NCBI RefSeq assembly: GCF_964204865.1
Contig: NC_135255.1
Span: 21,667,135 to 21,731,134 of the forward strand
DNA length: 64,000 nt
Direction of reading: 5' to 3'
Source: Styela clava
Lineage: Eukaryota; Chordata; Ascidiacea; Stolidobranchia; Styelidae
Shown here: piece by piece, positions 1 to 64,000 of the stretch
How the letters are laid out: each line of letters begins with the position of its first letter
Position numbering within the stretch: position 1 is the first letter of the stretch
The notes under the pieces: model-generated
What the model was told of the DNA's origin: nothing
What the model saw: only the letters and a program-made list of their open reading frames with translations
The model's database searches: none
Position numbers and translations under genes: made by a program

Positions 1-575
1 AGTTATGCACTGTTTGTACAATTTAATTCTTCAATGCTGTGTCTTTTTTTTATTATGCTGTCTTCCATACTAATCCATATAGAAACAGCTTCATATTTCA
101 AAAAAATGTAAATGAGTTCAAATGGTACATTTAAAAAAAACTTTCTTCAATTGAATGGTCGAGGAAGCCGTTACGGACCATCGGTTACGTGAACCACCCT
201 AAGGAGTTCGCTGTTCTGCAATCCATGTTGTCTTTAATACTGATAGTTTGTTAATTACGTTTTACAATTAATTTCAAATAGTACATTTAAAAATCATTTC
301 TTCAATTGAGTTTGCACTTTTTTCTATTAATAATCACTCATATGCTCAGGTGCTTTCATAATCTAAGTCAGTATTTCACGACCTATGGGTCACTTGTAAA
401 TTTGCTTTGTGTCACTTGTTTTTACAGTGAATAACAAAAAATAACTAATTTTTTTTTCTAGTAAATTTTCTTGTTCGTTTTGTATCCGGTACGGAAGTGT
501 TGCTCAATAGTAATTGTATATGTAGGAAGTATCATTTTGTAAAAACTTGTGCAGCATTCAATTTACTATATAAAG
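1..575. other. AT-rich intergenic DNA with a SINE fragment
   Basis: No supportable coding sequence is seen. At about 155-225 there is a minus-strand fragment of the tRNA-derived SINE family called SINE-A in this annotation (full copy at 8029-8369): the stretch around GGTTACGTGAACCACCCT is the reverse complement of the SINE-A middle section. The rest is low-complexity AT-rich sequence. Confidence 0.55.
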
Positions 576-974
576 CAGGGGTTCCCAAACCAGGGGTCGC
601 GACCCCAAATTGGGTCAGAGTGATAAATAGGTCGCAACCAGGTCAGGGGTCGCTGAGGTATGGTAGAGGATGGATGTACAAATCATATAGGATTTGACAA
701 ACCATGTTAAATTTAGCAGTTTGTACCATGGCTTACTGTAAAACAGGCCCATAGGCATCGCTCTATGCTTTTGTTATTGAAAATGTAGGTGTTTATTGTG
801 ACATCACTGTTGGGTTTTAGCTTATTTTACTTAATACCACCACATGACCAAACTCAAAAGTCCAGTGAAAGAAGCTCTAAAGTTTCATGAAATATATATA
901 TATTGACCTGGGGTCGCACTGGACACTTGAAAGTTGTTTTTGGGGTCGTCCTGAAAAAAGCTTGGGAACCCCTG
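576..974. mobile_element. hAT-type MITE with 8-bp target-site duplication
   Basis: The left end reads CAGGGGTTCCCAAACC and the right end is the inverted GGGAACCCCTG, so the element has terminal inverted repeats. The flanks are ATATAAAG on the left and ATGTGAAG on the right, an 8-bp TSD with two mismatches. The interior has the GGGGTCGCGACCCC palindrome and matching GGGGTCGC motifs near both ends. There is no transposase ORF, so it is non-autonomous. Assignment to hAT rests on the 8-bp TSD and CAGGG end. Confidence 0.75.
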
Positions 975-1404
975 ATGTGAAGCCTCACCACTATTCAAAA
1001 GTGCTGTCTTCTCACATTGTTGTAGTTTCTAGGTGAATAAATGCTAAAATGCTTGTTTTATATTAGTCATAGAAGCACTACATGCCGTTTAGTATTTGAG
1101 ATGTCCCAGGTCACGAGACTTTACAAATGTTATTTTTAAATAATTTGGGTGGCTTGGAAAAAAGGTTGGTGACCACTAATCCAAGGTGTTTATTCGTTTT
1201 TGTTTGAATTTTGTGACATCAACAATATTTACTAACTGATATATAACTTTGCTCAGCGATGAGTTTTCTTTACTTCTGAGTGAGTATCCGTTTTTTTTGC
1301 TTGAGCAAGTTTCCATGAATAATGCTTTATTTTTTCTTTTCAATGTCTTCAGTGATCATCTATTTGAATCTATAACAATACTAACTTGACTGATTTTGGT
1401 CAAT

Positions 1405-1545
1405 TTGAATAGGATAGGAGTTCATATTTATCCTGGGCACTGAGAAAAGCCTATTAAACGACTTAATCCTATGGCGAATCACGGCCTCCGTCCAGTTACC
1501 AGTTCCATGTCGGGTACTGAGCGACCCCTTACTCCGGGCTGTAAA
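1405..1545 (-). repeat. SINE-A fragment (tRNA-derived SINE), minus strand
   Basis: The stretch beginning AGGATAGGAGTTCATATTTATCC is the reverse complement of the SINE-A tail, followed by the inverted body (GGCGAATCACGGCCTCCG). It is a 3' fragment without the tRNA-like promoter boxes. Confidence 0.55.
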
Positions 1546-1678
1546 TATTTTGACTCCTAACAGATGAGAAAATCCAATTTTGGTAAGAAAAAATTGTGTG
1601 TGCGTAATTATCGGTTTTTGGTATTTGCCTTTTTTATGATTAGTGTGCGTTTTGTTGACAAGTTTATGATGATTGATT

Positions 1679-1876
1679 GGCGCTCCAGAAGTGTGTGTAC
1701 CAATATGAAGGTAACTAAGATTGTTCGCCTATTTCACATCAAGTTGTGTAAAAGGACTGAAACCTATGCACTCGGCTAACACAGACAGTCGCTGAACTTG
1801 TAATAGAACTAAAATAAGGAAATCGGAATAAAATTAAGGCCTAATCCTAACCTGGCACATACACTACGGGGGGTAC
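1679..1876. mobile_element. Palindromic MITE, GTAGTATG family
   Basis: Ends resemble the inverted repeats of a family found about eight times in the window (consensus end near CTCCCGTAGTATGTG). The left half has CGCTCCAGAAGTGTGTGTACC and the right half has CCTAACCTGGCACATACACTACGG. The interior AACTTGTAATAGAACTAAAA motif recurs at 30010, 37790, 57400 and 62465. No coding capacity. It sits just left of the hAT MITE at 1895. Confidence 0.55.
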
Positions 1877-1894
1877 CGATTGATTGGTCTAAAC

Positions 1895-2438
1895 CAGGGG
1901 TCGGGAACCCATGGCTCGCGAGCCATATATGGCTCTTTTGGTGACGGCATATGGCTCCCAGAAAAATCTAATATTCTAAGACTAAGCTTACTATTGTTAC
2001 AAGATTTCAAACTCTTTTATAGCCAATTTTGGCAGGAAATTCCCAAAACGTTTGAGAACGCGCGCCCAGCACATGTCTATGTTATGTGAGATAATCGCCA
2101 GACAGGCATTGTGACAAACAAGGGGATTCTGGAACATATATTGTGACATCACAAAGCGATAGAGTTTTAAAAACACTACGGAGATGCCTAAACGAAAAAG
2201 GGTGATGAGAATCGTAGATTTCAACTTGGGCTGCATGTGAGCAACCGTTCAAGGCCCGCAGCGACTACATGCAGCATCAGAAATCACATTAAATGTATAT
2301 TGACATTGTATGTGTTGACTTTTGAGTAAACATTTTAGGCCTGATCAAGTGAAGAAATGTTATATGGCTCGCACGGAAATGCAATTGAAAATATGTATAT
2401 TTTATGGCTCTCTTGACCAAAAAGGTTCCCGACCCCTG
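1895..2438. mobile_element. hAT MITE with perfect TSD GTCTAAAC
   Basis: Begins CAGGGGTCGGGAACCC and ends with the inverted GGTTCCCGACCCCTG. Both flanks are GTCTAAAC (1887-1894 and 2439-2446), a perfect 8-bp TSD. The interior carries ATGGCTC motifs near both ends. A second member of this family, bearing its own nested insertion, is at 39235-40480. It lies upstream of PTPA and has no transposase ORF. Confidence 0.88.
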
Positions 2439-2638
2439 GTCTAAACATTTCTTCATTTGCCCTATCTTTTAAATCTTGATTAGAACCTGCAAATAGCCAA
2501 AAAGATGATCTTCATTACTAAAGGTCGAGCCAAACTCGTAAAAAATTTGTTGTAGATTTAAGATAATTATTTCTTCATTTTTGATGAATTGATTTTTGAT
2601 TATGCAATCAATCAATTGAATTTTAATTATTTTTCCAG

Positions 2639-2684
2639 AATTTTTATTCTTAATTAGAACAAATATCTAAAAATAACTGATATA
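2639..2684 (+). promoter_or_regulatory. PTPA 5' leader after a 3' splice acceptor
   Basis: A T-rich tract ending TTTTTCCAG (AG at 2637-2638) lies 46 nt upstream of the PTPA start codon. This looks like a 3' splice site just before the coding exon. It could accept a 5'-UTR exon or a spliced leader; no donor-bearing upstream exon is recognisable. Confidence 0.45.
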
Positions 2685-3782
2685 ATGTCTGACGATAATA
2701 AAGCAAATTCTGAGCCAGCAGAGGGATCCAAGAGTCCGAAAATTTGTGAAGAAACTAAACCAGAGGTTGCAGAGGAAAAAGTTGAAGTCTCTACAAGCGA
2801 AAGTGGGGGTGCAAATCAAGATACAGCAGATGAAAATGACCCATTTAAAGATCATAAATTTGTAGTTCCATTTACGCAAATCAAAACTGTTTTGGACATG
2901 GCAATTTGGACAAAATCAAGCGGGTATGAAGACTATTTAGGATTTATAATGATGCTAAATGCAGCTATAAAAGGTAAAAAGCTTAGTGCTCCATGCGAAG
3001 TGTCTGAAACGACGAAAAAAATTGTCGCACTTTTGGATTTATTGGATAAATGGATTGATGAAACGCCGTCGATAGACCAGCCGCAAAGATTCGGGAACAA
3101 GGCTTTTCGTACTTGGTATGAAAAGTTAAAAGAAGAAGGTGAAAAATTGACCTCTGACCTTTTGCCTGATAATTTAAAAAGAGCTGCTTCTGAAATTGTG
3201 GAGTATTTACACGGGGGTTTCGGAAATTCCACAAGAATTGATTACGGAACTGGTCACGAAATGTCATTTGCTTGTTTTCTTTGTTGTTTTTTTAAGCTCC
3301 AAATCCTGGGGGAAAAAGATAAACTTGCGGCCGTTTTTCACGTCTTTAATCGTTACTTACACGTCGCTCGGAAGTTGCAAAAGACTTACAGAATGGAGCC
3401 AGCAGGGAGTCAAGGGGTATGGGGGTTAGATGATTTCCAATTTTTACCCTTTATATGGGGGTCGTCGCAGTTTTTCAGTCACCCCACGATTCTACCTGTT
3501 CATTTTGTAGAATCGAAAATTGTCGCTGAAAACCGATCAGAATACATGTTCATGGAATGCATTGATTATATCATGTCCGTAAAAACGGGACCTTTCGCTG
3601 AGCATTCAAACACTCTCTGGGGGATTAGTGGCGTCCCGCATTGGGGGAAAGTCAACTCCGGCCTATTGAAGATGTACAAGGCGGAAATACTTCAGAAATT
3701 TCCGATTATTCAGCATTTCAAATTCGGATCCATACTCACTTTAGATCCGAGTCCTAGACAACCTGGTATAAAGTTGAATTGA
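2685..3782 (+). CDS. PTPA: Serine/threonine-protein phosphatase 2A activator (PTPA)
   Basis: This 365-residue ORF is a complete PTPA protein, the peptidyl-prolyl isomerase-like factor that activates and helps assemble PP2A in the cytoplasm and nucleus. The first 55 or so residues are an acidic low-complexity tail. The family fold follows: FGNKAFRTWY at about 137-145, DYGTGHE at 186-192, VWGLDDFQFLPFIWGSSQ at 245-262 and the signature block from GPFAEHSNTLWGISGVPHW through NSGLLKMYKAE at about 302-334. The coding sequence is a single exon, unlike the multi-exon vertebrate gene, so it could be an ancestral retrocopy that kept function. No frame damage or poly-A tail is present. A possible polyadenylation signal AATAAA is at 3796-3801, unusually near the stop. 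The start chosen is the first ATG after the 3' splice-like site. Identity is secure; intronless origin is inference. Confidence 0.96.
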   Translation: MSDDNKANSEPAEGSKSPKICEETKPEVAEEKVEVSTSESGGANQDTADENDPFKDHKFVVPFTQIKTVLDMAIWTKSSGYEDYLGFIMMLNAAIKGKKLSAPCEVSETTKKIVALLDLLDKWIDETPSIDQPQRFGNKAFRTWYEKLKEEGEKLTSDLLPDNLKRAASEIVEYLHGGFGNSTRIDYGTGHEMSFACFLCCFFKLQILGEKDKLAAVFHVFNRYLHVARKLQKTYRMEPAGSQGVWGLDDFQFLPFIWGSSQFFSHPTILPVHFVESKIVAENRSEYMFMECIDYIMSVKTGPFAEHSNTLWGISGVPHWGKVNSGLLKMYKAEILQKFPIIQHFKFGSILTLDPSPRQPGIKLN

Positions 3783-3795
3783 AGAAATAATAAGG

Positions 3796-3801
3796 AATAA
3801 A
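3796..3801 (+). terminator. Possible polyadenylation signal of PTPA
   Basis: AATAAA lies 13 nt after the PTPA stop codon (GGAATAAACC). The resulting 3' UTR would be very short. An ATTAAA about 30 nt downstream is an alternative. Confidence 0.4.
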
Positions 3802-4114
3802 CCTTTTTAAAAGACAAGTCTTTACATTAAAGCTTAAAAACTACCTCTGTTATAGAACAACGAATCAGTTTTTAAAAAATTACAGTGGAAATTTGAGACG
3901 CTTTGTGAACAGCATTTCCCGTTGAAGAAATGAGTCATTTGTTTCTTATTAATCAGTTATTTCTGTTTGGGACATAGCATGTCGTATATTTTTGCTCACC
4001 TAATCGTAGACAAAAACTACTAGGGCAGGGAATTCAGGCAAAGTTAACCACAGCGTTGTATTAAGTTGAACTTGAGCAATGAAGTGGATTTTTTAAAACA
4101 TTGCACTTGATTAG

Positions 4115-4395
4115 CTTGTGTGGAACCTTATATCCGTCCTTATTTCTACCCTGCTGTCTCTATGGTAAATCAACAGCCCTCTAAGGAGAACCATTTAAAT
4201 GGTAATTTGGACCACATACTGGTATCCTTCCCTGTTCATAACTTGCTGTCTCTATGGCAGCCCAATAGCCCTCTATGGTCGTTGGGACAATATATCTATC
4301 CCTATTCCTAACCTGCTGTCTATATAATATATAGCAATCAATGGCTCTCTGTGACGGAGGCAATTCAAACGTCGATTGGGACGGTATATATCCAT
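4115..4395. repeat. Degenerate tandem repeat, roughly 90-bp unit
   Basis: Three imperfect units each contain TATCC-TCCTT/CCCT, then CCTGCTGTCTCTATGG, then CAGCCCTCT or ATAGCCCTCT (units starting near 4128, 4222 and 4300). It lies between PTPA and the TFIIIC gene. ORFs here are read-through of the repeat and are not called. Confidence 0.6.
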
Positions 4396-4399
4396 CCTT

Positions 4400-5107
4400 G
4401 TTCAAACAATTGAGATTATGCAGTTTGAGTATAGAATTTCTATGTCCATATATGTAAGCAATATTCTTTTCTCACTTTGACTTTTACTTAATACAAAATG
4501 ATTTGGGTATTCATCGTGATTGGAAAATTATGGTTCCATCTTTTTGGATTAGTTTTTTAGATTAATATTTTTCTGTAATTTATTCTTTATTCCAGATCTG
4601 TTGAGTCATTTTGAATGTTTCATATTTTTTTGAACTCTTCTTGACGTTTGAAATCTTTTGTATGTTTTTGCCATCAACTGTTTGTCCTTAGTATGCACGT
4701 TTGCTCGAAACAGAGTTTTGGGCCTTCAACTAAATGTGGAAAGAGAGAGAGAGCGAAGTCATATTTTTTATCAAACTAGAGAACAGAAATATAAATAATA
4801 ATAAAATAAGAGAATCGAAAGTTTTCGGTTGATGACTGGTAGGTAACGAAAAGACCATTCGCGATCATCTAAGTCAGTTACCACCAAATACAAACACTTA
4901 GGCAGCACACAGCGTTCCTTTTCAAACATGCTAGTTAGCAGTGTGGAGCCCAGCGATCCTCCCGAGCATAAATCAGCGGTACGAACAGTTTGTTTGTACC
5001 TTTATCTATCAAGTCTAAATATCGTTCTTGTGGCCTATTAATTTATATATTATGGTTACTTTCTTTTAATTAATGAATAAATGTTTTTAATTGTTTTATT
5101 ATTTCAG
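4400..5107. other. Intergenic region upstream of the TFIIIC gene
   Basis: AT-rich, with a GAGAGAGAG run near 4745. A possible 5'-UTR exon ends near 4978 at GCG|GTACGA, with the matching acceptor TTATTTCAG at 5106-5107. If used, its upstream ATG (4928) meets an in-frame stop soon after the junction, so it would be non-coding. Confidence 0.35.
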
Positions 5108-5135
5108 ATTTATAATTTAACATAAATCTTGAAAT

Positions 5136-5696
5136 ATGGACCAAATAACAGACTCTTCAATGGCAGAAGGGTCAGATGGAAATGGCACGACCTCTGACCC
5201 TGATGTGAAAGGTGATAATACGGCAGAAGGAACAGATGAGATGGACTTGACCTCTGACTCTGAGGTGAAAGGTCACAGGAAGAAGAAACCATTTCCCAGA
5301 GAAGACTTCAACCCTGATGAATGGGAATTAGTCGAAGAAGACAATTGTTTAATCGAATTGCATGGAGTCGCGCGTAAAAATTATCTCAAAAAATGTGATA
5401 AAGATCGAGTGAAACTTATCGGATTATTTGATGAAAATGGAAAAATGTTTCTACAATTGGATGAACTTATTTTTATGGGTGAACCGACAGAAACGTTTGG
5501 CACCAACGCACTTTTTGAGGAATATTATTCCGACGGGGAGTCTAGTGAGGATGAGGACACATTCCGTACCGTGACACCGACTCCAGGAAAACAGAAAGTT
5601 AAATTACGTTATTTAACGCACACAGAAAAAAAGATTTCAATGTATAGGGCCTTGTTAGTAGACAAGACGGTAGATGAAAAAAGTGAATCTCAATGA
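5136..5696 (+). CDS. GTF3C6: General transcription factor 3C subunit 6-like protein (TFIIIC)
   Basis: This 186-residue ORF matches the TFIIIC subunit 6 / tau55-related family, part of the complex that recognises A and B boxes of tRNA genes and recruits TFIIIB in the nucleus. Residues about 65-176 carry the family beta-barrel region: EEDNCLIELHGV, the LDELIFMGEPTETFGTNALFEE block (about 108-129) and KLRYLTHTEKKISMYRALL (about 156-173), close to the vertebrate pattern of a conserved Gly-Thr before FEE and a His-Thr-x-Lys-Lys-x-Ser-Met motif. The N-terminus is acidic and has an internal 20-residue repeat (AEGSDGNGTTSDPDVKG, then AEGTDEMDLTSDSEVKG) from a 60-bp tandem duplication at about 5158-5277. 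The acidic C-terminal tail of vertebrate GTF3C6 is largely absent. A 3' splice acceptor ends 28 nt before the ATG. Identity is confident by motif reading. Confidence 0.88.
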   Translation: MDQITDSSMAEGSDGNGTTSDPDVKGDNTAEGTDEMDLTSDSEVKGHRKKKPFPREDFNPDEWELVEEDNCLIELHGVARKNYLKKCDKDRVKLIGLFDENGKMFLQLDELIFMGEPTETFGTNALFEEYYSDGESSEDEDTFRTVTPTPGKQKVKLRYLTHTEKKISMYRALLVDKTVDEKSESQ

Positions 5697-6489
5697 TTAG
5701 GGTTTTCCCCCATATTTGCTATTTTCAATTTTTTCCTGGGGGGAGATATGGACTCTTTTTCATCCTTTGATTTGTATTATGTTGTCATGGTTTTGTATTA
5801 TGGCATTCATGGTATTATTGCATCACATTTTTTAAAATTGTACTCAAATTCGTCCGATGATTAACTTCCAATGAAATTGCCCTATTTTTAAATAACTCAG
5901 CCATTTATTTTTCATTGGATGCCAAATTCACTTATTCTGGTCTTTCTAAAAATTTTAGTTATTTTACGAATCAGTGACCCCTTTATATTGTTATTGAGTA
6001 TTGTTCAAAGTGCAATGTGTGAAATGACATATGAAACGTGCAAAGTGTTGATATAGGGGTCTGACTAATAGTTAGGTAGAAGTCTCCCAAGCGCTCCAAA
6101 GTTGATTGAACGAAGCGGAAGGATATTCGCGGGCTGGGAGAGGGGAGCGCACGAATGCGGCCGAAGCCGTATAGTTGAATTATTATGAATATACATATGC
6201 CTAAACATGTGCGTCAGGTTGAGTCATCCAAGTCGAATCAATCACTGATTTCTTTTAGATGAGTTGGGTTACTTGTAATCTCTGATAAATATTGTCTTGA
6301 CTCTTCAGTCCATAGCACTGGTTACCAGTCCAGCAAGGGTTTTAGAATATTTTGGTCACATTGTTATAGACTCATGATCTTTGGATTTCGTTTTTTAAAT
6401 TATTTCTTGTTTCTTTTTTTTAGATTTTAATCTTAACTACTCTAGTTAATACTTTTGAATTCTTCAATATTATCTGCTGTCTTACTTAG
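5697..6489. other. Intergenic region, GTF3C6 to CRIPT
   Basis: No gene is seen. At about 6087-6180 a GC-richer patch (CTCCCAAGCGCTCC ... GAAGCGGAAGGATATTCGCGGGCTGGGAG) resembles the repeat at about 30114-30393. The right edge ends in a pyrimidine-containing tract and CTTACTTAG, a 3' splice-like site 44 nt before the CRIPT ATG. Confidence 0.4.
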
Positions 6490-6533
6490 GGGACAATTTT
6501 CCTGGACAGAATAGATTGAACGACTGGACAGCA

Positions 6534-6549
6534 ATGGTTTGCGATAAAT
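6534..6549 (+). CDS. CRIPT: CRIPT exon 1
   Basis: Sixteen coding bases encode MVCDK plus the first base of the next Cys codon. The donor GTAAGT starts at 6550. Too short to stand as an ORF alone; found by matching the family N-terminus. Confidence 0.93.
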
Positions 6550-9500
6550 GTAAGTATTTTATTATTGTTTTCAATGGCGAGATTGTCTCATCTGGTGAAA
6601 GTAATAAGACTGTTTTGCCAACGCAGTGTTGGTATAGCAAATTGCACATCAAGCCCGTGCTTCTGAAAACAGATACCATACCCGACACAGACTGGTAAAC
6701 GAACGAGAGGTCGGGGTTCGCCATATGATCAAGTCGTCTTATCAGCTTTTCTCTCTGCTGATATGAATATCTAAATCCTATCCTATGCTAAAAAAATAAG
6801 TGACACTACATGGAGAACAAAATTCCTCTCCAAGAACTGCAAAATTTTTTCTTAGAGAAAAATTTCTTATCGAACAGGGAACGTCAACATAAATAGCTTC
6901 TTCTTCTTGCAACTAATCTGAAACAATCTTGAGAAAGGATTACCATTCTTCTCAGATTCCTTTGAAATTAACCGTCGTGGTTAAACTTGGTATATTCTAT
7001 TCACAGGTCAGAAAAAACTGGGAACAGTGGCGACACCTGATCCATGGAAAACTGGAGCCAAGAATACAAACGGTAGGAATGTTTTTATAAGACGTCTTTT
7101 GACCTGAACATGGTCTAATACAAGCAGCCATTACTGTGTAAAGGCTACTATTTATTTGGAAGGACCAGGATATTTCCGCTTTGTCATTACCTACCCAATT
7201 TATCAGACACTGGGTGTGGGGCGTGGGCGAGGGAACCAGAGATGTTCGACCTGCAGTGTCGATGCAGTTAATCTGTCGTTTTGTTCGTTAAACCATCGCA
7301 TCACCCAGGATTGCTATAGCGTAGCAAATTTTAGGGGTTTAGCATAGGAATTTAGATGACAAGTGGCAACCTTTGCTAACCGGTAAAAAATTTTGTTGTT
7401 TAGGGGGTACATAAATACTTTGTATTTGGTGTAGCTTAACTTATTACTTATCGATCTTAAGATCGGTAAGTATGTTGATAGGTATTTGTCTGTTTGTTTT
7501 GTTTGTCTGTTAGATACACGCGATATCTCACGAAAGCAAGGATGAATCCGCTCCAAATTTTGCATATGCATTCATATCTCGGATCAAAGCCTATTGATTT
7601 TGGATGAATTATGTCGTATATTTAGCGAGTTATTAATTAATTAGTGATGAGACACAAGGTGTCACTGTGGAGTAAGAGCGCTGTTTTGGGGGATCCTCTA
7701 ACTTTCGATCGATGAGTCTTCGGTCTCTGACCGATATTCTCGTGTTGTTTACTTATTTAGTATTGTTGTGAATTGCAATACAGATGCAAAATAGGCCATG
7801 GAAGAAATATAATAAGAAACCTTGGGAACCACTGGTCTACATAGTATGAATATACGGTGCACTCGACATATGTCTACCAAGATGGCGCACAACCTGAAAT
7901 TAGTATATGTACCAGGTTAAGGTTCAGGTTGTGCGTCATCTTGGTTTGCATACTTCCAGAGCGCCCAACGTACAGTTTATGGAGGATGTTGTTTTTTCTA
8001 CAGAGATGGGCAAATAAAGTATTTTCAGGCTCGACGGTGTGGCTCAACGGGCTAAGCGTTAGGAATACGCTCGCCACTGCACCTCTAATTACTCTACGTG
8101 GGTTCGCAGGTTCGAATCTCATGCAGGGATGGTTATGTGCGAGCGGATTGCTGGACTCCTCGCTGTCGTTGGGTGGTTCACGTAACCGCTGGTCGGTCGG
8201 TTACGACTTCCTCCACCACCAAGTCCATGCCTCCGAAAACAAACAATATAACTAATCACATACCTGACTTGGAATGGTAACCGGACGAGAGGCCGTGGTT
8301 TGCCATATGGATAAGCCGTCTTATCGGCTTTCCTCTCCCCCGGGATAAATATGTAAATCCTATCCTATTTCACAGAGGGGGGACGTAAGATCAATGAAAA
8401 CAAAGCTTTGACTGGGACGAAGAATCGATACAATCCGTACAGCAGCGGAAAGTTTAAAAAATGTCGGATATGCAAATTACAAGTTCATCAAGTTGGCTCT
8501 AATTTTTGTCAAGGTAAGGTAATTCCCATTCCCCTCTTCCAACTTATGGTAAGGGGCAACCCTCTTGAACCACTTAGGATAGTCATCTTCCCTCTTGCTA
8601 CAACATATTTGCATTATATGCATACGGATCCGCCAGCACAAAAGCATAAAAGAAGGATAAGTAGCCGGTCTGGCAGAACCGGTAAAATCGATAGTAGCCT
8701 ACATATTTTCAATGAATTGAAATTTGAAAATGCAGGCATATAAACAATTTTATCTAACTGAAGAGTCCAGCTGCACACTAACACAAATGTATTTCTGTAA
8801 CAACAATCAATTGTTGTAAACTGCTTGTCTGAGGATGTCTGAGTTTGGTCGGACGAAGGTTACAGAAATACATTTGTGTAAGTGTGCAGCAAGACGCATT
8901 AATTGGATAGAATAGTCATGTTTATTCCAGCTATAGCATCCTTGAAATATACGCATACGGATCCACTAGCATAAAGGCATAGAAGAAAGATAGGAAGTTA
9001 GTCTCGCGCAACCCAATGCAAATATAAACAATGATTTGATTGATTTTTGCAATTTCCATTCAAATAGATGCCTTCTAGGTTATGCTGTGAAACTTCATTT
9101 ATAAACCTTAAATTTATTCGAATATTCGATTTTCTTTGGACATCCCTGACTTGAGTCTTTTATAATATTCTTGGAGGTCAAACTTCAAACATTCTTCTCC
9201 AACACCTATTATTAATAGTAGATTCTAGGATATACCATATATTGTTTTGTTCCTCACAGCTGTATTAAATGAAGTAAAAATACTTGAACAATTACTGATT
9301 AAAACACAACAAACCTGGTGAAGATATATTGAGAACTGACTTCATCACAAAATTGGAATTATAAAAGTGTTTTATGGACACCCTATATCGACGCATGAAA
9401 TCCAAATTGGGCTAAGTCCATTTTTCTAGTTTTGAGAAAAACGCAAAAAACGTTTTTTTTTTGTTTCTTTTTTATATTTCTCTAATACCTTACATCAAGG

Positions 9501-12500
9501 ATGTCTAGTTTTTATGGTCCACCAAAGTTACAATGAAGGCCATATTTTAATGGTATAAAAAAATTTGTGCTCCCCCCCAAATTTTTTTTTTTGGGAGTTT
9601 TTTGGACTTAACCCTTTTTGGCTCTCAGTTTTCTGGACTAGAAACAATTTTATTGGACTTAGGGCCCCTTTATTATGTTATTGTAGAGGCAACTTATCAT
9701 TGAAGAACGTCAATAATTCCCTTTTACAACGTTTTTGACATTTTTTGTGAGCTTATTTTTACGATGAAAAATATTCCTGCTTCTGAATCTTGATGACAAT
9801 GGTTATCTAGCCTCCAATTTTTATCAGACTGCTGTTGCTACTGATTACTGCATTTGTTTACCTTCTCAGAACCATTACCTACTAAATTACTAAACAAATA
9901 TAGGAAAGAAATTGTTGTAAATCATCAATCAGGGATGGTTAAAGAAAACAGAAAAAAATGCCCAGCATGAAAACAGTTTTAAATGAGCTTAATTTTACAA
10001 AAGTTCCAATGAATGTTTTTTTTTAAGATAGTCTCTCTGTTCATGAGATCTAAGTTTCATCAACTACTGGAAGCATTTCGTAGAATGCCTTGTGGTTTGG
10101 AGGGATTAAATTCTTATTACATAATGTTGTCAAACTCTTGTATTTCTCACTGCTGACTGGCAGCCTTTCCTGGTAAAGCTGGGGTAGCTTTTCTATATTC
10201 TGTATTTTTTGTGTTGCTGATCTTGCTGACTTTCGAACCAAAGAGTTAAGGTCAACTTTCTGGAGCTCCTCATCCAAGTAACTGTACTTAAATTGCAATA
10301 TACTAGGTTCAGTTTTTTTCAATTTTGCCTGTAAAATTTTGGACCAATAGAGCCTTTCACCTGTCTGAGAGCCAGTTTGAATTGTAATATTGTTCTTCCA
10401 AATTCCAGCGTATTTAGGGAAGTCAGATGCTGATTTGAAATTAACGAAATCACCATGCTTCAGCAGAGTTATTTCGGGTTTTGTTTTTTTAAACGCCATT
10501 GAAATGGCAGTTTCCCATTGGTCGGTCGTATAAATGTTCACTTTTCGTACAGCTCTTTCAATCACCGAATGTGCTGTGTCATTCTCATTTTGAGAATGAC
10601 CTGTAATTAGAAAATTGAGTCCTATTTCATTAAAATGCAGCTCCTCCATAGCATAGAGTAACATCACAATCATAGCTCTGTTATTATTCTGCCCACTGCA
10701 GCGGTCACAGAACAGTTGCACAGTTTTCACTGTTGTGGTGAGAGAGGACAGGTATCGGAACACTGCAGTCGCTATTTCACAAGAGCCTTTTCGCCCTTCC
10801 ACCTCATTCCAAAGATAGCAACTGGTTTGCATGGACTGAATGTCAGTAACTGTAAAGTTGAAATTTTTTAGCCTCTGTGTGTAGTAAAAGGAGGACACTT
10901 GTCCATGTGGACAAAGAAGAGTTTTCTGAAGGTCAAAAGCTGCCACATGAAGTGAAGCATCTGTTGTGGATTTTTCTTTCATTTCCCTCTTCATTGAACG
11001 CACCATGTCCTTTTCTTGAATATGCTTATTTTGATTTGCAGATCTTCTTCAGTCAATAGAGATTTTGGCATATTTTGAAAGCTGGTGCATTGATCACACA
11101 CATCCTTTTTAGGTCGATGAAACTTAAGATTGAATTTTTCATTGAATGTGCGTAAATAAAAATCATATGATTCAACTGGTGAGCTATTTTCTTCGCACCA
11201 AATCTTATACATTCTATACATTTCCCGAACAGTCAGATACTCAGGAAGATATTCCCATTGACTGTCTTTTCTCACATAGTGTGATTCAACGACTGGAAAC
11301 AATTTTATATGAGTAATAATTGGCTCCTCTCTTTCTCTGGTGACCTTGTTGTGGTCACCATCTCTTCCTCTCATATCTTTCTCCAGTGAACCAGCAGATG
11401 TTAATTTTCTCAGTGATGTCTCCACCCTTTTCTTGCTTATATTTAGGGTATCTAAAAAAAACTTCTGACACACTTGCACCAACTCATTGCTTTCTGGATT
11501 TGAAAAAGTGTAGACTCTGTTGACTTCTCGATTACGTTTTTGATCAGTCTTATTATCTTTTCTTAGTCTACTTCTCATTTTTTGTATTTCCTTGACGTAT
11601 TTTGTTATAAACATTCGTTGCTTGTCCATGTCGCCTAGATTCCAGAATTGAATATTGATCATCATGCGAACTTCCTCTGATATTTTAGCCGTACATTTTT
11701 TTTTACATGAGCAAGACGGTTTGATTTTACCAATTTTTTTGGAAGAATCATTATCAGAGCCAAATCCTCTTTTTCCATGGTTTAAATCCGTTCGTCTTTT
11801 GTTTTTTTTCCAAGTTTCAGGCTTTCTTTTCCTTTTCCTAGCCTCCAGCACATCCGGACTTTTACCCTCTGTTGGACAATCTATTGACATGGTAGTAGAC
11901 AATTTCACAATTTGATTCATATTCCACAGGAGTGACGATCCAGGGGAATGATAGTCCTCATCAAAGTTTTCCCATACTTGACAATCTTTGAGAATTTTTG
12001 TTATGAAAAAGCAGCCCTCATCTTCTTCCATTTCTCTTGCACAGGCTGATTCAATAGCATGATATTGTGCCCTGAAAATTTTCTTTCCTGAATAAAGCAG
12101 GTACACTTCCTCCTCGTTATGCAATCCAGGCTTATTACTACTGGGCTGCATAACACATGCTGTTTGTGGAGTTGAAATTGATGTCAAATCCACGATTTGC
12201 TGATCTGTGTCTGAATCACTGTCAGAGAAGTATATTCTCCACTGCAGTGTTAACTCTAAGCAAATTATGAGTGCGAAAGTGCTTCGCAGTCGAAAAAAAA
12301 AGTGCGAAAGTGCTTTTGTCGATTTTCACAAGTTATGTGCCCTAGCCTTTCATATAACCCATTTAAAACAGCATAGATACTCGAAAAAGCGCTCCTCCGG
12401 TTAATATTATGAATTAAAGAGAAGCCTTTTCGTTAACCGAGTTCCCTTTAAGCGAATTCATGTTTAATTAAAACAAGGGAATTCATCGGCAACGAAATAA

Positions 12501-15500
12501 CATCTGCTAACACCTGCCGCGGACAAAACTTTCATGCAATGTATGATGTCAGTTGCTTACTAGCCTAAACAGCAAAGACTTTCACATTTGTTACTCCTTC
12601 CATCTAACAGACACGAGGCAGGCTGGAAACCATATTAGTTACAGGGTGGATCGTTTGTACAAATCCCGTGCAAAATAATCCCCCAAATATAAATAGCCTA
12701 ATTAGGGTTAGGTGCGTTGGAAATTCAACTTTTCGATTTATCCCTAAACCTAATCTGATAATTATTAATTTGTGATTTTGAACCACTTTGAAAGTCGCCA
12801 CCCGCTGTTTTAAAAGATAGGTTAACCTACGTTCCCTCCGAAATATTACGCAGGATACTCCCCTGTTTTAGGAGATAGGTTGACCTACTTTCCTTTCAAA
12901 CTTTTTTCTCCGAAATATTACACAAGATCACTTTGAAAATCCTCCCTTTCGTGAGCTAGCGTGACCTAATTCCTCATTTACATTTATATTATACTATTTC
13001 AGAGCTTACCCAAAGACAAGTAGTTTTTAAATGTCGACATGCCTTGGTTTGCGTGCGAGTTAGTTTAAATCGGGCAGTAAACATCATATATTGACAAAAT
13101 GTTCAGTAATTTCATGTACTTTCAGCATTCATAAATAGCACTCTTTGTAATGCTGCTGACCTAGTATCAAATATTCGCATCACAACGCCACTTGCGAGGT
13201 TTCCATATATTTCAATTACACTAATAGGAACGATGACACCAAAGAGTTTTCTTTTGCGAAGGTACACTAAATATAAGGACGGTGATTCTTGAGAAAAACA
13301 TGAATAAAAAAAATAAACGAATGATATGATAGTGGATCCCAAATAATTTTGACAGTGTCTCGAAATACCAATACATTTGATAAATAATTTTTATTCGACC
13401 ACATGAACGCTGATATTCTGAAAATTAATGTTGAAAGAGAATTACGCATTCTCAGATATCGGACATCCAGTCGCGATATTCAATCGTTCATATGCACAAA
13501 TCTCACATTAATAGTAATTGCTACCCAAGTTTGTAAAATTTAGAAACCAACAAACAGAAAATAACTTATCCTGAAACACAATTAAAATTCAGTCGGCAAT
13601 AAAATCATCGCCAAGACGATGCCATACAAAACAAAAGAGATTTGGTCGCGAGAGTTAAGTGAGATGCTGCGGTTGTTTTTTAAGCAGAATGAAAAATAAT
13701 TTATAATTAATAAACGGGAGTTACGACGCCCTTTACACATCGTGTGTATTAAACTTCCCTGGTAAGTACTTTGGTAAGTACTAATATTATTGTACTTATA
13801 CACCTGTTGGGAGTATTTCGGACAATTTCGAATTTAAAATAAATGAAAACCCGACATATAATAAAGACGCAAAAGTAAAATGAACATTTATTGAAAAAGT
13901 TATTATTTAAGAAAGACAACATGATCGTACAATTCCGCCAAAACCTCGATGTTCGCAAGTGAGATGATAAATAAATACTTCCCTGTATTCGATCAATTAA
14001 CTTTAGCGTATCGTTGTTCTGCCAACAAACAGCCGGGTGCAAAATATTTCAGTCCTGTGATATGCTCACAAATGTTCTCGATATTAATATCATACCCTCG
14101 CGTATGTACTTTCTATTAGCTCTTTAGTGATCCCTTCCATCCTTGGCCAAGTCATGTTTCGAATATGTGAACATTTTATTCGACCATACATGGCCGGCGG
14201 GATGTTAAAATTGTAAACAAGAGAGAGAGGTAAAATCAATCGCGAATTTCGTTATAACGGCTCGTTTACGAATTGTTGCGCCTGTTATCGTCGAAAATGA
14301 TTACATTTGTTGTATTTTGAGGCATTTAAGCAGAAATAATTAGGGCATGACATCATCAAAATCGTCAAGTGAGATCTTGAAATTGCAAATTCCGTAAATA
14401 AAATTGTGAATTATTCGGTAACGAATTCAGCTTTAATGACCGTCGGGGTATTGTTTTGTTGAAAATTATTATTAATGTGAGAGCGCCAAAAACATACAGT
14501 CCATACCGATGCGACTGCAATTTATATGGTCGCAATTGGTGTGGTGCGTTTATTAATAGTGTAAAAAAAAAATTTAACGAATATCAATTATAACCAAGCC
14601 TGTCAGCGTGTTTATTTTCTGTGGGCAGGGATCGTAAAATACCATCTTGAGACAAATTCACTTCTATCATAAAATCTTAATTTTCAGTTACTATCGTTAT
14701 ACAAATAACGTGTGGCAACTTTTAAATTTATCGTCGACCAAAAAACCGCCCCCACACTCGTCCAAACGTGTGTCGAGCTTGAACGACAGGAACAGATTCA
14801 TCGACGACCTTAATTAGAGAAAATATGTATTTTATTGGAAATGCAAAATAAATGTAACAAAACGCATTTTTTGTGATATAACTTTGTATTTTCGGAAACG
14901 GGTTGCCGTGAAAGGTAAAATTTGATCTAAATTAATCGCAAAAATGTTTTATTTTAAATGTAACAAAACACATTTTGCGATATAACCTTGTATTTTCGAA
15001 AACGGGTGTCCTGAAAAGTAAAATATGATCTAAATTAATCACAAAAATGTTTTATTTTAAATGTAACAAAACACATTTTCGCGATATAACCTTGTATTTT
15101 CGGAAACGGGTGTCGTGAAAAGTAAAATATGATCTAAATTAATCGCAAAAATGTTTTATTTTAAATGTAACAAAACACATTTTTCGAGATACAACTGTAT
15201 TTTCGGATACCGGGTGTCATGAAGAGTAAAATATGATCTGAATTAACGGTAAATAATGTTTCATTCCAAATGTATCATAACGCTTTTTTGCGATATAACT
15301 TTGTATTTTCGAAAACGGGGCGTCACGAAAATTAATAATCTAATGTTTTATCTATCGTCTAACTAACGTCTGGAACACATCATTTTCGGGGAGAACTCTA
15401 GCCCGCGAAACGCCATTTAATTTAAAATAAAGAATGTTTCACGCATTTCAAAACGGAAAATCACCAGTAAGTGGACAGGGATTCAACCCTCCCGATTCAG

Positions 15501-18388
15501 TATTCTATATCCCCATGTCAGAACTTTCTGAAGAATAAGACAAAGAACCCGTCAAACCGCCGCGGAAGAATGGGAGTATTTTTTGCACTAATAATTAGGG
15601 CGTGACAATATCAAAATCGTCAAGAAACTGGTGAATTTGCAAATTCCATAAATAAAATTGTGAATTGCTCGGTAACTTTTCAGCTATAATTATCGCCTGG
15701 GTATTGTTTTGTTGAAAACACGTTGAAACTTGAGGGAATTAGTTACAATTAGCGCCTGACCTCTATTAGGCACTCGAGCACTCGAGCCCAATCTTTTTAG
15801 CATCAAGTCGCATACGTAAAATATCCTGTGAAAGAAGTGCTGTTCATTAACGCCATCTCGTCTTATGACCACGCAGAAATGCCTTTATTGCCGAATTATT
15901 CAATCACTATTTTAAATCAACATTCAGGATTGGCACAATTTCAGGTTTGCGAAGTTTATCACCATAGAAATACATGACAAAGTTAATTATCGTCTTAATA
16001 AATATCTGCATCACGGTATGGACAATAATATTACCATTCCCATAAAATTGGGACGGTAAATTTACAAATCTTGATAGGTAATATTAAAGCCAACGCAAAT
16101 GTTAATTTGAGTCCTCAATGTCTTCAACAGCTGTTGCCGATGTGAACGAACGGGTAAACCCGAAATATAAAACTTTGATGACCGCCGACCCACAAGAATT
16201 CATATTTGTAAAAAAGAGAGGGCGGGAATATAGATTACCCAAAACCTGGATATCGCCGCCAAAACGATCGGTGACAAGAACAATTAGCCATTACAAAGGA
16301 ATTAACCAGTAAAAAGGCTTTATTGCCGATTTTTTAATGTTTCCACCACGTTTATTTGGTACTCCTTAAAAATATTCGATTCAAAAAAATATTGAATTTT
16401 GCCCACCTGTCCTCGCATATCAATGAGAAATAGTTGTGTAAATATCGAAAAATTCCGGAAAATGCCACCATTGCCACGTCCTTTCAACATTGTGATTACA
16501 ATAAAATGGCACTTAATGGTATTTTGTGAATTTGGTGATTTTGCAAATCTGTGACATGCTGCTAAAAGTTTCGTCTGATTTGAAAATCGTGCAGTTTGGT
16601 CACAATTCATCCAAAGTGACTATAACACGTTACTAACACTTTTATAGTCATTTTGAATTCATCGATATCATTGATAGTCACATGACTTTCAAAGAAACGC
16701 ACTGCCTAGTATTCCAACATCTGGTTTCAAGCACCCGGGAGCGTTTTTTGCGGGAGAAGCGGAATCGGTGTGCTTGTATAATAATCATATTATAAACAAG
16801 AATTTTGCCGTTAATGCAAAAGCTTTATCTCCTTTGTCTGCATCTCATAGGTTAGAATTCCGATAAATATCGTTATGATATGCAGAATTGAGTTACAAAA
16901 GTACTAGTATGTTACTTATTTGTCAACTTAATACTCGAAAATATTTGTTAACTTTGAATTTTTATTCCATTCAAAATCGGAAAAAAGTGCTTTTTCTCTT
17001 CAAAATCGGAAAAAAGTGCTATTTCGCAGTCCCTAAAAAAAGTTGCGAAAGTGTTTCGCAATTTTCGCAAAAAAGTGCGCTAATAGTGAACACTGTTCTC
17101 CAGTGGTGTTTATTTTTCTCTGGGATATATTCTGGATCATTGTCATCATCCACTGATATATCGGACTCTGAAAGAATATCACTTTCCTCAATCTGCTCTG
17201 AATTTTCTGCTTCGATAACGCAATCTAGCTCTTTTTCTGACAGAGAATATTTGACAAAGTCCCTATTAATTGAAGTGATTGTGTTGTCTAGGAAGAATCT
17301 CACTCTGTAAGTGTTGCTGTAAATGCTCAATATTTCACCTCTTAGAATGGAGTTTTCTTTGTGCTGCAATGTTTTGCTGTAACCAGGACTTGCTTCATCA
17401 AAATACGTTGCATACACAAACACTTCACAGCCTAGCTCTGGGTTTTTCTCACATGCAGTCCAACTTCTAGTACCGCCATCATTTTGTTCAAGAGTCATAA
17501 TTATTCTGTATTATAATATAGCTGATAACTAAGAGCTAGGCTATGTCTCATCCTGAAAAACATTATGAAAAGAGCTTGACAAAAATTATGGTTGAAAGCT
17601 ATTTACAAATTCAGGTAAGGTGTCAACTTGACACTGTCAAGGGAAATGATTTTCTATAGATTTGGACTGAGACAATAATCATATTCTGGCTAGATTTCTT
17701 ATCAGATGCGATATCTTAACTGAATAAAGTCCTCTGGCTGGTTCACACTGGCCTTGCTTGAAAAATACATTTCCTACTTGAAATTTCCATAATTCTGTAA
17801 ATATTAATTATTTAAAAACAGCCGTTTGAAAGTGGTTATGGCAATGAATTACAACTCGCTCATTCCCTCTACTGTAAACATAAGAAACAGCTAACACTGA
17901 GCTATGACTGAGAGCTGGTATGGACTTCGCGCTTTGTATTATTTTTATTTCAGATTTTTGGACGGAGCTATGTCCAAAAAACGGACTTAGCCCCGACTTA
18001 CAATGCAGTTATCCAGAGCTAAGTCCACTAAGTAGACACAGCTCTGTTTAGTTCTCAAATGCCCTAAAAAAAGCAGGGTTATGTCCATAGCTATCTTGAG
18101 ATCTAGAGCACCTAGAGATAAGGTAAATAGACCAAAATGTAGAGCTAAGTCCAGAAAAATCAGCAGTTGAAAAATGTCATTTTGGGGAAAAGTGGACTTA
18201 GCACTGTTTGGTTTTGAGGCGTCGATATATTTCATTCAGGAAAGTCAAAATAAACAAAAATTCAACAGAAAATTTTTGATTATACGGTAAAATTTTAATT
18301 TTCAGGTTGCGCTTATAAGAAAGGAATTTGTGCAATGTGTGGAAAGAAGATTCTCGACACGAAAAATTATCGACAGTCTTCAACGTAA
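6534..18388 (+). CDS. CRIPT: CRIPT, cysteine-rich PDZ-binding / minor spliceosome protein (whole gene)
   Basis: Join of 6534-6549, 7007-7072, 8376-8513 and 18306-18388; 303 nt, 100 codons plus stop, against about 101 residues for animal CRIPT. CRIPT is a small, extremely conserved zinc-binding protein first described as a PSD-95 PDZ partner and also found in the minor spliceosome. Visible features are the N-terminal C-x2-C (residues 3 and 6), KKLGTVATPDPWK, GGRKINENKAL, and three further C-x2-C pairs (CRIC 57-60, CQGC 72-75, CAMC 82-85). The C-terminus NYRQSST differs slightly from the vertebrate PDZ-binding end. All junctions use GT-AG sites (donors GTAAGT, GTAGGA, GTAAGG). Intron 3 is 9.8 kb and filled by nested transposons; intron 2 ends in a SINE directly against exon 3. 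Every splice phase closes, so the model is secure. Confidence 0.96.
6655..6787 (+). repeat. SINE-A 3' fragment in CRIPT intron 1
   Basis: The stretch around CCCGACACAGACTGGTAAACG and GGGGTTCGCCATATG matches the 3' half of the SINE-A copy at 8029-8369, ending in the shared tail AAATCCTATCCTAT. The tRNA-like head is missing. Confidence 0.65.
7007..7072 (+). CDS. CRIPT: CRIPT exon 2
   Basis: Encodes the rest of Cys6 through QKKLGTVATPDPWKTGAKNTN and the first base of a Glu codon. The acceptor is TTCACAG at 7006; the donor GTAGGA starts at 7073. Confidence 0.94.
7447..7560. repeat. 110-bp interspersed repeat with ATCTTAAGAT palindrome
   Basis: Nearly identical to 30897-31010. It starts with the palindromic CGATCTTAAGATCGGTAAG and runs through ATACACGCGATATCTCACG and GATGAATCCGCTCC. 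No coding potential; class not recognised. Confidence 0.7.
7856..7972. mobile_element. Palindromic MITE, GTAGTATG family, in CRIPT intron 2
   Basis: The two arms ACCAAGATGGCGCACAACCTG and CAGGTTGTGCGTCATCTTGG are inverted copies around a short centre with ACCAGGTTAAGG. The same arms occur at 19639-19746. No ORF. Confidence 0.65.
8029..8369 (+). mobile_element. SINE-A, full-length tRNA-derived SINE, abutting CRIPT exon 3
   Basis: The head is tRNA-like, with an A-box-like TGGCTCAACGG at 8040-8050 and a near-perfect B box GGTTCGAATCT at 8109-8119, both RNA polymerase III internal promoter elements. The spacing with extra arm is like a class II (Leu/Ser-type) tRNA. The unrelated body carries GGTGGTTCACGTAACC and the tail ends AAATCCTATCCTAT. 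Other copies or fragments lie at about 155, 1405, 6655, 19095, 20030, 34973, 41885 and 52465. The tail ends only a few bases before the CRIPT exon 3 acceptor, so the SINE supplies part of its pyrimidine tract. Confidence 0.82.
8376..8513 (+). CDS. CRIPT: CRIPT exon 3
   Basis: Encodes GGRKINENKALTGTKN through VGSNFCQ, with the CRIC zinc-ligand pair and first Cys of the next pair. The acceptor TTTCACAG ends at 8375; the donor GTAAGG starts at 8514. Confidence 0.95.
8770..8890. repeat. Hairpin with 32-bp arms and a hammerhead-like loop
   Basis: Bases 8770-8801 and 8859-8890 are inverted repeats with one mismatch in 32. The 57-nt loop contains CTGAGGA, a short self-complementary segment GTCTGA/TCGGAC, then GAAG, which resembles the CUGANGA / GAA core of a hammerhead ribozyme but is not canonical. 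It may be a small foldback element or a decayed ribozyme-bearing retroelement piece. Confidence 0.5.
9205..9386 (-). mobile_element. MITE with AGGGTGTCCAT ends, minus orientation
   Basis: Its reverse complement aligns with 20432-20625: shared AGGGTGTCCATAA start, AGTCAGTTCTC, TTTAATCAGTAATTGTT and ACAATATATGGTAT. The right end reads ATGGACACCCTATA. No ORF. It lies just left of the large transposon at 9411. Confidence 0.6.
10050..11006 (-). pseudogene. Transposase C-terminal half, DDD/E core (frameshifted from the N-terminal part)
   Basis: This 318-residue ORF shows a metazoan transposase pattern: a first acidic residue in AAFDLQKTL, a second in LFCDRCSGQNNN and a third in GHSQNENDTAHSVIE. 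That spacing is typical of DUF7869-type cut-and-paste transposases often grouped near Sola; the exact superfamily is uncertain. The upstream ORF ends a few codons inside it in another frame, and the family continues across that point, so a one-base slip near the A-rich CAAAATAAG at about 11030-11035 explains the break. Confidence 0.75.
10991..12243 (-). pseudogene. Transposase N-terminal to middle part
   Basis: About 400 residues with a Cys cluster (PSCSCKKKCTAKISEEVR), WNLGDMDKQRMFI and HRPKKDVCDQCTSF, the zinc-binding and PKKDxCDxC motifs usual ahead of the DDD core in this family. Reading frame extends upstream of the Met at 12193 to the nested-element border (IYFSDSDSDTDQQIVD), so 12193 is not the true start. 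It ends by frameshift at 10991. Confidence 0.72.
12245..17095. mobile_element. Nested 4.85-kb non-coding transposon splitting the transposase ORF
   Basis: Left end CAGTGTTAACTCTAAGC and inverted right end (reverse complement CAGTGTTCACTATTAGC) are terminal inverted repeats. Flanks are TTCTCCACTG (12235-12244) and TTCTCCAGTG (17096-17105), a 10-bp TSD with one mismatch, or 8 bp plus two. Removing the element and one flank rejoins the host transposase in frame. Subterminal GTGCGAAAGTGCTT-like motifs repeat near both ends. Internal ORFs (for example 16118-16312 and 16320-16610) resemble nothing known. The superfamily is undecided (hAT, P or Mutator-like by TSD length). Confidence 0.75.
14825..15345. 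repeat. Tandem array, about 104-bp unit, five copies
   Basis: The motif GATCTAAATTAATCGCAAAA recurs at about 14924, 15027, 15131 and 15235 (period 103-104). Each unit also holds AAATGTAACAAAACACATTTT and TTGTATTTTCGGAAACGGG. It lies inside the nested transposon. Confidence 0.82.
17093..17498 (-). pseudogene. Transposase N-terminal exon, upstream of the nested insertion
   Basis: About 135 residues from MTLEQNDGGTRSW to EYIPEKNKHHW, ending with an acidic Ser/Asp-rich stretch. It is continuous with the acidic SDSDSDTD start of the piece at 12243 once the nested element is removed. Residues after HHW (RTVFTIS...) are read from inside the insertion. Confidence 0.68.
18306..18388 (+). CDS. CRIPT: CRIPT exon 4 (last exon)
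   Basis: Encodes CAYKKGICAMCGKKILDTKN then YRQSST and stop TAA (18386-18388). The acceptor is ATTTTCAG at 18305, about 100 bp right of the large transposon's end. It completes the zinc-ligand set. Confidence 0.96.
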
Positions 18389-18429
18389 CTGAGAATGGAC
18401 AGAATCGCACAACTTGTAAATCCATTACT

Positions 18430-19260
18430 GAATGGCATAATATCAGCGGGACGGGACATTCAAAGTTGAATATTCTACAAATTTGTAAAATTTGCTGAAA
18501 GCAAGGTCTCCAAGAAATGGAGGAGACTCTTCTCTGATGAACTAACTGGGCCAGCTAATTTGAATATTTTACGAATTTGCGCTAAGTGAGGTCATTCAGA
18601 AATTAAGGAGACCGATCTTGGTACCAATTTACAGACAAAGGTGCTCCAGTAGTATGTGCACCAAGAAGACCTGAACTTAGTATGTGTACCAGGTTAGGGT
18701 TATCAGGTTGTGCGCCATGTTGGTGCACATACTACGGGAGCGCCAAGACAAAACTATTGTGTTGTCAAATTTGAATATTTAACGCTTTTTTTCTTAAATA
18801 AATTGGCTCAAAGTTAGGTCACTCAGAAATTAAGGAGACTTATCTTTGTATGAAGTTCTACTAATGTGGACAAATCTGAATATTTAACATTTTTATTTTC
18901 AATTTGTTCAAAGCAATGTCACTGATAAATAGAAGAGACTCCTTTCTGAGCGAAGTTACACTCGACCACTAACTGGGCAAATTTGAATATTTTAAAAATC
19001 TTCAGGTTATGCAGAAATTAATGAGACATATTTCTGTAAGGAGTTAAACGATTTTATGACTGAATGCAGCTGGGCTTTTTGCTGATTTAATATGCCAGAG
19101 GATTGCTGGACTCCTCGCCGTCGTAGGGTGGTTCACGTAATTGCTTGCGGAATAATTGCCAAGTTGGAATAGCTAATTTGGGAGAATTTGAATATTTCAA
19201 GACTCTTTTTCTAAGTATTTTTGCTCAAAGATTGGTAACACTACATTCAAGGAGACTAAT
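18430..19260. repeat. Degenerate tandem repeat, about 100-bp unit
   Basis: Units contain AAATTTGAATATTT, then a GCTCAAAG-GGTCACT segment, then AGAAATTAAGGAGAC; starts near 18455, 18555, 18765, 18875, 18975 and 19170. The array is broken by the MITE at 18642-18744 and a SINE-A piece at about 19095-19145. Confidence 0.6.
18642..18744. mobile_element. Palindromic MITE, GTAGTATG family
   Basis: Starts TGCTCCAGTAGTATGTGCAC and ends GTGCACATACTACGGGAGC, inverted repeats, with ACCAGGTTAGGGTTATCAGG in the centre. It interrupts the tandem repeat. Confidence 0.7.
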
Positions 19261-19297
19261 TTCGGAGTGAAGCCGCAGACGCTGGTTTGGAGTTTGG

Positions 19298-19506
19298 TAC
19301 TCCCGTAGTATGTGTCCCAGGTTAGGGAATAATTTTATTCCGATTTTCCCCATTTTAGTTTTATTACGAGTTTGCGGACTGTCTTTTTTAGCCAAGTGAA
19401 TATCCATCCCCCTGCCCATAGATTTCAGTCCCTTTACACAACTTGATGTAAAGTAGGCGAACAAAATCAGTTACCTCCATATTGGTGCAAATACTCCTGA
19501 AGCGCC
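19298..19506. mobile_element. Palindromic MITE, GTAGTATG family (longer form)
   Basis: Left end ACTCCCGTAGTATGTG, right end GCAAATACTCCTGAAGCGCC. The interior shares AATAATTTTATTCCGATTTTC and CCTTTACACAACTTGATG with the inverted copy at 1679-1876. Confidence 0.6.
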
Positions 19507-19638
19507 GGGAGTTGGTTACAAATAATAATATATAATTACATGCGTTTTTATTTTTAGGACATTAATAATTTGTACAGTTAAGCGTTGTTTGGTGGTTAGG
19601 GATGAGGGCTGGTATATATTTATATATGATATTATTTG

Positions 19639-19746
19639 ACGCTCCCGTAGTATGTGCATTAAGATGGCGCACAACCTGACAACCCTAACCTGGTACACGT
19701 ACTATGTTCAGGTGGTGCGCCATCTTGGTACACATACTACGGGAGC
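19639..19746. mobile_element. Palindromic MITE, GTAGTATG family (short, near-perfect hairpin)
   Basis: Starts CGCTCCCGTAGTATGTGC and ends GTACACATACTACGGGAGC; the AAGATGGCGCACAACCTGA arm is matched by CAGGTGGTGCGCCATCTTGG. The whole repeat can fold on itself. Confidence 0.75.
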
Positions 19747-20029
19747 AACGACTATTTTTACCAAACTCCCAAGTCGTCTGAAAATCATAACTCAATCCAT
19801 CATGTGCCCACTAGTGCTCAGAAAAGTCAAAGTCTCTAAATCGTATCCCCCCATCAAGATCCATATTAAATAAATTGACATATCTATCTATATTTGTTTT
19901 AAAATAATACTGTTTTCATTTTTATCTGTTTACATTAAATAAAGAAATCTTGTATAAGACGCATTGCTTTACAATAGAATCTGTGACATAGGCCGTTTGC
20001 TTTGTGTGGGAGAAAAATGATTCACATAT

Positions 20030-20290
20030 TTATCCTGGAGGAAGGAAAGTAAGATTAATCACATGGCGAACCACGGCTGATTACCCGTCCAAGTCGGAAA
20101 TGGGATTGATAGCCAGTTATTTAGTCGGGATCCCTTGGCCTCCCGAAGGAGACTAAACCTCGCTCGCTCGTCCTGTTCTTTTCATTGTTTCAACCAGGTT
20201 ACATGAATCAGCTACCCTTTGACGACGAGTAGTCCAACAATATTCTCTTTTGCACACAACTATCGCTACGGGATTCGTACTTGCCCTGTA
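20030..20290 (-). repeat. SINE-A copy, degenerate, minus strand
   Basis: Contains the inverted body (TGGCGAACCACGGCTG, GTTACATGAATCAGCTACC) and, near the right end, an inverted B-box remnant GGGATTCGTACTTGCC. Promoter boxes are decayed. Confidence 0.55.
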
Positions 20291-20431
20291 TGATTGATGG
20301 GTACAAAGACTAGCTCTTTTTTAACGCTTATCACGATATGCTAATCCCCGATAAATTGATATCTCTGGTAAGTTTTCTTCGTATTAGTCATTTTCTTCTA
20401 TTGATCATCAAGAAAGTTATGCAGGGTGTCC

Positions 20432-20625
20432 ATAAGGTCCCTTTACAATTTCAATCTTGTTATTAAGTCAGTTCTCGATATATCTCAACAGGTTTGTTGT
20501 TTTTAATCAGTAATTGTTTTAGTATTTTTACTTCATTAATACATCCATGAGGGCCAATACAATATATGGTATCGATAAATTACTGTTGCAATTTTAAATT
20601 TTTTTAAGACTTCATGGACACCCTA
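20432..20625 (+). mobile_element. MITE with AGGGTGTCCAT ends
   Basis: Inverted ends AGGGTGTCCATAAGG and TTCATGGACACCCTAT. It matches, in opposite orientation, the copy at 9205-9386. No ORF. Confidence 0.62.
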
Positions 20626-20889
20626 TAATCTTATATAATAATAAATGCATAAATAACTCGCAAGTTTTTCATAAAAAAATCTTATATTTCAATTTCTGGA
20701 GTAGTTAAAAGTTCAAGTCAAAAAAAAAACAGTAAGAAAAAGAAAATATTTGAAAGACTTATCTTCTAGTTGAAAGTCAATCTCAAACTTCCTTATAAAA
20801 TTAGTACACAAAAACCAGCAATTCTTCACGATTTCCTGATAGTTTGTTAGCTGCAAACAAGGCTTTTGGACCTGGTGGCAGGTTTTTGG

Positions 20890-21165
20890 ACCTGGTGACA
20901 AAAATGTTGTGCGTGCCCTAGACTGGCGAGCCTTGTGAGTGTGACGTAAAAAGTTTCATTTTGTGAACAATATTTACAGTGTTACAAAAGTAGGAAACAA
21001 TTAGCTTCGTGCTAAAACTAAGTTTAATCGCAATCTCAATTCCTTAAGCTATTTTTCAGCTAAAACCTCAATATTTGGTTGTGGCAGCATCAGGCGGGCC
21101 AGATTGAATTTCCCAACGGGGTCGGATTTGGCCCGCGGGCCGTAATTTGCCCATGTCAACTCAAG
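20890..21165 (-). mobile_element. hAT-like MITE, GGCCCGC family, minus orientation
   Basis: The right portion (GCAGCATCAGGCGGGCCAGATT, GGCCCGCGGGCCGTAATTTG) is the reverse complement of the left ends of the elements at 22930 and 25453. The left border is approximate. Confidence 0.55.
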
Positions 21166-21209
21166 ATTTTCTCATAGACCTAGGGATGGGCATCAGATAC
21201 ACGCAGGAC

Positions 21210-21808
21210 TAGGGTTGCCATTTTTTTGGACTTCAAAGCGGGACGCCTCCTGTAACTTTACAGTTCCCGATTTTATCACATTGGCCTACATTTAAGCCAT
21301 CCCGGCTGTCTTCATTGATCATAGTGTCATCGAGAGTTCATGCGCATATTCTATGTCCAAATATCGAGTTTAGTTCGAAAAACAGAAAGAAATAGCCGCT
21401 AACGATACAAATGATCCGAATTTAGATTTTTTTATGTACAGCATAAAGAATAATGAAATAGTCTGCCGTTTTCAAGCATAAAGAATTTACTTATTCACCA
21501 AAGCATGCTTCTCTGTAGATAACACCTTTAAAAAAAGTTGTTCAATGTTACATACACGCGAACGTCCGAACAGGACCAATTAGAATTGATTTTACATGTG
21601 ATGTGTTCGCTAACAATGTTAGCGGGAAACAACGAAACAAACAAAATACCGCGTTCACCTTCAGTAAGTAGACTAGCGTTGCGCTAAACAGCAACAACAA
21701 TAACGAGAACATGTTTGTGTATTATGCTGGATGGTTAAATGTAAAATCGGGACTTTTGGCTGACTTGTCGGGACAAGACTCTAAAAAGCGGGACGTATGG
21801 TAAGCCTA
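21210..21808. mobile_element. hAT-like MITE, TAGGGTT family, TSD CGCAGGMC
   Basis: Starts TAGGGTTGCCATTTTTTTGG and ends GGACGTATGGTAAGCCTA (inverted TAGGCTTACCATA). Flanks are CGCAGGAC (21202-21209) and CGCAGGCC (21809-21816), 7 of 8 matching. The same family is at 32201-32685. Confidence 0.75.
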
Positions 21809-21984
21809 CGCAGGCCACAGCAGAATCGAACTAGCTTCATTTTACGACCTTGAGAAAAATCGCACATTTCTAACAGCCGATAACCCTTTAATTTAATAGG
21901 ACGTTATCATTTCATGCCATAGTCAATTATGATGTCTGCTCTTTGATCAAATATGACTTCATTCTTTCATCGAATAGTGAAATA

Positions 21985-22183
21985 TGACGTCAATAATTCG
22001 CCAAATATGACGTCATTATTCCGTTTAATAGTCAAACACGACGCCTATAGTTGATCAAATATGACGTCATTATTCTGTTTGATGGTCAAATATGACGTCA
22101 TAATTTTGTACAGTAGTTCCATATGAAGTAAATAAGCCGAACAAAGACATTATTATTTCGTCTAACGGTTGAATATGACGTCA
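21985..22183. repeat. Array of TGACGTCA (CRE-like) motifs
   Basis: Perfect TGACGTCA palindromes occur at 21985, 22008, 22062, 22093 and 22176 inside a loose repeat (TCAAATATGACGTCATTATT), with several one-base variants between. The array begins about 30 bp beyond the receptor gene's stop codon, so it may be its 3' UTR or a downstream element. TGACGTCA is the cAMP-response-element core; function is not shown. Confidence 0.6.
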
Positions 22184-22212
22184 ATAATTGGCCAATTACG
22201 ACGACATGATGC

Positions 22213-22810
22213 CTATGCCATGTCTACGTAAATGTCATCAGTTTTCGCTTGCTCGTAAATCGCATCTCCCTGCTGCATTGTGTTCTGGTATAATGCTTCT
22301 GGCACTGTGTCTTCGTTTTCCACGGTTTGGTATTCGTCAGGTCCAGGCGATTGCAGATTTTCGTAAGTCGAATCTCTTTCCTGTTGGTTAGTCGACTGGA
22401 GGTTTTTTTCCGCCGTTTTAGCTATCGGTGATTGGATAGCAATAGGACTCGTTGGCCCTGATTGGCCAGTTTCCTTTGTAAGGTCAATGTAAAGATCGTC
22501 GTCATTGGTTGGATGAACGGAAAAGTTCACGTACTGGGGTTCAGACGTAACCGTACCGTTCTTTGCTTCCGTGTTCTGATAGGTTGCATTACCGGAAGCA
22601 TCTATATTTTCACCCTTCTTTGACCCCTTTCCATCTTTTTTGCCATCGTTTGACGTGGACGACGTTGATTGGGTCTTTGCCGAATATCTTGTTCCTGATT
22701 GGCTGCTACCTCTCTCATTTTTGATCTCATCGACTCGCACGTTCTTAGGAGTAACTCTAGCTTGGAATGCCTTCTGTGCCTCGTCCTGCGCCTTCTTACG
22801 GGACCTCAAT
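22213..22810 (-). CDS. Receptor last exon: cytoplasmic tail
   Basis: Acceptor TGTCTTACAG, then LRSRKKAQDEAQK to the stop after DDIYVDMA. A TTG ahead of the acceptor could be mistaken for a start; the frame instead continues from the membrane exon. The middle is Ser/Lys-rich and disordered; tyrosine motifs fill the second half at spacings of about 8-35 residues. Confidence 0.85.
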
Positions 22811-25800
22811 CTGTAAGACAAAAAGCAGTGATTACCCTACACTACATCCTCTATGGTAGGGATGGACAAATTACGGCCCGCGAGCGCTATTTCACGTAGA
22901 AACGCTACTGCCGATTTAAAGATATAACCTCGACATGGGCAAACTACAGCCCGCGGGCCAAATTCGGCCCGCTGGGTAATTCAATCTGGCCCGCCTGATG
23001 CTGCCACAACCAAACTAAAACCAAATTTCGATGTTTTAGTTAAAAAAATAGCTCAAGGAATTTGTTGGGATTGCGATTAAATTTAGTTTTGGCACGAGGC
23101 TTATTGTTTTACACTATTGCTTTTGTAACACTATTGTTTGTGAATATTGTTCAAAAAATGATACTTTTTACGGCACGCTCACATGGCCCGCCTGTATAGG
23201 TGGTCAAACTTTTCGACCCCTGGTACAGATACCCTGCCCACCCCAGATATAACCACTGAACAAACCATCGTACCTACTAATTCAATCAGCCCTGTACAGA
23301 AGTGATAGCGTCTAGGGCAGTGATTCTCAAACTGGGGTTTGAGAGCCGCATGCGGCTTATTGACTTGAAATTAAAATGCGGAAGTCTATAAGTTAGTCGA
23401 ATGGATTCTCCCGTGTTTATTTGCGTAGCGTTGACTATTCTACAAGATGCAATAGTGACGCAACAGTAAGCGTTTTCGCGACCACTCAGACACTTTTCAC
23501 TTGGAAAGATTTTAGACATGGCTTGCTTTCGTGGATTTTCAGTTTTTGTCGCATTTCCGAATATTATGTATAAATCAAACAACTCAATGATTATTTTATT
23601 TCTAGAGCATTTTAATTTTATTCCAATAATCGAAAATAGTCTTGGAATATCTGGCGATCAGCTCAAGCAGCTACTGCACCTTGCATCCTCCACGATTTCG
23701 ACCCGCTTTGACAAACTTATTAAAAATCAAAGTCAAATTAAATGGCTGTTAGTCTAAGGTGGGCAAAATCAAATCTTTTTTCGAATCGAACGATTTGAAT
23801 ATTTTTAACGAATACCGAATAGTCGAATAATGAATATTTTTTATACATAACAAGGATCCAGAACGTTGGAGGTCGATACTCCATTTGGAAAATAATAGAA
23901 ACATTGAAGAGTCAGCAATAAAGCGTTTTTTTACTGGTTAATTTCATCACAATCGCTAATTGTGTTTGTCACCGCGATCTTCGGCGGCGATATCCTAAAG
24001 TTGGTTTTGTATATTCCCGCCCTTTCTCGTTTTTTGCAAGAATAAGGGGTCACCGGATATCGAAGTTCCATATTTCTAGTATACCCTTGCGTTCACATCA
24101 GTGACAGCTGTTGAATACCTAGCAAATTCACGATTGCTTGAATCCTGAATGTTGATTTAAAATGGAGATTAAATAAATTGGCAATAAAGGCATTTTTAGG
24201 CCTTTGTGCCTAATAGAGGGTCAGACGCTGGTTATAATTCTGAACTATTTCCTTCAAGTTTTTTAACGTTTTTTTTTTCAACAAAACAACACCCCGATGG
24301 TTCAAAATGCTTGAAAATTTAACAATTGTGATCATTTTCGATGGTAATAGACGCAACACTTCGTGAACGAGCCAGTGTGCATTGTTACAACGAAATTGAT
24401 TGATTTTACGCTCTACTCTTGGCTCAACGGCCATGCATGGTCGAGTAAAATGTTTCATATTCGAAACATTACTTGGCCAAGAATGGAAGGGATCACTAAA
24501 GAGCTAATACAAAGTGCTTTAAAGGGGGTAAGACATGACATTTCTCATCTGGTTACAACTTAATGAGTGTTTTTCATAAAAGTAACTCATACCAGCTTTT
24601 GGAAAAACTTTTGGTCATTTTTAAATCCATGCTATTTATATAACTAAACGAGTTTTCTAACGACCTAAAATAGTCTTTTTCACAATGAAACGCCGAAAAG
24701 TCATTTTAACATTTATTTTTATCAACTTTATGTTCGGTAATGCAAGAAATGGCTAATGACATGTCACCAAGCATGCGGAGTTTAAAATCTGGGAAATTTA
24801 TTTCAAATACCTAGTCTGGTGCGGTGTAATCTGATATGGAATTGAAACGATACGTTAAGTGCAAAGATAAGCATATAACACCATAACGCAAAGACAACGA
24901 CTTTTCGAATTTGTCTTTTTTTTATAGAGAGCGCACAATTCACGATTAAGTTGGAGACGTGCGAGTTCGGTGTCCAAGCAGAGCGGTGCAGGTCACGTGG
25001 TACCGGATATTCGAATAGTAAAATGCCATTCAAATATTTTATTATTCGCCCTAGTTGTTACGTGTGTTGTTGTTACGATGACTTGGTATTTTAAATACGC
25101 GCTTAATGGTTTGTTGCTATTTTACCTTGCGTTGTTTGTATGCGGCTCTCCATAACTTTGAGATTTGAAATGCGGCTCTGGGACTAAAAAAGTTTGAGAA
25201 CCACTGGTCTAGGGTATCGCTCAGGAAGAGAATGTGCGAAGTACTTAAAGACAGATAAATAGTTCACTCACCCCCTTCTGTACGTCACAAAGCAGACTAG
25301 CAAGATAATGCCAACACAGAAAACGACAGACAACACTATTGCCAGAATCAGATAATTAAAATTTTGTGGTGTCTCGGTTGTCTCAGGAACAGAGGCTGAA
25401 AAAGTCAAATTAATATTATTTCAGTCTGTCATGTATTTGAATAGATTTAGCACAGGCATGGGCGAAGTACGGCCCGCGGGCCAAATTCGGCCCGTTGGGT
25501 AATTCAATCTGGCCCGCCTGATGCTGCCACAAACAAACTGAAATCAAATGTTGATGTTTAATTTAAAAATAGCTCAAGGAATTTGTTGAGATTGCGGTTA
25601 AATTTTGTTTTGGCACGAGGTATATTGTTTTCCACCTTTGCTTTGTAACACTGTAAATATTGTTCGAAAAATGTAACTTTTTACTTCACACTTACATGGC
25701 CCGCCAATCTAAGTGGGCAAAAATTTTGGCCCGCCAGTCTAGGTGGGCAAAATTTTTGACCCCTGGTTCAAAAAGCTTGCCCACCCCCGATGTAGCAGAA

Positions 25801-28213
25801 TCGTGACTGTTTTTTGTTGTTGGTGATAGTCGGAATCAATATTAAAACTCGCCGGATCCGGAGCTAAAGTTCTGAATTCTCGGAATAAACGTCCGGAATT
25901 ACAGACTTCAAATAGTATAGAATCCGACGTAAAATTATCCGAATAACACCTGCACACATTATACTTTTCGTAGTCAAATTTTTGTGTCGGTTCGTTTTTT
26001 TCGGACGAAATAATGAATCAATTGTTGATCTCGAACCTAATGATGAGGTCATAAATAGTCTACTATTGACGTCACAAAGAAATAAAGACGCAGTGTGACG
26101 TCATATTCAGTGAGAAATGGTTTGTTGAGAATACTTCTTGTTTTGGGGTTGAAACCAAGCGAATGTACAAGGTAACTTGAGCTTACCAAAGCGCCAAAAG
26201 ATTTTTTACTAAAAAAACTAGATCCGTACCTACATAAGTGAACAAACTTAAAACTAGATTTTCGAGAACAAATTCATTTTCATCAAAACACTGCGACAAT
26301 GTGGTTCATATCTTCATTCTCCTCTTCATATTCGTAGAACCACTTAAAGGTCAGTCGGATACATACCACATTTGTATAAGTATAATAGTTTATATAATAG
26401 GAAATATCTTCAACCTCTTAGATTGGGAATCCCCCTCCATTCTAAAAGTCGGGGAACATACAAGCAGGGGTAGTGGCTAACACAAAATGTCTTGTTCTGA
26501 ATAATACAATCCATTTCGCTTACCTAAAGTCGTTGTATTGGGTGCTATTTCCGTGAAGTTCTTAAGCAATTCCGTCGTCTTCGTGATTCCAGTCGTTGTG
26601 AAAGCGGAAGTCGCATTATTGTTGATATTTTCTGTAAATAAAAAAGTTGCCGTTAGAAATACGCTCGCCATTGCTCGACTGATTTTAGTTTGATATAGTA
26701 GGTGGTCGTCCACGGCTTCCTCTTCTATCAATGTTAATGAGTATGTACTGTTTTGTCAGCATAAGAACATGCTAATGTGGGAATAAATGAATATTTGATT
26801 CAGTTCTTTTGTGGTTACAACTGTCGTGATTACTAATAACCGTAGAATATTACACGACAGACTTGAGGTTAGAAAAGAAAGATAATTTTTCCATTAAATA
26901 TAATTCCTGAATCCAAAAAAATACCCAAATAATATAGATCAACATTGCGAAACTCAAAGGAGTGCGTTTGGCAAATGACTTACGTCAGAAAATTTTTGTC
27001 AGCAGGTTCAGCCACACAAGGGATTTTACAAGCAGATAGTCTGCTATTAATTGTACTTGTTCGAATCCGGTATAGGATAGTTATGTGAGAGGACTGCAAA
27101 TTAACTGCCCACGTAACAAACATAATTCCGTGGTTTCAGAAGCTTTTTCAACAGACACCGCTAACTTTTCTCGGAGATTAGTCTCGTGTACTTCAGAGCG
27201 CGTTCGTTTGGCGTAAATTTTTTGAGTAACTCTCAACATTCAAAGATTGCCAGTAACTTTGCTCAGAGACGAGCAACTATACTTTTGAGTGAATTTTCGT
27301 GATCTGGCTTTGAGTAACTTCTTTGAGTAGCTCTCGACATGCCAGTAATAACCCGTAACTTTGCTTAGAAATGAGCATTTTTACTTCCTCGGAACGAGTT
27401 TTAGTGGTTATTATAACTTTGCTCGGAGATGAGTCACTTTTACTCCTTAGTATACTCGAGGGATCATCATAATTCAGTACATCTTCAATGGGCCACGAGT
27501 AAATTATTTCAGAAGGTATTGGCATTTCAGTGGTTACCAGCTATGATAAAGGACATAGATTACCGTCATTATTTATTTTGTAACTTGCAGGAATAAACAA
27601 TATAAAACAATAAAATAAAAATCATATACAAGTTAATAAGATATATTAAAACAATCTTCATGTGTTTTTCAATTAATGTTTTTGTAACATTGACCCAAAC
27701 AATGTTAATAAAATTGTTATTTCTTTGGCTATTTGAGCCGGACCAAAGAGAAATTAAAAAGAATAAACTTGCAAACACATAAAAGTAGGCGACTTTTTAA
27801 AAACGGAACAATATTTAACACTGTACTATAACTATCGGACAAAACGACGTTGGGAAGAATCAAGGACAATTAGCATCTTTTCTAAAGGCTAAAAAAGACA
27901 AGGACCGAAAAGCTGAATTTATTGATTGTCCTTTGAAATAAAAGACGGTTGGCAATCCTAGTGGTTACTAATAACTTTGCACGGAGATGAGTCATCTTGA
28001 CTTATGAGCGAGTGCTCGTGACCTCTTTTCAAATTTTCATAAACACAAAATCGAGCTGTCACTCACGCTCGACTAAATTGTGATCTAACAATAATGACTC
28101 ACTTTGCAGTTTCGTTGTAGTAGTCGTCGTCTTAATGCTAGTTGTCTCGGCAACCGTGGTTGACGTGGTGATAAATGACGTCATTTCCGGTTTCCACTTG
28201 TTGAAATTAAATA
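22213..28213 (-). CDS. Single-pass membrane receptor with multi-tyrosine tail (3' part of gene)
   Basis: Join on the minus strand of 28103-28213, 26524-26631, 25272-25395 and 22213-22810; the gene continues upstream, where its 5' exons were not identified. The exons encode a Thr/Ser-rich, probably O-glycosylated stalk, one transmembrane helix, a basic stop-transfer (YRRGLRSRKK) and a 200-residue cytoplasmic tail. The extracellular introns are all phase 1, as in shuffled ectodomains. The tail has eight phosphotyrosine-type motifs: YQNT twice, YVNF, YENL (YxN, GRB2-SH2 type), YVDM (YxxM, PI3K p85 type), YIDL, YQTV and YEQA. STYENL also fits the ITIM pattern. No kinase domain follows. This suggests a docking receptor phosphorylated by cytosolic kinases. 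No named family was recognised. Confidence 0.8.
22930..23246 (+). mobile_element. hAT MITE, GGCCCGC family, perfect TSD ATATAACC
   Basis: Starts TCGACATGGGCAAACTACAG and ends near CTGCCCACCCCAG. Flanks 22922-22929 and 23247-23254 both read ATATAACC. The interior has the family's GGCCCGCTGGGTAATTCAAT and GCTCAAGGAATTTGTTGG. It lies in the receptor gene's last intron. Confidence 0.8.
23318..25206. mobile_element. hAT element, 1.9 kb, perfect TSD GTCTAGGG, with internal insertion
   Basis: Starts CAGTGATTCTCAAACTGGGG and ends AAAAGTTTGAGAACCACTG. Both flanks are GTCTAGGG (23310-23317, 25207-25214). GCGGCT motifs lie near both ends. The short ORF 23518-23757 (ISGDQLKQLLHLASSTIS) may be a relic of a hAT transposase C-terminus, which is weakly supported. 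A piece of the 12245-17095 transposon lies inside it. Confidence 0.82.
24170..24570. mobile_element. Fragment of the CAGTGTT transposon (second copy)
   Basis: Bases such as CGTGAACGAGCCAGTGTGCA, GGCCATGCATGGTCGAGTAAAA and TTGGCCAAGAATGGAAGGGA align to the reverse complement of 14090-14300. The CCTAATAGAGGGTCAGACGC end aligns with 15750-15770. It is an internal piece without the terminal repeats, inside the hAT at 23318. Confidence 0.65.
25272..25395 (-). CDS. Receptor exon: transmembrane segment
   Basis: Encodes ASVPETTETPQNFN, then a helix of about 23 hydrophobic residues from YLILAIV to LLVCFV, then TYRR. The acceptor is TTTTTCAG; the donor is GTGAGT at 25271. The phase 2 end joins the tail exon as Gly. 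Confidence 0.87.
25453..25789 (+). mobile_element. hAT MITE, GGCCCGC family, TSD ATKTAGCA
   Basis: Starts CAGGCATGGGCGAAGTACGG and ends near GCTTGCCCACCCCCG. Flanks are ATTTAGCA and ATGTAGCA (7 of 8). The TGGCCCGCC...AGTCTAGGTGGGCAAA stretch near the right end is duplicated in tandem (about 25697-25756). It is intronic in the receptor gene. Confidence 0.72.
26524..26631 (-). CDS. Receptor exon: Thr/Asn-rich stalk
   Basis: Encodes NINNNATSAFTTTGITKT and ELLKNFTEIAPNTTTL. Asn-x-Thr sequons at NAT, NFT and NTT suggest N-glycosylation. The acceptor ATTTACAG and donor GTAAGC give phase 1 at both ends, 108 nt. Confidence 0.82.
27240..28030. repeat. Scattered TAACTTTGCTCGGAGATGAG repeats
   Basis: Four imperfect copies at about 27258, 27357, 27416 and 27970, each followed by a TTTACTTCT/GAGTGAG stretch; another is at 1249. 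They form a loose tandem cluster in a receptor intron. No gene is seen between them. Confidence 0.5.
28103..28213 (-). CDS. Receptor exon: Thr-rich stalk (5'-most exon found)
   Basis: Encodes FNFNKWKPEMTSFITTS and VAETTSIKTTTTTTKLQ, a mucin-like stretch. The acceptor is GAATATCAG; the donor GTGAGT starts at 28102. Phase 1 both sides, so it can be skipped without frame loss. A TGACGTCA lies within it (28176). Confidence 0.72.
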
Positions 28214-28439
28214 CTGATATTCAGATTATTAATAAAATGTTTTTTTTTTCAAATTCGTAATAGCTCAACTGGAAATAATAATAAAATTATGATGAATTTT
28301 CGTATATACGCTCCGTACAATCCCTTAAAAATACACGTTAGTAAGGTCGCTCATGTGAGTAGCTGCTGTTTTGAATTCCAACTTAGTTCGTGGACGACAT
28401 ATCATAGTCATCAATGCGTTGGTATTATCTATACAGTAT

Positions 28440-28710
28440 CAGGGATTTTCAAACTGGGGGTCGCGACCCCGCAAGAGATCTCGCAACGAATTTTAGCGGT
28501 CGCAAAGAGTACACCAATTTTACACAAAGTGCTATATTTATCGTACCTTTTCAGATTTTTGATTCGGAATACAATTATTAAAACTAATGCAAAACATAAA
28601 TCTCACGATTTGGAGAGAATACATAGTATCTGAGAAGTGGCGCGCTAGCATAACAATGTTAACCTAACAGGGAGCGCGGGCTTAAAAGGTTGGGAAGCCA
28701 TGCGCCCCTG
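28440..28710. mobile_element. hAT-like MITE, GGGTCGCGACCCC family
   Basis: Starts CAGGGATTTTCAAACTGGGG with GGGTCGCGACCCC inside, and ends TGCGCCCCTG. Flanks TACAGTAT and AACTGTAT share 6 of 8. A fragment of the same family is at about 56840-56945 (GAGAAGCGGCGCGC). Confidence 0.55.
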
Positions 28711-28749
28711 AACTGTATTCTTCTTGGTTTCTGCCGAAAACACAGTAGC

Positions 28750-29180
28750 TCTCATCACATCAGTAGTTTACTGATAAAAGAGTTCTTCAACAAAAGTGGA
28801 AGGAATATTGATAGGAGCTTTGCAAGATTCAGAGCTTTCGACAAAAAGTGGAGGGAATATGGATAGAAGAGTGGCAAGTTTGCTCAGAGCAATGTCCCGC
28901 GCCCTCAACTAAAATTGTAAAGAGTAGTGATAAAAGAGTTACAAGATTGCTCAAAGCAAGGTTTCAAGCCTTCAACTAAAAGTAGAAAGAGTACTGATAA
29001 AATAGTTCCAAATTTGCTCAGAACAAATCCCGAGTCTTCAACTAAACGTGAAAAGAATGCTGATAGATAAAGTGCTGAACGTTTGCTCAACGTATGGCCG
29101 CGATCTCAACTAAATTGGAAAGAGTACTGCTGGAAGAGTTGTAAGTTCGCCAAAGGCAAAGCCTCAACTGAAGCTTTAAA
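28750..29180. repeat. Degenerate minisatellite, about 70-bp unit
   Basis: Units consist of CAACTAAAAGTGGAAAGAG, TACTGATAAAAGAGTT and ...TTGCTCAAAGCAAGG, repeated about five times with drift (28795, 28845, 28905, 28975, 29040, 29105). No coding function inferred. Confidence 0.6.
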
Positions 29181-29900
29181 ATGTTTTTTTTTTTTTGAGT
29201 GAAATCCAACCTTATACGCTTACCTATCCTGAACATTAGTTTACCAAATACGCAAAACACTCCTTATCTTACATATTAACCTGTTGGGTGTCTAATCGCG
29301 AGCATAGCTATTAAGTACTCTACCTCCCAATACGTGTCCTCGCGCACTATTACAATGTAACAGTCTTCCGTTTGAACTATGGACTTTTTGCGCTGTTGCT
29401 TAGAATCTTAGATCATACAGCAGACTCACTTTCGAACGGTGACACATTAAAAATATATTTCGGAGATTTGTGCGTCACTAAATGATGTCGCCATATGATA
29501 TCAGTGACGTAATATTGTTATTAGAAAGCCTGATATGTTATTTCCAGGTCATACCTGTGATTTTAACTTCTTGGGGTTGGAGTCAAAATTTTTAATTTTC
29601 AAGAGTCGGAATCAGGACTGAGAAACTAGCAAAGCAAGCATACTTTGACAAAATAACGTTCAAAAGGGCCAGCATTCGATTTCATAAGTGTTCGTGACCA
29701 AACTTTGAGTTTCTCATAGCTGGGTTGGCATTAAAATGTTTCTAACTACATTTAACAATCAACGTTTCTGTCAAATGGGAGATGGAGGCGGTGTTCGAAA
29801 TGTAGATGTAAATTTCCCAAACCGTACAGCCGTGGCAATAGTACATTGATATAATCTCAGTAACCAGATCCTATGCGCATAATTTAATATTCATTTTTCC

Positions 29901-30087
29901 GTAGTATGTGCACCAAGTTGGCGGATACCGGAGCGTAGTATGTTTACCAGGTTAGGGTTAGGCTATAATTTCAGGTACAAATACTACGGGTGTCACTTGG
30001 ATAGTCCCCGAACTCGTAATAGAACTAAAATATGGAAAATTAAAATATAGTCTAACCCCTAACCTGGTACACATACCAAGGAGGTAC
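29901..30087. mobile_element. Palindromic MITE, GTAGTATG family
   Basis: Left CCGTAGTATGTGCACCAAG, right CCTGGTACACATACCAAGGA; interior AACTCGTAATAGAACTAAAA as in the copies at 57340 and 62345. Confidence 0.6.
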
Positions 30088-30113
30088 CTAATTTTCTATG
30101 TTCCTCATATTGC

Positions 30114-30393
30114 AATGGTTCCCAAAGTTAATTGACCGGTGCCACAATTAGAAGCGGAGGGATACTCGCGGCCGGGAAAGGAAGCACTTGCAAGGAGCCG
30201 ATAGTGGTTTGTATAATTAAGATACCGGTATAATGGAATTGTTACGCATATACAAGAGCTGAAACTGTGATAATGACGTAACAATTTGCGGTCTAGAACG
30301 AAAAAATATAAAAACATAAAGTGTAAAACAATTTCACTCGAGTTTGGCGGGTCACATTAAATTGTTACGCGGGTCGTAACTTTGGAATCACTA
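30114..30393. mobile_element. hAT-like MITE (GGTTCCCAAAG family), degenerate
   Basis: Left CAATGGTTCCCAAAGTTAAT and right GTAACTTTGGAATCACTA are imperfect inverted ends; the interior GAAGCGGAGGGATACTCGCGG matches 6110-6135. No clear TSD. Confidence 0.45.
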
Positions 30394-30896
30394 ATATAGT
30401 GTAATATTTTTTTTAAGTACGCAGTCTTTAATTGGGCAACGAGTTTCCGTGTTATCAGATTACGTAACGATCAAAAATATCATGCGCCAGTGTGTCATAC
30501 GAGCTTTTAAACTCTTCTTGAAACTACTGCTCTCTAGAATGTAGAAATAAAATTAGTAATAAAGCTGGCCGGTTTCCGATTAATGATTTACTTTAAACGA
30601 ATACCATTTTACTACTAGTAGTCATTCTGGGACACGTAGCCAACTGCCCGCAGAGTTGACCTTAACTATTGCTGGGTTATGCGAAGCTCATTCTGGGTAG
30701 AATTAAGGGATCTTTTGTGTAAAATCCCCGCAAATGCACTAATACAAAATGGTGAGATTCAAGAAAAACACCCCTCCACGTTTTAAAATAACAAATTGGT
30801 AATTAACCAGTTAGATTTAGGGTTCGGTTCGAAATAATTTGAATTTCTATCGCAATCTGCATTCCCAACCGTAACTGGATAGTTATTAAGTTTCTT

Positions 30897-31010
30897 ATTA
30901 CTTATCGATCTTAAGATCGGTAAGTATGTTGATAGGTATTTGTCTGTTTGTTTGCTAGATACACGCGATATCTCACGAAAGCGAGGATGAATCCGCTCCA
31001 AATTTATCGT
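30897..31010. repeat. 110-bp interspersed repeat with ATCTTAAGAT palindrome (second copy)
   Basis: Nearly identical to 7447-7560, differing by a short gap in the CTGTTTGTTT stretch and scattered bases. Confidence 0.7.
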
Positions 31011-32200
31011 TTCAAGTGTTGGCGAGAATGTTTTTTTGGCTGGGCGACTTTGTACAAAAGATCCGAGATAAGGATAACAACTAAAAATATATTATAACCC
31101 TATAAGTAACAAATCATGAATAAAGCAACTTTACTTTACGAGTCTTGCGTATATAGAGTAACCACACTGCTTCATACATGATTATAACTTATAATGGTGA
31201 ATTCAATTATTCGCACCTAGACTCAGCGAAGGCCTACGGAAGCGGGCCCTAACTACCCACATCGATATCATAGGCTGGTAAAAGCGAGTAGAGGATAAAT
31301 TAGTGGGTGTCGATAGCTTTTGATTTGACTACATTGGTCTCCCAGTTAAAATGTTACGTTAGCCTAACGACAAAGGTTCTGATTTTTCAAATACAATATG
31401 TTCTACATAATAATTTCTGGTTATTATTGTGAAAGTTTGAAAAAGTCGGGATGCAAAATAAATTCATAGGCGTAATAATGGTATAGAATAAAAGCAAAAG
31501 AGACCTTTTTAAATTATCAAAACAATTTTTTTTTCAAATATTCACTTTGTAGTTATTTATTAGGTATTTACAAATTTCATAGTCAACTAGAAAATAAATA
31601 ATTTGTTAACGGTCAGGGGAGAAACAATATTAATACTGCGCATGTTGGGGCTTATTCAGAGTGGAACTTCAATAAAGCCACATAAAAGAAACCAATAGAA
31701 CACTCTCTACCTACAGTGGTTTCGAGTTTTTTTGGTACATTCTCATTACCTCGCAAAGCATAGGAATTGTGAATATTGCTTACCGTTCTAATGTATCACC
31801 AGCGCAATTCATACATTCCGGCTTAGGTACAGTTTAAATAGATTAAAGATGCGACGGATGGCAAACGTTAACCCAACTACTAACCATGTATTTATTATAC
31901 TCGAGATATGGAGTCCATTAATTAATACAATTTACCAATGCGCACGGGTCTAAAGCCCTGTTACTATTTCGGTCGAATGTGAGAATACTTGACTAGTAAA
32001 TCGTTCGGATCTTTTATACAAAGCTCGCGCCACGTTTCGAAATAATAAATTAATAATTATCAAGGTCGGTTTACGGTTAAGAATGATTTGAAAATATGAA
32101 TTTTCAGCGCAATCTGCATTGCTAACCTTGAACTGCATAATTATTTACTAAATTTCTTATTTTGAGCGTTGGCGGGGGCTTTGTCAACATCCAACATAAC
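31011..32200. other. AT-rich region with no recognised feature
   Basis: Read on both strands; only short ORFs without family motifs or flanking splice patterns. At about 30785-30900 and 32030-32140 there are similar AATTTGAATTTTC-GCGCAATCTGCATT stretches, an unclassified repeat pair. Confidence 0.4.
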
Positions 32201-32685
32201 TAGGGTTACCATATTTTTGTGACTTCAAATCGGGACGCCTCGAAAGACAACGACCCCTTAGCTGTGATTTTATAACTTCACATTTTCCGATTTTACTACA
32301 TAGGCCTACATTTAAAGCTGTCTCGGCTGTCTTTATTGACCATATTGTTATCAAAATTTCATGCGCATATTCTCTGTCCAAATATCAGGTTCAGTTCGAA
32401 AAATAGGAAGGAATTGACGTCAACGATACCGGTACAAATAATTCGAATTTAGACTAATTAGTATTGGTTTTACATGCGATACGTATGCCATCAATGAGAA
32501 TCAGCGGGAAACGAACGCATTCACCTTCAGTGAGTAGGCTAGCGCTGCAAAGAAACAACAGTAACGAGAACATGTTTGTGTATTATGCTGGAAAAGCGGG
32601 ACTTTTGGCTGATTTATCGGGACGGCGGGACAAAACGCTGAAAAGCGGGACTGTCCCGCCTAAAGCGGGACGTATGGTAAGCCTA
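32201..32685. mobile_element. hAT-like MITE, TAGGGTT family, perfect TSD AACATAAC
   Basis: Starts TAGGGTTACCATATTTTTG and ends GGGACGTATGGTAAGCCTA. Both flanks read AACATAAC (32193-32200, 32686-32693). Related to 21210-21808; ORFs inside are fragments of the repeat. Confidence 0.85.
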
Positions 32686-32693
32686 AACATAAC

Positions 32694-34700
32694 CATCGCG
32701 AAATTTCTGACATATATTGAGAGGGTGTCTTCGCTATTTTGCAATTACGTACCACAGACTCTGATGACCCAAAGGCCGTATCGTTCTCAGCCTTATTTCT
32801 CACCTCGTATTTGTTATTTTGTCCCTCTCTACAGTCTGAAAAGATATTTCACTTTATTTTTCCACTCCATTTGTACCTTGCGTATTAACTGATTCGAAGA
32901 ACGACAATATCGAATTCAATAACACTTTGAATTCAAAAGCTTGTTCTAGGTAAGTTTATAAAATATAATACCTTCAGACCAATTGCTTTCAACTGGGTAC
33001 CGCCAGCCAGTCCAGGGCTTCCGTAAGTTTTTCATTCAAATCTCAGAGTCGATATTAATATATCGACATATATATAGTTTAAATAAAATCAAACTTTCTA
33101 CACATATCATTTTGTTTTGCTAGTATTATGTTTGCTTTTATGTATATTTATAGTTTATACAAGTCAAAGAATAAAACAAAATTTAACTATTTCCTAGTGA
33201 TTTGTAGAGAGGAAATGTTTCATTAAGGTCTACCATAAAAGTTGAAAAATACTGCTTCATACGTTAGGTTAAATCAGGAGTTTGCGGGGCGATTCATAGC
33301 AAATTTGACAAATTTAAGGTTCATGATAAAAGAACCATACCGCCGCAGTAAAACAGAAGTAGCCTATGTCACATCGTTAACAGAGAAATTTTTGATCTTT
33401 CGTCATTTTGGGCAAGTAGGCAAAATCTAAAAAGATTTAATACGTGCTAATGCACGTGCCCACTTACCCCAGACAGCAAACAACACATTGTAGTGAATTT
33501 TGAAAATACACGACGGCTAATTCCGGCGTAAATACTTAGTTGCACACATAAAAAAACGACTTGTTTATTATGTCCATTTCAGGTTTAGACGTTAAAACCA
33601 CACATACTATCACAAAAATACAATTTTTTCAAAACCTTAGGCTACGGTAAGTTCGTGCTTAATTTCATTTTTCCTCAATTTCGTATGTTATTTTTACTGG
33701 ATGAAAAAAATAAACCGCACTGCGACTACTGCGTCAATATACACGCACAAGCGACTACTTTTCGCCTATTAATATTAATGAAGGAGAAGCAAAAGTTATG
33801 TAGTACACACTCTGTAGGCTAATACAGAGGGTATCGCATAAGGATAATAATAAAATAGAGGCGCTATGGCTTTTATGCATGTCATTCTAATCTAAGCAAC
33901 ATAGCTAGGCGATTCAAGAAAGATAATAAGCTCATAACTAAAAAGATAGAAAAACTACCTAGAAGCGAAAACTAACGCACTTTGGGTAGTTAATACCAGT
34001 AAACTAAAAGCTAATCGAAGTATTTAATGTTACTTTGCCCTTATACACGTCTTACATCAACTGCTCATACTCGCAAGCTTCGAAACAGCATACGATATAA
34101 AACTATATCACGCCTTTCTTCATTACGCAGACACTGCCGAAACTAATGCAATTTCCCATTGCATGTCGTGAATCATTTGTGGCGTCACTTTACCATTATG
34201 ACCGAATAATCTATTGACAATCAAGACGAGTAAACGGCGTATTGTGACTCATAATTATGATAACAAAATAAGAATTTGAGGATTTGAAGCTTATTATTTG
34301 ATTGCATTTTACTTTCAATTAGATGCCTGAGCAAGATATAAATTTGATTATGGAAGAAGACAATATGTACCGATGTACGGGTTCGCCCCTATAGTCTACG
34401 AAACATATGGAGTGAGTACGGTAAGTTCCGCTGCCTTCCGGAATAGACTAAAGTCACAAAAGAGTTGCGAGGCAAACTCTGTGCAGAGGAAGCATTTTCA
34501 AAAAGCGTAGTGTTAAAGTGCATTTTACTATCAATCATGGAGCTAACGCAACAATTTTATTTCCCTTTGAAAAGGGGTGGAGGTACTGGACTGGTGAGTA
34601 CTTGAAATTAACTTAATTTCTACCGATAGGCACCGGTGTGCGAGTTTTGTGCATCTTTTCATACTTTGAGTACGATATAAGTTATTACCAATTCAGAATA
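32694..34700. other. AT-rich intergenic DNA, no supported gene
   Basis: Short ORFs only (for example 33242-33430) with no recognisable motifs. A possible first exon at 34538-34594 is discussed and left uncalled. Confidence 0.4.
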
Positions 34701-34714
34701 GCAGAAGGTGACCG

Positions 34715-34870
34715 TGCATTTGAACCCACGTACATTTGAACCGATGTGTATATCCGCGGGTTCAATCTATATGCGGGTGCTAAATCCCATGGGTTAAGTT
34801 AAGTTTGGGTTCAAATATCCGTAAAACCAAAAAAAATTCCATAGGTGCAATTGTCATGGGTTCAAATGCA
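34715..34870. mobile_element. Small MITE with 14-bp inverted ends
   Basis: Left TGCATTTGAACCCA, right TGGGTTCAAATGCA, perfect 14-bp inverted repeats 156 bp apart. Further GGGTTCAAAT-like pieces inside. No TSD identified. Confidence 0.6.
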
Positions 34871-34972
34871 ATGATACCTAGCAGAAGCATGAATTGGCAG
34901 AATTAAAGCTTCTACATTGGCATTTAAATATTTCGGCTTGTCGCGGTGGTGCCCGAATGGTACTCAGATAGG

Positions 34973-35220
34973 ATATGGATTTTTCTAAGCCGGTACTTAC
35001 CGAGGGAATAGGCAAAATCCGATTATATGTCCCTGTTCGAGGTTGCCAGTAAATTGTTAGTATAGAATTTACACTTTATCCCGGGGGAACCACGGCCTCT
35101 CGACCGACTACCGTACCAGTCAATGCCGGGTATGGAATTAGTTAGCCAGTTATCTGTGTCAGATGCGTAGACGTTACGGTGGAGGAAGCCGTAACCGACC
35201 AGCGGTTACGTGAACCGTTC
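34973..35220 (-). repeat. SINE-A copy, minus strand
   Basis: Left end AGATAGGATATGGATTT is the inverted tail; body includes GGGGGAACCACGGCCTCTCG and GGAAGCCGTAACCGACCAGCGGTTACGTGAACC. The tRNA-like head is missing. Confidence 0.6.
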
Positions 35221-35426
35221 CCCATTGTGACAGGGAAATATAAGTTTCGTCTGCGATTCCGGTTCTAGATGAGTCAAGCTGACTAAATATGTGACAGGGT
35301 ACCGGTATCACACATACATCAGATTTTTACGCGATTCTTATTTAGGTCTTTCGCTGTGAGCAAGATCTATTCAAAGGCCACTGACATCTGACGATGTATG
35401 AATCTAGTACTTTTTTGAAGTACAGG

Positions 35427-36120
35427 CAGTGGCGTAGCATCCACCCCGCGGTCGCGGGAGGGCCCACAGTGCAAAAGGGCCCAAGCGGTTAGAATTTAGA
35501 AATTTGAGCCGCGAAATCAGTAATCAGTAGTTTATTTTCTCACCATACTAAATGCACACTTGATATACAAATTGCAATAAATAAATAAAAAGGCATTTCA
35601 GGGTGAGGGGAGCCGCGAGAAACCAAATTTGGTTATCGAGCAGCGGCACCCATAAGCAAGTCTAACAAGGAAATAATAACAAAAAAAAAGTCGAACTGTG
35701 TATATACAACCAAAAGTTGCATCGCAAAACAAGTAATGCACATCTTATAACGTTAATGTTAGTTCTGCTCAAATCGTTTTGTTACGTAATAATGCCAGGG
35801 ATTCGTCGATTTCCGGCGTCTTGTGGTTTGATCGCACCCGCAAAATTACGAAGGCTGTCAGAATGATGTCGAAAGTAAAACCTCTCAGTGGCGCACAGAA
35901 ACGCAGAAAAAGGGCAGAAGAGGAAGCACGTATAAAAAAAAATTGAAGTCACCAAGATAAACGGCAAATTTTAGTTTACCATTGCCTTTTAATAGTGACA
36001 TGTTATGCTTTTTGACCAAATAAAATAAGCGTTGTGTTAGCTTATGTCCGAGAGTTTTTAGGGTCATTTCCACGAAATATTTTTGCGGGGGGGGCACACG
36101 AAGGTTTTGCTACGCCACTA
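35427..36120. mobile_element. hAT-like element, CAGTGGCGTAGC family, TSD RGTACAGG
   Basis: Starts CAGTGGCGTAGCATCC and ends TTTTGCTACGCCACTA, inverted repeats. Flanks AGTACAGG (35419-35426) and GGTACAGG (36121-36128), 7 of 8. It contains GGGCCCAC and a G-run near the right end. No intact ORF. Confidence 0.75.
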
Positions 36121-36675
36121 GGTACAGGAATCTTTAAGATTTGGCGTAATGTACCCAATTTATTTGTTACACACTTGGATGATCCGATATGTGTAATCTG
36201 TGACGCCGCGTCCGAGATGGATATATATAAGGCTCCATTTCAAGGCTGTGGGATTGGCGCAGCCCTAAACTTATAACGGTCAGTCAGTAGTTCATTTTTC
36301 ACACCAAAATGAAAATATACTTGATACAAAAAAATAGCAGACGCGCACCGTGGGTATTATTAACGAGGCACCATACGTAAATTATCTTCATAACTGCTTG
36401 AATAGCCACAAAAAAAGCAAATGTGACAAAATTTTTTGATGATAACGGATTAGAATATCGTTTATAGATATCTCTTCTTGCATAATAAAGTCATAAGTGC
36501 CCCCTGAAAATTAACAGAACTGTGTTAAACATAACTAATATATGGTTGAATATTGCACATATCATAAATGTCTTATCATTTCTTTTTTTAAATGCTGTGT
36601 ATATGAATCAATATAGTCATTTTACCTCTCAGGTGGAACTGATTAACAGTGGAGGAAAAAAATATATGTAAACGA

Positions 36676-37075
36676 CAGGCTTGTCCATGGGGATGGGATT
36701 TCCATGGGATGGGACAGCACACATTTGTATTTCCCATGGGACTGAAATATTGCATGATTTTTGTGAAAATGATGGTAAAACAGTTCGTTATGGATTTGTG
36801 TCCATATATTTAGGTGCAGCTCTCTTCTTAGTTATAAAGAGCAAAATATATCCAGCATTAACAATAAATTTTGTGAAGGGGTTGATGGAAACATGTATAA
36901 TAGTTATGAATTTAAAGTTAACAAAGTCAGTAAATTTTGTTGTTTTGCATATCCCTTCGTACATATAGTCCTAATTAGTAGACGCTAAACCTAAATTTAA
37001 CATTTTTCATTGAATTGTATTCCAATGGGAATTCTGTGGGATGGGCCAGAGAAATGTGTCCCATGGACACGCCTG
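36676..37075. mobile_element. MITE with CAGGC-TGTCCATGGG ends
   Basis: Starts CAGGCTTGTCCATGGGGATG and ends TGTGTCCCATGGACACGCCTG, inverted repeats with CCATGGGATGGG motifs near both ends. The ORF at 36681-36968 is read through the repeat. TSD not clean (AAACG shared). Confidence 0.6.
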
Positions 37076-37697
37076 AAAACGGGTCAAATATGCAAGCAAA
37101 GTAAGTATATTTTGACTCCCAAATCAGCATAACGGCAACACATGATCTGGAAGTCAATCTACAAATAGGTAAATATAAGCAAAAGCAAGAGTTTGATAAA
37201 ATTAGCGAAAATATTGTGGATAATTTTAAAATAGAAAAGACATGGGTTTGCTCACTCATGAAAGAATGAATAATAGAAAAATAAAAAACACATTTATTCT
37301 CTAATTCCCATTTGTAAACTCTGACCACGCGAATCGTCTTATCCTTACTCAAAAGATTAACAACAACAAAAAAATACTAGTATAAGAAAAATACTGAAAA
37401 AAGCAACTGGTACTTAAGCAATTAGGATGGAATTACCCAGAAGAATAAGAATGAACTGATTTAAACGTTTGTGCATATAGTAGACGAAAATAATCAAATG
37501 TAATTAAATATTTAAACGCTATTTTATACAGTAGATGAAATAAAATATATATACATATGCATAATTATCATGGAATGATTTTAAAACAGATCAAAAACAA
37601 CGAGAGGAACCATTTTGAAAGAACTTGAAAACTAAAACTTTTTTTTTGAAGTCCTAATTCATACTAAATCATTGACAAATACAAACAAAATAAAGGG

Positions 37698-37912
37698 TAC
37701 TCCTGAAGTATGTGGACCAAAATGGCGGACACTAGAACGTAGTATGTGTACAAGGTTAGGATTAGGCCATAATCTTATTCCAATTTTACTTATTTTAGTT
37801 CTATTAAGAGTCCAGAGACTAGCTAAGTGACTCTGATAGTATTTGTACCTGGAAGTAAACATACTACGTTCCGGTGTCTGCCATCTTGGTTCACATACTT
37901 CGGGAGTACCAA
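37698..37912. mobile_element. Palindromic MITE, GTAGTATG family (long form)
   Basis: Left TACTCCTGAAGTATGTGGAC, right CACATACTTCGGGAGTACC; arms AAAATGGCGGACACTAGAACG and CGTTCCGGTGTCTGCCATCTTG. Best preserved long copy. Confidence 0.72.
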
Positions 37913-38060
37913 ATAAAGTTCGATTTAAACATGTAAGGACGAGTCAATCTGACGTATTTTGCAGTTCATTGAACATTATAATATTCAGTAAGTGGCCTGA
38001 TGAAATGCTTGATATATAATATTGAACGTGTAGTGTTCAACGTCTATTGTTGATCTCTTG

Positions 38061-38133
38061 TTAGTATTCAATTCCTTCTGCCTTCAATGCTCCATAAAAT
38101 TTAACCTCGTGGTCAGGATCCGGATATCCATTG
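38061..38133 (-). CDS. Kinase-DTC exon 7 (last): DTC C-terminus
   Basis: The acceptor ATTTCAG joins the split Asn codon, then NGYPDPDHEVKFYGALKAEG and IEY with stop TAA. The NGYPDP motif is a hallmark of the Deltex C-terminal domain. The paralogous exon is at 60932-60959. Confidence 0.92.
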
Positions 38134-41100
38134 CTGAAATAGATTAGATTGCATAAGAGATTTTGGCAGGTGCATACGATTCGATTTGTTTTCAACTGAA
38201 GAAATTCTGACATTCGATAATGGAATTCCTAAGGTCACAAATATTTGACTCCTTAGTACTAAGAAATGCTTAACTTAGCGACCCCTGTGTGAGTGAGATT
38301 GGAATGTGAGATCTTGATGTGTAAAAAGAATGTCAACTTTACTCGTAGGTAGAGATGAATGTCTAATTCAGTGGTTCCCAAACTTTTTTTAAAAATTCCA
38401 TGGCGAACCCCTTGCCATTTTTTAATGATTCACGGCCTTGTGCAATAAAACAAAATATTAAAATATCACAACAAAAAATCAATGCGTCGTATGAGGGAAA
38501 ACATTAAAACAAACAAAAGTATATGACAAAGTTTAATGGGATGGGTGCACTTGTTTCGTTTTTAAACAGCATTCAGAAGTGAACTGGAATAGCAAACTGC
38601 CTACTTTAACTCCCTCCTATACCAACAAACATGCAAAAGGCAGTGTCAGCTAACTTGTAATGACAGCAATTGAACTCTTTCTGTGATATCACAATGGGGC
38701 AGCGTGGTCAAAACCGAAAGTGAAAAATCAGTGTCTCTAGTGATAGCAATGCAGCAAAAGGTGACAAATGTGTATTTGCAAATCTAATCAGCACTTAATT
38801 TCTGTATTATCAAGCTATGAGCCATATGACAGATTTCTTTCGCGGATCCTCCGAAAGTGCTTCGCGCACCCTAAAAGATCCGCGGACCCCAGTTTGGGAA
38901 CCACTGGTCTAAATAATTAAATTTTTAGAATCTTCATTTTATTGATACTGTACCAAAAAAGGAAACATCAAAATCACTAATTAAAGCCATCCAGGGTGTA
39001 AATGAAGGTTTCGCCAAACAATAATGATACTGCAGATTAAAAAAAACAGTAATGTCTCCAAGTCTGATTGAACTGCGCACTGAACTGATCGTAGCAAAGG
39101 TGTAAAAACACTCCATAGCATATAAATTGATTCATTGCTATGGGCCATTGGTTAAATCGTTGAACTTAACTGAGTTGGCATCCCAAATTGCACGTCTTGG
39201 GTTCAAATCTCATGACCACCACCTCACCCTAGGTCAGGGGTCGGGAACCCATGGCTCGCGAGCAATATATGGCTCTTTTAGTGATGGCATATGGCTCCCA
39301 GAAAAATGGCATACGGCTCCAAAAGCGGGGGGATGAGTATTGTATGTTTCAACTTGTGCTGCATGTGAGCAGCCGTTCAAGGTCCGCAGCAACAACATGC
39401 AGCATCAGAAGTCCCATTAAATGTTTATTAACGTTGTAGGCCAGTGGTTCTTAAAGTATGGGTCGCGACCCAAACATGGGTCGCGGAAGGTTTAAAAATG
39501 GGTCGCGACAAGGTCGTCAATGCAAGGGCAACCTAAGAGGAGAATGAAGAATTTTCAGCTTTCCCAATGTTTCAATTTAGCTTCTAAACTCTGGTATTTA
39601 AAAACAATGAAATATAAAATTTCATTCACGGAAAGAACTGTCTTGAGCTCATTGTTACATCACAATTCTGATATGCCAGTCACGTGTATTATTTTTATGG
39701 TATCGGTAACCAGGCACGTCGCTAGTCGTTGTGTTGACCGCGTGGAATGTCGTCTTAGTGGATTAAAATAACCAAAAATGGGTGTCTTTTTGGTAATGTA
39801 AATTGTAATAGACGACGCAATGAAAAAGCTCGCTTCTCGACATTAGATTATTCAATATCTAAAGAAAATGTGACTTCATCTCGAGGCACCATTTACCGCG
39901 AACGAAGCAGTGTGTGCACATTTGATGAGTAAAAAGTTGTATATTGCGAGAGATACCGAAGGCCAGCTAGGATGTCGTGTTTGCGACGGACAGCGGACGC
40001 CTCATCTGCTACAATTCGCGACAAGGCACTTGTGCGAGCGAGGATATTTGGCACTGACGGTTATCAAAACTAAGCTCGCAATCGCCTCGATACCCGTGAC
40101 AACTTGCGTATTGCGTTAAGTAAAATAGAGCTGTGTATTGAAGATATAATGAAAAGGAAATTTCAGTTTCATCAATCTCACTGAGTCAATGGACTGTTTC
40201 TAATAAATAGTTAAATAGTTGTCTGTATTTGAGTCAAACTGTACTAACATTAAAAACACATTTTGCGTTATTTAGGATTGGGTCGCGAGTATTCATAAAA
40301 CTCAGATTTGGGTCGCGCTCGAAAAAGTTTAAGAACCACTGTTGTAGGCTATATGTGTTGACTTTTGAGTAAAATTTCAGGGCTGATTAAGTGAAGAAAT
40401 GCTATATGGCTCACACGGAAATGCAGTTGAAAATATGTACTTTTCATGGCTCTCTTGACCAAAAAGGTTCCCGACCCCTGCCCTAGGTGTAGAAGTATTA
40501 GGTAGGCAATATTGAACCGCAAAAAAAACTAGTTCTTCCAAATAATAGCAGCTCATTATATATTGCTACATATCAGGGGAAGCTTAAACAGGGCTTTGTC
40601 CACAGCAAAATGTGTGGATAAGCGGCGTATATATAAAAACTCAAACATCTCGCTTATAAATAGAATTTTAAAAATAAGCAGTGAAACCATAATTTATGTC
40701 AAGTTGGATGGCTCAATGAAAAGTTGACATCAGAAAAGCAAAAGATTTAGTCGTCACTGGAATACGGATCAAATAATTACACAATTGAACATTCCCAATT
40801 CCAATGACAGGGAGGACAAGAAGAAACCTAGTAAACAACAGCTGGTCGTTGGTTACAGTCATGCTGTAGAAAATTTGGTCCTGAATACCATTTGTTGATT
40901 TTGATTGTCACTAAGAAACCACCCTCAGTAACATACACCTCAATATTTCGGCAACATCATGACAAATCATGGTCAATATTTATTAAAAATAGAAAGAACG
41001 CTTCCTGATCATCTCAGACCAATCAACTGAAATTTGATGGAAGTAGTGGATGCTTGTATAGAGCCTTGTTCAGAGTGAAAGGTGTATGATATCAGTGGTT

Positions 41101-44100
41101 GAGTGGTTGCAAATGTCACAAGCTGGATGGAAGTTTATGGGATCAAAATCGCAACCCAAAGATGCCTTTCTTCGATTTATATATAAGCGTTTGCAAAACA
41201 GTGTTTGACACAAATCATAACTTTGTGCGAAAGTCCAATTTTCTAACTTTGCATGGAAGGTCAGTTTGGAAAATAAATATTGATTTGGTTAATTTTAATT
41301 CACACTACTATTTTAAATCTTAGCTTTTGTTTGAACTAAATTTTCAATACATCCGTACGTGATATAATAAGTTGAGGTCCCAGTCAATCCTTGTAGGAAT
41401 TTTACAGATTTTAGATTGTTCAACTAAAGAACTTACTTATCTGGACCTCCACGTTTGTTTGTCTTATGGGGAATTTTATCATTCCATATTATCTCTCCTC
41501 TGTTGCTTCCAGTCATCTGAATCTTGAAGAGTAATCCTGCATTGAATGCTTTCTCGAGCAACACTTTAAGGTACAGGTTTGCAGGCAAATATTCAGTGAA
41601 TTCCTTCACCTCATATGTAACACCCTGCAAAAATAAACATACCGGTAATAATCATTCAACTTCCGTCTCTGAAAATTTGTTAAAACTGATAAGAACACTT
41701 GGGCATATCCTATGAACACTGTTCTGAAATACATTGAAAAATTCAACAAAAGCAGACAGTTGCATGAGCATGATTTGTAAATTTGTTCATGGGGTCATTT
41801 CACACTATCATCCCAAAAAGGCACAAAGCAAACAGCCATATATCGAAAGCTAGCACTGTCTATCAAATTATTGGAGCAAGCCAAACAGTCTAACCAGGAT
41901 AGGACTTCTTTCACATTTATCCCAAGGGAGAGAAAATCCCATATGTCAGCATAATCATGTGGCGAACCACGACCTCTAATGAAATAGGTAGGAGTTTATG
42001 ATAAGTTAGGTAGGCAATGCAACCAGAAAGATTTCAGTACTACAATAAATAGTAGTGCCTTGCGGATCAGTGGCTGCTCATACATAGCCCTGTTTGGAAT
42101 AAAAGACATGACAAAAGTGTCATAGAACTTCATTTGGAAAAGTTGTCATTTTAGGCGTTTGGTATTCTATAGTCGGATAAAATATCAGATAAATTATGAT
42201 CTTTGCACCGATAATTGCCAAAATGGAATAAATTACTATTTTAAATAAATTCTGAAATAATATTTTCCAATATTGAATATATATTTTAAACTGGGCCAAG
42301 TTAAACAGGAGTCTGTGATACTCAGTGGAGATATGTGAAAATTCAGTAATGCAGAATAACTGGGATAATCATTGCTTCGATTGTTAAAGATAAACATGGA
42401 TTTTAAATAACGCCAATTTTTTTCAATCGGTAAATGTTAAAACTTAGAAGACAAATTTAAAAACCAAACCCTAAAATCAAGATTCAAGCTCTATTTACTA
42501 TAAACAATCATGAATATACTCGTTTCATTTCAAAGATCAGCACTGGTAGAGGTAAATTTTGCAAGGAGCCATTAAACCTGGGGTCGGCAACCTAAGGCGG
42601 AGTAATATAATCTGGCCCGCGACTCTTCACTGAATTATAGTAACAAAACAGCTGTTCTTTATGTTCAACTTTATGTTCTTTTACTATTCTTTATGTAACA
42701 GAATTTATTGTGAGACATGTGTAGACTAAATTATATTATAACCTAACAAATATATAATTGCAAAAGGTTCATGGCGCCGAAAATATTCAAATGAAATTTT
42801 TTGAGATTTAATGCAATGAGGAAATAAATCTATATTCTATTCGAGATATGTAATACTGCTTAATTATCCGCTGGGGTTTTAACTTTCTAAAATATGTGCA
42901 GCCCACCAGTGGCGCACCACGACCTCTAATGAAATAGGAAGGAGTTTATGATAAGTTAGGTAGGCAATGCAACCAGGCCGTTTTCAACTTGGGGGGGGAG
43001 GGGGGGTCCGACCGGAATTTACACAGTGCAACCACGACGTAAGTCGCAACGCCACTAGGTGTCGCCCCGCTGAAACACGATAAATTGCTGTGGTTAAAAG
43101 GGAAACGCCATCGATTAAATCCCAGCCTTTCGCTTACCTTGCCCTCGTTCATTAACGGCGCTTCGCTATGTCTTGCACCTCGTGGGTAGCAAAACGCCGT
43201 TCATTACATTTCAGCGAATTGCTAACGAAAAGCTGTTAATTATTTTCAACGTTTCCCTCGCTTTGCGCCTCGTGGATAGTGAAACACGACTTGAATAAAT
43301 TCCAGTGTTTCCCTCGTGCCGCGCCTCGCTCGTTGGGTGAATTCGTCAAGACTAAAAACAAAATGCACTTCTTGCGAATGGACCTTTTCCCGACCCTGAC
43401 CCCAGAAAAATTCTAAACTAAACTGAAGCTCACCGGAAGACATAATGACAAATAAAATAATTGATTTACAACTAATTTTTGAAAACACAACTAAAAACTG
43501 ACAAATTTAATGCAGGGATGTCCAAATCGAATTTAAATTCAAATATCGCAAACTTCAAATACTGTTTTTTCGTGTTTACAATAATCCCGAATATGGCGCA
43601 CATATCCTATCACGTCGTCCATGTGTGGTTCGGCAATATATTACAGCTGACATGAAAGAATTTCGATAAACGCCGACTTGAAGAACTTATAAGACTTCGA
43701 GGACGTTTTTAATTGAAAATATTTTCTTATCATGTATTTTAACTTAGTCGAGATGGTTTAGGCGTCCTTGGCAAATTGTGTCTTAATTAGTTGTTTTCAT
43801 CCTCAGTTTCGATAGTGACCGAACATAACAAGAAATTTTTTTATTTCTTGTAATATAGCGCGTATAAAAAAGCTCTTAAATAGTATTTAATATCTATCGC
43901 GGATTTCGTCGGCATCCGGCGTTGATGACAACATCGTTCAGTTTAAGTTAGCGGTATTCATTTACAAACAAAAATACATAACAGCCGAAATATTCAAATC
44001 AGTGCAGAGTTCAAAAATAAAACACGTTTTATGGATGGTCTCAATATGCACATAGAAAGAAGAAAGGACAGAGAAATAATGACTAAAAACTAAGAACGGT

Positions 44101-47100
44101 ATGGTATGTTTGTGTACTTTTGTTTACCATCGTCATCATAATCAAATTAGTTAAACCCGATTCCCAAATTTACGTCCGCCAATAATGGAGAATAAAGATG
44201 GAAAAACGTGTTTGACTTTTTGAGTCGGCGTTGATTTAAATTTTTCATGTTATGTGTTATAATTTTTTGATTATAAATCAATACCTCCAACCTAAAATGA
44301 ACGATATTGTTATCAACGACGTTGGGATAACGATAAAATCTCCGATAGAAACCAAATAATATTTAGAAGCTATTTTATAGATTTATAGAAATTAAAAAAT
44401 TTCCCGTTAAGTTCGATCACTATCGAAACTGAGGATGAAAACAATTACGGTAATTAGGGCAGGATTTGCTTTTAAGTTTATTGCCGAGGCGCACAACATA
44501 TCTTGACTAAATTGAAATATACGATAACAAATGTAAAAAAATTTCAACCAAAACGTCCTCGACGTCTTATAAGCACTTCAAGTCGGAGTTTATTGCAATA
44601 TCTTTCACGAGGACTGTTAGCTATTGCCGTGCCACACATGGCTGCTTTCGATTGCAATAAAAAATGAAAAAAATGTGAAATGTTTTTAAATCAGAATGTG
44701 GACGGGGGCGGTAGGATGTGTACGGCGTTTTCGGTTTTCGGCCTTCCATATGTAGAAAATCTTAGATTAATGGAAGCAATATTTTTCCGAAAATAATTTT
44801 CGTATCCAGATTTTCAGAGTTTCTACTGCATTATTATAACATGAAGACGGGCTGCGTTACATTGCGTCAAAATGATGAAGCACGAGAGTATTTGTCACAA
44901 GAGAGAGAGAGATAGCATTATGCTATTGTCGCTTTCAATTCGCATCGACAGCGCACGATTTCTACTTTTTTGAGGTAACATATCTCATTTTCGAATACAA
45001 ACATATACGCGGGGATAGCGATTATTACGTAACTAACAGCAAAAAGGTATGATTGAAGTCAGGCGGTGTTAAATTACGTCGAGGTGATAAAGCACTGGAA
45101 AAAAGTAGTTTTCACCGGATTGTTATGACCGTGGAACGACGTTGTTTGAACGTAGAACAATAATAAAAAAAACGAATTTGAAACGGGGGACACGACCCCG
45201 TAACCCCCCTGCTGGTTGCGCCACTGCGGCCCACCAATGACTTGCAACCCCTAATTTTGGTCCGCAGTAGAGATGTACCGATGTATCGGTATCGGCAATA
45301 TCGGCCATTTTTTCGGTATCGGCCATGTATCGGTTAGATTAAGGCTGATATTTCCGATATATTTACTTTTTGATATGGTTCAGAATGTTTCAAAAGATAA
45401 GTTGGAATACTACTTTTTAATTTATTTTTTGTCTGGAGAGATCGCGAGCCATGAGCCATACATGTCCCCACCCCCGCGAGAGAATAGGATTCACGTGTTT
45501 TTAGCTATTTATCAGCCAAACTAGCTCAACTAATTTGGCTATTTTCACTGTCAAATTTTTATATTGACATTTCAAATATTACATAGTAATTATGAAGAAA
45601 TATATCAACACAGCACATAACAAAAAGCAACCAGGCGCCCAGTTTTAAATCATACAGTGGAATTGGGGTCATTATTAACGGCACATGGACTTTTGGCAGG
45701 GGTATAAATTCTGACTGTTTGTTGTCAAGTACGAGTGTCATTTAGTCCGTCGACATCGATATACTAAATTCCGACACAACCATCCCTCTACGCAGGTATT
45801 GATTTCAATTTTGTTTAACTACACAATTTCTTTATAGATATATTGACATGACCGCCTAGCCCTAGAGTTAGACTATCTCAAAATATATGATAGCAATTGT
45901 AAAATATTATAAAATAGTAAAGTAAAAAAACATCCCCGACGGTTATAGGTAGGCCTACTTTTGTCGGTGCTGATTGATATTCTTTCATGTTGGCTTTGAC
46001 TTATTGCGTCGACGATTACGATTAGTCACGGAATAAAATATTTGTAAAATGATTTTAATTTGAACGTAGGACGGCGGCGCTAGAATGTGTGGGTGATATT
46101 CGATATTCTTTAAAACACGAATAACGATATTCGAAGGTCGCGATATTAACATTAAATTCAAATTGGACATCCTGGCTTATGAGTTTTCTAATTAAACACC
46201 GAGATTACTAGTGTTACTGTACAATGTATATTAATTAGGTCAAGCATATGGATACCAAACATTAATTTCATATTATGTGATATATCTTTTTTCTTCGATC
46301 TGAAATAATGTGTACTATGAACAACGCTCAAAGACCATTGTTTTAACTCGTCTGCCCTACACAGCACACCTAATTAAGTTATAATTACATAGTATCGGTA
46401 TCGGCATATCGGCCTTTTTGTAGTATCGGCGTATCGGTATCGGCGTTTTTAGCTGGTATCGGATCGGTATCGGCGACAAAAGTGGTATCGGTACATCTCT
46501 AGTCCGCAGGCGACAAAAGGTTGCCGACCCCTGCATTAAACCAACTTGAAAAGTAGCTTTCTGAAAATATAGAAAATATTTCTAAAAGATCCAAGTACTA
46601 AGACATTGGAATTAGTTGGAATTGGAATTAAAGTTGGATCCGAATTCAAAGGTCGCAAATTCAAGTTCCATACCCATTGCCTTATACAGTATGTAATAAC
46701 TTGAGTAGGCAATGCTGAAACGAAAAATTGTGATCCATCCAAAATATAGTAGCTTCTTATGCATTAGCGGTTGCTTGCACAGAGCCATGTTTGGAGTGAA
46801 CAAAGTAATAACGAAAGTGTAATTAGAATTTAATTGCTATCTGGGTACCAGAAAAATTGTATTTGGAAAGTTTGATGTTAATCATGGAATCAATATAAAT
46901 TAATACAAAAAAAATCTGAGTTCCAGTAAATACATTCAATATTCAACCAACTGAATTCATTACATGACTCACATTCAGACTTCCAGCAGGAAATGAGTAG
47001 GTGATGACAAAAGCGCTATTCAGACCAATCAAGCCTTCATATCCTGGCAGTGATTCATGCAACTCTTCCACTGACATTCTTCCACCAGATGGTTGTTGTT

Positions 47101-50100
47101 TGATAATTCTTGGACCAGATGAAGTAGCTTGACTTGAAGACTGAGATTCTGAAAATTGAACATCATTTAGTTAGAGAGTTGAGCATAGGATTCAAATCAT
47201 ATGTAAAATAAAACGATATCATAACCCCCAATAATTGAGAAATCTAATGCTCTTACAACTAAAGAGTCATTATCAAGTTAGGTCATAACTTTAACTGGGG
47301 TTGACAATGCCTTGGTAATGTAGATTTGCACATCTAGGATGGCTGCCTTTCTGCAGAAACTCCCTTATTGAAAGCACTTAGTATCAACATACAATTCCAG
47401 GGCGGGTAAGCAAATATATCTCCATCCAATATTATGATATTTATATTCTGAGATGTGCCAAAATGTTTGCTGTGGTAATCTTTTGATTTTAGTCTATGTT
47501 TTTTTTGCAGAAAGCTCATTACTTTCAACCCAAAACTATGCAATATAATTTGTATTCGATACAATGCTATTTGCCTTTGAAATGAGTCTATACGCTCCTT
47601 GCTGCCGGTTTCAAGTCGATTTGACCATTTTATCAAGTTGGGCCCCACAGCTTGAAGTGGCCCAACGCTAGTAATCAGTCCCTATGCCCTGTTTAAACAA
47701 CTGCAAAAAAACTTTACATTTTTTAATGTCTTCATTGCATTGAGGATTTATTCAACGATGCTAAATACTGTTGCATCATGTGAAAGAAGCTTTTCAAAGC
47801 TGAAAATAATTAAAGTATACTTGAGGTCTGCGGTCTCACAAGAAAGATCTAACAAATTGCCAATGCTTTTTATAGAAAGCGAAATTGCTAAAGCTATTGA
47901 CTTTGAAAATATTTTGAATGATTTTACCAATAAAAAGGCTATAAAAGTCTTTTTTGAAAAGAGTATATTATAATGTAATTGCCTATTTTGGCTTTCTTGA
48001 TGTTAGAGGTAAAACAATAACAGCTTTCACATTACCTTAAATTTATTTTATAGCAAGTGTTTGATGTCTATTTTTTGGAAGTTTGTATGTATGTTATGTT
48101 ACGAAATAAAAACACCCATAAATTTTACTATTGAGAGAAGGAGCCCCACCATAAGATTTCTAATTGAGCCCCGCAGTTCTGCTGCGTACCCTCTCAAAAC
48201 GCTTGTCAATTTGAACCAAAAACCGTGTGCTATATCTATTAGAATAGAAATGCTTTTAGTAAAAAAATTATTAGCGCAATGGGTGGTTGGGTCCCAATTT
48301 GCAAAAAACTTTGTCAAAGTCATTTTTCTGATATATACCGTAAATAACAAGGTAATATTAGATTCAACAGTACGTAAACTCTGTGGTCCGCATGCTTTGA
48401 ACCAATGAAAAGGCACAGGGCCAACATTGATATGAAGCGTTCTCTGCTACATACTTTAGTCTATAAAATCTGTAGCCTATTATTTTTGTATTTTATAATG
48501 CAGGCAACATATTATACAGATTCATTTGTCACGCATGAACAGACAGAAGAAAAATATCATCATCAGAATAATGTCTTACCAACCAAACAATGCTTATGCA
48601 TTCCCCCCTGTCGAGCTATGAGTTTAACAATCGGGCTTTTGTATATAATTAAATCATGTATTTGAAGGCCACTCAACATTTGCAAGATTTTTGAACCAAA
48701 GCTTGGCAATTTTCTTAAGTGTTATGCTGAAATTTTGAGTTGGGTGCCATTCCCCCAATAATGAAATTGGCCACTTTTAATATTTCATTTTAAGTTTTTT
48801 TTGTAAACAACAAAGTTTGTGCCACTGGAATTTGTTAAATTTTATTTTTTTAATGACTCGGAAACCCTAATATTAATTTTACAGTAATAAGCCTGCATTA
48901 AGTTACTTACAATACAAGCATTATAAAGCTATCAAAACAAAACTATCAATGAAAAACAGGAAAATAAATTCTGTTACCTTTTATCTTTTGCTTCAATTCC
49001 TTATTTTCTTTCTTTGTTTGTTCCATTTCTCGTGATCGTTGACACAGCAGCATCTCTAGTTGTTGTTGGAGTTTCTGCATTTTCTTCTCTGCTTCATCTT
49101 TCTGTCGTTTCAGTTTTTCCACTGTCTGAGGTTGCTTGAAGCCTATTAAATACATAAGCGATACAATCATGTGACAAGCTATAATAGGACATATTGGAAA
49201 GCTGTTATTCTGCTACAGAGGCAAGAAGCAGTTTTATTTAATCAGTTTCAGAATTTAAAGTGAAATTGGCTCAAATATCTTGATTTGCTATCAAGTTCAA
49301 ACACAACCCCAGCATGCCCTTCAAAAACCCATCAACAGCTGCTAGTATAAGGATGAGCTATGGACCATTGTATAAAAACGTATTCTCTCAATATTTTATA
49401 ATTCAATCATTTCCTATCCCAGGAAATTCAAATGGATGACTGAGACCTTATAAAAAATTTCTTTCTTCCATTCATATAGCACTATTCAATACAGCAAATA
49501 CAGAAGACTTACATAAGTTAGGAAATGGGCAAGCCAGTTCCCCACCAAAGTATTTATGCTGTTGGATTTGATCCAAACTTGGTCGCTCTTTTGGAATTCG
49601 ACGAAGCATCCAGCCGACTAAATCCCTCATCTCACTTTCAAGTTTGCTCAGGTCACATCCTTGATTTTGCATTATAAGGTAACTCCATCCAACAGGGTTA
49701 TCACCAAATGGGTGACTCCCATCAGTCTCAATGAAATGTATCACAAGTGCCAGTGAGAATACGTCGGCTTGTTTGGATATGACATTGTCACTGTATGTCT
49801 CTGGGGCTCTCCAACCATCTGTGCCAATGCCAATATTGCTCGCTTTGGTGACAGAATGACCGGGTTTCATTTCTTTGCTCAATCCAAAATCTATCACTTT
49901 CAATTGCGTTCCATCTTCTGATATCAAGATATTATCTGGTTTTAAATCACGATGTATGACATTATTCCTATGGATGTGGGCAATGCCATTTACAAGTTGT
50001 TGGATGAGTATCTGCTTGATTCTTTTGGTTTGTTTTGAACCCTTCATGAAGTTAGTCAAATTGTCGGGGCCACATAGTTCCATGGCAATGAAAATATGCT

Positions 50101-51399
50101 TGACTGGGCCAAGGTGATAAATGCCAGAATCTATAATGTTAGCAATGTTCTGGTGATGGCTGATTTTGACCAGAATTCTTGCTTCCCTCTCATTTTCCTT
50201 GCTATACTTCAAGGATTTCACGGCAATATCACCTTGACCAGACTTTCCATAAATCTTCACACCCTTATAAACATTTCCAAGCTTGGAAATGGACTCGTAA
50301 TGAAGCATGTAGAGTGAATCTGTCAAACGAATTGAACCTGAAATAAAAAATATTAAAGTTCCTGAGATATTGCACTATACCTAATACCATAATGGTAATC
50401 ACATTTCTTTTAACAGTTTGAGCAATACAGCTAACTATGCCATGGGTTAAAATCCCATGCTCACCACCTGACCCAGGTATTAGAGCAGGCAATGGAAAAC
50501 ATGTAAGATAACGGTCCTTCCAAAGCAGTAGCTCCTTCACATCAGTGGCTACTTATAAGACCTTGTTCAGAGTGTGAACATTTCATGAAAAATCATGACT
50601 ACAATATACAGTAAGTCACAAATATATAAAAAATGATCATTCACAAAAAGAATTCATGTAACAACAATCAATGTTTAATTTCACATTTGCCATAGTCTTA
50701 TTAAATATTATGTTTCAACATTTTATAATGAAGAATATTCATTTCTAACAGTAAGTTACCTAAATGCGCCAGGTTCTACGACAACTAGTACATACTCACA
50801 TATATGTAATATCAATTAATCAAAATGGACATCTTACCACATAAACAATTGTTTGTACGAGAATACTTAACCTGTGATTAAGTTAGACATTGTAAATCCG
50901 AAGACTTGAAATATTATCTTGTATTTCAGTACAAACCTTTGACTGGGTTAGTTCCCTCTGGAATTGCGAAAGAAGCACCTTCCCCAGATGAAGACTCTTC
51001 AGATTCTCTGTTTTTATTGCCCTTTCCGTATGAAATGCCAGAACTTTCCGTAATATAGCAGTCTGTATTTATATTATCTCCTGAATAAAATACAATGAGG
51101 CATTAATCTTCCAGCAGGGTGGATATTTAATATATAAATGAAATGATTCACTGACCTTGCTTTTGATTAATAATCACAGTCTTAGCTATCACAGCTCCAT
51201 GCTTTCGGGATTCTTTCATCAGGTAATCCAGACCTCGAGCAAGATTTAGATCTAAAGCTTGACTTGTGCCAGGTAAGCTCAGTGCTTGTGCAGCATTTTG
51301 AGATGTTGTGGGATCTTCTCTATCATGAGAAGTTGAAGGTTGGTCTGGTGAATCTGAATCAGAGTCATCTAATTCAATTATGTCCAGGACTTTATCCAT
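38061..51399 (-). CDS. Ser/Thr kinase - coiled coil - Deltex C-terminal domain fusion protein (whole gene)
   Basis: Minus-strand join of 51156-51399, 50937-51080, 49513-50337, 48978-49142, 46973-47148, 41437-41624 and 38061-38133: 1815 nt, 604 residues plus stop. All GT-AG junctions keep frame. Order: acidic Ser/Asp N-terminus (1-129); kinase domain about 139-390, nearest in style to IRE1 (GTDGWRAPE activation end) with VAIK-type K170, alpha-C E181, HRD D260, N265, DFG D279 and APE E309; coiled coil about 405-460; DTC domain about 475-604 with LPGYEG, FVITYSFPAGSLN, EYLPANLY, IIWNDKIPHKT and NGYPDPD. DTC is the ADP-ribose-binding C-terminal domain of Deltex E3 ligases, but no RING precedes it and no KEN RNase domain follows the kinase. 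The glycine loop is degenerate (SISKLGNVYKG). Likely a cytosolic or nuclear kinase reading ADP-ribosylation; that role is inference. Introns 5 and 6 are large and transposon-filled. Confidence 0.9.
38369..38906. mobile_element. hAT MITE, TSD GTCTAATT, in kinase-DTC intron 6
   Basis: Starts CAGTGGTTCCCAAACTTTTT and ends CCCAGTTTGGGAACCACTG. Flanks GTCTAATT and GTCTAAAT (7 of 8). The tandem paralogue lacks it at the matching place (about 61195). Confidence 0.82.
39235..40480. mobile_element. hAT element inserted in SINE-B, perfect TSD CCCTAGGT
   Basis: Starts CAGGGGTCGGGAACCC and ends GGTTCCCGACCCCTG; flanks 39227-39234 and 40481-40488 are both CCCTAGGT. It is the same family as 1895-2438. It carries the nested element 39442-40341. 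Confidence 0.9.
39442..40341 (+). mobile_element. hAT element nested inside another hAT, perfect TSD TTGTAGGC
   Basis: Starts CAGTGGTTCTTAAAGTATGG and ends AAAAGTTTAAGAACCACTG; both flanks are TTGTAGGC (39434-39441, 40342-40349). The interior at about 40010-40150 encodes a decayed hAT transposase C-terminus: FATRHLCERGYLALTVIKTK, then after a frameshift RLDTRDNLRIALSKI, the dimerisation-region pattern. Confidence 0.9.
41437..41624 (-). CDS. Kinase-DTC exon 6: central DTC domain
   Basis: Encodes GVTYEVKEFTEYLPANLY, KVLLEKAFNAGLLFKIQM and EIIWNDKIPHKTNKRGGPD. WND-x-x-HKT corresponds to WNE-x-HHKT of Deltex proteins; the first His of the HH pair is Pro here. The acceptor is TTTTTGCAG and the donor GTAAGT. 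The paralogous exon at 62729-62916 has the same length. Confidence 0.93.
42907..45226. mobile_element. Nested hAT-like element, CAGTGGCGCA ends, TSD CRGCCCAC
   Basis: Starts CAGTGGCGCACCACG and ends TGGTTGCGCCACTG. Flanks CAGCCCAC and CGGCCCAC (7 of 8). The interior holds a large foldback element: about 43505-43850 is inversely repeated at about 44395-44660 (GACTTGAAG-ACTTATAAGACTTCGAGGACG; TTTTCATCCTCAGTTTCGATAGTG). Confidence 0.8.
45268..46501. mobile_element. Nested hAT-like element, TAGAGATG ends, perfect TSD GTCCGCAG
   Basis: Starts TAGAGATGTACCGATGTATCGG and ends GGTACATCTCTA, with GTATCGGTATCGGC repeats at both ends. Both flanks GTCCGCAG (45260-45267, 46502-46509). Its middle has a decayed foldback piece related to 42907-45226 (TTGGACATCCTGG near 46165). 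Confidence 0.88.
46655..46800 (+). repeat. SINE-B 3' fragment
   Basis: GAGTAGGCAATGCTGAAACG and GCTTCTTATGCATTAGCGG..GAGCCATGTTTGGAGTGAAC match the body of SINE-B copies at 61431 and 50400. Head missing. Confidence 0.5.
46973..47148 (-). CDS. Kinase-DTC exon 5: start of DTC domain
   Basis: Encodes ESQSSSQATSSGPRIIKQQ, PSGGRMSVEELHESLPGYEG and LNSAFVITYSFPAGSLN. QPxG, LPGYE and YxFPxG are Deltex C-terminal landmarks. The acceptor is ATTTTCAG; the donor GTGAGT starts at 46972. Confidence 0.92.
47640..48190 (+). mobile_element. hAT transposase relic (C-terminal dimerisation region)
   Basis: The ORF at 47740-47973 reads TVASCERSFSKLKIIKVYLR and QERSNKLPMLFIESEIAKAI, the conserved end of hAT transposases (also seen in domesticated ZMYM-type proteins). 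Flanking GGGCCCCAC/GAGCCCCGC motifs match those around the copy at 52811-55936. No 5' part or zinc finger is present, so it is a relic, inside the kinase-DTC intron 4 on the opposite strand. Confidence 0.75.
48978..49142 (-). CDS. Kinase-DTC exon 4: coiled coil
   Basis: Encodes QPQTVEKLKRQKDEAEKKMQ and LQQQLEMLLCQRSREMEQTK to ELKQKIK, a strongly charged heptad-type helix that could dimerise the kinase. This is where a RING would be in a classic Deltex protein; there are no zinc-ligand pairs. Confidence 0.9.
49513..50337 (-). CDS. Kinase-DTC exon 3: protein kinase domain
   Basis: A single 825-nt exon holds the whole kinase fold: GDIAVKSLKYSKENEREARI, VIHRDLKPDNILI, KVIDFGLSKEM, GIGTDGWRAPETYSD, KQADVFSLALVIHFIETDG, and the C-lobe arginine PKERPSLDQI. 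All catalytic residues are present, so activity is expected despite the weak glycine loop. The acceptor is TATTTCAG; the donor GTAAGT starts at 49512. Confidence 0.95.
50400..50580 (+). repeat. SINE-B copy in kinase-DTC intron 2
   Basis: GGTTAAAATCCCATGCTCACC is a decayed B box, followed by GCAGGCAATGGAAAACATG and GCTCCTTCACATCAGTGGCTAC...CCTTGTTCAGAGTGTGAAC, the family body. Confidence 0.55.
50937..51080 (-). CDS. Kinase-DTC exon 2: linker
   Basis: Encodes DNINTDCYITESSGISYGKG, NKNRESEESSSGEGASF and AIPEGTNPVK. The acceptor is TTATTCAG; the donor is GTTTGT, weaker than the others. Disordered linker before the kinase. Confidence 0.8.
51156..51399 (-). CDS. Kinase-DTC exon 1: acidic N-terminus
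   Basis: Starts at ATG 51399 (MDKVLDIIELDDSDSDSPDQ). An in-frame stop lies just upstream, so a longer start is excluded. IIELDDSDSDS resembles a SUMO-interacting motif (hydrophobic core followed by acidic/Ser residues), which would fit DNA-damage or PML-type recruitment but is inference. The donor GTCAGT starts at 51155. Confidence 0.82.
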
Positions 51400-51439
51400 T
51401 TTATTCTCAGATTGAAATAGTTTTGGCTCCAATTAAGAA
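51400..51439 (-). promoter_or_regulatory. Kinase-DTC 5' leader after a 3' splice-like site
   Basis: TTATCTACAG ends 40 nt before the ATG, as for the three plus-strand genes. Could be a trans-splice or 5'-UTR acceptor. Confidence 0.35.
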
Positions 51440-52464
51440 CTGTAGATAACTGCTCGACTGCTCAACAGTAAACACAGAAATATTTCAGTATTCATTGAAA
51501 CAGGTCAGATATTTGTTTCTAACTTAACTAAACGTTTTGTTTGTTTTCCTGATTTTATATTCCATTCCTTTTTTTATTTATCAACTATTTCATCCCTGCA
51601 AAACTGGTTACTGTATTATGTCGGTACTTAAGATATTTTTTCTTAACCATATTCAGATATTTCAGTATTTCAACTAAAACCGTATTCAAGTTTGGTATAA
51701 GATCTTACACAAGTTACAAATATTTTAATGAAAAGCCAAATAAGAATAATAAATATATATAATTGCGATGTCTTCAATTCGGGTATTTCTCACGTAATGA
51801 TCGAATTAAAGCAAAGGTACCGTATGTAAAGCTAAGTCGTAACTGAAAGCAGCCATTACGAATGACTTCTCCTTTCCAAATCTGCTGCCAGCGGTGTTGT
51901 TAAATCGAGAGTCTACAAATTGACTAAATCCGGTAATCGTTTGTCCGCAAAATGCGACATCAATAAACACAAAGCTGACAATTTAACACATTTCGCAAGA
52001 TTTTCATATATTACGTCATAGGTGACAAATGAGTTACGAGTAATCTTTATGACGTAATTATATCATATCAAAGATTGGTTTGTTCGTGTGCGAAGCTCAA
52101 CATCGATTCAGATATCAAGTCGCGTGTCATATAGGCCAGATTGGTTAATTTTATATATGCGCTGTTGCTCAATTTAAGAAAGAGTTTTACGTGAATATTG
52201 CGATATGTGCTTGCCGTTGAATCTATTCTAAACAACATGATGTCGGACTAATTGCCATTGGGATTACTTTAATTTTGACGTATGAGTGCACAGAATGCCG
52301 GAGCGATGAAAGCAGGTCAGTATACTATAGGATGAAATATTCCCATCATATGGTCGTAGCTGATCGTTGTGAAGAGTTGCAAGCCACCCAACAGTTACCG
52401 TATTTGAACCACCCCAAAAATTGAGGAGCGCAACAAATAATTGACTCATAATTAACTGAAGGCA
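51440..52464. other. Upstream region of the kinase-DTC gene
   Basis: No coding sequence seen. The stretch 52005-52065 has several TGACG/ACGTCAT-type pieces (TTACGTCATAG, ATGACGTAAT). Promoter position not resolved. Confidence 0.3.
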
Positions 52465-52735
52465 TTTGAATCCGGTGGAGAGAGGAAAGTCGATAAGATG
52501 GCTGAATCATATGACGAACCACGGTCCATCGGCCGGTTACCAGTTCTAACGGCCCGCAATCAGGGATAATGATAAATGATGCCATGTCTGCAACTTTTTT
52601 GGCCAGCGGTGACGTTAACCACCCTTCGGCGGCGAGGAGTCCAGCAATCATCTCCCTGCGAACCCGCGCATGGTAATCAGAGCTGCGATGACAAGCGTAT
52701 TCTTAACGCTTAGCTTGGACACTGTGCCATACCTC
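52465..52735 (-). mobile_element. SINE-A, near full-length, minus strand
   Basis: From the inverted tail side (GACGAACCACGGTCC, GGTGACGTTAACCACCC) to the inverted tRNA-like head (CTGCGAACCCGCGC ... AACGCTTAGCTTGGACACTGTGCC). The B box is damaged relative to 8029-8369. Confidence 0.65.
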
Positions 52736-52901
52736 AGAGTCGAATAAACTACATTGGCGGGAACGCCCAGATGACTCGTTGTCAAATGTTTGATTCTTAC
52801 ATGTTCAATACAGAGCTGGTTTCAACCCGATTTGATCGAATTTGGCTCCGCACGTTAAAGCGGCCCCGCGCTAGTTGAGGTCTTTTTCTGCATCATGACT
52901 G

Positions 52902-54221
52902 TAGGGCTGGGCATTTTCGAAACACTGGTGTTTCGAAATCGAAACGAAATTTCGCCTTCGAAACGAAATCGAAACGAAACACACGTTTGTCAAAAACAAT
53001 AAAACCATCATTACCCATCGAATTTAATGTATAATTGCACATATTTTCAAGAATTAAAACCACAAAAACGAAGCACTGGAGGCTAATTCGAGAGCATGAA
53101 ACGATAATAATAATTCAATGAAGGTTTTTGCTAATGACAAAGCAGTGACCAAATGGCATCAGAATAATTATTACGGATTACGTCATTGTTAGAGATGGGG
53201 CTCACAAGCAGCATATATAGCATGGGGCCTCTCAACGTATCAATGCGACCCTGCCCTCATCTTATGTAATAATTGGGATCATTTTCTATATTATCCGTAG
53301 GAGAGCCATAATACCAAGCCACAACCGAATACTTGACTAATACATTTAAAAAAATATCTTTGAATCTGAATTCCAAATACATTCTTAACTCCATGAACAC
53401 AGGAAATGGGCTTTCATGATATTATCGTTGATTGAAATTAGCTATAACTAGGCGCCCAGAGAAATGATTTAAATTAAACAGTAAAATTAATATAAATTCG
53501 GATTTTTGTCGCGGCTAACTTTTGTTGTGACTGTTTATCGTCAGCGTGACATCAACATCGTTAAGCTAAATTCCGCCACAATTATCCCTCCCCCCACAAA
53601 TTTTGACTGTTTGTTTTGCTTATAACGCGATTATCGTCGTAATCAAATGAGTCGATCCAATTCACAAATTTCCATCCGCCAATGACGGAGAGTTAAGACT
53701 GAAAATCGTGTTTCATTTTTCTTCAAGTCAGTTCTGATTTGAATATTTCACGTCGACTGTTATGCTTTTATTATTGCTTATAAATTAATACCGTAAACTT
53801 GCACTGAACTATATTAATATTAACGACGGCAGTGTAAATCTGCGATAGATACTAAATGATATTCAAGAGCTAGTTCATACGGGGGAAATGCTCGGTCACT
53901 ATAGAAACTAAGGCTGAAAAAGATTAATTACGACAAAATTTGATTTTACATTTATTGCCGCAGTAACCCAGACTATCTCGACTATGTTGAAATATATTCA
54001 ATATTCTTATAAACACTACAAAAGGATATTTGAGAGTCGCGATATTCGAATAAATTCGGATATGAAGTTCGACTTGGACATCGCTGAATGATATTTTGAC
54101 TGATTTCAGATTGTTATTGCTATGACGTCATAATGTCTGTTTCGGAAGTCGAAACAGCGCCGTTTCGACATATCAGTGTTTCGAAACGTATCGAAACAGT
54201 GTTTCGAAACGCCCAGCCCTA
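52902..54221. mobile_element. Element with TAGGGCTGGGC ends
   Basis: Starts TAGGGCTGGGCATTTTCG with GTTTCGAAAC repeats and ends GTTTCGAAACGCCCAGCCCTA, an inverted arrangement. The interior resembles the foldback element in 42907-45226 (CATCCGCCAATGACGGAGAG; ATAGAAACTAAGGCTGAAAA). No matching TSD was found. Confidence 0.7.
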
Positions 54222-54393
54222 AATTCATGAGGTACAAAACTACTAAAAATGTAAAATAAAAAGTAGCATAATCTTAATCATAATCTATAATGTTAATTTG
54301 TTTTCGGTAAATTTTGTAAATTCATAGGTACAGCGATGCCAATAACTGTTGCATCGGGGAAAGAAGCTTTTCAAAGCTGTAAGTAATTTAAAG

Positions 54394-55567
54394 CAGGGGT
54401 GTCAAACTCGTTGGTTCTCGAGGGCCGCATTGCATTTTGGGAATTGTGCAGAGGGCCGCAAACAGTTTTCGATGTATTATGATAATGTATACTTGGAGCA
54501 TATTTTCAGATAGGTGTAGTTTGTGACATATATTGTGATTCAATCAAACAGCCGAATGAAGTTTTGTTATTTTCTTGAATTTCAAATGCCATTTACATAT
54601 TATTTTTGGCATTTCACTATTATTGCAATTTACTGTAGTCATTACAAAAAATCATAAATATTTCTATGTACAACTATCCAAAACATTTTTGAACAAAGTT
54701 TTGATAGGAAAAAAAATAATACATATATACACTAAAAATGACTAAATATATAGACCTAAAATTAGCAAAAATACTACAAAATAAACTCAATGTTTTTTTA
54801 TTGCATATGTCCTGACGTTTGGCATCTCTTTTGTGCCACCAGCCTACTAATATCAGGATGAAATGATTTTACAGTACCAACTCTGATTCACGAAGTCACA
54901 TGATCATCGGTTAATCTGGATCGTTCAGAATGTTTGATTACTTTCAGTAATGCAAAAATATCACGTTTATCACTTCATGTATAGATCTGTAAACAAACAA
55001 CTTTCGGACTTTTCGGACCAGACATTTCCTACCATTACGTGGCCTCTTGAGTTATGATTGATAATGATTTTTAGTAACTAGGTAGTTGTATTATAATATC
55101 AATATACAAACACACGAAATTTTTTTGTTCGAAGTTGATCTTTAAATCTGTCATATTGACTGCTGATCTTATTCTGAGAATGTCTACTTATATTGTATTC
55201 TTTCATTGTATTGATGAAAATATGACACATTGAACAATGCGCATCAGAATTTGAGAAATGCAAAAATATTGCAACTCCCAGTTTTCTTCAAAAATACTGC
55301 CTTTTTCATATAGTTTGCGTTTCATTTAATTCCTGAAGTGTTTTTCAAGTACTCTTTTGCTAGCCATAATTGGATCATATTCAAAATTTTCCAAAACTAC
55401 TTTCAGTAAATTGTCGTTTCTGTGTGAATATTCAATTCAAAAATGTATAACATTTATATAAAAAAAAACTTTCAAAAATATTACAAATATTGATGGGCAT
55501 TCGAGGGCCGCATTGGAAGTTCTCTGGGGCCGCATGCGGCCCGCGGGCCGCGAGTTTGACACCCCTG
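54394..55567. mobile_element. hAT element, perfect TSD ATTTAAAG, splitting a transposase relic
   Basis: Starts CAGGGGTGTCAAACTCG and ends CGAGTTTGACACCCCTG. Both flanks ATTTAAAG (54386-54393, 55568-55575). GGGCCGC motifs near both ends. No ORF. Confidence 0.9.
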
Positions 55568-56417
55568 ATTTAAAGCATACTTGAGGTCTGCGGTCTCACA
55601 AGAAAGACTTGTCGATGCCTTATACAGGAAGCGATATTGCTACAGCTGTTGAATTTGAAAATATTTCGAATAATTCTGCTAAAAAAAAGCTAGGAAAGTA
55701 TTTTTCTGAAAGAGTATAATTTAATTGCCTATTTAGCCTTTCTTGCTGTTAAAAGTAAAACAATAAAAGCATCAACATTACCTTAAACTTTGTTTTAAAG
55801 CAAGTTTTGAATGTATATTTTTTTTAGTTTGTATATTTTTTTTATGAAATATAAACACTCATAAATTTTACTATGAAGAGTAGGGCCCCGCCATCAGATT
55901 TCCAATTGGGCCCCACAGTTCCTAGCACCGGCCCTGGTCAATCAAATTTCGTATAACAAAATGCGAATGTAATTTTTAGAAAGTTTATGGTTTGTTTCAC
56001 TAGTATAGGCCCAAATATATTTTATTTCACGTGTAATGACCCAAAGGCGATAAATCAGACTGCGTAACTGGAAAAGTTTTTTATTATAATCAGTATTTTC
56101 TATGAAATCCTTCTGTAAAAGGATAAGAACACCTCCACCCTTGAAATAAAAATAGCATTAAGATTTGCACAAAGACGAAAATACTATAAAATAACATGCG
56201 CTGCTTTAACACGTGAAATTGTAATCAGCCGAGATGCACTCGCATTAGGAATCTTTCGAATTGCGTAGATCTAAATAAAACTTGACACGTGATTTAAGCT
56301 CGAGTAGACAAAAAAATACCATTTATAGATAACTCATACATAACGAATAACGCGTTATTCACCCCAATAGATACAAAATCTATCAATTTACCTATATACG
56401 TTATCGTGCCTTCTCGT

Positions 56418-56690
56418 ATCAGCAGGTATTTATGTGTTCCCTGTAGTTTTTGAAACCGTCCGGTCACGATATTACATTCCATGTTTTACTAGATGGCAAT
56501 GTGGGCTTATGGATTGGAGAAAAATAATCCCAATCAGCCCATGACGTGGGCTTATGGGTTGGAGAAAAATATCAGCAGGTATTTATGTGTTCCCTGTAGT
56601 TTTTGAAACTGTCCGGTCACGATATTACATTCCATGTTTTACTAGATGGCAACGTGGGCTTATGGGTTGGAGAAAAATAATCCCAACCGG
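56418..56690. repeat. 153-bp tandem duplication
   Basis: CGTATCAGCAGGTATTTATGT... through GGAGAAAAATAATCCCAA occurs at about 56418-56532 and again at about 56571-56686, with three differences; the GTGGGCTTATGG-TTGGAGAAAAA core occurs a third time between. Looks recent. Confidence 0.75.
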
Positions 56691-57339
56691 CCCATTATAC
56701 CGGAGTAGCAACTTGCACAAAGTCGGCACATGTATAGTTTAACACATTTGCTATATATTTCAACTTCGTGGGGTGTTTCATTCTGTACATCCCCAACAAA
56801 CAACCCTCACCAGTATATCAAGGGATGAGGGACTATCTGAGCTCCCAAACTAGGGGCCGCGACCCTACAGGGTCGCATGCATACATATGATCAGAGAAGC
56901 GGCGCGCAAGCGTCACAATGCAGACTTTAATCATTAACGCTGAAGAGAGAGTCACTTTGTCGAATTGGAACCATGCAATCGGTAGCCAGCCATCGTTATT
57001 CGTTTAACTTTGCTGATGCTGCGAAAATATTACCTTGACTGGTGCATATGCCTCGTCATCGAACGTGAAATATGGTTTACTCGCGTTTCTTTTTGTTTTC
57101 GTTACATTAACAATTTATTGCGCCAGGTAAATAACGTTGCAGATCAAAGATTATTTAACTGTGTAAATTAAATATTTGAAAGGCATATTTCGAACTGTTA
57201 GGCATTTTAAACGTCAACGGGGGTACCGGAAAGTTTAAAGTATTCGATAACGGCTTAATAATTTTCCTTGGTCCCTGATTACTAAGCCGTAAAGCAATTA
57301 TGTCGCTTCAACATATTAAAATATCGGTTTACCCGGAGC

Positions 57340-57507
57340 GTACCAGGTTCGGCCATAATTTCAGGTACAAATACTACGGGAGTCACTTGGCTAGTCCCCA
57401 AACTCGTAAGAGAACTAAAACATAGAAAATTGGACTAAATTTTGGCCTAACCTGGTACACACACTACGTATCCGATGTCCGCCATCTTGGTTTACATACT
57501 TCGGGAC
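57340..57507. mobile_element. Palindromic MITE, GTAGTATG family
   Basis: CCGGAGCGTACCAGGTTCGGCC on the left, CTGGTACACACACTACG and GCCATCTTGGTTTACATACTTCGGGA on the right; interior AACTCGTAAGAGAACTAAAA. Confidence 0.6.
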
Positions 57508-60360
57508 ACCGAAATATCGGCGTATCTCGTTTGAACGCGAGAAAAATACTTATTTTGATTACGGTAACGAGGTGATATAATCACAATCAGAGGTGAATGA
57601 AATAATCCTGCTTTATTATTCATGTACTTAGTGAGTCGTCTTGAGTTTGCTACAAAGCTTGCTAAAAAACAGTGATAGAACGATTATCCTAGCCTAGGAT
57701 TAAACTAAGGTGGACAAATCAACCTTGTGCTAAACTGCAATGATCAGTTCAAATTTTGGTGATGATTATCAACAATATATTTTCAAACAAACACCACAGG
57801 CCTTGTCAGTAGTTGAAGATTTATATCATATTACTTGCCGTATCTCAAATTTGGCACATTGCCTTATTGATGTTAGAATGGATATGTTCATATATGGGGT
57901 TAGGTATTTTGGATCAAAGGCACATGACAACAATAATCAGTATTCGTCTATAGAAATGAGGAAACACTTTGGTGATAATAATTAACAATATATTGTGAAA
58001 CACACACTACATGTAGAGTCAGCGTAAAAACTAATGATTTGCATATAATACACATTTCAAGTCATAGGATTTTTATGGGCAGATTGGGACATTGGCTTGG
58101 CGTAGGGAGCATATGAGCATGGTACATTATTATATAAGGTTGGAAATCTGGTGTTGAAGACGAGCATTTACCCACCATCACCACATCGGGGGTAGACATT
58201 GGGTCGACTGAAAAGCATAAAATGTAGCTCCAGTTTCTTTCCATACCAAGTTGTTAGGAGAGAAAAGTCAAACACTATATATAAAATTAAACATCATACA
58301 TCAAAGAGACAAGTAAAAACCATGTTGAAAAATGCTGGAACGTCAAATAATTAATTATGGGTAAGTGTGATAATGCACAACACTCAGTAAAGTTTTTAAA
58401 AAATTAAAATGTACTTTTACTGAATCATAAATATTGTTTTCAAAATCTACGATTATCAGTCAAACTAGATATTATGGGTATTTTGGAAATTCTGGTTTTC
58501 AAATTCTGTTCAAGCTTTTTAAATTAAATAAGTTTCCTTAAAGCAGTTAAATTTTTCAAAAATATAATTCTATTTATCAGGCTTTGAAAAAGGTTTAAAT
58601 GCTTTCACATGAATATACGATGAAATGTAAATTTATCTCTCATATACTTAAGAAAACGAAGTACAAATTACATGCATTTGAAGGTAATTGATTTGCGTAT
58701 TAGAGATTAATAGGCTTCAAGTATCAAAAGGTAATTATTTACACAGAGACAGGAATATATATAAAATGCTGCAATAGAAATGGACGAATTAACCGAGCTT
58801 TAACTAGGATTTAGTAAAGCACAAAAGCTGATATTTTTGAAAAACAAAATGTAGCCTACACTTTTATTACAGCTGATAATGATGACAATTAATTTCTACA
58901 GAAATAGGAATTCAAATAAAACAATATTTATAAAACTACCAAACTAAAATACCCATCATGCATAGTAAATTAGAGACAATTAGGAAGAAATAACTAATTA
59001 TTAAAAAATAAGTTGAAGTATATTTCTGATAAAAAAGGTACATTGTACATCGAATAGATTAGAAGCTGTGATTACATAAGTAGTTAGTTCAGTATTATAT
59101 ATAAACATCTCTTTACATGTATGAAATTAATATTATCATTTTATTATCAATTCTATGAGACTACTTATTATTCTTCCTTCTGAACAGTAACATAACTATT
59201 TTGTGTGCAGCAAAACTCCTTAATCACTTATAATTTTATTACATTGAAGCCTACTGATATCTATAGTTACTAACAGAGTTGATAATCAACCTGTATCACA
59301 AAGCTGACTGGTCCATATATTATGTAGCAATGACTTGCAGCATTAAGATTCTAATGAATGGAATAAAACAATATAAAATAATTATAAAAGTGTAGTTGAA
59401 GAGAAAATTGCAGATTTGATTTTCATGATTGGCACCAATGAAATAAAGGAAGAATTAAAGAAAAATATAATTATCTGTAGCCAACAGAAGTAAATATAGA
59501 GTTTAAATTACCATATATAAAAAACAATGCAGATTGCTGAATCATGACAATATTTTCAAGTGATAAGAATACTGATTGTGAATCTCTTTTCATGCAAAAT
59601 AAAGCAATATATACCGGTACATCTCAAATAATATAAGAACACCATCATGGCTAGCAAGGTCGAAGTTTAATGAAAATATAAATTCAATATGTTGAAATAA
59701 TATCAGTGGGACATTTGAATTGCATATTTGAAAAATCATAATTATACAGGCACCACTCAAATAAAAGTTAAAAGAATATAGTAGAAAAGGTATTGGAAAA
59801 GCTAATGGAGGCTAATATGGTGGTATCCTTTGGGTAATTACAGCTTCTGCCACCAATCAAGTTCATGATACATCCGAATATAGATCAGATTTCCGTAACC
59901 AGGCTAATAGCGGAGTGCTCAACTAGCCTTCTCTGCCAGGATAAATGATAAAAAATAGAAATATTCGCTAAATCCTTTACTGTTACCGCTTCGTGGTTGG
60001 CAAACGATAGCATAATATTGTTGTAGTAATTTCGTGATCTAACTCAAAATACTTTGGTAGATGGAAGGGATAATATGTCTTCTATTACCACCCAAAAAAC
60101 ACCGAAATTTGCATAAATTTCAAAAACACTCCATCGTTCCGCCGCAAATAAAATTCTCGTAAACGAAAGCGAGATTTACCGTCGCTTATGTTAATCTCGA
60201 AGAAGACTTCTTATCAATAAACTAAAACCCAGGAAAACTAGACGAACAGTTTGCGACCAATTGCTAAATAAAACAGTGGAGTACATCAACGTACCTGCCG
60301 CAATCTAGCGACTTTTGTCGTTGGTACGTATACGTGTCCACTGCACGGAAGGGGTTAATC
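57508..60360. other. AT-rich intergenic DNA, nothing recognised
   Basis: Very AT-rich. A short direct repeat (GGTGATGATTATCAACAATATAT at 57758 and GGTGATAATAATTAACAATATAT at 57970) brackets the ORF 57740-57985, which has no family motifs. No splice-bounded exon was found on either strand. Confidence 0.4.
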
Positions 60361-60931
60361 AAGATCGGGCGGTAAAATGAGCATATACGGTATATACATA
60401 TATGCATAAATATCATGGAGTTGATCAACAATAAAAGGATGAAACAGATAAAAACGATGAAAAATTGAGAAAATATAAATTGTTGGTTTTGAAAATTCTG
60501 ACTAATTAACGTTGATTAACAGTATAGAGTTTGATTTAAAAACGAGAGGTCGAGTCAAATCCGACTGATATTGCAGTTCATCAAACATTATAATATGTAA
60601 GTAAGTGGCATAATGAAATGCTTGATAATGACAATATAAAATTAATGGAGGGGTTCTAATATTACATTGTCCATTGTTGATTTTGTATTGTTAGTATTCA
60701 ATTTCTACACAACTTTCACAAGATAGCTATACGTAGTTCCGGTAGGTCTAGATGAATTTTCCACCCCGTCCATTTATAAGTGGCTTGATGAAATGCTCGA
60801 TAATGATACTACGAAATCATTGGATGAGTTTTAATATAGAATTGTCTGGATAGTGTTGAACGTTCATTGTTGATCATCTATTGAATTCCTGTTGCCTTTA
60901 ATTTCGCCTCCAATGCATCACAAAGTTTATT

Positions 60932-60959
60932 TTAATGGCCCCGATCAGGATATCCATTG
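60932..60959 (-). pseudogene. Kinase-DTC paralogue, last exon with premature stop
   Basis: The acceptor TATTTCAG is followed by NGYPDRGH and an in-frame TAA (60932-60934). Beyond the stop the same frame stays open (NKLCDALEAKLKATGIQ, stop TAG), matching the normal DTC C-terminus, so this is a nonsense mutation rather than random sequence. The product would lose about 17 residues; whether it is functional is unknown. Confidence 0.78.
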
Positions 60960-61430
60960 CTGAAATAGATCAGATTGCATGAGAGATAATGGTAGTTGCA
61001 TATGAGTCTGATTTCAATTAACTGTAAAAAATAAAATGTTCGATAAAAGAACACTGAAAGTCACAAGTATTTGACTCCTTAGTACTAAGAAATGCTTAAC
61101 TTAGCAATACCTGTGTGAGTGAGATTTGAATGTAAGATTTAGATGTGTAAAAATAATGCCAAGTCAACTTTACTCGTAGGTAACGATGAATGTCCAAACA
61201 GGTAATTTTTTCAGGTATTTGATTTCATTGATACTGTACTAAAATATGAAACATCAAAATCACTAACTAAGCCCAACAACTTATCCATGGTGCAAGGGAA
61301 GGCTTCGTCGAACATTGATCATTTTAGAGTTTTGAAACCGAGTAATGCCCCAAAGTCTTATTGTCTGCTTGAACAGAGCACTGATCAAACCGAAGTTGTA
61401 AAACCACCAAATAAAATATATATTCATGAT

Positions 61431-61650
61431 GCGCGATGGCATAATGGTTGAAGCGTTATACTTAATTGGGTTGGCATCACAAACTGCACATCTTTGGTTC
61501 AAATCCAATGGCCATCACCCTACCCAAAACATTGGGAGGCAATGCCGAACCAAAAATAAACTAGTTCTGCCAAATATTATTAGCTCCTTAAATATTGCTA
61601 CATATCAGTAGAAGCTTAAGCAGGGCTTTGTTCACAGCAAAATGTGTGGA
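61431..61650 (+). mobile_element. SINE-B, tRNA-derived, intact copy
   Basis: A-box-like TGGCATAATGG at 61437-61447 and B box GGTTCAAATCC at 61496-61506, then the body GGGAGGCAATGCCGAACC and GCTCCTTAAATATTGCTAC ... AGGGCTTTGTTCACAG. It is the uninterrupted counterpart of 39137-40625. Confidence 0.75.
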
Positions 61651-62344
61651 TAAGCGTCGTATATATAAAAACTCAAAGATCTCATTTATAATAGAATTTT
61701 AAGAATAAGCAGTGTAAGTGTAACTATAATTTATATGTTGGATGCCCAATGAAACATTGACAACAGAGAAGCAGAAAATTTAGTCGTTACTGGAATACGG
61801 ATCAAATAGTTACAAAATTGGGCAACCATAATTCCAATGACAGATGTGACAACAGAGAAACCTAGTAAACAACAGCTGGTCGTTGAACCTGGTTACAATC
61901 ACGTTGCAGACAATTCAAGCCTAAATATCATAATGGTTGATTCTGATTGTCACTAAGAAATTACCCTCAGTCACATACACCCTAACATTTTGCAACAGCA
62001 TGACAAATCATGGTCAATATTTATCAGGAATAGAAATAATGCTTCCTGGCCATCCCTCACCCATCAACTGGAATTTGATGGACGCGATGGTTTCTTATAT
62101 ATAGCTTTGTTCATAGTTAACGGTGTATAATAGATGTGTATAAACAAATTTAAATGTTGGTTGAAATCAAGAGAGGAAAGTAGAGAACGTTGTACTTGAT
62201 TTTACCTCGGACAAGATATCTGTGGTTGAGTGGTTACAAATGTCACAAGCTGGATGGATGGTTATGGGATCAAAATCGCAACCCAAAGATGCCTTTTTTT
62301 GATTTATAAATTAAAGTTTGAAAAACAGTGGTTTATTTTAAAGT

Positions 62345-62573
62345 ACTCGTGTAGTATGTGAACCAAGATGGCGGACATCGGAACACAGTATGTGTATCAG
62401 GTTGGGGTTAGGCCATAATTTCAGGTACAAATACTACAGGAGTCACTTGGCTGGTCCCCGAACTCGTAATCGAACTAAAACAAGGAAAATTGGAATAAAA
62501 TTATGGCATAACCCTAACCTGGTACATATACTATGTTCAGGTGTACGCCATCTTGTTGCACATACTACGGAGC
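62345..62573. mobile_element. Palindromic MITE, GTAGTATG family, present only in this duplication copy
   Basis: Left GTACTCGTGTAGTATGTGAAC, right TTGCACATACTACGGAGC; AAGATGGCGGACATCGGAAC arm and TGTACGCCATCTTG. Absent at the matching place in the other copy (about 41215-41285). Confidence 0.7.
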
Positions 62574-62728
62574 TGCGCCCATTTTAATTTTTGCAATTCA
62601 CATTTAAAATCTCAACTTTTGTTGGAACTAAATTTTTAATACATCTGTCATTGATATAACGTAGTTGAGGCCCCAGTCAATCCTCATAACAATTGCGCAT
62701 ATTTTAGAATATTTAATCAGAAACTTAC

Positions 62729-62916
62729 TTATCTGGACCTCCAAGTTTGTTAGTTTTATGAGGAAATTCATCATTCCATATTATCTCTCCTCTGCTGCTT
62801 CCAATTATCTGAATCTTGAAGAGCAATCCTGTATTGAATGCTTTCCGGAGCAAGTTCCTGATGTAGAAGTCTGCAGGCAAATATTCAGTGAACTTCTTTG
62901 CCTCATATGAAACACC
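62729..62916 (-). CDS. Kinase-DTC paralogue, central DTC exon (partial gene)
   Basis: A 188-nt exon identical in length and phase to 41437-41624: GVSYEAKKFTEYLPADFY, RNLLRKAFNTGLLFKIQI, EIIWNDEFPHKTNKLGGPD. The acceptor TTTTTGCAG and donor GTAAGT are intact. The kinase part would lie beyond 64000, so only the 3' part of this gene is in the window. Confidence 0.88.
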
Positions 62917-63148
62917 CTGCAAAAATAAACATCTCTAAGTTATTCAACTTCCATCTCTGATAATTATTTAAAACTGATATAAACACCAGGTCATATGTTG
63001 AGCTTTAAACTAAAATCTCTGCAACTCAGGATCGTTTCGAATAAAAATGATGATTCCTTAGAAGCAGACAGTTGCAAAATCATTCTTTTTATAGGATTTT
63101 ATCAAATACTCACTCTGAACAAGGCGGAAAACAAGCTAAGGCCTAAAG

Positions 63149-63600
63149 CAGGGGTCGGCAACCTACAACCCGCGGGCCAAATTATCGGCCGGACACTTCA
63201 CTGAATTATAGTAAAAAACTAGCTGTTTCGATGATTATATTCTTTATGTCACAAATTTATTGTGATACACGTGTAGACTTAAGTATATAATTCACAATTA
63301 CTCGTTAAATGAGCCTATATTTTATATATAATTGGACAAATGACAACAAAATGCAGAAAAGTTGATCCTAAGTGCAAAGTGTTCAATGGCGCAGAAAATA
63401 TTCAAATGGAATGTTTTATAGATGCAATGCAATGAGGAAATAAACCTATATTTTATTCGTGACAAGTATCACTGCTTGATTTTTATTGTGTAAGAAGTAT
63501 CATCCGTTCGGTTTTCAACTTTCTAAAAATATGTGTGGCCCGCCAATGACTTGCATCCCTTAATTTTGGCCCGCAAGTGACAAAAGGTTGCCGACCCCCG
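63149..63600. mobile_element. hAT MITE, perfect TSD GCCTAAAG
   Basis: Starts CAGGGGTCGGCAACCTACAACC and ends AAAAGGTTGCCGACCCCCG. Both flanks GCCTAAAG (63141-63148, 63601-63608). This is the uninterrupted form of the family at 42578-46533. Confidence 0.9.
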
Positions 63601-63608
63601 GCCTAAAG

Positions 63609-64000
63609 CAATATCTAAATTAACAATTGGAATCTATTTCGCTAAACATTGCCTATCAAAAAATTTGATTTCCAGTTGAGAAGGGCACACATTGGAACCA
63701 AAAATATTTTACATTTTATATTTTTTTTCCGGTGCAAACAAGAAAAAAACCTCAGAAAACATAGAATCAGTGGCACCTTGTTCAGAGCCTTCACATAATT
63801 TATTAAAAAAAGTTTTAATTTTTCAAGAAAGAAATCAAACATAATATATCTATGATTGGGAGCAGAGTTAGAATATGATGACACTAACATATTACTGATA
63901 CACAGAAAATCCACTGGTATGTAAGAGGTGATTTATGAAAAAACTAAAGGACCAACATTTTTTCAGGCAGAGCATTGCTTGCCAATTTATATACATCGTT
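63609..64000. other. AT-rich right edge, no feature recognised
   Basis: Presumably an intron of the kinase-DTC paralogue, since the next upstream exon (start of DTC) has not yet appeared. No ORF with family motifs. Confidence 0.35.

Follow-up and report, generated by a model that had tools for sequence, protein, structure and literature searches.

LOC120333272 of the ascidian Styela clava encodes a protein kinase joined to a Deltex C-terminal domain (DTC), and it is not a lone fusion but one of dozens of related DTC genes. In Deltex proteins, which are E3 ligases, the DTC is known as the half that binds ADP-ribose. In LOC120333272, we think it rather probable, judging from sequence comparison, that the DTC serves instead as a target-recognition domain of a probably active kinase, within an expanded Styela family in which the heads are interchangeable. 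The window, that is, the whole stretch of DNA that was analysed, comprised 64,000 nt of Styela clava DNA (NC_135255.1 of assembly GCF_964204865.1, positions 21,667,135 to 21,731,134).

Structure of the kinase-DTC gene

Seven exons on the minus strand were joined across GT-AG borders with phases that close. Splicing and translation of the resulting 1815 nt yielded 604 residues and a stop codon, exactly as a preliminary description of this DNA had stated. The exons are as follows.

51156..51399, minus strand: exon 1, start codon and leader
50937..51080, minus strand: exon 2, leader; symmetric, phase 1-1
49513..50337, minus strand: exon 3, the entire kinase domain within a single exon; symmetric, phase 1-1
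48978..49142, minus strand: exon 4, helical linker, probably a coiled coil according to the structure model; symmetric, phase 1-1
46973..47148, minus strand: exon 5, beginning of the DTC cassette, with a hypervariable patch past LPGY
41437..41624, minus strand: exon 6, middle of the DTC, with a hypervariable patch past EYLP; Pro570 lies at the place of DTX2 His582
38061..38133, minus strand: exon 7, end of the DTC and stop codon; Asn582 and Ala596 lie at the places of DTX2 His594 and Glu608; variable helix

The NCBI counterpart is LOC120333272, an automatic gene model annotated as uncharacterized in Styela clava. It has the same length of 604 aa and was 100% identical to the spliced protein across the residues searched (128-405 and 460-604). 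The kinase-DTC gene is real, and a chance chain of open frames was ruled out by the exon borders and phases, the Pfam domains and the matching NCBI protein. The leader of exon 1 is common to group-A kinase paralogues (see below) and a ZU5-like protein (P0010). Further, the reading frame passes into the DTC cassette (exons 5-7) in phase 1, the phase of the symmetric exons 2, 3 and 4.

Domains of the 604-aa protein

Pfam matched both domains that the preliminary description had proposed, a kinase at residues 150-393 (E 2.3e-42) and a DTC at residues 477-602 (E 3e-15). The absence of a RING that it had noted was borne out as well: the LOC120333272 protein had no Pfam match to RING and, in a Pfam scan up to E 1, none to the KEN RNase. 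A missed RING exon had been named as a finding that would overturn this arrangement, and it was ruled out by a pattern scan of the three minus-strand frames of 37500-52400, in which no RING-type Cys/His array was found.

The catalytic Lys, the HRD Asp, the Asn and the DFG Asp that had been picked out in the kinase (K170, D260, N265 and D279) are all present and were invariant in 17/17 aligned kinase-DTC proteins. On its sequence, the LOC120333272 kinase is probably active. The kinase had been called IRE1-like, and IRE1 was indeed the top solved kinase by sequence (E 9.4e-25), but TNIK lay only 3 bits behind, MAP4K4 lay within a few bits, and the KEN RNase of IRE1 is missing. The top solved DTC by sequence was that of DTX3L (E 2e-12). 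By eye, the glycine loop of the kinase is irregular.

Residues 412-458, for which a coiled coil had been claimed, are rich in Lys, Glu and Gln and were modelled as a single helix, but they fall in a low-confidence region of the AlphaFold model; a coiled coil is probable there. Note that pLDDT, averaged over 10 residues, was about 23-55 in the kinase, where this model is poor, and 63-88 in the DTC, the only part in which it is usable.

The DTC family of Styela clava

Three protein database searches identified a DTC, by Pfam, in 66 protein clusters, all from Styela clava. According to a tally of the Pfam columns, the DTC is accompanied by a kinase in 18 clusters, by BTB and/or BACK in 40 and by neither in 8. 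Among the 42 clusters with an NCBI source and a contig, 18 were on a 24.30-Mb contig, 23 on a 24.90-Mb contig and 1 elsewhere. Matches of the DTC searches came from Styela clava only (54/54 and 63/63), and in the kinase search the DTC model PF18102 was confined to Styela rows among the 120 matches listed of 4490; search candidates had to share 5-letter words, and relatives in other ascidians may thus have escaped. A more distant Styela kinase (P0092) does have the KEN RNase model PF06479.

A BTB-BACK sister of LOC120333272 (P0003) matched BTB (E 9.3e-26) and BACK (E 5.3e-22), and no Kelch match was found in it. A ZU5-like part was detected in three of the eight clusters with neither kinase nor BTB/BACK (P0010, P0017 and P0024). 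This assignment rests on Pfam matches under the curated cut-off (E 0.053 for P0010 and 0.033 for P0017; P0024 was assigned by similarity), because the structure model of P0017 was useless (mean pLDDT 34.8).

The starred branches of the DTC tree split the DTCs into group A, which includes LOC120333272, and group B. At the join between head and DTC, many kinase and BTB proteins alike carry the linker ESQSSSQ. The symmetric phase-1 exons, the phase-1 entry into the DTC and this common linker together are what would be expected if the heads were swappable and the tail portable.

A tandem array of DTC units

Searching the window and the next 200 kb upstream with the family modules revealed ten minus-strand DTC units that follow one another head to tail over 264 kb. 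The heads of this array are one kinase, four full BTB-BACK, one BTB fragment and three ZU5-like. LOC120333272 provides the sole kinase head and, of the ten units, lies nearest the low end of the window. The last two exons of the next DTC unit are located as follows.

62729..62916, minus strand: exon 6 of that unit, open
60881..60959, minus strand: exon 7 of that unit, interrupted by an in-frame stop

Exon 6 of unit 4 is broken. The NCBI model P0016 appears, from its sequence matches, to link the first exons of the ZU5 head of unit 4 to the DTC of unit 3, thereby skipping the broken DTC of unit 4; the first exon of P0016 matched unit 4 at 100% and unit 8 at 98%. Unit 7 has both a ZU5 head and a BTB-BACK head upstream. 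It may be dead, because its exon 5 was not intact in the pattern search and its exon 6 was found in none of the compared family proteins.

Replacement of the ADP-ribose pocket residues

In DTX2, His582 and Glu608 are described as strictly conserved and catalytic (PMC7615817), His594 (Tyr719 in DTX3L) is described as important within the ADP-ribose pocket (PMC11460948), and the triple mutant S568A/H582A/H594A has been used as a loss of function (PMC12402299). Our comparison of the pocket covered the places of His582, His594 and Glu608; Ser568 could not be aligned. At these three places, LOC120333272 has Pro570, Asn582 and Ala596.

We then compared 58 DTCs parsed from 74 family proteins, of which 4 were missed by the anchor pattern (P0004, P0066, P0071 and P0086) and 12 more were dropped when all three exons were not found by pattern; among the dropped rows, at least P0004, P0023, P0064 and P0086 look complete by eye, and the set of 58 has 3 duplicate entries and combines annotations of different age for the same loci. 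In this set, the His582 place was occupied by Pro in 54, Ser in 3 and Leu in 1, and the His594 place by Asn in 55 and by His, Asp and Phe in 1 each. The Glu608 place was occupied by Ala in 55, Val in 2 and Ile in 1 (Ala 54, Val 2, Ile 1 and Pro 1 by plain offset). Thus, none of the 58 parsed family DTCs had His at the His582 place or Glu at the Glu608 place.

The same genome contains Deltex-like loci with different pockets. Two of them keep His582 and Glu608. One, L003/L004 on C1, retains His594 as well; the other, L001 on C19, has Phe at the His594 place and shows RING-type cysteines by eye. Another locus on C1 (L002) has a RING end by eye, with Pro and Thr at the His582 and Glu608 places, and L005 (C5, 16.2 Mb) has Pro and Thr at these places like L002. 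To judge from these few loci, the family may have passed from an intact Deltex, through a form with a RING and lost pocket residues, to the RING-less and expanded form.

The preliminary description had suggested that the DTC acts as an ADP-ribose reader that brings the kinase to ADP-ribosylated targets, possibly in stress or DNA-damage signalling. We found no support for DNA-damage signalling. The idea of a targeting module fits the sequences, in that the DTC also occurs after BTB-BACK and its surface patches change fast, but its ADP-ribose-reading part is weakened, because the residues published for binding and catalysis are replaced in LOC120333272 and their replacements are near fixed across the family. 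It is therefore unlikely that the DTC still binds ADP-ribose, a related nucleotide or a nucleic acid in a remodelled pocket and that the kinase is brought to ADP-ribosylated targets. The retention of His582 and Glu608 in L001 and L003, and the position of variation and selection in surface patches, also argue against it.

Variable patches and selection

Three surface patches of the DTC are diversified, of which two come after LPGY and EYLP and the third takes up one face of the last helix. Column entropy peaked at DTX2 places 492, 494, 501-504, 506 and 541-550. It was also high, mainly in group A, at 599, 602, 603, 606, 607 and 610, which lie mostly on one face of the last helix. Columns outside the patches were almost invariant. 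Further, similarity was lower in the DTC than in the head for 36/36 kinase pairs and 90/91 BTB pairs of group A, and for 10/10 kinase pairs and 119/120 BTB pairs of group B.

We calculated dN/dS for the sister cluster B and for cluster A, to which LOC120333272 belongs; all ratios were counted by pairs (Nei-Gojobori), not with a tree-based codon model. Exon 6 of cluster B was taken from 35 places on C5, of which 31 gave clean distinct copies; the four places without a clean exon were L025/L044, L032 (short sequence), L042 and L043. Among the 31 copies, dN/dS of an 11-codon patch after EYLP was 5.11 (bootstrap 3.9-8.1), and that of the rest of the exon was 0.71 (0.57-0.94), at dS of 0.079 and 0.092, respectively. 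The 23 ungapped copies gave 5.54 for the patch and 0.71 for the rest, and 11 disjoint nearest pairs gave 4.55 (Fisher p 0.004) and 0.63. The patch in cluster B is wider than the 11 codons chosen, because sliding windows exceeded 1 throughout the stretch between about codons 6 and 44; they rose again to 1.4-1.9 near codons 46-63. These results show diversifying selection in cluster B.

Exon 6 of cluster A (8/10 copies) gave 0.67 (0.41-1.13) for the patch and 0.45 for the rest, although this ratio is perhaps distorted, because the patch dS of 1.39 suggests misaligned indels. Exon 5 of cluster A (7/10 copies) gave 1.74 (0.74-3.11) for the patch and 1.00 for the rest. The two exon-6 copies inside the window gave a dN/dS of 0.48, with 0.63 in the patch. 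Diversifying selection is thus only suggested in LOC120333272's own cluster, and our claim of selection is limited to cluster B because the patch ratios of cluster A do not show it. The heads of cluster A are under constraint, with dN/dS of 0.25 for BTB-BACK (4 copies) and 0.33 for ZU5 (3 copies).

A relaxed or decaying family might also be considered, in which tandem duplicates are losing constraint on a DTC with no recognition role and many copies are becoming pseudogenes. The stop in exon 7 of the upstream unit, the broken exon 6 of unit 4 and the ratios at or below 1 in cluster A would fit such a family. However, in the cluster-B patch dN was well above dS, whereas the rest of the exon was below 1 at similar dS, which rules out a mere loss of constraint as the full explanation. 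The almost invariant columns outside the patches and the constrained heads also speak against decay, and we regard it as quite unlikely.

Pairing of heads and DTCs

Head type is scattered over the DTC tree. On the tree of the 58 DTCs, which is weak (4/52 inner branches starred), head type required 21 changes, compared with a mean of 20.7 after shuffling, and a number as low was obtained in 141/200 shuffles. The BTB label alone was slightly clustered (as low in 35/500 shuffles). The DTCs of a kinase protein (P0013) and a BTB-BACK protein (P0012) were letter-identical. Re-pairing of heads and DTCs is nevertheless not free, because head and DTC distances correlate among the BTB genes (r 0.60, p 0.038 in A; r 0.44, p 0.011 in B).

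Exons 5, 6 and 7 might also move separately between genes. Distance correlations between these exons were low (0.19, 0.21 and 0.10 in A; 0.05, 0.13 and -0.10 in B), but so was the within-exon control in B (0.20, p 0.119). Four tests on 1485 pairs found an identical exon next to a clearly different one (<90%) in 0, 0, 1 and 1 pairs.

Proposed function and comparison with known systems

BTB-BACK proteins are usually CUL3 adaptors, and a Kelch propeller usually follows BTB-BACK. We propose that in Styela clava a three-exon DTC cassette with phase-1 entry stands behind interchangeable heads, which would be a kinase with a helical linker, BTB-BACK or a ZU5-like part. The cassette would have lost the RING and the ADP-ribose and catalytic residues of Deltex, retained the DTC fold and diversified three patches. 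The DTC would thereby have become a protein-binding scaffold with a varied rim that steers the head to a target. Distinct DTC copies may bind distinct protein targets, perhaps from pathogens or parasites, and the head would set the outcome, phosphorylation for LOC120333272 and ubiquitylation for the BTB-BACK forms. In these BTB-BACK sisters, CUL3 ubiquitylation would take the place of the lost RING. The kinase might be brought to, or switched on by, the target of the DTC, perhaps while pairing via the helical linker. We infer protein binding by the DTC, with the kinase acting on the bound target or signalling from it.

By analogy with known repertoires, the use of the family is perhaps an intracellular immune one. 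Going further, the family could form an undescribed intracellular combinatorial system, in which hypervariable, ADP-ribose-blind DTC cassettes are spliced behind alternative heads (kinase, CUL3 adaptor or ZU5), even across neighbouring units, and one animal can mark a large number of proteins, foreign or foreign-like, to be phosphorylated or destroyed. This extension is possible but doubtful.

Gamete recognition or selfish-gene conflict could leave the same mark of selection. A variable DTC that serves gamete or self/non-self recognition, or selfish-gene conflict, and not pathogen defence would agree equally well with diversifying selection and tandem arrays, and multi-allelic self-sterility and allorecognition loci are reported from ascidians. 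Heads of the kinase, BTB-BACK and coiled-coil types point to an intracellular protein, however, and of the readings weighed here this is the least probable.

LOC120333272, as a target-recognition DTC on a kinase, may be compared with several known systems. It has the C-terminal DTC in common with the Deltex E3 ligases DTX1, DTX2 and DTX3L (RING-DTC part; 6y5p, 6y3j and 3pg6), but it lacks the RING, has a kinase in front, has replaced His582, His594 and Glu608 and belongs to an expanded hypervariable family. Its kinase domain is related to that of the kinase-RNase IRE1, and some paralogues are named IRE1-like in databases; unlike IRE1, LOC120333272 has a DTC in place of a KEN RNase. The Styela sister genes have BTB and BACK as Kelch-like proteins do, but in P0003 the DTC occupies the usual place of the propeller, and LOC120333272 has no BTB.

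The nearest precedent is the MATH-BTB and F-box adaptors of C. elegans, which belong to expanded families. In these repertoires, strong positive selection was found in the substrate-binding and not in the Cullin-binding parts, and they were proposed to be detectors of foreign proteins (PMC4334554). By Pfam, LOC120333272 lacks the Cullin-binding BTB of the MATH-BTB adaptors, whereas BTB and/or BACK occur in 40/66 DTC clusters. The variable part in Styela clava is a former ADP-ribose-binding DTC, and it is common to kinase, BTB-BACK and ZU5-like heads. Diversified recognition repertoires are a known kind, and what would be new is the scaffold and its use by several heads.

The preliminary description knew of no described protein with this arrangement. 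In the available part of the open-access literature, we likewise found neither a kinase-DTC nor a BTB-DTC family described, but LOC120333272 already has a database record and is one among many such proteins. The family, the array and their evolution appear undescribed, while the sequence itself is already in databases. The DTC looks like a scaffold that, in the manner of Ig, LRR or MATH domains, has acquired a variable binding surface and is passed among signalling heads. If so, it would be, as far as the literature found shows, the first recognition repertoire on a Deltex domain, and in a chordate. The family also offers natural DTCs in which the fold is kept and the catalytic residues are lost. 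The terms 'Styela clava' and 'Deltex' occur together, once each, in one open-access paper.

Leader, neighbouring unit and relatives of the kinase-DTC gene

The leader of the kinase-DTC gene LOC120333272 (window 51340-51399, minus strand) starts with VLDIIELDDSDSDSPD, which resembles a SUMO-interacting motif. A similar start was found in most kinase leaders of group A, the DTC (Deltex C-terminal domain) group that includes this gene, in the aligned set. The next DTC unit upstream is only partly contained in the window; exon 5 of that unit, together with a short remnant of BTB, is located past the window edge.

60881-62916, minus strand: second DTC unit, with exon 6 open and an in-frame stop in exon 7

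Two Deltex-like loci of the same genome, L002 (C1:11085797-11089018) and L005 (C5:16222565-16225762), have IPHKT and RQTL where Deltex proteins normally show the conserved His and Glu (His582 and Glu608 of DTX2). Both loci may be intermediates that link ordinary Deltex with the expanded family of RING-less DTC proteins. Further, the Styela clava proteins P0085, P0083 and P0078 are related kinases fused to a Macro domain, Kelch repeats and LRR-like repeats; the wider kinase family seems to have collected various C-terminal recognition domains.

Other open frames in the window

The following frames were also detected, among which those at 10050-12325 are perhaps of mobile-element origin.

2658-3779, plus strand: PTPA (PP2A activator) protein, open frame of 374 aa (Pfam E 1.9e-119)
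5133-5693, plus strand: TFIIIC_sub6 frame (E 1.8e-06)
8357-8740, plus strand: CRIPT-like exon (E 2.1e-12)
10050-12325, minus strand: a pair of overlapping frames, of which one contains DUF7869 (E 2.9e-11)
22213-22836, minus strand: 207-aa frame with many tyrosine motifs (YENL, YQTV, YVDM)

The 207-aa frame had no Pfam match at E 0.01; it resembles the tail of a signalling receptor.
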